Shown: one piece after another, positions 1-32,351 of the stretch | How positions within the stretch are numbered: position 1 is the stretch's first letter | How the letters are laid out: each line of letters starts with the position of its first letter | Origin: Acetobacteraceae bacterium | GTDB lineage: Bacteria; Pseudomonadota; Alphaproteobacteria; Acetobacterales; Acetobacteraceae | DNA: 32,351 nucleotides | Reading direction: 5' to 3' | Assembly (NCBI GenBank): GCA_027487675.1 | Contig: JAIYDD010000154.1 | Span: forward strand, 1 to 32,351 | Translations under genes and position numbers: made by a program | Notes under the pieces: generated by a model | The model's database searches: none | What the model was told of the DNA's origin: nothing | Seen by the model: the letters and a program-made list of their open reading frames with translations, nothing else

Positions 1-17
1 GGCGCGGCGCGACAAGG

Positions 18-46
18 TTGCCCCCGGCGCCGGCAACCGCTATACG
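18..46 (+). promoter_or_regulatory. Sigma-70-type promoter of the tRNA-Thr gene
   Basis: TTGCCC at 18-23 and TATACG at 41-46 are separated by 17 bp, which places a start site near 53, about 10 bp before the mature tRNA. A 6-bp inverted repeat (GTTGCC 17-22, GGCAAC 32-37) overlaps the spacer. It could instead be the tail of a terminator for a gene left of the window. Prediction from spacing and hexamers only. Confidence 0.5.
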
Positions 47-62
47 CCCGGCCGCCCTGTAT

Positions 63-137
<75 letters not shown>

Positions 138-183
138 GACGCCCTTTGGTGGGGGCGCGCCGGGGCGAATGCGTCGCGACGGT

Positions 184-198
184 GCCAGCCCGGCTGGC
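184..198. terminator. Hairpin between tRNA-Thr and the convergent amidohydrolase
   Basis: Perfect 6-bp arms GCCAGC/GCTGGC around a 3-nt CCG loop lie in the 66-bp gap between the tRNA end and the stop of the leftward amidohydrolase. On the + strand it is followed by GTGTTT, a weak T-rich tail. It could terminate either or both convergent transcripts. Confidence 0.4.
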
Positions 199-203
199 GT
201 GTT

Positions 204-1670
204 TCACCGCAGCGTCGCGCTCGCCAGCCGCCGCGACAGATCCAGCAGATGCGCGTTCCGGCGCAGCAGCGCGTCGAAGCGGCCCTGCGCCTCCTCCAGC
301 ACCGCCTCGGCGTCGAAGGCCGTCACGCGGCCGTCTTCCACCACCTGCCGGCCACCGACGAACACCTCCCGCACCGATCCGCCGGTTTCGGAATAGACGA
401 ACTGGTGCATCGGGTCGTTCAGCGGCGTCCACCAGGGCGAGCCCAGGTCGTAAAGCGCCAGGTCCGCCGCCATCCCCGGCGCCACCGCGCCGATCCGATG
501 GCCCAGCCGCATCGCCGCCGCGCCGCCGCGCGTCGCCATGCCCAGCGCATCCGCGGTGGTCACCCAGTTCCGCACATCCGGGTCCTGCGGCCGGCCGATG
601 ATGGTGGCCAGCCGCAGCGTGTGCTGCATCGCCTGGTTGCCGCCCGAGGGCGAGCCATCCGCGCCGATCGCCACGCGCACGCCGGCGCGCAGCATCCGCG
701 CGACCGGCGCGATGCCGCTGCCGCCGCGGACGTTGCTCTCCGGGTTGTGCACGGGCACCACGCCGCGCTCGGCCAGCAGCGGGATGTCGTCCGCGTCGAT
801 CCAGATGACATGCGCGGCGGAGAGCCGGTCGGTCAGCGCGCCGATCGCGTCCAGGTGCCGCACCTGGCTGCGGCCGAAGCGGCGATGCGCGATCTCCGCC
901 TGCACCTTCGTCTCCAGCAGGTGGCAATGGACGATGGTGTCGTGCCGTTCCGCCAGCGCCTGGCAGCCGGCCAGCAGCGCATCCGTGCAGCGCATCGGGT
1001 TGGACGGCGCGGGCGAGACCTGCAGCATCCCGTCCGGGTCGTGGTGGCGCCGCACCGCTTCCTCCACCAGCGCCAGCAGCTCCCCGGCCGGGCGCGGCTG
1101 CAGCACGGCGGCTTCGCGCAGATCGGCGTCCAGCTCCGCCGGGAAGGCGCCGGCGGGCGGGTAGATGTCGGTGTAGGGCTCGTCGAAGATGCGCAGCGCG
1201 ATGTTGGCGCGCATGCCGGACTCGCGATACGCCGCCGCCACCGCATCCACCTCCGCCATCCCGAACCCCTGCTCGGGAAAGTGGTCGATCACCGCGGTGG
1301 TGCCGGTGCGCAGCATCTCCAGGCAGTTCAGCAGCGCGGCGCAGCGGATCTCGTCGGCGGTCGCATTCGCCGTGAAGGCCTGGAACATCCACAGCGCGGC
1401 GCGGTGGTTCACCAAATCGTAGCAGCCCTTGGCGAAGGCCAGCGGCGAATGCGAATGCGCGTTCACCATCCCCGGCAGCACCACCCGCCGCCGCGCATCG
1501 AGGACGCGCGTGGCCTGCGCCGCCGCCTCCGCCGGCACCTCGCCCACCGCTTCGATCACGCCGTCCCGCACCAGGATGTCGGCGTCGCGCAGCACACGCC
1601 CGGCCTCGTCCATCGTGACGATGGCGGCGGCGCCGCGGATCAGCAGCGTCCCAGCGCCTGGCATGTCCAT
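204..1670 (-). CDS. Metal-dependent amidohydrolase of the AtzA/TrzN/MtaD class
   Basis: The 488-aa product fits cytosolic amidohydrolases that deaminate or dechlorinate purines, pyrimidines, triazines and similar substrates. Visible metal and catalytic residues are the HSH pair H72/H74 in NAHSHSP, H250 and acid E253 in HLLE, H287, H309 in the VHNPESN motif and D338 in GADGS. The N-terminal ~65 and C-terminal ~80 residues form the usual beta-sandwich of this superfamily. The start at 1670 has GGAGG upstream and lies 2 bp after the permease stop, so it is the last gene of the leftward ABC operon. The coupling suggests that it hydrolyses the imported compound. Substrate is not deducible. A second in-frame ATG at 1664 is possible. 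Confidence 0.85.
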   Translation of the reverse strand: MDMPGAGTLLIRGAAAIVTMDEAGRVLRDADILVRDGVIEAVGEVPAEAAAQATRVLDARRRVVLPGMVNAHSHSPLAFAKGCYDLVNHRAALWMFQAFTANATADEIRCAALLNCLEMLRTGTTAVIDHFPEQGFGMAEVDAVAAAYRESGMRANIALRIFDEPYTDIYPPAGAFPAELDADLREAAVLQPRPAGELLALVEEAVRRHHDPDGMLQVSPAPSNPMRCTDALLAGCQALAERHDTIVHCHLLETKVQAEIAHRRFGRSQVRHLDAIGALTDRLSAAHVIWIDADDIPLLAERGVVPVHNPESNVRGGSGIAPVARMLRAGVRVAIGADGSPSGGNQAMQHTLRLATIIGRPQDPDVRNWVTTADALGMATRGGAAAMRLGHRIGAVAPGMAADLALYDLGSPWWTPLNDPMHQFVYSETGGSVREVFVGGRQVVEDGRVTAFDAEAVLEEAQGRFDALLRRNAHLLDLSRRLASATLR

Positions 1671-1672
1671 GC

Positions 1673-2464
1673 TCAACCCTCCGACACGACGGAGGCCGCG
1701 CCGCCGCGCCCGCCGCGTTCCCAGAACACCACGCGCCGATGCAGCGCGCGCAGCAGCTGCGTGCCGATGATGCCGATGGCGGCGAGCGACACGATCGCGC
1801 CGAACACCGCGCCGAGGTCGAGGTTCGTCGCCGCGTTCTGGATCAGGTGGCCGAGCCCGCGGGTCGAGGCGATGAACTCGCCCACCACCGCGCCGATCAG
1901 CCCGAGCACGATGCCCACCTGCAGCCCGGCGATGATGGGCCCCGCCGCGCCCGGGATCTTCACTTCCCACAGGATCCGCAGGCGGGACGCGCCGAAGGCG
2001 CGCATCATGTCGACCACGCCGGGATCCACCGCGCGGAAGCCGGCGATGACGTTGATGAAGGTGGGGAAGAAGCAGATCAGCGCGACCAGCACGACCTTGG
2101 ATTCGATGCCGAAGCCGAACCACACGATGATCAGCGGCGCCAGCGCCACCTTCGGCACGGATTGCAGCCCGACCACGAAGGCGAAGATGAAGCGCTCCAC
2201 CAGCCGCACCTCGGCCACCAGCGCGCCGAGCAGCAGCGCGAGCCCGCTGCCCACCGCATAGCCCCACAGCATCGCGGTCAGCGTGAAGGCCAGGTGGCGC
2301 CAGTACTCGCCTTCCACATAGCCGCGCCACAGCGCCTCTCCCACCTGCGCCAGGCTCGGCAGGATATAGTTCGGCACGTCGAGCAGCCGCACGCTGCCCT
2401 CCCACACCGCCAGCAGCACCAGCAGGGTGGAAAGCGGATAGGCCGCGTCGATCAGGCGTCTCAT
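1673..2464 (-). CDS. ABC transporter permease, NitT/TauT (SsuC/TauC) type
   Basis: A 263-aa inner-membrane protein with about six hydrophobic segments. The cytoplasmic EAA-type loop is visible as AFGASRLRILWEVKIP, the site where the ATPase docks. Length and sequence style match SsuC/TauC/NrtB permeases, which normally act as homodimers with a single ATPase species. The ATG at 2464 overlaps the ATPase stop as ATGA, a better start than the in-frame ATG at 2518, which would extend into the ATPase gene with a glycine-rich, non-membrane leader. The substrate class (sulfonate, nitrate, pyrimidine precursor, other) cannot be told from the sequence. Confidence 0.9.
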   Translation of the reverse strand: MRRLIDAAYPLSTLLVLLAVWEGSVRLLDVPNYILPSLAQVGEALWRGYVEGEYWRHLAFTLTAMLWGYAVGSGLALLLGALVAEVRLVERFIFAFVVGLQSVPKVALAPLIIVWFGFGIESKVVLVALICFFPTFINVIAGFRAVDPGVVDMMRAFGASRLRILWEVKIPGAAGPIIAGLQVGIVLGLIGAVVGEFIASTRGLGHLIQNAATNLDLGAVFGAIVSLAAIGIIGTQLLRALHRRVVFWERGGRGGAASVVSEG

Positions 2465-3261
2465 GCGCGCTCCTCCGCCCCCGCCGCCGCGAAGAGCCGC
2501 CGGCGCAGCCGGTCGCACAGCGCGGTGAAGGCGGGCAGCAGCATGGTATCCAGGCCGCGCGGCCGCGGCAGCTCGATCGCGATGTCCTCCACGATGCGCG
2601 CCGGGCGGTTCGACAGCACGACGACGCGGTCGGAGAGGAACACCGCTTCCTGGATCCCGTGCGTCACGAACAGCACGGTGCGCTGCGAGCGTGCCCAGAA
2701 TTCCAGCAGTTCCAGCGCCATCCGCTCGCGGTTCAGCGCGTCCAGCGCCGCGAAGGGCTCGTCCATCAGCAGCACTTCCGGCTCGTGCACGAAGGCGCGC
2801 GCCAGGCCCGCGCGCTGCTGCATCCCGCCCGAGAGCTCGTGCGGATAGGCGCCTTCGAAGCCCGCCAGGCCGACCAGCGCGATCAACTCCCGCGCCCGGT
2901 CGCGCGCGCGCCGCATGTCGAGGCCCTGCGCGCGCGCCGGCACCAGCACGTTGTCCAGCACGCTGCGCCAGGGCAGCAGGGTGGGCTGCTGGAACACCAT
3001 GCCGACATCGCGCCGCGGCCCCGTCACCACCTGCCCCGCCAGCCGCACGCGCCCCGCCGAGGCCGGCAGCAGTCCCGCCGCCATCTTCAGCAGCGTGGAC
3101 TTGCCGCAGCCCGACGGCCCGAGGATCGAGACGAAGCTGCCGCGCGCCACCGACAGCGACACCTCCGCGATCGCCGGCAGCACGCCCGCTTCCGTGCGGT
3201 ATGTCAGCCGCACGCCCTCGAAGGCCAGCGCCGCTTCCGGCGCGGCGCCGGCCGCGGTCAT
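2461..3261 (-). CDS. ABC transporter ATP-binding protein, NitT/TauT (SsuB/TauB) type
   Basis: A 266-aa ATPase that energises the adjacent permease. Walker A GPSGCGKST lies at residues 48-56, the Q-loop glutamine near 91, signature LSGGMQQR at 143-150, Walker B LLMDEP at 164-169 and the switch histidine near 201. Size and the QQPTLLPW segment after the Q-loop are typical of SsuB/TauB. It overlaps both neighbours by 4 bp (ATGA), so translation of binding protein, ATPase and permease is probably coupled. Confidence 0.93.
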   Translation of the reverse strand: MTAAGAAPEAALAFEGVRLTYRTEAGVLPAIAEVSLSVARGSFVSILGPSGCGKSTLLKMAAGLLPASAGRVRLAGQVVTGPRRDVGMVFQQPTLLPWRSVLDNVLVPARAQGLDMRRARDRARELIALVGLAGFEGAYPHELSGGMQQRAGLARAFVHEPEVLLMDEPFAALDALNRERMALELLEFWARSQRTVLFVTHGIQEAVFLSDRVVVLSNRPARIVEDIAIELPRPRGLDTMLLPAFTALCDRLRRRLFAAAGAEERA

Positions 3262-4328
3262 GGCACCGCCCGCGCCCGCGCGATCACCGCATCGATGTCG
3301 AAGCGGCTGAAATCCGGCACCAGCGCGTTGGTGTAGATGGCCTCCAGCGGCACGTCGGTGCGGCGCAGCTGCCCGTTCTCCCGCAGGATGTCGATGTTGG
3401 TGCGCCAGCCTTCCTCGGCGAAATCGCCCCAGCGGCGGCTGCGCACATCGCCCGGCGGGATCTTGTTCGCCAGGTTGTCGAGCATGATGCGCACCGCATC
3501 GGCCATGTTGCGCTGCGCATCGCCGCCGGTCGGCCGCAGCGAGGGATGCAGCTGCCAGGACAGCCGCACGCAGGCTTCCGGATTCGCCTCGCAGGCCACC
3601 AGCCCCATCGTGTAGGCGCGGCCGAAGCGGCGCAGCAGGTCGGGGTTGTTGCGGATGGTGTCGCTGTGCGCGGCGAAGGAATTGCCGGAGATGGCGCGGT
3701 ACTTCTCCGGCAGCGGGATGCGCCGGATCGGCGTGCCGGCGACGGCGATCTGCGAATGCACCACGTCGAACTGGTTCAGCGCATCCACCTGCCCCGTGCG
3801 GAAGGCGTTCACCGCCGCCGGGCCCTGGCCGACGGGGATGATCTCCACGCCGCGCTGCGGGTCGATGCCGGCCTCGCGCAGCATCGCGCGGGTGACGGGG
3901 ACATTGCCGGTGGACAGCGCGATCACGCCGATCCGCTTGCCGCGCAGGTCGGCCAGCGTGCGGATCGGGCTGTTCTCCAGCACCACGATCTCCCAGTTGT
4001 AGACGCGGGTGACGTTGTAGAAGAACTGGATCGGCAGCGGGTCGCGCCCGGTCTCGTGCGACAGGATGACCAGGTCCGGGATCGGGTAGCCCACGGTGAT
4101 CTGCCGGCTGGCGATCTGCGGCAGCAGCACGCCGGTGCCGTCGAACTGCACGGTGGTCAGGTCGATGTCGTTCTCGCGGAAGAAGCCCATCACCTCGGCC
4201 ATGTACATCGCAGCATTGGCCAGCCCGACGCGGGAGGCGGTGCCGTAGGTCACGCGGTCGCGCGCCAGCGCCGGCCCCGCCAGGAGCATCAGGCCGAGCA
4301 GCGCCACGAGGCTGCGTCTCAGGATCAT
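3258..4328 (-). CDS. NMT1/SsuA-like ABC transporter substrate-binding protein
   Basis: A 356-aa periplasmic solute receptor and first gene of the leftward ABC operon. A Sec signal peptide is clear: MILRR, a hydrophobic core, then a cleavage site after GPALA near residue 22. The mature part has the two-lobed NMT1/SsuA pattern, with MYMAEVMGFF early on and the hinge segment LADLRGKRIGVI. The ATG at 4328 is preceded by an AAGGGGG Shine-Dalgarno. The stop overlaps the ATPase start by 4 bp. Ligands of this family include alkanesulfonates, nitrate, thiamine precursors and aromatic acids. The coupled amidohydrolase points to a nitrogenous ligand, but this is inference. Confidence 0.88.
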   Translation of the reverse strand: MILRRSLVALLGLMLLAGPALARDRVTYGTASRVGLANAAMYMAEVMGFFRENDIDLTTVQFDGTGVLLPQIASRQITVGYPIPDLVILSHETGRDPLPIQFFYNVTRVYNWEIVVLENSPIRTLADLRGKRIGVIALSTGNVPVTRAMLREAGIDPQRGVEIIPVGQGPAAVNAFRTGQVDALNQFDVVHSQIAVAGTPIRRIPLPEKYRAISGNSFAAHSDTIRNNPDLLRRFGRAYTMGLVACEANPEACVRLSWQLHPSLRPTGGDAQRNMADAVRIMLDNLANKIPPGDVRSRRWGDFAEEGWRTNIDILRENGQLRRTDVPLEAIYTNALVPDFSRFDIDAVIARARAVP

Positions 4329-4616
4329 CACCGTCCCCCTTCGCCGCGGCCGCGCCATTCTCCGGGTGGAACGCGCGGCCGCTTCGCCGTCCCGCCCCTT
4401 TGCCTCACGCGCTGCGCACGGCATCGGCGCGATGCCGCGCGCCTCGGCAGCATCATCCCGGCGCCGCGGCGCCGGGCAGGCGCGACGCCTGGCCAAGCAG
4501 GATCCGGGCCAAGCCGCAGCGCCAGTCTCGGCGCAGCCGGCGGCGCTTGGCAAGCGGGCCGGTTGCCCGCGGGCGCGCCGGGGTTCACTCTTCCCCGCAT
4601 GCCAGCGGGGGATCGC
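4329..4616. promoter_or_regulatory. Divergent intergenic region between the ABC importer operon and the molybdenum hydroxylase operon
   Basis: 288 bp without a convincing gene. It must carry the promoters of both operons. I see no good sigma-70 hexamers, but there are repeated half-sites: GGCCAAGC at 4491-4498 and 4507-4514 (16 bp apart) and the palindrome GCTTGGCAAGC at 4545-4555. These could be a binding array for a regulator encoded elsewhere. The open frames that cross the region are extensions of the flanking genes with GC-rich filler. Confidence 0.4.
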
Positions 4617-6968
4617 ATGCCGGATCGCGCCATCGGCCGCGCGCTGCCGCGGGACGCGTCGCGTCGCCTCGTCGCCGGCGGCGGCCGCTTCCTCGACGAC
4701 CATGCGGAGCGCGGCGAGCTGCATGCCGCCTTCCTGCGCAGCCCGCTGCCGCATGCGCGCTTCACGCTGCACACCGATGCCGCCGCCGCGCTGCCCGGCG
4801 TCGCCGCGGTGCTGACGGCGCGCGACCTCGCCGCGGTCTGCCGGCCCTGGCGCACCGTCTCCAAGGGGTTTCCGGGGCTGGTCTCGCCCGAACAGGCCCC
4901 GCTCGCCGATGGCCGCGCCAGCTGGCAGGGCGAGCCGGTGGCCATGGTGCTCGCCGCCTCCCGCGCCATCGCGGAGGACGCAGCGGAAGCCATCGACGCG
5001 GCGTGGGAGGAACTGCCCGCGGTGACCGATGTGCAGGCCGCGCTCGCCCCCGGCGCGCCGCCCGTGCATCCGGGGCTGGAGGGCAACCGCGCCTGGGGCA
5101 CCACCATCCGCCACGGCGATCCCGACGCCGCCTTCGCCGCCGCCGCGCTGGTGGTGGAGGAACGGCTGGTCTTCACCCGCCACACCGGCGTGCCGCTGGA
5201 ACCGCGCGGCGCGCTGGCGCTGTGGGAGAAGGGCACCGGCGCGCTGACGATCCGCCTGTCGCACCAGATGCCGCACCAGATGCGGCTGCACCTCGCCGAG
5301 CAGCTCGGCCTGCCGGTCAACCGCGTGCGCGTGGTCGCCGCCGATGTCGGTGGCGGCTTCGGCATCAAGATGCATGTGTACCAGGACGAGATGGCGGTGG
5401 CCGCCGCGTCGCGCCTGCTCGCGCGGCCGGTGCGCTGGGTGGCGGACCGGCTGGAATCGATGCTGGCCGACATCCATGCGCGGGAGCATGTCGTCACCGC
5501 GCGCCTCGCGGTGGATGCCGAGGGCCACATGCTGGGCTTCGACGTGCAGGATCTGCAGGGCCTCGGCGCCGTCTCGGTCTATCCGCGCAGCAGCACGGTC
5601 GAGGCGATGAGCCTGCTGCGCACGCTCGGCGCGCCCTATCGCTTCGCGCATGCCCGCGCGCGCATCGACAGCGTGCTGCAGAACAAGGTGCCGACCGGGC
5701 AGTACCGCGCCGTCGGCGCGCCGATCGGCTGCGCGGTGACCGAGCGCCTGATCGAGAAGGCCGCGGCCGCGCGCGGCGAGGACGCGCTTGCCTTCCGCGC
5801 GCGCAACCTGCTGCGGGCAGAGGAGATGCCGCTGGTCAACGGCTTCGGCGCCGCGCTGCACGGCCTGCACCACCATGCGGCGCTGGAGAAGGCGCGCGCG
5901 CTGATGGACCTGCCCGCGCTGCGCGCCGAGATCGCCGCAGGCCGCGCGGCGGGCCGGCTGCTCGGCCTCGGGCTTGCGGTGACGGTGGAGTTCACCGCCT
6001 CCGGCCCCGCCATCTATGGCGGCGCGGGCGTGCCGGTGGCCGCCACCGACACCGTCGTCGCGACGCTGGAGCCGACGGGCGAGGTCAGCGCCCAGGCCTC
6101 GATCACCGAGATCGGCCAGGGCATCACCCAGGGCCTGGCGCAGGTGCTGGCCGATGCGGTCGGCGTGCCGGCCGGGGCGGTGCGGGTGGAGGCGGGCGAC
6201 ACGGCGGCCGCGCCGCATGGCGGCGGCGCCTGGGCCAGCCGCGGCGCGGCGATCGGCGGTGAAGCCGCCTGGGGCGCCGGGCGCGCGCTGCGCGCGCAGC
6301 TGCTCGACGCCGCCGGCGCGCTGCTGCAGGCCGAGCCCGGCACGCTCGACATAAGCGACGGCGCGATCCTGGATGCCGCCGGCACGCCGCGGATGACGCT
6401 GGCGGAGCTCGGCCGTCTCATGCTGTTCCGCGGGCATGAATTGCCGCGCGGCGTGACGCCCTCGCTCTCGGCGGCCTTCCACTATCGGCGCGAGGGCGAT
6501 GCGACGCTGGCCAACAACGGCGTGCATGCCGCGCTGGTGGAGCTGGATGGCGGCAGCGGGCTGGTGCGCGTGCTGCGCTACTGGATGGTCGGCGATTGCG
6601 GCCGCGTGCTGAACCCGCTGCTGGTGGATGGCCAGTATCGCGGCGGCATCGCCACCGGCATCGGCGAGGCGCTGCTGGAAGCCTGCCGCTACGATGCCGA
6701 CAGCGGCCAGTTCCTGTCCGGCACGCTGGCCGACTACCTGCTGCCGATGGCGACCGACATCCCCGACATCACGCTGGGCCATGTCGAGACGCCCTATCCG
6801 CGCAGCGCGGTCGGCGCGAAGGGCGCCGGCGAATCCGGCACCTGCGGCGCGCCGGCGGCCATCCTGAACGCGGTGAACGACGCGCTGGCCGCGGCGGGCG
6901 GCGGCGCGGTGACGGAGCTGCCGATCCAGCCCGTCGCGGTGCTGCGCGCGCTGGGGCGGCTGGCATGA
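4617..6968 (+). CDS. Molybdopterin-binding large subunit of a xanthine dehydrogenase/CO dehydrogenase-family hydroxylase (CoxL-like)
   Basis: 783 aa, the catalytic Mo subunit of an L-M-S hydroxylase. Family signatures: VGGGFGIKM from about residue 244 (binds the Mo cofactor), the substrate loop GQYRAVGAP near 361, and GAGESGTCG with the presumed catalytic Glu at about 739. The loop lacks the AYRCSFR motif of true form-I CO dehydrogenase, so oxidation of CO is unlikely. Hydroxylation of an N-heterocycle, aldehyde or similar substrate is expected. The start at 4617 has a GGGGGA Shine-Dalgarno; an in-frame ATG at 4599 is an alternative. No Mo-cofactor maturation gene (CoxDEF, XdhC) lies in the window. 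Confidence 0.9.
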   Translation: MPDRAIGRALPRDASRRLVAGGGRFLDDHAERGELHAAFLRSPLPHARFTLHTDAAAALPGVAAVLTARDLAAVCRPWRTVSKGFPGLVSPEQAPLADGRASWQGEPVAMVLAASRAIAEDAAEAIDAAWEELPAVTDVQAALAPGAPPVHPGLEGNRAWGTTIRHGDPDAAFAAAALVVEERLVFTRHTGVPLEPRGALALWEKGTGALTIRLSHQMPHQMRLHLAEQLGLPVNRVRVVAADVGGGFGIKMHVYQDEMAVAAASRLLARPVRWVADRLESMLADIHAREHVVTARLAVDAEGHMLGFDVQDLQGLGAVSVYPRSSTVEAMSLLRTLGAPYRFAHARARIDSVLQNKVPTGQYRAVGAPIGCAVTERLIEKAAAARGEDALAFRARNLLRAEEMPLVNGFGAALHGLHHHAALEKARALMDLPALRAEIAAGRAAGRLLGLGLAVTVEFTASGPAIYGGAGVPVAATDTVVATLEPTGEVSAQASITEIGQGITQGLAQVLADAVGVPAGAVRVEAGDTAAAPHGGGAWASRGAAIGGEAAWGAGRALRAQLLDAAGALLQAEPGTLDISDGAILDAAGTPRMTLAELGRLMLFRGHELPRGVTPSLSAAFHYRREGDATLANNGVHAALVELDGGSGLVRVLRYWMVGDCGRVLNPLLVDGQYRGGIATGIGEALLEACRYDADSGQFLSGTLADYLLPMATDIPDITLGHVETPYPRSAVGAKGAGESGTCGAPAAILNAVNDALAAAGGGAVTELPIQPVAVLRALGRLA

Positions 6969-7801
6969 CGCCCGCCCGCTTCGCCTATGCGCGGCCGGCC
7001 ACGCTGGACGCCGCGCTGGACATGCTTGCGCGCGAGGAGGAGGCGACGCCGCTCGCCGGCGGGCAGAGCCTGGTGCCGATGATGGCGATGCGCGTCGCGC
7101 GCCCCGCGCTGCTGGTGGACCTGAACGCGCTGCCGGGGCTGGACGCGATCGAGGCCACGCCGGGCGTGCTGCGCATCGGCGCGCTGGCGCGCCACGCCGC
7201 GGTGCTGGACCACGAGCTGGTCGCGGCGGAAGCGCCGCTGCTGGCGCTGGCGCTGCGCGAGGTGGCGCATCCGGCCATCCGCAACCGCGGCACGCTGGGC
7301 GGCAGCCTGTGCCTGGCCGACCCGGCGGCGGAGCTGCCGGCCTGCATGGTGGCGCTGGACGCCACGCTGGTGCTGGCCTCCGCGGCGCGCGGCGAACGGC
7401 GCGTGGCGGCGCGCGACTTCTTCGCCGGCCTCTACGCCACCGCCCGCCGCGCCGACGAATTGCTGCTGCGCGCCGAGATCCCGCGCGCGCCCGGCTGGTC
7501 GCCCTGGTTCGAGGAGGTGGCGCGCCGCCGCGGCGACTACGCGATCGCGGGCCTCGCCGTGATGGCGCGGCGCGAGGCCGGGCGCATCGCCGCGCTGCGC
7601 CTGGCCTTCTGCGGCGTGGAGGCCGCGCCGCGCCGGCTGCCGGAGGTGGAGGCCGCGGTGATCGAGGGACGCGACGCGGCGGCGCTTCTGCCCGGCCTGC
7701 TCGCGCCGCTCGGCTCGGCCGAGGCGCCGGCCGCCTATCGCCTGCACCTGGCGCAGCTGCTGCTGCGCCGCGCGACGGAGCACGCCCATGCTGCCGCCTG
7801 A
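6965..7801 (+). CDS. FAD-binding medium subunit of the molybdenum hydroxylase (CoxM-like)
   Basis: 278 aa, typical for CoxM/XdhB-type subunits that carry FAD between the iron-sulfur clusters and the electron acceptor. The two FAD-binding motifs are visible: AGGQSLVPMM near residues 30-40 and IRNRGTLGGSL near 104-114. It overlaps the large subunit by ATGA and runs 14 bp into the small subunit gene, so the three are translationally coupled. Confidence 0.92.
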   Translation: MTPARFAYARPATLDAALDMLAREEEATPLAGGQSLVPMMAMRVARPALLVDLNALPGLDAIEATPGVLRIGALARHAAVLDHELVAAEAPLLALALREVAHPAIRNRGTLGGSLCLADPAAELPACMVALDATLVLASAARGERRVAARDFFAGLYATARRADELLLRAEIPRAPGWSPWFEEVARRRGDYAIAGLAVMARREAGRIAALRLAFCGVEAAPRRLPEVEAAVIEGRDAAALLPGLLAPLGSAEAPAAYRLHLAQLLLRRATEHAHAAA

Positions 7802-8288
7802 CGAGCCGCTCGCCGAGATCGCCTGCCGGGTCAATGGCCGCGCCGTGCGGGGCCGCGCGGCGCTGCGCCAGACGCTGGTGGAATGGCTGCGCGCCGATCT
7901 CGGCCTGACCGGCAGCCATGTCGGCTGCGCGCATGGCGTCTGCGGCGCCTGCCATGTGCGGCTGGACGGCGCGGTGGTGCGCGGCTGCCTGGTGCTGGCC
8001 GCGCAGGCCGATGGCGCCACGGTCGAGACGATCGAGGCCGCGGGCGGGCCCGAGGAGGCGGCGCTGCGCGACGCCTTCGTCGCCCATGCCGGGCTGCAAT
8101 GCGGCTTCTGCACGCCGGGGATGATCCTGCAGGCGGCGGAGCTGCTGCAGCGGAACCCCGCGCCATCGCGCGAGGCGATCCGCGACGCGCTGTCGGGCAA
8201 TTACTGCCGCTGCACCGGCTACCACGCGATCGTGGACGCGGTGGAGGCGGCGGCGCGCGCGCTGCGCGGGCCGGCCGCGACGGCGTGA
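7788..8288 (+). CDS. 2Fe-2S small subunit of the molybdenum hydroxylase (CoxS-like)
   Basis: 166 aa with both [2Fe-2S] domains intact. C47, C52, C55 and C67 form the plant-ferredoxin-type cluster (GCAHGVCGAC...GC). C105, C108, C140 and C142 form the second (CGFC...CRC). Length and spacing match CoxS/XdhC-type subunits. It is the last gene of the rightward operon and converges on the decarboxylase-like gene. The set of eight ligands argues for an active electron-transfer chain. Confidence 0.95.
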   Translation: MLPPDEPLAEIACRVNGRAVRGRAALRQTLVEWLRADLGLTGSHVGCAHGVCGACHVRLDGAVVRGCLVLAAQADGATVETIEAAGGPEEAALRDAFVAHAGLQCGFCTPGMILQAAELLQRNPAPSREAIRDALSGNYCRCTGYHAIVDAVEAAARALRGPAATA

Positions 8289-8323
8289 CGCGGCTTGGCG
8301 TCGTGCCACGCGCGTGACCGCGC

Positions 8324-8340
8324 CGGCGGCGACGCCGCCG
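8324..8340. terminator. GC-rich hairpin between convergent operons
   Basis: A perfect 8-bp inverted repeat around a single A (CGGCGGCG-A-CGCCGCCG) lies in the 63-bp gap between the CoxS stop and the stop of the leftward decarboxylase-like gene. In RNA the centre would open to a small loop. There is no T-run, so it may be a pause or stabiliser, or act with Rho. Confidence 0.35.
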
Positions 8341-8351
8341 CGGATCGCGCG

Positions 8352-9368
8352 CTACGCCTCGGTCAGTTCCAGCGTCGAAGGATGGAACAGCGCCTCCGGC
8401 TCGATCGGCGCGGCGCACATGCCGTCCGCCACGGCGAAGCGGATCATCGCCGCGATCTCCGCGCGGTTGCGCGCGAAGCCGTAGGGCCAGGGATCGCCGC
8501 CGATCAGCGCCATCTGCGCCTCCGCCTCCGCCGCGATCCAGGGCAGCGAGACGCGCAGCACGTTGACCAGCCGCAGCTCCGCCAGCGACAGCGCCTTGGC
8601 CTTCGCGAAGGCGTGGAACAGCGCGGCGGGGAGCCAGGGATGCGCCGCGGCGACATCCTTGCGCACGGTCAGGCAATGCATGATCGGGAAGAAGCCGGTG
8701 GCGCGGAAATACGCCTCCTCCTCCCGCCGGTAGTCGGGGAACAGCCGCGCGACGGGCGCGGTGGCGCGGGCGAAGCAGCTCGGCGGGCGGGGGCCGATGA
8801 TGGCGTCGAGCCTGCCATCGGCGAGCATCGCGTTCAGCGTCTCCTCCGCGCCGATCGCGCGCACGTCGAGGCCGGGCGGCAGGTCGAGCTTCACGCGCTC
8901 GCCCGCGCCCGGCTTCTCGAGCCCGCCGGTGCGCCAGGCGATGCCGCGCGTGTCGACGCCGTAGTGCTCCCGCAGCATGCCGCGCACCCACAGCGCTGCG
9001 GTCTGCTGGTATTCCGGCAGGCCGATGGTGCGGCCCGCCAGGTCCGCCGCGCTGGCGATGCCGCGGTCGCTGCGGATGTAGATCGCCGAATGGCGGAAGG
9101 CGCGGGAGAGGAAGACGGGCACGCCGACATAGGGCGCGTCGCCGCGTGCCGTCGTCACGATGTGCGACGACATCGACAGCTCCGTCACCTCGAAGGCGCG
9201 CTCGCGCAGCGCGCGGCGGAAGATGTCGTCCTCCTCCGGCACGCGGTGCAGCGCGGCCCCTTCCACCGCGACGCGGCCATCGAGCAGCGGCCGGCTGCGG
9301 TCGGTGAGGAAGCAGGCGAAGGACAGCGCCAGCGGCGCGGCCTGCGCGGCGCCTGTCGGGCCCGGCAT
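8352..9368 (-). CDS. 4,5-dihydroxyphthalate decarboxylase (Pht5)-like protein
   Basis: 338 aa without a signal peptide. The N-terminus (LSFACFLTDRSRPLLDGRV...) followed by the segment FRRALRERAFEVTELSMSS resembles the 4,5-dihydroxyphthalate decarboxylase family, whose fold is that of periplasmic binding proteins. Members are therefore often annotated as ABC substrate-binding proteins; the lack of an export signal argues for a cytosolic enzyme here. A GGGAAG Shine-Dalgarno precedes the ATG. It is the last gene of the six-gene leftward operon with three Bug proteins, which fits breakdown of an aromatic carboxylate. The real substrate is unknown. Confidence 0.75.
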   Translation of the reverse strand: MPGPTGAAQAAPLALSFACFLTDRSRPLLDGRVAVEGAALHRVPEEDDIFRRALRERAFEVTELSMSSHIVTTARGDAPYVGVPVFLSRAFRHSAIYIRSDRGIASAADLAGRTIGLPEYQQTAALWVRGMLREHYGVDTRGIAWRTGGLEKPGAGERVKLDLPPGLDVRAIGAEETLNAMLADGRLDAIIGPRPPSCFARATAPVARLFPDYRREEEAYFRATGFFPIMHCLTVRKDVAAAHPWLPAALFHAFAKAKALSLAELRLVNVLRVSLPWIAAEAEAQMALIGGDPWPYGFARNRAEIAAMIRFAVADGMCAAPIEPEALFHPSTLELTEA

Positions 9369-9390
9369 GCGTCTTCTTCCCTTCCCGCGG

Positions 9391-10383
9391 TCAGTCCGCC
9401 GTCACGCCGATGTCCTGCACCACCGCGCGCCAGCGCGCCACTTCCGAGTCCACGAAGCGGTGGAAGGCGGCGGGGCTCTCGCTCGGCGCCGGCACCGCGC
9501 CGGCATCCAGCAGGCGGCGCGCGATGCCCTCGTCGCGCAGCGTCGCGGTGATCGCCTGGAACAGCCGGCGCACGATCGGCTCCGGCGTGCCGGCGGCGAC
9601 ATGCATCCCCTGCCACGAGGAGGAGACGTAGCGTGGGAAGCCAAGCTCCGCGAGGGTCGGCACGTCGGGCAGGCCCGGGAAGCGCTGCGCGGTGGTCACC
9701 GCGAGCGGGCGCGCGCGGCCGGACTGCACGGCGCCGAAGGCCGTCGGCACGGTGGTCAGCATCACGTGCAGGTGCCCCGCGATCAGGTCGTTGATCGCGG
9801 CCCCTGCGCCGCCGCGATAGGGCACGTTGACGACGCGCAGCCCCTCGCCCTTCGCGAAGACCTCCATCTCCAGGCGGTTCTGGCTGGCGCTGCCGGCGGA
9901 GCCCGAATTCAGCGCGCCCGGATTGGCGCGCGCATGGGCGATGAACTCCGCCACGTTGCGCACGGGCAGGGACGGGTTCACCACCAGGATGTTCGGCGTC
10001 TCCACCACCAGCGTCACATGCACGAAGTCGCGCATCGGGTGCCAGGTGAGGCCCTGGAAGGCCGCCGGGTTCACCGCGATGGCGCCGGCATTGCTCAGCG
10101 CCATGGTGTAGCCGTCGGGCGCGGAGCGCGCGGTGGTTTCGAGCCCGATATTGCCGGTGGCGCCGGCGCGGTTCTCGATCACCACCGTGCGGCCGCCGAA
10201 TTGCTGCTGCAGCACCGGCTGCAGGATGCGCGCGACGATATCGTTCGCCCCGCCCGGCCCGAAGGGCACGATCAGCCGCAGCGGGCGGGAGGGGAAGTCG
10301 TCCTGCGCCAGCGCGGGGCGCGCCAGCGCCGCGGCGAAGGGCAGCGACCCGAGGGTTGCGAGGGCCTGGCGACGCGTTCTCAT
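9391..10383 (-). CDS. Bug/TctC-family tripartite tricarboxylate transporter substrate-binding protein (third of three)
   Basis: 330 aa, periplasmic receptor of the Bug family, which binds carboxylates and related small molecules. The N-terminus MRTRRQALATLG is twin-arginine-like, with a signal cleavage near ALA-QDDFP. The mature start FPSRPLRLIVPFGPGGANDIVAR and the VIENRAGATGNIG segment are the two ligand-binding loop signatures. There are no TctA/TctB membrane subunits in the window, so its transport partner is elsewhere or it acts as a sensor. The gap to the GTPase gene is 29 bp, in the same operon. Confidence 0.93.
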   Translation of the reverse strand: MRTRRQALATLGSLPFAAALARPALAQDDFPSRPLRLIVPFGPGGANDIVARILQPVLQQQFGGRTVVIENRAGATGNIGLETTARSAPDGYTMALSNAGAIAVNPAAFQGLTWHPMRDFVHVTLVVETPNILVVNPSLPVRNVAEFIAHARANPGALNSGSAGSASQNRLEMEVFAKGEGLRVVNVPYRGGAGAAINDLIAGHLHVMLTTVPTAFGAVQSGRARPLAVTTAQRFPGLPDVPTLAELGFPRYVSSSWQGMHVAAGTPEPIVRRLFQAITATLRDEGIARRLLDAGAVPAPSESPAAFHRFVDSEVARWRAVVQDIGVTAD

Positions 10384-10412
10384 CTTTCGTTCCTCCCTGA
10401 AGCGGACGGTGT

Positions 10413-11468
10413 CTAGGGCGGGCCGAGCGCCGCCACCGCGCGGAACAGCGCCTCCACCGGCGCGCGCGCGAGCCCGCCCGAGGTGATGAAGACCAGCCGC
10501 GAGCAGCGGCGCTGCGGATCTGGCCAGGCTTCCAGCTCCACCGGCGGGTGCAGCAGGTGGCGCACCGCATGCACCACCACCGGGCCGCGGCAGCCTTCCA
10601 CCGCCAACAGCCCCTTGGCGCGCAGCAGGTCCGCGCCGCGCATCTCGCAGAGCAGGCCGAGCGTCGCGGTCAGGCCGCGCCAGGGCAGCGGGCGGTCGAA
10701 GCCGAGCGTGAAGGTGGCGAGGTCCGCGGCGTGGCGCGGCGCATCGGCCTGCAGCGGGCCCGGCGGCGGCAGGCTCGATTCCGCCAGCAGGAAATCGGGA
10801 TCCACCATGCCGAGCCGCGCCTCGGCCAGCGGCGCATCGGGGTTGATCGCGCGGATCTCGGCCGCCAGCCGCGCCGTCTCCGCCGCGCCGGCGAGGTCGG
10901 CCTTGCTGGTCACGATGCGGTCGGCGATCGCGATCTGCCGACGCGCTTCCGGCGCATCGCGCAGCGCGGCGCGGCCGGTCGCCGCATCGGCCACGGCGAT
11001 GATGGCCTGCACGTGGTATTCCCGCGCCAGCGACCGCTCGCCGAGGAAGGTCTGCAGCACCGGCATCGGGTCGTCCGCGCCCGACAATTCCAGCACCACG
11101 CGCTGGAAGGGCGGCACCGCGCCGCGTGCGCGGTCGTGCAGCAGCGCGCGGAAGGTCTCCTCCAGGTCGGACCGCACCGCGCAGCAGAGACACCCGTTGC
11201 CCAGCAGCGCGACCTTGCCCTCCGCGGCGGGCGCGAGCAGCGCCTGGTCGATGCCGATCTCGCCGAACTCGTTGACGACGACGGCGGTGTCGCGCCCCGC
11301 CTCGCTCTCCAGCAGCGCCTTGACCAGCGTGGTCTTGCCGGCGCCGAGGAAGCCGGTGACCAGGATCACCGGCATGCGCGCGCCGCGCGGGCGGCGCTGC
11401 CGCCGCCCGAAGGGCCCGGCCGCCGCGCCGGCCGGGAAGACGCCGGCGAGGATCGCCGCGTCGGTCAT
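10413..11468 (-). CDS. CobW/COG0523-family GTPase (putative metallochaperone)
   Basis: 351 aa from the ATG at 11468, or 320 aa from the ATG at 11375. The shorter form begins MPVILVTGFLGAGKTT, as family members usually do, so the 31-residue Arg/Ala-rich leader may be untranslated. Walker A GFLGAGKTT (about 39-47 in the long form), switch segment NEFGEIGID and the metal-binding CxCC motif (C93, C95, C96 in GNGCLCC) are all present, as is a TSKADL guanine-specificity motif. Such proteins deliver Zn, Co, Fe or Ni to client enzymes. In this operon a client could be the metal-dependent ACMSD-like protein across the divergent promoter. Confidence 0.88.
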   Translation of the reverse strand: MTDAAILAGVFPAGAAAGPFGRRQRRPRGARMPVILVTGFLGAGKTTLVKALLESEAGRDTAVVVNEFGEIGIDQALLAPAAEGKVALLGNGCLCCAVRSDLEETFRALLHDRARGAVPPFQRVVLELSGADDPMPVLQTFLGERSLAREYHVQAIIAVADAATGRAALRDAPEARRQIAIADRIVTSKADLAGAAETARLAAEIRAINPDAPLAEARLGMVDPDFLLAESSLPPPGPLQADAPRHAADLATFTLGFDRPLPWRGLTATLGLLCEMRGADLLRAKGLLAVEGCRGPVVVHAVRHLLHPPVELEAWPDPQRRCSRLVFITSGGLARAPVEALFRAVAALGPP

Positions 11469-11484
11469 CGCGGCCGCTGCACGA

Positions 11485-12726
11485 TCAGAACTCCATCTCC
11501 AGGATATAGAGGCCGCCGATCGCGCGGTCGACGCAGAACACCACGCCGCGGTCGTCCACGAAGACGTCGTTGATCTGGATGGAGCCCATCGGCGAGCCGC
11601 GCGGCGCTTCCGGCACGAAGTGGCCGACCTCCGCCGGGCGGTAGGGATCGCTGATGTCGAAGGCGCGCAGCCCGCCGTTGAAGAAGGTGCCGAGGATGAT
11701 GTTCTCGGACTGCCAGCAGCCCGGCACCGGCACGTTCTCGTGCAGATTGTGCGCGCCGAAGCGGCCGCCGCGGTTCTTGAACTCCGCGACCGGCGGCATC
11801 GGGCAGGTGGCGATCGGCACCGGGTTGCGCTCGTCGCGCGCGTCCATGATCCAGACCAGCTTCGGCCAATCCTCGGCGTTGTCCACCGTGCTCTCGTCGG
11901 TGACGACGTAGAGGTCACGGCCGAACAGCGGCAGGATGGTGTGGGTGAAGCCGTGATAGGGCGGCGAATTGTCCCAGCGCGAGACCACGGTCGGCAGCGA
12001 CTTGTCGGAGATGTCGAGGATGAACATCCCGCCGTCCAGGTAGCCCAGGTAGCAGCGGTCAGGGCGCTGCGGGTAGACGTTGGTGTTGTGGGCGCGGAAG
12101 CCGCTGTCGATGATCGGCTCGCGGTGGCGTTCCAGCTTCGGCGCGTTGTCGCCGACGCGCTGGCCGGGCATCCACCAGCGGCCGACCTCCTCCGGCTTGC
12201 TCGGGTTGCGCACGTCGACGATGCGGTAGAACTGGTCGTCCTTCATGTCGTGCGGCTGGAAGTCGCGCGCGCCGGCGGCCATGTGGACGTATTCGCCGTC
12301 GCAGAACCACAGCTGGTGCACGCCGCGCGAATACGGGCCCGAGGCGTCGAAGAAGCCGATGCTGCGCGGTGCTTCGGGCGTCGAGATGTCGAACAGCTCG
12401 AAGCCCGCGGGCTGCATGTCCGCGCGCTTGGTCTGGTAGGCCACCGCCATGATGTCGCCCGCCGTCTCCAGCGAGTTCGACCGCATGTCGCGATGCGGCA
12501 GGTCGGTCTGCACCACCACCTTCGGGTTGCGCGGATCGCTGACATCGATGGCGGTGAAGTTCTTCGGCGCGCTCTCATGCGCGGCCCAGAGGATGCGCCG
12601 CCCGTCCTTGGCGATCTGCATGGACAAGCCCTCGCCCATGCCGCCGAAGCCGTTCAGCTCGTGCTGGCCGATCAGGCGGAAGTTCCAGGTGGCGGCGTGC
12701 CTCGTCTCGGCGCGGGCGATGCTCAT
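11485..12726 (-). CDS. LVIVD-repeat beta-propeller protein
   Basis: 413 aa, no signal peptide. At least six repeats of the form (L/F)xxxDxSDPxxPxxVG are visible: FTAIDVSDPRNPKVV, FELFDISTPEAPRSIG, YRIVDVRNPSKPEEVG, MFILDISDKSLPTVVS, VWIMDARDERNPVPIA and LRAFDISDPYRPAEVG. This is the LVIVD repeat, predicted to form a beta-propeller. Conserved His-rich blades (GVHQLWF, FRAHNTNVY, HGFTHTILP, GAHNLHENVP) suggest a metal or ligand site at the propeller centre. Embedded between Bug and GTPase genes, it is likely part of the same pathway; the GTPase could load its metal. Biochemical role unknown. Confidence 0.8.
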   Translation of the reverse strand: MSIARAETRHAATWNFRLIGQHELNGFGGMGEGLSMQIAKDGRRILWAAHESAPKNFTAIDVSDPRNPKVVVQTDLPHRDMRSNSLETAGDIMAVAYQTKRADMQPAGFELFDISTPEAPRSIGFFDASGPYSRGVHQLWFCDGEYVHMAAGARDFQPHDMKDDQFYRIVDVRNPSKPEEVGRWWMPGQRVGDNAPKLERHREPIIDSGFRAHNTNVYPQRPDRCYLGYLDGGMFILDISDKSLPTVVSRWDNSPPYHGFTHTILPLFGRDLYVVTDESTVDNAEDWPKLVWIMDARDERNPVPIATCPMPPVAEFKNRGGRFGAHNLHENVPVPGCWQSENIILGTFFNGGLRAFDISDPYRPAEVGHFVPEAPRGSPMGSIQINDVFVDDRGVVFCVDRAIGGLYILEMEF

Positions 12727-12746
12727 GGGGTCGTGCTCTCCGGTGT

Positions 12747-13727
12747 TCAGCCGATGGTGATGCCGAGCTCGCGGATCAGCGCCGTCCAGCGCGCCACCTC
12801 GCCCTCGACATAGGATGCGAAGCCGGCCTGGCTCTCGTTCGGGCGCAGGCGCATGCCCTGGCGCTCCAGGTTGCCGGCGATGTCGGTGTCGCGCAGCACG
12901 CGGGTCGCCTGGGCGTGCAGCGCCTCGACCACCGCCGCGGGCGTGCCGGCGGGTGCGAAGAGGCCGTTCCACAGCGCGGTGGTCAGCTCGGGGAAGCCGA
13001 CCTCGGCCGTCGTCGGCACCTCCGGCAGCTGTGGCAGCCGTTCGCGCGCCACGACGGCCAGCGCGCGCAGGCGGCCGGTCGCCAGGTGCTGCTGCGCGGT
13101 GATCAGGTTGAACTCCGCCAGCTGCGCATCGCCGCGCAGCGTCGTGGTCACCATCTCGCCCGCGCCGCGCAGCGGCAGGTGGGTCAGCTGGATGCCGGCG
13201 CGGCGGGCGAACAGCTCCATGTCGATGTGCTGGTAGGAACCGATGCCGGCCGAGGCATAGATCAGCGGCTGCGGCGCCGCCTTCGCGCGTTCGATGAACT
13301 CGGCCATGCTGCGCGCGGGGAAGTCGCCGGGCACCAGGATGACCTGCGGCGTCTCGCCCAGATGCGCGACGGGGACCAGGCCACGCGCCGGCGTCATCGG
13401 CCGGTCGGCCGGCGCGGCGGCGGAATTGATGGCGTGGGTCGAGACGTTGTTGACGATCAGCACATGGCCGTCGGGGCGTTCGCGCATCACCGCGTCGTTG
13501 GCGATCCAGCCATTCGCGCCGGGGCGGTTCTCCACCACCACGGGCTGGCCGATGCCGCGCGACATCGGCTCGGCGATGGCGCGGGCGATCAGGTCCGTGG
13601 TGCCGCCGGGGACGAGTGGCACGATGATGCGCACCGCGCGCTGCGGCCAGGCCTGGGCGCGCGCCGTGCCGGCCGCGGCGATGGCGACGACGCCAAGCAA
13701 GGCGGCGCGGCGGCTGATGCGTGGCAT
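12747..13727 (-). CDS. Bug/TctC-family substrate-binding protein (second of three)
   Basis: 326 aa. MPRISRRAALLGVVAIAAAGTARA is a twin-arginine-like export signal, cleaved before QAWPQRAVR. The ligand loops VPLVPGGTTDLIAR and VVENRPGANGWIAND match the family. A strong GGGAGGG Shine-Dalgarno precedes the ATG at 13727. It differs clearly from its two operon paralogues, so they are likely old duplicates or separate recruits that bind different ligands, not a recent tandem copy. Confidence 0.93.
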   Translation of the reverse strand: MPRISRRAALLGVVAIAAAGTARAQAWPQRAVRIIVPLVPGGTTDLIARAIAEPMSRGIGQPVVVENRPGANGWIANDAVMRERPDGHVLIVNNVSTHAINSAAAPADRPMTPARGLVPVAHLGETPQVILVPGDFPARSMAEFIERAKAAPQPLIYASAGIGSYQHIDMELFARRAGIQLTHLPLRGAGEMVTTTLRGDAQLAEFNLITAQQHLATGRLRALAVVARERLPQLPEVPTTAEVGFPELTTALWNGLFAPAGTPAAVVEALHAQATRVLRDTDIAGNLERQGMRLRPNESQAGFASYVEGEVARWTALIRELGITIG

Positions 13728-13783
13728 TCCCGTTCCCTCCCCTGTCGGCCGCTTCCGGCCCTTGTCCCGGCGGCGTATCGGGC

Positions 13784-14854
13784 TCAGTCGATGCTGATGT
13801 TGGCGGCGCGCACCAGTTCGCGCATCGCGGCGTGGTCGCGTGCCAGCGCGGCGCCGAACTCGGCCGGCGTGTTGCCCACCACCTCGTAGGCCAGGCCTTC
13901 CAGCCGCGTGCGCACGGCGGGCGTCGCCAGCGCTTCGCGCAGCGCGGCGTTCAGCCGGGCGACGGCAGGCTCCGGCGTGCCGCCGGGCGCCAGCAGCGCG
14001 CCCCAGGTGAAGAAGCTGAAGCCGGGCAGGCCTGATTCCGCCAGCGTCGGCACCTCCGGCAGCGTCTCGACGCGGGTCGGCCCCGCGGTCGCCAGGATGC
14101 GCACGCGCCCGGCTTCGGCCAGCGGCACCGGCGTCGGCAGGCCGAAGAAGCCGGCCGGCACCTCGCCGGCCGCCACCGCGTTGAGGGCCGGCGTCGCGCC
14201 GCGATAGCCGACATGGTTCATGCGCACGCCCGCGGCCTGCAGGAACATCTCCATCGCCACGTGCTGCGGGCTGCCGGGCCCGCCGGAGGCATAGTCGACC
14301 TGCCCCGGCCGCGCGCGCGCCGCCTCGATCAGCCCCGCGACGTCGCGGGCCGCGAAGCCGGCATGCGCGACCAGCGCCCAGCGGATGCGCGCCACCTGGC
14401 CGACCGGCACGAAGTCGCGCAGCGGGTCGTAGCCGGGGGTCGCATGCATGTTGGGCAGCATCGTCATCACCGCGTCGTTCACCGCGGCCAGCGTGTAGCC
14501 ATCCGCCGCGGTGCGCGCGGCGTTGCGCATGCCGATCATGCCCGAGGCGCCGGTCTGGTTCTCGATCACCAGGCGCTGGCCGAGGATCTCGCCCATGCGC
14601 TCCGCCACGATGCGCACCATCACGTCGACGGCGCTGCCCGCGGCGAGCGGCATGATCACGCGGATGGGCCGGTTCGGGAAGGCCGCGTCCTGCGCGCGCA
14701 GGCCGGGCGCCACCAGCAGCGCGGGCAGCGCCAGTGCCGCGCGTCGCGGCAGCGCGGCGTTCGGCGCGCGCGGCGGCAGTGCGGCTTTCGGCGCGTGGAC
14801 CGAAAGCGCGCCGGTCGCCGCGTGGGCATGCTGTGCGAGGGGCGGCTTCGGCAC
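13784..14854 (-). CDS. Bug/TctC-family substrate-binding protein (first of three), GTG start
   Basis: 356 aa from a GTG at 14854, chosen because GGGAGGAG lies just upstream and no ATG fits. Mature family motifs are intact: FPNRPIRVIMPLAAGSAVDV and VIENQTGASGMIGM. The region before the hydrophobic signal core is unusually long (about 48 residues) and holds a nine-residue tandem repeat, APKAALPPR then APNAALPRR. The last arginine pair (LPRRAALALPALL) could still serve as the export signal. It is the first gene of the leftward six-gene operon, directly across from the GntR regulator. Confidence 0.88.
   Translation of the reverse strand: MPKPPLAQHAHAATGALSVHAPKAALPPRAPNAALPRRAALALPALLVAPGLRAQDAAFPNRPIRVIMPLAAGSAVDVMVRIVAERMGEILGQRLVIENQTGASGMIGMRNAARTAADGYTLAAVNDAVMTMLPNMHATPGYDPLRDFVPVGQVARIRWALVAHAGFAARDVAGLIEAARARPGQVDYASGGPGSPQHVAMEMFLQAAGVRMNHVGYRGATPALNAVAAGEVPAGFFGLPTPVPLAEAGRVRILATAGPTRVETLPEVPTLAESGLPGFSFFTWGALLAPGGTPEPAVARLNAALREALATPAVRTRLEGLAYEVVGNTPAEFGAALARDHAAMRELVRAANISID
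14746..14795. repeat. 27-bp in-frame tandem duplication in the leader of the first Bug protein
   Basis: The 23-bp block at 14746-14768 recurs at 14773-14795 with two mismatches, a 27-bp period (nine codons). It encodes the APxAALPxR repeat before the signal peptide core. It is probably a slippage or duplication event and lengthens the n-region without breaking the frame. Confidence 0.7.
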
Positions 14855-14876
14855 GCCTCGTCTCCTCCCGTGATGC

Positions 14877-14893
14877 AGCCGGTTGCACCGGCT
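14877..14893. promoter_or_regulatory. Candidate operator of the GntR/HutC-type regulator
   Basis: A perfect 7-bp inverted repeat with a 3-bp spacer, AGCCGGTTGCACCGGCT, lies in the 73-bp gap between the divergent Bug operon (start 14854) and the regulator (start 14928). Next to it is an AT-rich stretch that is rare in this window: CATATT at 14914-14919 could be a -10 box for the regulator. On the other strand TTGACT (14938-14933) could be the -35 of the Bug operon. The repeat would then sit near the regulator's -35 and just downstream of the Bug start site, a position suited to repression. Confidence 0.5.
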
Positions 14894-14927
14894 TGCCTCA
14901 GGACGACATAGGACATATTCACGTGGC

Positions 14928-15773
14928 ATGGAAGTCAAGAGCGTCGAGGCCGGCGACGGCGCCGCCCCTCCGGCGGCCGATCGCCGGGCCGCTGACGGGC
15001 GGCGCGCGGCGTCGGGGCTGCGGCCGCTGCGCGGCGGGCCGGCGGTGCCGCTGTGGTTGCAGGTGAAGCACGCGCTGCGCGACCTGGCCAGCTTCGAACT
15101 GCGCCCCGGCGACCAGATCCCGACGGAGGCGGAGATCGGCACGCATTACGGCGTGTCGCGCATCACCGTGCGGCAGGCCATCACCTCGCTGGTCGAGGAA
15201 GGACTGCTGCATCGCCACCAGGGGCGCGGCACCTTCGTGCGCGCGCGCCGGCAGGATGCGCCGCTCTCCGATCCCGGGCATTTCCTGGCGACCCCCTTCG
15301 ATGCCACGCCGGATGCCGAGGCGCGGCCGCATGCCGCGGAGACGGTGCCCTGCCCGGACTGGGTCGCCGAGAAGCTCGGCATCGCCGATGGCGCGATGGT
15401 GCACAAGCTGCGCCTTCTGCTGTGCCGCGGCGAGGCGGTGCTGGCAGCGCGCACCGGCTTCGTGCCGGCCGCTCTCGCGCCCGACCTGCTGAGCGCGCCG
15501 CGATCGGAGCCGATGCACCTGCTGCTGGAACGCGAATTCGGCCTGCAGGCGCTCGAGGCGCAGGAGCGGCTGGAGGTGATCGGCGCGGATGCCTGGCGCG
15601 CCCGGCTGCTCGGCGTCGCGGAACACGCGCCGCTGGTGCTGACCGAGCGGCTTGCGCTGGATGCCGCCGGGCGCGGCATCGAATACGCGCGCACCTACTA
15701 CCGCGCCGACAGCTTCTCCTTCACGCGGACGCTGCGGCGGGGCGAGTTGCGGATGATCAGGCCGCGCGGCTGA
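14928..15773 (+). CDS. GntR-family transcriptional regulator, HutC/UTRA type
   Basis: 281 aa. A Pro/Arg/Ala-rich N-terminal tail of about 35 residues precedes a winged helix-turn-helix (about 38-108) with GDQIPTEAEIG, HYGVSRITVRQAI and EEGLLHRHQGRGTFV. The rest (about 120-275) is a UTRA ligand-binding domain ending SFSFTRTLRR. It probably senses the pathway substrate and controls both the Bug operon and its own operon with the two enzymes downstream. No clear Shine-Dalgarno precedes the ATG at 14928; with the proposed -10 the message would be nearly leaderless. A TTG at 14883 would add 15 residues. Confidence 0.88.
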   Translation: MEVKSVEAGDGAAPPAADRRAADGRRAASGLRPLRGGPAVPLWLQVKHALRDLASFELRPGDQIPTEAEIGTHYGVSRITVRQAITSLVEEGLLHRHQGRGTFVRARRQDAPLSDPGHFLATPFDATPDAEARPHAAETVPCPDWVAEKLGIADGAMVHKLRLLLCRGEAVLAARTGFVPAALAPDLLSAPRSEPMHLLLEREFGLQALEAQERLEVIGADAWRARLLGVAEHAPLVLTERLALDAAGRGIEYARTYYRADSFSFTRTLRRGELRMIRPRG

Positions 15774-15807
15774 ACCGGCGCGGAACGACGGGGAGGGAGA
15801 CGGATCG

Positions 15808-16806
15808 ATGCCGGTGATCGACGCGCATGCGCATGTGCTGACCGAGGCGATGATCGCCACCACCGCGCGCGAGGTGCCGTCCTGCGCGCCGCGGCTGACG
15901 AAGCTGACGGAGGACGCGGCGCTGCTCGAGATCCTCGACGTCAAGCAGAACCCCTTCCCGCGCGCCGCCTGGGACCTGGAGCGGCGCTTCGCCGATCTCG
16001 CCGCGCAGCGCATCGACGCGCAGGTGGTGTGCAACGTGCCGCATACCTTCCTCTACGAGGCCGATGCCGGCGCGGCCGCGACGGTCGCGGAGATCCAGAA
16101 CGAGGCGATCGGCGCGCTCTGCCGCGCGCAGGCGGGCAGGCTGCACGGGCTGGCGACGGTGGCGATGCAGGATCCGCGCGGCGCGGCGGCGGCGCTGGAT
16201 CGCGCGGTCACCGTGCACGGGCTGCGCGGGCTGCATCTCGGCTCCAACATCCGCGGCGGCAACCTGGACGATCCGTCGCTGGATGCGGTGTGGGAGGTGG
16301 CGGATCGCCATGGCCTCTTCGTGCTGGTGCATCCGCACAAGGTCGCGGCCGCGCCGCGCATGAAGGATTTCTACCTGACGAACCTGGTGGGCAACCCGCT
16401 GGAGACGACGATCGCCGCCGCGAGCCTGGTGTTCGGCGGGGTGATCGAGCGGCATCCGCGCATCGCCTTCTGCCTCTCGCATGGCGGCGGCTTCGTGCCC
16501 TTCCAGTCCGGCCGCTTCCGGCATGGCTGGCGCGTGCGCAGCGAGCCGAAGGCGCGGCTGAAGGGCGATCCGGCGGAGAGCCTCGGCCGGCTGTTCTTCG
16601 ACAGCATCACCCATGCGGCGGGCCCGCTGCGCTTCCTGCTCTCCGAAGTCGGCGAGGAGCGCATCGTCTTCGGCACGGACTACCCGTTCGACATGGGCAC
16701 CACCACCGGCGTCGAGGAGATCGAGGCCGCGATCGAGAACGCCGCGACGCGCGAGGCGATGCTGTCGGGCAACATCCGCCGCCTGCTGAAGCTGGACGGG
16801 GGCTGA
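15808..16806 (+). CDS. ACMSD-family amidohydrolase/decarboxylase
   Basis: 332 aa, close in length to alpha-amino-beta-carboxymuconate-semialdehyde decarboxylase and related gamma-resorcylate/5-carboxyvanillate decarboxylases. Metal-site residues fall where the family has them: H7 and H9 in DAHAH, H175 in VHPHK, H225 in SHGGG and D291 in GTDYPFD. Non-oxidative decarboxylation or hydration of a small aromatic or muconate-type acid is therefore likely; the exact substrate is not. A strong GGGAGGGAG Shine-Dalgarno precedes the ATG. It lies 34 bp after the regulator and 3 bp before the dehydrogenase. Confidence 0.85.
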   Translation: MPVIDAHAHVLTEAMIATTAREVPSCAPRLTKLTEDAALLEILDVKQNPFPRAAWDLERRFADLAAQRIDAQVVCNVPHTFLYEADAGAAATVAEIQNEAIGALCRAQAGRLHGLATVAMQDPRGAAAALDRAVTVHGLRGLHLGSNIRGGNLDDPSLDAVWEVADRHGLFVLVHPHKVAAAPRMKDFYLTNLVGNPLETTIAAASLVFGGVIERHPRIAFCLSHGGGFVPFQSGRFRHGWRVRSEPKARLKGDPAESLGRLFFDSITHAAGPLRFLLSEVGEERIVFGTDYPFDMGTTTGVEEIEAAIENAATREAMLSGNIRRLLKLDGG

Positions 16807-16809
16807 GCC

Positions 16810-17895
16810 ATGGCGCTCGACGAAGCCACCGCGGCCGCGCTGCCGCGCCACCGCCATCCGGCGATGATCGCCTTCATCGCCGCCATCCTGGCCGCGCATG
16901 GCATGCGCGCCGCGGATGCGCAGCGCGTCGGCGAGCTGATGGTGGAAGCCGACCTGACCGGCGCGGACGGGCACGGCATCTTCCGCCTGCCGCAGTATGT
17001 CCGCCGGCTGCGCAAGGGCGGCATGAACCCGACGCCCGGGATCACCGTCTCCCGCCGTGCGCCGGCGGTGGCGATGGTGGAGGGCGACAACGCGATCGGC
17101 CACCTGGTGATGTCGAAGGCCGGCGAGACCGCGATCGACATCGCGCGGGAGACGGGCGTGGCCTGGGTCGGCGCGCGCCGTTCCAACCATGCGGGATCGG
17201 GCGCGGTGCATGCCTGCCTGCCGCTTTCCGCCGGCATGATCGGCATCTACACCGTGGTCGCCAGCGCCAACCACATGGCGCCCTGGGGCGGCACGGACAG
17301 CCTGCTGGGCACCAACCCGCTGGCGATCGCGATCCCGATGGGGGACGCCGATCCGGTGGTGCTGGACATGGCGACCACCGTCGTCTCCTACGGCACGGTG
17401 AAGAGCCATGCGCTGATGGGCACGCCGATGCCGGAAGGCTGGATGGTGGATGCGCGGACCGGCGAGCCGCTGACCGATCCGAAGCGCAGCAAGGACGGCA
17501 TCCTGCTGCCGATCGGCGGCTACAAGGGCGCGGGGCTGGCGCTGATGCTCGGCCTGCTGGCGGGGCCGCTGAACAGGGCGGCCTTCGGCAAGGATGTCGT
17601 GGATTTCAACGCGGACGAGCAGACGGTGACGGAGACAGGGCATGTGCTGATCGCCCTCGACGTCGCGCGCTTCCTCGATCCCGCCGAGTTTCGCGCCGAG
17701 GTGGCGCGGCACCTGGACGACCTGCGCCATTCGGCGCGCCTGCCCGGCGTGGCGCGCATCCGCCTGCCCGGCGAGATGCGCGCGGCGCGGCGGCGCGACC
17801 GCGCCGCGAACGGCGTGCCGATCCCGCCGGCACTGCTGGCGCAGCTGGATGCGCTGGCGGAGGAATGCGGGGTGGCGAAGCTTGGCGCGCGCTGA
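16810..17895 (+). CDS. Malate/L-lactate dehydrogenase (Ldh2/YlbC) family oxidoreductase
   Basis: 361 aa, NAD(P)-dependent oxidoreductase of the fold unrelated to classical LDH. Signature segments are ADGHGIFRLPQY (about 52-63), the catalytic-histidine segment RRSNHAGSGAVH (H127), LLGTNPLAIAIP and DMATT. Family members reduce 2-oxo acids or oxidise 2-hydroxy acids (malate, lactate, ureidoglycolate, sulfolactate). It starts 3 bp after the ACMSD-like gene, so the two probably act on successive intermediates. It converges on the ABC ATPase gene with only 9 bp between stops. Confidence 0.9.
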   Translation: MALDEATAAALPRHRHPAMIAFIAAILAAHGMRAADAQRVGELMVEADLTGADGHGIFRLPQYVRRLRKGGMNPTPGITVSRRAPAVAMVEGDNAIGHLVMSKAGETAIDIARETGVAWVGARRSNHAGSGAVHACLPLSAGMIGIYTVVASANHMAPWGGTDSLLGTNPLAIAIPMGDADPVVLDMATTVVSYGTVKSHALMGTPMPEGWMVDARTGEPLTDPKRSKDGILLPIGGYKGAGLALMLGLLAGPLNRAAFGKDVVDFNADEQTVTETGHVLIALDVARFLDPAEFRAEVARHLDDLRHSARLPGVARIRLPGEMRAARRRDRAANGVPIPPALLAQLDALAEECGVAKLGAR

Positions 17896-17904
17896 AGGCG
17901 GCGC

Positions 17905-18953
<1,049 letters not shown>

Positions 18954-18957
<4 letters not shown>

Positions 18958-19778
18958 CCGCGCGCCCCCACATCGCCGGCCAGGCGCTCGATGCCGATGG
19001 TGCGGTCCAGCAGCACCAGCAGCACCACCGTGGCCGCCAGGAACACGGTGGAGACGGCGGCGATGGTGAGGTTGAGGTTCGCCCGCATCTCCGCCACCAG
19101 CGCGATCGGCAGCGTCTGGGTGAAGGCGTCGGAGAGGAACAGGCTGACCGCCACCTCGTCGAAGGACAGCACGAAGGCCATCGCCGCGCCGGCGACGATG
19201 CCGCTGCGCGCCGCCGGCACCGCCACGTCCCACAACGCGCGGAATTCCGACGCACCGAGCGACATCGCCGCTTCCACCTGCGACCGCTTCACGCCGATCA
19301 GGCTGGCCGCCACCGCGCGCAGCGTGAACGGCAGGGTGATGACGACATGCCCCAGGATCAGCCGCGTCATCGGTTCGTAGATGCCGAGCCGCGCGGTGAA
19401 GACCAGCAGCGAGAAGCCGATGACGACGGTGGGTATGAATTTCGGCGAGAGGAACGCGGCCTCCATCGCTTCCCGCCCCGGCAGGCGCGGATCGGCCAGC
19501 GCCAGCGCGGCGGCCAGCCCGACGGCGGTGGCGATGGCCGCCGCGATCACGCCGAGCTGCAGGCTGACGAACAAGCCATCCGTATAGGCCGGGTTGTCCA
19601 GGAAGGCGCGGTACCAGCGCAGCGAGAAGTCGCGCGGCGGGAAGGGCCCGAGGAAGCTGCGATCGTCGAAGGACATCAGGCAGGCGACCAGCAGCGGCAC
19701 CAGCAGGAAGGCCACCGCCGCCAACACGGCGACGCGCGCCGCGACGCGGCCAGCGAGGTCCAGCGCCGCGCCGATCAC
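18954..19778 (-). CDS. ABC transporter permease, PotC type (GTG start)
   Basis: 274 aa, about six membrane spans. The EAA loop EAAMSLGASEFRALWDVAVP marks the ATPase contact. The start is a GTG at 19778 that overlaps the preceding permease stop as GTGA, giving MIGAALDL then a membrane segment. The next upstream ATG would run far into the other permease in another frame. It is the PotC-position partner of the heterodimeric importer. Confidence 0.9.
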
Positions 19779-20626
19779 AGCCGCGCCCCCGGCAACACGC
19801 GCCGCGCCAGCGCCGACAGGCCATAGACCACGGCGAAGGCCAGGACGAGCATCACCACGCCGATGGCGGCGCCCGACGGGTAGTTCCCGATATCGGCGAA
19901 GCGCGTGTACATCAGGCTGGTCGCCAGCGTGACGATGCCGCGGCCCAGGATCAGCGGCACGACGAAGTTGCTGATGCACATCGCCAGCGCCACCAGGAAG
20001 GCCGAGACCAGGCCCGGCGCCGCCAGCGGCAGCACCACGCTGACCACCACGTCCGATCGCCGCGCGCCGAGCGAGGCGGCCGCTTCCTCCAGCCTCGGCG
20101 GCAGGGCGCGGAAGGTGCCGACCAGCATCAGCGCCACGACCGGCATGGTGAAGTGCAGCAGCCCGATCGCCACCTGCACCTCCGCGTAGCGCGGGCTGCG
20201 CGGCGCGATGCCGGTCAGCGCGCCGAGCGGCGCCAGCGGGCCGAGCGAGCCCCAGGCCATCTCGATCGCGTAGAGCCGCGCGATCAGGCTCATCACCAGC
20301 AGCCCGACCAGCAGCGCCAGCAGCAGCTTGCGCAGCAGCGCGCTGCGGCTGCGCACGGCGGCGAAGGCGAGCGGCGCGCCGAACAGCACCGAAAGCCCGG
20401 CGACGATGATCCCGAAGCGGAACGTCTCCTGGAAGTAGAACAGGTAGGCCGGCGCCAGCAGCTCGGTGTAGTTGCCGAGCGTGACGCCCTCCCCCGGGCG
20501 GATGCTGCCGGGGACGAAGGGCTTCAGGCTTTCCAGCACCAGCAGCACCACCGGCCCGCCCATCAGGGCGAGCAGCAGCAGCAGCCCCGGCGCCGCCAGC
20601 CACAGCGCGACGGGGATGCGGCGCAT
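19775..20626 (-). CDS. ABC transporter permease, PotB type
   Basis: 283 aa, about six membrane spans, with a strongly hydrophobic first helix (VALWLAAPGLLLLLALMG). The EAA loop reads EEAAASLGARRSDVVVSVVLP. The stretch after the first helix (KPFVPGS...LGNYTELL) is the periplasmic loop usual in PotB/CysT-like proteins. The ATG at 20626 overlaps the binding protein stop by one base (TGATG). Confidence 0.92.
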   Translation of the reverse strand: MRRIPVALWLAAPGLLLLLALMGGPVVLLVLESLKPFVPGSIRPGEGVTLGNYTELLAPAYLFYFQETFRFGIIVAGLSVLFGAPLAFAAVRSRSALLRKLLLALLVGLLVMSLIARLYAIEMAWGSLGPLAPLGALTGIAPRSPRYAEVQVAIGLLHFTMPVVALMLVGTFRALPPRLEEAAASLGARRSDVVVSVVLPLAAPGLVSAFLVALAMCISNFVVPLILGRGIVTLATSLMYTRFADIGNYPSGAAIGVVMLVLAFAVVYGLSALARRVLPGARL

Positions 20627-21720
20627 CAGGCGCGGCGGATCAGCGGCGTGATCTCCTGCTCCCAGCGCCGCGTCCAGCCATCCACCTGGGTTGCCATGTA
20701 GGCGTAGTCGGGGATGTAGGCGAAGCGGTCGAGCTCGTCGGGGCGGTAGAAGATGTCGGCGATCGCCGGGCTCGCGGTCGCGCTGCGGTTGGTGGGGCCG
20801 GAGCCGAGCGGCATGTTGTAGCGCGTGTTGATCTCGGCGGTGGCGAAGTGGTTGGCGAAGCGCTTGGCGGCGGCGATCCGGGCGCGGTTCTCGCCCTTCA
20901 TCACGGCAAAGCCTTCGTTGAACAGGAAGCCCTTGTTGTCGGTGAGCCGCGTCAGCAGGCGCGAGGGGAAGCGGTCGCGCACCGCCTGCCAGCCGCCGGT
21001 GTTCCAGAAGGCGACGGAGAGGTCGCCCGCGCTCATCGCGCTGATCATCTCGGAGTTGTTGGCGACGACGCGGCCGATGTTGCCGCGGCGCGCGAGTTCG
21101 GTCAGCAGCTGCCAGCCCGGCTCGATGTTGCGCTCATTGCCGCCGCGCTGCATCGCCAGGCTGACCAGCAGCAGGCCGGAAAGGTTGACGGGCACGGGGA
21201 CGCAGAGCTTGCCGCGGAAGCGCGGCTCCAGCAGCTGCTCCACGCTCTCGACCGGGCGATCCACCAGGTCCGTGCGGTAGCCCCAGAAGGCGCCGGCGGT
21301 GGACAGCGGCACGGTCATCTTGCGGCCCTGCGCGTCCTTCTTGAAGAAGATGTCGGGGATCTCCTTCAGCGCCGGCATCTCGTCCTCGTCCACCGGCTCC
21401 ATCCAGCCGGCTTCCATCATCGCGTCGAAGACCGGATCCCAGGCGGCGATCAGGTTCTGCTGGATGCGCGGCCAGATCGGGCGAAGGCGGCCGACCACGG
21501 CCATCGCGCCGCCCGCATGCAGCTCCCACTGGATGCGGTCGCCGGTGCGGCGCATCCATTCCTCGCCGATCGGGCGGCAGACCTCGATCCATTGCGCGCC
21601 CCACATGACGACGAGCAGCTGCTCGCCGCGGGGCTGCGCGAAGACCGGGCCGCCGCCGGCCGCGGCCATCGCGGCGCCGAGCGCGCCGACCAGCTCGCGC
21701 CGTCCGAGGGTGATGGACAT
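20626..21720 (-). CDS. PotD/AfuA-like extracellular solute-binding protein
   Basis: 364 aa, first gene of the importer operon. MSITLGRRELVGALGAAMAAAGGGPVFA is a signal sequence with a weak twin-arginine motif. The mature chain has the type-2 binding protein layout, with FRGKLCVPVPVNLSG and the hinge-region segment SAMSAGDLSVAFWNTGGW. Polyamines, ferric iron, thiamine and putrescine-like compounds are known ligands in the family, so the ligand is open. The start at 21720 lies 12 bp after a GGAG; an upstream in-frame ATG at 21756 would put the start inside the palindromic control region. Confidence 0.88.
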   Translation of the reverse strand: MSITLGRRELVGALGAAMAAAGGGPVFAQPRGEQLLVVMWGAQWIEVCRPIGEEWMRRTGDRIQWELHAGGAMAVVGRLRPIWPRIQQNLIAAWDPVFDAMMEAGWMEPVDEDEMPALKEIPDIFFKKDAQGRKMTVPLSTAGAFWGYRTDLVDRPVESVEQLLEPRFRGKLCVPVPVNLSGLLLVSLAMQRGGNERNIEPGWQLLTELARRGNIGRVVANNSEMISAMSAGDLSVAFWNTGGWQAVRDRFPSRLLTRLTDNKGFLFNEGFAVMKGENRARIAAAKRFANHFATAEINTRYNMPLGSGPTNRSATASPAIADIFYRPDELDRFAYIPDYAYMATQVDGWTRRWEQEITPLIRRA

Positions 21721-21777
21721 GATCGCTGCTCCGCCCCGTGGTTCGGCACGGGCCATGCATGGCCCATGCCAGCGATC
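21721..21777. promoter_or_regulatory. Divergent control region with nested inverted repeats
   Basis: The 71-bp gap between the importer operon (start 21720) and the amidohydrolase (start 21792) holds a perfect 16-bp palindrome, GGGCCATGCATGGCCC, at 21750-21765. It is enclosed by 8-bp arms GATCGCTG (21721-21728) and CAGCGATC (21770-21777). Such symmetry between divergent genes is typical of a dimeric repressor site. The nearest regulator in the window is the FCD-GntR gene at 23255-23980, though the motif does not look like its usual site. Confidence 0.45.
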
Positions 21778-21791
21778 CGGAGGACACGCCC

Positions 21792-23129
21792 ATGACGCCA
21801 GACCTGGTGCTGACGGAGGTCACGCTGCTGACGCCGGGCGCTGCGCCCGTCGCGCCGGCCTTCGTCGCGATCGGCGGGGAACGCATCCTGGCCTGCGGCC
21901 CGATGGCGGCGCTGCCGCCATCCGACGCGCCGGTGCTGGCGCTGCCGGGGCGCGTGGTGACGCCGGGGCTGGTCAACATCCACACCCATGCGGTGCTGTC
22001 GCTGATGCGCGGCATCGCCGTGGATATGGGCTTCGCGCCCGCCTACACGCCCGGCGTGCCGCATGGCCACGAGATCGCGCCGGAAGAGGCGGAGGCGCTG
22101 GCGCGGCTCGGCGCGATGGAAGCGCTGCTGATGGGCTCCACCGTCATGGTGGACAGCTACGTCCATGCCGACCTGACGCTGCCGGCGATGGCCGGGCTCG
22201 GGCTGCGGGTCTGGGCCTGCGGGCGGTTGCACGATGTCGACTTCTCCCGCGTGCATTTGGCCGATTGGCGGCACGAGGCGGCGATCGGCGCGCACCGGCT
22301 GGGCGAGGTCCGGAAGCTGATTGCCGATTTCGAAGGCAGTCATGGCGGGCGGGTGCACGTGATCGTGGCACCGCATGCGCCGGACACCTGCTCGGCCGCG
22401 CTGCTGCGCCAGGCGGCGGAGCTGGCGCGCGACGCCGGGCTGCGCACCACGACCCACCTGTCGCAGTCGAAGCTGGAGAATGCGCAGATCCTCAAGCGCG
22501 ACGGCTGCACCCCGGCCGAGCTGCTGGCGCGCACCGCTCTGCTGGATGAGCGGCTGATCGCCGCGCACTGCATCCACATGACGCCGGACGACATGGCGCG
22601 CTTCGGCGCGGCCGGCGCGACGGTGGCGCATGTGCCGAAGGGCAACGCGACGGGCGGCGCCATCGCCGACACGCCGGCGCTGCGCGGCGCGGGCGCGAAC
22701 ATCGCCATCGGCACGGACAACCTGACGCAGGACATGGCCGAGCAGATGCGCTGGGCGCTGGCGACCGCGCGCATCCGGCTGGGCGGCGTGCACCAGGACT
22801 GGCAGCCGGAGGACGCCTTCGCCATGGCGACGGTGAACGGCGCCAGGGCGCTTGGCCAGCAGGGCGTGCTGGGCGAGGTGGCGCCGGGCGCGCAGGCGGA
22901 TCTGGTCGTGTGGGATTTCCGCCGCGCGCATCTGACGCCGCTGCTCGATCCGCTCGGCACGCTGGTGCATGACGCGAATGGGCGCGACGTGGAGCATGTG
23001 TGGGTCGCCGGCCGCCAGGTGGTGCGCGACGGCGCGCCGGTCTTCGCCGACGAGGCGGCGGTGCGGGCGGCGGCGCAGCGCGTGTCGGAGGATCTGTGGC
23101 GGCGCGCGCGGGAGAGCGTCGCGTCTTGA
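21792..23129 (+). CDS. Metal-dependent amidohydrolase (AtzA/SsnA/guanine-deaminase class)
   Basis: 445 aa. Metal residues: H64 and H66 in NIHTHA, H222 in THLSQS, H259 in AAHC and D309 in GTDN. At the position where most deaminases of the class have the acid of HxxE, this protein has Q225 (HLSQ), so its chemistry may differ from a simple deaminase. A GGAGGA Shine-Dalgarno lies 8 bp before the ATG at 21792, which makes it better than the ATG at 21738 inside the palindromic region. Divergent from the PotABCD-like importer, it probably acts on the imported substrate. The stop codon lies within the first unit of a tandem repeat. Confidence 0.85.
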   Translation: MTPDLVLTEVTLLTPGAAPVAPAFVAIGGERILACGPMAALPPSDAPVLALPGRVVTPGLVNIHTHAVLSLMRGIAVDMGFAPAYTPGVPHGHEIAPEEAEALARLGAMEALLMGSTVMVDSYVHADLTLPAMAGLGLRVWACGRLHDVDFSRVHLADWRHEAAIGAHRLGEVRKLIADFEGSHGGRVHVIVAPHAPDTCSAALLRQAAELARDAGLRTTTHLSQSKLENAQILKRDGCTPAELLARTALLDERLIAAHCIHMTPDDMARFGAAGATVAHVPKGNATGGAIADTPALRGAGANIAIGTDNLTQDMAEQMRWALATARIRLGGVHQDWQPEDAFAMATVNGARALGQQGVLGEVAPGAQADLVVWDFRRAHLTPLLDPLGTLVHDANGRDVEHVWVAGRQVVRDGAPVFADEAAVRAAAQRVSEDLWRRARESVAS

Positions 23130-23260
23130 CGCGCGGGCATGGTCGCGTCTTGACGCGCGGGTGGCGGGACGGCGTGACGCGCGGGCAAGCTCGCGTCCTG
23201 GCGCGCGGGCGGAGTCGCGTCTTGACGCGCGGATGGGCGCGCGTCCTGGCGCCGTCAGGG
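23117..23260. repeat. Six-copy 24-bp tandem repeat of hairpins between convergent genes
   Basis: Units start at 23117, 23141, 23165, 23189, 23213 and 23237, exactly 24 bp apart. The core CGCGTCTTGACGCG is a perfect inverted repeat with 6-bp arms and a TT loop; it is intact in units 1, 2 and 5, altered by the same two changes (TTGA to CTGG) in units 4 and 6, and degenerate in unit 3. The array begins at the amidohydrolase stop codon (23127-23129 lies in unit 1) and its last unit reaches the stop of the convergent regulator gene. A bidirectional terminator or RNA-stabilising array is plausible. Confidence 0.85.
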
Positions 23261-23980
23261 CGCCGCCGGCGGGTCTTCCGGCAGCAGCGCGGCCTGCAGG
23301 TCCACGGGCGGCGCCGGCGGGCGCGGACGCAGACGGCGCAGATTCTCCAGCAGATGGCCGGCGGCGATGCGGCGCGCGGCCTCGGCATCGCCCGCGGCCA
23401 GGCCCTCGATCAGCGCGACATGGTCGTCGATGGCGCAGCTCGCCTTCTCGGGCGGGTAGAGCGCCGTCATCAGGCTGGTCCGCGCGATGATGCGGTCGAG
23501 CGTCGCGGCCAGCACGCGGTTGCCGTGCAGCCGCGCCAGCACGCGGTGGAAATCGCCCATCAGCCGCAGGTATTCGCGGCGGTCGCCGGCGGCCTCGGCC
23601 TCCATCTGGCGGGCCACGTGCTCGCGCAGGCGGCGCAGATCGGCGGCGGTGATGTTCTGCGCGAGCTCCGCCGCCATCGCGCCCTCGATCAGCGCGCGTG
23701 CGCGATAGGCTTCCTCGGCGTCCTCGGGCGTCGGGTTGGCGACCGCGGCGCCGCGGTTCGGCGACAGCACCACCACCTCGCGCTCGGCCAGCGACCGCAG
23801 CGCGTCGCGCACGGCGCCGCGGCTGGCGCGGAAGATCGCGGCCAGCGCTTCCTCCCGCAGGCGGGTGCCGGCGGGCAGGCGGCCATCCGCCACGGCCTGC
23901 CAGACGGCGTCCACGATGCGGGCGGCAAGGACGGCGGCGGGCTCGGCGGGGCGGGCCTCCGGCAGGAGGGCAGTTCGCAT
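23255..23980 (-). CDS. GntR-family transcriptional regulator, FadR/FCD type
   Basis: 241 aa. The winged helix-turn-helix spans about 15-80 (GTRLREEALAAIFRASRGAVRDALRSL then the wing PNRGAAV). The C-terminal FCD domain spans about 88-215 with the likely metal-binding histidines H145 (GDFH), H187 (DDH) and H209 (AGH). It diverges from the ring-opening-hydrolase-like gene and is likely its regulator and its own: a site matching the FadR-type consensus lies 53 bp upstream of its start. Effectors in this subfamily are usually small organic acids. The 3' end lies in a tandem repeat. Confidence 0.9.
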   Translation of the reverse strand: MRTALLPEARPAEPAAVLAARIVDAVWQAVADGRLPAGTRLREEALAAIFRASRGAVRDALRSLAEREVVVLSPNRGAAVANPTPEDAEEAYRARALIEGAMAAELAQNITAADLRRLREHVARQMEAEAAGDRREYLRLMGDFHRVLARLHGNRVLAATLDRIIARTSLMTALYPPEKASCAIDDHVALIEGLAAGDAEAARRIAAGHLLENLRRLRPRPPAPPVDLQAALLPEDPPAAP

Positions 23981-24032
23981 CCGGCGCGGCTAGCACGCGG
24001 GGGGCGGCGCGTCACGCGCGGGGCGAGCCGGC

Positions 24033-24044
24033 ATTGTTGACAAT
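24033..24044. promoter_or_regulatory. FadR-type GntR operator overlapping a -35 box
   Basis: ATTGTTGACAAT is an inverted repeat (ATTGT-TG-ACAAT) that fits the GT-N2-AC half-site rule known for FadR/FCD regulators. It contains TTGACA (24037-24042), a consensus -35, for the rightward gene starting at 24093. It lies between the divergent regulator and that gene, so one bound dimer could block both. No clear -10 box is visible 17 bp downstream. Confidence 0.6.
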
Positions 24045-24092
24045 CCTGCCCGCCTGCGCGCAATGCAGGCCAATCGTCGAGGCTCCGCCCGA

Positions 24093-25124
24093 ATGACCGC
24101 CTGCCTCCCCATCCGCCTGCCGATGACCGCGCCCGACGATCTCGGCGCCTTCGAGGCGATGCTGGACGATGGCCGCATCGACCCCGCCGGCGTGGTCGCG
24201 CTGTGGTGCAAGACGCGCGGCAACGGGCTGCTCAACGACTTCACCAAGCCCTGGGTCGACCTGCTTCTGCGCCTCGCGCTCGCGAAGCGCCTCGGCGTGA
24301 CGGAGGCGGAGGTGGCGGAACGCGTGCCGATCCTCGTCTCCGGCGGGGCGGAAGGCGCGGTCTCGCCGCATCTCGTCGTCTGGTGCCGCGGCCGGGCCGG
24401 CGCGCAGGGCCTGCTCTGCGGCGTCGCGCGCGCCGCGATCCCGCCGGATGCGCTCGGCGCCGAAGGCCAGGCGCTGGCGACGGCGCGCATGGTGCGCGGC
24501 GCGATGGAAGCGCTCGGCGTCGCCGATCCCGCGCAGGTGGGCCTGGTGCTGGTGCGCGCGCCGTCGCGGCCGGAGGTGCCGGGTCTCGATGCCCGGGTGC
24601 GCATCGCCGGCGCGCAGGGCACCGCACTCGCGCTCGGCGAGATCGCGCGCGTCGCGCCGGAGGATCCGGGCAGCCACGCGCATCGCGCCTTCGTCGTCGC
24701 GCGCCATGACGGGCCGATGCAGCAGGTGATGCTGCTGGCGAACGGCGCGGGCGGCGATCCGCGCTTCGCCGTGGCGCATGGGCTGCTCGCCGATCCGCTG
24801 GATGCGCCGGGGGCGGCGGCGATCCTCGGCCGGCTCGGGCTGGCGGCGGCGCCGCAGCTGCCGGCCGAGCGGTCCGCGCGCGTGCTCGCCGTGATCTCGA
24901 AGGGCGATGCGCCGCGCGGCCATGTGCTGCGCGGCCTGCCGCATGCGATGTCGCTCGACAACGACGTCGCCATGCACCGCCATGCGCGCGCCGCCTATGG
25001 CGCGATGCTCGGCGCCGTCATCGGCCATGCGGCCGTCCTCGTCTCCGGCGGCGCCGAGGCGCAGGGCCCGCCCGATGGCGGCTTCGCCGCCATCGTCGCC
25101 GCCACCGAAGGACACATCCCATGA
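24093..25124 (+). CDS. Cyanuric acid hydrolase/barbiturase (AtzD/TrzD) family ring-opening amidohydrolase, divergent
   Basis: 343 aa. The family fold is three similar domains, each giving a Ser-Lys dyad. The first dyad is present (K40 in KTRGNGLLNDFT, S83 in LVSGGAEGAVSPH), as is the third (K270 in ISKGDAP, S318 in LVSGGAEAQGPPDGG). The middle one appears lost: where AtzD, as I recall it, has VKCPLL and a SASAG serine, this protein has VRAPSR (R155) and RAFVVA. Domain B is also shorter. It may open a different ring or do other chemistry. The start at 24093 is preferred to 24063, which falls where the -10 box should be. Coupled by ATGA to the oxygenase. Confidence 0.82.
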   Translation: MTACLPIRLPMTAPDDLGAFEAMLDDGRIDPAGVVALWCKTRGNGLLNDFTKPWVDLLLRLALAKRLGVTEAEVAERVPILVSGGAEGAVSPHLVVWCRGRAGAQGLLCGVARAAIPPDALGAEGQALATARMVRGAMEALGVADPAQVGLVLVRAPSRPEVPGLDARVRIAGAQGTALALGEIARVAPEDPGSHAHRAFVVARHDGPMQQVMLLANGAGGDPRFAVAHGLLADPLDAPGAAAILGRLGLAAAPQLPAERSARVLAVISKGDAPRGHVLRGLPHAMSLDNDVAMHRHARAAYGAMLGAVIGHAAVLVSGGAEAQGPPDGGFAAIVAATEGHIP

Positions 25125-26113
25125 CCGACGTGCCGATCATCGACCTGTCGCCGATCCGCGGCGGCGACGCGGCGGCCATCGCCGCGCTCGGCGCGCAGGT
25201 GGACGAGGCCTGCCGGCGCATCGGCTTCCTGATCGTGGAAGGCCATGCCGTGCCGGCCGCGCTGATCGCGGAATTCCGCCGCCTGTCCTTCGCCTTCTTC
25301 GACCTGCCGGAGGAGGAGCGGATGGCGCTGCGCCCGCCGCCGGGCACCATGCTGCGCGGCTACACGCCGCCCGAGACGAACACCCTCGCGCGGTCCCGCG
25401 GCGTCGAGACGCCGCCCGATTTCCGCTCGATGCTCTCGATCGGCCGGCCGGAAGTGACCGGCGCCGAATACCCGCAGTTCGAGGGCGCGCGCCCGTTCTA
25501 CCGCCCGAACCTCTGGCCCGCGCGCCCCGACGGGCTGCGCGACGCCTTCACCGCCTATTTCCGCGAGATGGAGCGCCTGGCGGCCGAGATCATGCGCGCC
25601 TTCGCCGCCGCGCTGCGCCTCGACCTGCGCTTCTTCGACGACAAGATCGACAACCATTTCTCCGCGCTGCACGCGCTGCACTACGGCGCGCAGCCGACGC
25701 CGCCGCGCGAGGGCCAGCTGCGCGCCGGCGCGCATTCGGATTTCGGCAGCCTCACCATCCTGATGCCGCCGGCGGAAGGCGGCATGGGCCTGGAAGTGCA
25801 GCGCCCGGATGGCAGCTTCGCGCCGGTGGAGCCGCCGCCGGGCGCCTATGTGATCAACATCGGCGACCTGATGCAGCAATGGACCAATGACCGCTGGGTC
25901 AGCACGGTGCATCGCGTGGTGAACCCGCCGGGCGGCGCCTGGGCGACGCGGCGGCTGTCCATCGGCTTCTTCTGCCATCCGAACTACGACGCGCCGGTGG
26001 CCGCGCTGCCCGGCACGGTGCCGGCCGGCGAGGCGCCGCGCCACGCGCCGGTGCTGGCGGGCGAGTACATGCACGCCAAGATCTCGGCGGTGCGGCGCCA
26101 GGCGGCGGCCTGA
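25121..26113 (+). CDS. Isopenicillin N synthase-like Fe(II)/2-oxoglutarate-dependent oxygenase
   Basis: 330 aa. The N-terminal DIOX_N region reads VPIIDLSPI...CRRIGFLIVEGH. The iron triad is intact: H205 and D207 in GAHSDFG, and H264 in STVHRVVNP. R278 and S280 (RRLS) match the RxS motif that holds 2-oxoglutarate. Bacterial members of this family mostly act on small hydrophobic or heterocyclic substrates and are rarely characterised. It overlaps the ring-opening-hydrolase-like gene by 4 bp, so the two are almost certainly one pathway: oxidise then open, or the reverse. Confidence 0.92.
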   Translation: MTDVPIIDLSPIRGGDAAAIAALGAQVDEACRRIGFLIVEGHAVPAALIAEFRRLSFAFFDLPEEERMALRPPPGTMLRGYTPPETNTLARSRGVETPPDFRSMLSIGRPEVTGAEYPQFEGARPFYRPNLWPARPDGLRDAFTAYFREMERLAAEIMRAFAAALRLDLRFFDDKIDNHFSALHALHYGAQPTPPREGQLRAGAHSDFGSLTILMPPAEGGMGLEVQRPDGSFAPVEPPPGAYVINIGDLMQQWTNDRWVSTVHRVVNPPGGAWATRRLSIGFFCHPNYDAPVAALPGTVPAGEAPRHAPVLAGEYMHAKISAVRRQAAA

Positions 26114-26138
26114 CGCGAGGCGGATCGTCGCGGCCCTT

Positions 26139-26175
26139 CGCCGGCCGGGCCCGCGGCGCGGTCCCGCGGCCGGCG
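26139..26175. terminator. Nine-bp hairpin between convergent genes
   Basis: CGCCGGCCG at 26139-26147 pairs perfectly with CGGCCGGCG at 26167-26175 around a 19-nt GC-rich loop. It fills the 73-bp gap between the oxygenase stop and the stop of the leftward isomerase gene. There is no T-tract, so termination is uncertain. Confidence 0.35.
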
Positions 26176-26186
26176 GGCGGGGCGCG

Positions 26187-27026
26187 TCATCCGCCGTCGC
26201 GCGGCACCTCGGCCAGGATGCGCGCCGTCGCCGCCACCGCCGCGCGCGCGAGGTCCAGCGCCGGTCGCGCCCAGAGCTCGGGGTTCGGCGCCTCGAAGCT
26301 CAGCGGGCCGCCGAACCCCTTCTCCCGCAGCAGGCCGAGCACGTCGCGCCACGGCACCACGCCATCGCCCGGCAGCAGCCGGTCTGTCGGGCGGCGCGTG
26401 CCGGCGCCGACGGGCGCGTCCGGCACGTCGGAATACTGGAAGCAGAACAGCTCGCTGCCCGCGATCTCCTCGAAGCCGCGGCCGGGGCGGCCGCTGCGGT
26501 GCAGGTGGTAGGCGTCCAGCAGGAGGCCCGCATTGGCGCGGCCGGCGCGGGCCAGCAATTCGCGCAGCACCTCGATGTGGTTGATCACCGGATGCTGGGA
26601 GTTGAACTCGATGGCGAGCTTCAGCCCGTGCCCCGCCGCGATGTCGGCGGCTTCCCGCAGCCTCGGAACGGCGCTGTCGAGCGTGCCGGTCAGCTGCCCC
26701 GGCGCGCTCATCAGCATCCCGCAGCCCAGCTCCCGCGCGATGCCGCAGGTTTCGGCGAAGACGGCGAAGAGCCGGCGGCTTTCCTCGCCATCGGCGAACA
26801 GCCAGCCATATTCCACGCCGAGCACGTCCACGGGCAGCCCGCAGCCGCGCACCAGCCCGATCACCTCGGCGTTGGACATCCCCTTCTCGTGGCAGCGGGT
26901 GAAGTCGATGCGGCGCAGTTCCAGGCTGTCGAAGCCGGCGTCGCGCGCCGCCGCCAGCGCCTCGGCCAGCGGCGTCGTGTCGAGCGACCAGGTGTGCAGC
27001 GCCAAGGGCCAGCCGTGACGGGGCAT
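26187..27026 (-). CDS. Sugar phosphate isomerase/epimerase-like TIM-barrel protein (AP endonuclease 2 family)
   Basis: 279 aa, cytosolic xylose-isomerase-like TIM barrel. Likely metal ligands are E140 (LAIEFN), D171 and H174 (LLDAYHLH) and E245 (LSFEAPN). Family members isomerise or epimerise sugars, or dehydrate inositol-type and shikimate-type compounds (IolE, QuiC). The start at 27026 has GGTGGAG upstream; a longer frame to 27116 adds a basic, low-complexity leader and is unlikely. It is not in an operon with its neighbours. Confidence 0.85.
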   Translation of the reverse strand: MPRHGWPLALHTWSLDTTPLAEALAAARDAGFDSLELRRIDFTRCHEKGMSNAEVIGLVRGCGLPVDVLGVEYGWLFADGEESRRLFAVFAETCGIARELGCGMLMSAPGQLTGTLDSAVPRLREAADIAAGHGLKLAIEFNSQHPVINHIEVLRELLARAGRANAGLLLDAYHLHRSGRPGRGFEEIAGSELFCFQYSDVPDAPVGAGTRRPTDRLLPGDGVVPWRDVLGLLREKGFGGPLSFEAPNPELWARPALDLARAAVAATARILAEVPRDGG

Positions 27027-27062
27027 GAAGGCTCCACCTCGCCGGATGCCTGCCGGGCCCAA

Positions 27063-27105
27063 CCGTCGCGCGCCCTGCGGCGACGGCGCCGGCGGGTGCC
27101 GGCGC
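27063..27105. repeat. Two adjacent hairpins upstream of the isomerase gene
   Basis: The first has 7-bp arms CCGTCGC (27063-27069) and GCGACGG (27080-27086), with extra CGC/GCG pairing inside. The second has 8-bp arms GCGCCGGC (27086-27093) and GCCGGCGC (27098-27105) around GGGT. They lie in the 241-bp gap between divergent genes, 37 to 80 bp upstream of the leftward start. They could be a structured 5' leader. The rest of the gap (27106-27267) holds nothing I can name. Confidence 0.45.
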
Positions 27106-27261
27106 GCCCCCGCCACCCGAAGTCGTCATAGGTTGTCCTGGGACCGCCGGAGCGTCAAGCACGAAGCCCGACCGCGCCGGAAGGCGCCGCGACCCGCGCG
27201 AACCCGTCGCCACGCCGCCCGTTCCGCCTGCTTCGGGACCGGCAGCGCGTGACGATGGAGC

Positions 27262-27275
27262 CTCCGCATGCGGAG
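27262..27275. promoter_or_regulatory. 14-bp perfect palindrome over the DUF1194 start codon
   Basis: CTCCGCATGCGGAG has the ATG (27268-27270) at its centre. The upstream Shine-Dalgarno GGAG (27257-27260) can also pair with CTCC of the left arm. In RNA this could hide the start codon or ribosome site. Confidence 0.35.
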
Positions 27276-28020
27276 ACGGACAGTGCTGGCAGCCGGCCTC
27301 GGGCTGGCGGTTCCAGGCGGGCCATGGCCCGGCGCGCGGCGCGCGGCGGCGGGGCAAGGCGCCGATGCGGTGGACCTGCTGCTGGTGCTCGCGGCCGATG
27401 TCTCGCGCTCGATGAGCGACGAGGATCTGCGCCTGCAACGCGATGGCTATGTCGCCGCGCTGCGCCACCCGGCGGTGGCCGGGGCCATCGCCTCCGGCCC
27501 GCTGGCGGCGATCGGCGTGGCCTACCTCGAATGGTCGGGGCACGAGCACCAGCGCCTGCTGGTGCCCTGGACGCGGCTCGAAGGGCCGGAAGCGGCGGCG
27601 GATTTCGCCGCGCGGCTGGCGGCGGCCCCGACGCTGGTCGGCACCTGGACCTCGATCTCGGGCGCCATCGCCGCGTCCCGCGCGCTGATCGCCGGCGCGC
27701 CCTTCGCGGCGGAGCGCCGGGTGATCGACGTCTCGGGCGACGGGGTCAACAACAACGGCCCGCCGGCCGGGCCGGAACGCGACCTGGCGGTGGAGGCGGG
27801 CATCACGGTCAACGGCCTGCCCATCCTGCGCGGCGCCGGGCGGCCGCAGACGGGCTGGACGCCGGCGGAGGTGCTGGAAGAGCACTACCGCGACGAGGTG
27901 ACCGGCGGCCCCGGCGCCTTCGTCATGCCGGCCGAGGGGCTGGAAAGCTTCGGCGCCGCGGTCCGGCGCAAGCTGATCCGGGAGATCGCGTCGGCGCCCG
28001 GGGCGCCCGGCCCCGGTTGA
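27268..28020 (+). CDS. DUF1194 (von Willebrand factor A-like) secreted protein
   Basis: 250 aa. MRRRTVLAAGLGLAVPGG is a twin-arginine-like export signal. The body is a VWA-like domain with a metal-ion-dependent adhesion site: D44, S46 and S48 in DVSRSMS, T128/S129 in GTWTSISGAI, and D154/D158 in DVSGDGVNNNG. It matches the DUF1194 family of alphaproteobacteria, whose function is unknown. The ATG has GATGGAG seven bases upstream. Its stop is 56 bp before the antitoxin gene; it is not obviously linked to either neighbour. Confidence 0.85.
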   Translation: MRRRTVLAAGLGLAVPGGPWPGARRAAAGQGADAVDLLLVLAADVSRSMSDEDLRLQRDGYVAALRHPAVAGAIASGPLAAIGVAYLEWSGHEHQRLLVPWTRLEGPEAAADFAARLAAAPTLVGTWTSISGAIAASRALIAGAPFAAERRVIDVSGDGVNNNGPPAGPERDLAVEAGITVNGLPILRGAGRPQTGWTPAEVLEEHYRDEVTGGPGAFVMPAEGLESFGAAVRRKLIREIASAPGAPGPG

Positions 28021-28043
28021 CGTTCCGGCTCTGTTCGCCCAGA

Positions 28044-28060
28044 TGCTATCAGCGATAGCG
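28044..28060. promoter_or_regulatory. FitA-like operator of the toxin-antitoxin genes
   Basis: An inverted repeat GCTATC (28045-28050), AGC, GATAGC (28054-28059) sits 17 bp before the antitoxin ATG. The left half, TGCTATCA, equals the half-site I recall from the gonococcal FitAB operator, but the two halves are much closer here. TTGACG (28017-28022) may be the -35 of the promoter. Binding of the toxin-antitoxin complex would autorepress. Confidence 0.5.
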
Positions 28061-28076
28061 ACACGGTGGCGGCGGC

Positions 28077-28319
28077 ATGGCCCAGCTTCTGGTGCGGAAC
28101 GTGGACGAGGAGACGGTGGCCCGCCTGAAGGCCCGCGCCGCCGCGCATGGCCGCTCGGTGGAAGCCGAGCACCGCGAGATCCTTCGCGCCGCGCTGGAGG
28201 ACGACCCGCAGGCGGAGTTCCGCCGCCTGGCCGCGCTGTCCCGCGCCGCGACCGCACCCTTCCGGGACCGCCAGACGCCGGCCGAAATCCTTCAGCGCGA
28301 GACGCGCGAGGAGCGGTGA
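28077..28319 (+). CDS. FitA/VapB-type ribbon-helix-helix antitoxin
   Basis: 80 aa. The N-terminal 45 residues (AQLLVRNVDEETVARLKARAAAHGRSVEAEHREIL) follow the FitA pattern VIRNL...KxRAxxxGRSxEAExRxIL, a ribbon-helix-helix DNA-binding domain. The remainder is the flexible tail that should neutralise the toxin. Its stop overlaps the toxin's GTG start (GTGA), the usual coupling of such pairs. Confidence 0.9.
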   Translation: MAQLLVRNVDEETVARLKARAAAHGRSVEAEHREILRAALEDDPQAEFRRLAALSRAATAPFRDRQTPAEILQRETREER

Positions 28320-28726
28320 GGGAGCGTCTTCTCCTCGACGCCAGCGTCGCGATCAAGGTCGTGGTCGCCGAGGCGGACAGCGAGCTGGCGCTGCGCGTGC
28401 TGGACCACGCGCTGGTGGCGCCCGACCTGCTGATGGCCGAATGCGGCAACATACTGTGGAAGAAGGTGCGTCGCGACGAGATGCCGGCCGAGGCGGCGGA
28501 CCAGGCGGCCGCCGCGCTGCTGGCGCTGCGGGTGGAGATCCTGCCGGCCTCCCGCTTCCTGCCGGGCGCGCTGCGCCGGGCCATCCGCGTCGGCCACCCG
28601 GTCTACGACTGCCTCTATGCCGAGGCTGCCGCGACCCTCGGCCTGCCCCTGGTGACTGCCGACCGGCGGCTGCAGGCCCTGGCCGGGCCGGGGCTGCGGG
28701 TGATCGGCCTGGACGACCTGCCCTGA
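28316..28726 (+). CDS. FitB/VapC-type PIN-domain toxin (ribonuclease), GTG start
   Basis: 136 aa. The PIN active-site acidic residues are in place: D8 (LLLDAS), E42 (AECGN), D98 (VYDCLYAE) and D116 (TADRRL). Metal-dependent RNA cleavage, often of tRNA or rRNA, is the known activity of the family. The GTG at 28316 overlaps the antitoxin stop. The TGA stop (28724-28726) overlaps the presumed CTG start of recF, so toxin and recF may be translationally coupled. Confidence 0.92.
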   Translation: MRERLLLDASVAIKVVVAEADSELALRVLDHALVAPDLLMAECGNILWKKVRRDEMPAEAADQAAAALLALRVEILPASRFLPGALRRAIRVGHPVYDCLYAEAAATLGLPLVTADRRLQALAGPGLRVIGLDDLP

Positions 28727-29907
28727 CGCCGCCCGCCCCCCCGCCGCCGCTGCGCCTTTCGCGCCTCAGGCTCACCGATTTCCGCTCCTACCCCGCCTTC
28801 GAGGCGCGCTTCGAGGGCCGCATCGTCGCGATCGCCGGGGAGAACGGCGTCGGCAAGACCAACCTGCTGGAGGCGATCAGCCTGCTCGGCCCGGGGCGCG
28901 GGCTGCGCGGGGCGCGGGCGGCCGAGATCGGCCGGCGCGCCGGCGCCGAGCCCGCCCGCCCCTGGGCCGCCTTCGGGCGCTTCGAAGGCCCGCTGGGCCC
29001 CGCCGAGATCGGCACCGGCACGGCGGGCGAGGACAGCCCCGATTCGCGCCGCAAATGGCGCCTGGACGGGGAGGCGCTGCGTTCCTCGGCCGAGCTGGCG
29101 GACCGCGCCGCCGCGGTCTGGCTGACGCCGCAGATGGACCGGCTGTTCCAGGAAGGGGCAAGCGGCCGCCGGCGCTTCCTGGACCGCCTGACCTGGGCGC
29201 TGGAACCGGCCCATGCGCGGGAGGTGGCGGCGCATGAGACCGCCATGGCCGGCCGCAACCGCCTGCTGGCCGAGGGCCGCCGCGACCCCCGCTGGCTGGC
29301 GGCGCTGGAGGATGCGATGGCGCGCCATTCGGTCGCCGCCGCCGCCGCCCGCCGCGCGCTGGTGGCGCGGCTGAACGGGCTGCTGGCCGGCGGCGCCGCC
29401 ACCGGGGCTTTCCCGGCGGCGCGGCTGGACCTGGCCTGCCCCGTCTCCGCCGCGCTGGACGGGGCGCCGGCGCTGGCGGTGGAGGACCGGCTGCGGGACC
29501 AGCTGGCATCCTCCCGCGCGCGCGATGCGCAGGCGGGCGGGGCCGCCATCGGCGCCCACCGGGCGGATCTGGCGCTGACCCACCTGCCCAAGGACCTGCC
29601 GGCCGAGCTGTGCTCGACCGGGGAGCAGAAGGCGCTGCTGGTCTCCGTCGTGCTGGCCCATGCGCTGCTGATCGGCGCGGCGCGCGGCTTCGCGCCGCTG
29701 CTGCTGCTGGACGAGGTGGCGGCCCACCTGGACCAGCGGCGGCGGGAGGCGCTGTATGCCGCGCTGGCCGCCCTGCCGGCGCAGGTCTTCCTGACGGGCA
29801 CGGAGAGCGATATCTTCGCGTCCCTGAAAGGGTTCGCCGAGGGCTTCCGCGCCACCCCGTCCGGCCTCGTTCCGCTGGCCGAATTCCGCGTGCCGGACGC
29901 CGTCTGA
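28723..29907 (+). CDS. recF: RecF, DNA replication and repair ATPase, probable CTG start
   Basis: 394 aa from 28723. RecF loads RecA at gaps together with RecO and RecR. The N-terminus LRLSRLRLTDFRSYPAF is canonical, Walker A GENGVGKTN has its lysine at 45, the signature CSTGEQKALL starts near 297 and Walker B LLLLDEVAAHLD near 326. There is no in-frame ATG, GTG or TTG between the conserved start and the ATG at 28441, which lies inside the toxin gene and would give a nonsensical 94-residue leader. The CTG at 28723 overlaps the toxin stop as CTGA. gyrB follows after 51 bp, the ancestral gene order; dnaN is not seen upstream. Confidence 0.9.
   Translation: MTPPAPPPPLRLSRLRLTDFRSYPAFEARFEGRIVAIAGENGVGKTNLLEAISLLGPGRGLRGARAAEIGRRAGAEPARPWAAFGRFEGPLGPAEIGTGTAGEDSPDSRRKWRLDGEALRSSAELADRAAAVWLTPQMDRLFQEGASGRRRFLDRLTWALEPAHAREVAAHETAMAGRNRLLAEGRRDPRWLAALEDAMARHSVAAAAARRALVARLNGLLAGGAATGAFPAARLDLACPVSAALDGAPALAVEDRLRDQLASSRARDAQAGGAAIGAHRADLALTHLPKDLPAELCSTGEQKALLVSVVLAHALLIGAARGFAPLLLLDEVAAHLDQRRREALYAALAALPAQVFLTGTESDIFASLKGFAEGFRATPSGLVPLAEFRVPDAV

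Positions 29908-32351
<2,444 letters not shown>

Follow-up and report, generated by a model that had tools for sequence, protein, structure and literature searches.

Genomic context of the two-dyad protein

We analyzed a 32,351-nucleotide stretch of an Acetobacteraceae genome, referred to throughout as the window (contig JAIYDD010000154.1, assembly GCA_027487675.1). It carries a gene for a 343-residue protein of the AtzD/barbiturase family, P0001, here called the two-dyad protein, alongside genes for an ABC transporter, an aminohydrolase, a regulator and an oxygenase. The features of the locus are as follows:

18954..19754, minus strand: ABC permease, PotC-like (profile match and comparison of loci)
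19775..20626, minus strand: ABC permease, PotB-like (profile matches and comparison of loci)
20626..21720, minus strand: ABC transporter substrate-binding protein, SBP_bac_8 (Pfam)
21792..23129, plus strand: TRZ/ATZ-type metal aminohydrolase (PF01979)
23255..23980, minus strand: GntR/FCD regulator, divergent (Pfam)
24093..25124, plus strand: two-dyad AtzD/barbiturase-family protein (PF09663, TIGR02714, AlphaFold2 and Foldseek)
25121..26113, plus strand: 2OG-Fe(II) oxygenase (PF14226 and PF03171, Pfam), with a 4-base overlap between its start and the two-dyad stop

Elsewhere in the window, positions 258-9368 hold a second N-heterocycle-like gene set with a TRZ/ATZ-type aminohydrolase (258-1673, minus strand), ABC transporter parts and a molybdenum hydroxylase of three subunits (about 4800-8288, plus strand). 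At the right end (28147-32349), near the operon, are an ORF for a RecF/SMC-type ATPase and gyrB.

The two-dyad protein is a member of PF09663 by profile and by fold, which bears out the family assignment originally made from the sequence. It scores 213.8 bits with the PF09663 profile against a Pfam cut-off of 25, and 176.2 bits with TIGR02714, above the curated cut-off of 153.1; its best NCBIfam match, the AtzD equivalog NF052395, reaches 212.5 bits and stays under the cut-off of 360. Sequence matches in the PDB number seven: five cyanuric acid hydrolases, one ring-opening amidohydrolase and one barbiturase. The AlphaFold2 model, built from 53 input sequences, has a mean pLDDT of 95.0 and a pTM of 0.94 and contains the three-domain Toblerone fold, with Toblerone-fold enzymes making up the top 33 Foldseek matches (query TM 0.85-0.92) and cyanuric acid hydrolases and their kin, such as 6bum and 5t13, the best of them (TM 0.89-0.92). 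The protein should not be labeled a cyanuric acid hydrolase or a barbiturase. Two further family members in the host genome (L001 and L002) have all three dyads.

Replacement of the middle Ser-Lys dyad

The identity of the attacking serine in this family is a matter of published debate. Peat et al. 2013 (PMC3758960) reported that the dyad residues are conserved across 68 homologs and that AtzD variants at every dyad residue, K162R among them, are inactive, and hypothesized that Ser85-Lys42 of dyad 1 is catalytic in AtzD. For the Azorhizobium cyanuric acid hydrolase, Cho et al. 2014 (PMC4051656) reported that Ser to Ala at any dyad costs about 10^8- to 10^9-fold and Lys to Ala about 10^4-fold, with S226A, at the middle Ser, the worst of the three Ser mutants (a loss of about 10^9-fold). 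In the same study Ser226/Lys156 is the only dyad absolutely conserved in 119 sequences, Glu230 is likewise conserved, and Ser226 of dyad 2 is proposed as the nucleophile. Shi et al. 2019 (PMC6557486) supported the middle Ser and questioned whether Ser83 could attack at site A of the Moorella enzyme. The 2017 paper on the structure of TrzD (PMC5366886) called the difference of interpretation unresolved and favored the middle domain. The premise of the original prediction, that the middle dyad is regarded as conserved and has been proposed as catalytic, thus matches PMC4051656, PMC6557486 and PMC3758960.

To place the window protein among its relatives, family members were gathered from its own genome, 146 relatives, 385 genomes of its class, 23 of one family, 397 of its own family and 398 of its phylum, in draws that partly overlap, and from a pattern scan of GTDB contigs in which 110 stretches matched and nine loci were confirmed. 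The resulting survey comprises 122 rows (15 from the clade described below, 106 other family members and one PDB sequence), leaves out duplicates, fragments, L045, L048, L086 and L093, and has its dyad columns located by motif. Three dyads are present in 98 rows, the PDB row included; 15 rows have no middle Ser and have Asp for the neighboring Glu; five have Phe or Val with an adjacent Ser; and in four only dyad 2 is complete. The residues of the window protein that bear on this comparison are:

24210..24212, plus strand: K40, Lys of dyad 1, kept (14 of the 14 clade rows that reach the position)
24339..24341, plus strand: S83, the dyad-1 Ser, retained in all 15 clade rows
24555..24557, plus strand: R155, at the Lys position of dyad 2, which is lost (all 107 non-clade rows have Lys here, and 13 of the 15 clade rows have Arg)
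24696..24698, plus strand: V202, at the Ser position of dyad 2, which is lost (102 of the 107 non-clade rows have Ser here, and all 15 clade rows have Val)
24702..24710, plus strand: R204 and D206, replacing a Gly and the conserved Glu in all 15 clade rows (of the 107 others, 100 have the Gly and 105 the Glu)
24900..24902, plus strand: K270, the dyad-3 Lys, retained in all 15 clade rows
24975..24977, plus strand: H295, at AtzD position 321, His as in barbiturase-signature rows (all 15 clade rows and 7 of the 107 others)
25044..25046, plus strand: S318, the dyad-3 Ser, retained in all 15 clade rows

The residue numbers first given for the two conserved pairs, K40/S83 and K270/S318, are correct on this alignment, and the reading of the middle domain holds as well: R155 (within VRAPS) stands in the Lys column of the 107 non-clade rows and V202 in the Ser column, where AFVVARHD takes the place of STSAGVE-type sequence. 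The family feature of three Ser-Lys dyads with an absolutely conserved middle one is therefore absent, the Ser being missing from all 15 clade members and the Lys from 13 of them; L052 and L079 retain the Lys. The Glu beside the middle dyad (ACAH Glu230) is Asp throughout the clade. Aligned with the Moorella cyanuric acid hydrolase and 106 other non-clade members, the protein shows no gap between the anchors that flank dyad 2. The model, examined as the original prediction had proposed, also puts R155 and V202 at the dyad positions: by strand position rather than by superposition, K40, R155 and K270 all occupy the seventh place in their strands (34-40, 149-156 and 264-271), just as S83 and V202 both occupy the fourth place in theirs (80-83 and 199-203). 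Because the flanks are gapless, the model strands agree and 15 loci share the same states, chance or misalignment at dyad 2 is rejected. A search of the middle domain (residues 105-236) for a replacement dyad found zero Lys, and Ser only at 158 and 194, so no Lys of that domain can occupy the dyad position; a dyad rebuilt elsewhere in the domain is rejected, and the counter-case named with the original prediction, a middle-domain Lys and Ser at the dyad positions, is impossible as regards the Lys. The middle domain is shorter, as first read: 15 residues separate the Lys-2 and Arg-2 positions, against a median of 32, but some three-dyad relatives are equally short (range 13-32).

The basic positions that bind substrate are retained in the two-dyad protein as K52 (conservative for Arg), R170 and R299. 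All 15 clade rows retain Arg-2 and Arg-3, and at Arg-1 ten have Lys and five Arg. One corner of the three-fold pocket is changed, from Ser, Lys, Gly and Glu to Val, Arg (Lys in two members), Arg and Asp. At the family metal site, which is described as a loop GGxEHQGPxGG plus a Glu in PMC5366886, the two-dyad protein reads GGAEAQGPPDGG, and D272 replaces the Glu in 15 of 15 clade rows.

A monophyletic clade under purifying selection

The change of Ser to Val, Gly to Arg and Glu to Asp is common to 15 alphaproteobacterial proteins from 12 genomes (Acetobacteraceae, Tagaea-like and Telmatospirillum-like). With the dyad-2 columns omitted, these proteins are monophyletic in a tree of 50 rows (bootstrap 100, SH-aLRT 99) and in a tree of 69 rows (SH-aLRT 99), so that homologs with the same substitutions form one clade, a possibility the original prediction had put forward for checking. 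Besides the window protein, the Acetobacteraceae members L108 (the locus of Roseococcus sp. SDR), L109, L110, L113, L118 and L120 are 69-75% identical to it. Three Tagaea-like genomes each carry two members, at 60-61% (L087-L089) and 45-46% identity (L080-L082), and Telmatospirillum-like genomes carry L052 and L079, at 40-42%. The clade was found in five of the 397 genomes of its own family, the host included, with profile scores of 412-533 bits and a next best of 279; in the class sample of 385 genomes it occurs in the host and in G215 (L052), and in the phylum sample of 398 genomes only in the host. Among 132 plasmid records no match of at least 60% identity was found, the best of the 30 listed being 36% identical, and no clade member was seen. 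The clade is under purifying selection, with dN/dS of 0.07-0.36 in all 12 of the pairs tested.

Twelve residues are near-invariant in the clade and rare outside it: C39, L46, V90, F200, V202, R204, D206, Q210, P235, D272, Y302 and M305. In the model the strand that formerly bore dyad 2 carries F200 and V202, and R204 and D206 follow directly after it. The His at AtzD position 321, as noted above, is shared with seven non-clade rows, all of which also carry Asn195, Lys325 and Val345, the other residues of the barbiturase (group VI) signature Asn195, His321, Lys325 and Val345 as given in PMC3758960. At these four positions the two-dyad protein has Arg, His, Arg and Gly, a single match. In the 50-row tree the clade joins three-dyad relatives (98/96), apart from the barbiturase-signature rows, and for this reason its His looks like a separate gain; membership in the barbiturase group by way of His321 is rejected by the tree and by the remaining signature residues.

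Two other groups in the survey depart from the three-dyad pattern. L030, L032, L043, L044 and L046 form a separate clade (bootstrap 100) with Phe or Val in the middle-Ser column, a Ser one residue further on and the Glu kept, which may represent a shifted or lost dyad 2. L042, L047, L049 and L069 resemble the two-dyad clade as cases of natural dyad loss in the family, but are its mirror image, with dyad 2 as the sole complete pair: Gln stands at Lys-1, Ile at Ser-1 and Asn at Lys-3, and Ser-3 is Asn in three of them and Ser in L069.

Among characterized enzymes, the cyanuric acid hydrolases AtzD, TrzD and Moorella CAH (4bvq, 5t13 and 6bum) share with the two-dyad protein the Toblerone fold (TM 0.89-0.92 at 28-31% identity), dyads 1 and 3, the three basic positions and the SGG loops. 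They differ from it at R155, V202, R204 (Gly) and D206 (Glu), in T321, which is His here, in the length of the middle domain and in its low AtzD equivalog score. Barbiturase (5hwe, 5hxu) shares the fold and the His, whereas the two-dyad protein has neither Asn195, Lys325 and Val345 nor the middle dyad, and its His looks like a separate gain by the tree. A third structure, the ring-opening amidohydrolase 5hy0 (PDB title ‘orotic acid hydrolase’), presumably from Frankia, was compared by fold rather than residue by residue; it is alike at TM 0.89-0.90, and its titled substrate has fewer ring carbonyls. PMC3758960, in contrast to the state of the two-dyad protein, reports the dyads kept in all six groups of the family, group V with Frankia included.

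An associated 2OG-Fe(II) oxygenase

The nearest solved structure of the oxygenase encoded immediately after the two-dyad gene is the thymine dioxygenase 5c3p (E 6.9e-42); the protein has an HxD at 205-207 and a candidate distal His at 264. The sharing of this neighbor by homologs, put forward for checking in the original prediction, holds for the subclade of the window and fails for five members: at ten of the 15 loci the next gene downstream, in the same orientation, encodes the oxygenase, namely the window, L087 (partial), L088, L089, L108, L109, L110, L113, L118 and L120. At L052 an oxygenase is present on the other strand. Orthologs at 74-81% identity occur in the same five of 397 family genomes as the clade and adjoin the two-dyad gene in all five, the next best match being 52% identical. 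Among loci of like length (3-4.2 kb), a 2OG oxygenase is found in nine of 13 from the clade (its 15 members less L109 and L110) against three of 90 from outside it, counts given without a probability because the rows are related. The link is not exclusive to dyad loss, since a 2OG oxygenase is likewise encoded close to three-dyad relatives outside the clade (L056, L057 and L072), and it may predate the loss, given the position of L056 close to the clade in the tree. In the Tagaea-like genome G483 (L105:2435-3369) the oxygenase beside the two-dyad gene matches over its first 165 residues only and is followed by an unrelated ORF (2435-2992, plus strand) with no Pfam match, the break being an insertion or a misassembly.

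Six loci of the nearest non-orthologous 2OG oxygenases carry hydantoinase/oxoprolinase subunits in three cases (A in L180, L181 and L182; B in L180 and L181) and amidases in three (L178, L181 and L182), along with an isochorismatase-fold protein in L179, sarcosine oxidase subunits in L182 and MmgE/PrpD in L177. These neighbors suggest that oxygenases of this kind partner ring- or amide-opening enzymes, of which the two-dyad protein would be one of several. The combination at L182 (G770), where a distant 2OG oxygenase accompanies an amidase, hydantoinase A and sarcosine oxidase subunits, resembles a creatinine/N-methylhydantoin-like set.

Conservation of the surrounding genes

Neighboring genes vary between subclades. 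The whole gene set of the window (transporter, aminohydrolase, GntR regulator, two-dyad gene and oxygenase) recurs in L106, L107 and L113, each with a 79-86% identical homolog of the substrate-binding protein, and in part on the short contig L105. Among the 13 short clade loci, eight have a homolog of the aminohydrolase, whose PDB neighbors include MTA/SAH deaminase, atrazine chlorohydrolase and 8-oxoguanine deaminase, and seven have a homolog of the GntR/FCD regulator. No homolog of the window-type aminohydrolase, GntR regulator or transporter was found in the available sequence of L108, L109, L110, L118 and L120, of which L109 ends at a contig end, and this speaks against a simple pathway.

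All five members that have no directly downstream oxygenase adjoin an aminohydrolase or deaminase. For L080-L082 this is an aminohydrolase together with a PuuE-allantoinase-like protein (for the L104 copy, 322 bits with TIGR03212, under the cut-off of 424.6). For L052 and L079 it is a deaminase that has guanine and guanosine deaminases as its closest relatives of solved structure (L052 copy), along with a member of the ureidoglycolate-lyase family (PF04115, 67.8 bits for the L101 copy). In the Roseococcus-like loci L162, L163 and L164, the membrane urate oxidase PuuD (PF06181) lies about 2.7 kb from the pair of two-dyad gene and oxygenase, and in L163 and L164 a transthyretin-type HIUase (PF00576) lies about 3.9 kb from the two-dyad gene. 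Membership in a urate pathway by way of these genes is given no weight, because DUF1501 and DUF1800 genes intervene, as confirmed in L163.

Proposed function of the two-dyad clade

Within titles and abstract openings of mostly non-subscription literature, a scope that does not extend to a 2012 family survey or a 2017 paper on a cyclic amide hydrolase structure, neither a clade of this family with no middle dyad nor an oxygenase partner was found; the two-dyad clade is real, conserved and undescribed within the literature covered. We infer that its members are cyclic-amide hydrolases that act, with a probability somewhat better than even, through dyad 1, or less likely through dyad 3, on a nucleobase-derived ring other than cyanuric acid, where hydrolysis, the attacking serine, the class of substrate and the order of steps are all deduced from the observed residue states, clade, modeled fold, selection, neighbors and co-occurrence. 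A working hydrolase is argued from the two intact dyads, the retained basic contacts, purifying selection and a catabolic-looking operon. Weighing against it are the large losses of activity in published mutants at each of the three dyads, the doubt of Shi et al. about Ser83, and the differences in gene neighborhood between subclades.

Under this proposal the middle dyad would have been lost once, in the clade, leaving the Val and Arg-Asp arrangement in its place. Uptake of the ring would fall to the ABC transporter and its preparation to the aminohydrolase. Lys40 would activate Ser83 for attack on a ring carbonyl, using the dyad that Peat et al. proposed for AtzD, and a second carbonyl would be held and polarized by Ser318, Lys270 and Arg299. 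The third corner, having no nucleophile, would suit a ring with fewer carbonyls or with another group there; the Val, Arg, Arg and Asp of this corner would fit a ring that has no third carbonyl or bears a different substituent. The ring is most likely a cyclic ureide or imide derived from a nucleobase, of barbiturate-, uracil/orotate- or hydantoin-like type, and the 2OG oxygenase would hydroxylate this ring, or else the product of its opening. Neighbors that resemble thymine dioxygenase and nucleobase deaminases, together with the barbiturase-type His, point to a pyrimidine-, ureide- or hydantoin-like ring, for which any exact substrate is a guess. A narrower version, tentative and in our judgment rather doubtful as a whole, would have the ring opened through dyad 1 with no use of the presumed family nucleophile; the substrate would be a nucleobase ring with two carbonyls, such as 5-carboxyuracil, orotate, uracil or a hydantoin, in an undescribed oxidative pathway, with the thymine-dioxygenase-like protein as partner and R204 reading the group at the former third-carbonyl site.

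The roles of the two surviving dyads may be exchanged, with Ser318-Lys270 nucleophilic and dyad 1 binding. Dyad 3 is retained in every clade row, and the clade-specific Y302 and M305 sit in the helix of R299. Dyad 1 is equally retained, however, and the published proposals, in the portions drawn on here, name Ser85 of dyad 1 (Peat et al.) or Ser226 of dyad 2 (Cho et al.) and none names dyad 3; we regard an attack by Ser318 as credible but unlikely. A more distant departure is that the protein is a non-hydrolytic relative, serving as a ligand-binding, regulatory or substrate-channeling partner of the 2OG oxygenase, a role compatible with the absence of the serine favored as nucleophile by Cho et al. 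and Shi et al., and with the finding that in 397 genomes no oxygenase ortholog (at least 74% identity) was found apart from the two-dyad gene. Against such a role, two complete dyads and three basic positions are kept under purifying selection, and five of the 15 members have no directly downstream oxygenase, with L080-L082 adjoining aminohydrolase and PuuE-like genes instead; we consider it decidedly unlikely. The intact dyads, purifying selection, the catabolic operon and the barbiturase-type His favor a predicted hydrolase of a non-triazine ring over a non-hydrolytic relative.

Other chemistry in the same pocket, by a tautomerase, isomerase or decarboxylase acting on the product of the oxygenase, has a slim chance: new invariant residues do replace the dyad (F200, V202, R204 and D206, and also C39), but the portions of the family papers drawn on here yielded no precedent in PF09663, and the neighboring genes fit amide hydrolysis. 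That the clade is a cyanuric acid hydrolase tolerating a degenerate middle dyad is very unlikely, to the point of being nearly negligible, since published enzymes lose all or nearly all hydrolysis of cyanuric acid after one substitution at dyad 2 (S226A, and K162R in AtzD); the best NCBIfam match is the model of that amidohydrolase, though far under its cut-off, and the host genome already has L001 and L002. A decaying gene or pseudogene, or a sequencing artefact, found no support and can be set aside as having virtually no probability, with open frames, states shared by 15 loci from 12 genomes and dN/dS well below one in every pair tested.

Returning to the proposed ring-opening hydrolase, its significance lies in the mechanism of the family as a whole. 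The case for the middle Ser as nucleophile rests partly on its absolute conservation in 119 sequences (PMC4051656), a conservation that the clade breaks while keeping the other dyads. If the clade is hydrolytic, the middle dyad cannot be the universal nucleophile. The clade and the members in which only dyad 2 is complete offer a natural pair of experiments on which serine attacks. The close partnership with the oxygenase further points to an unassigned route of ring degradation in Acetobacteraceae and their kin.
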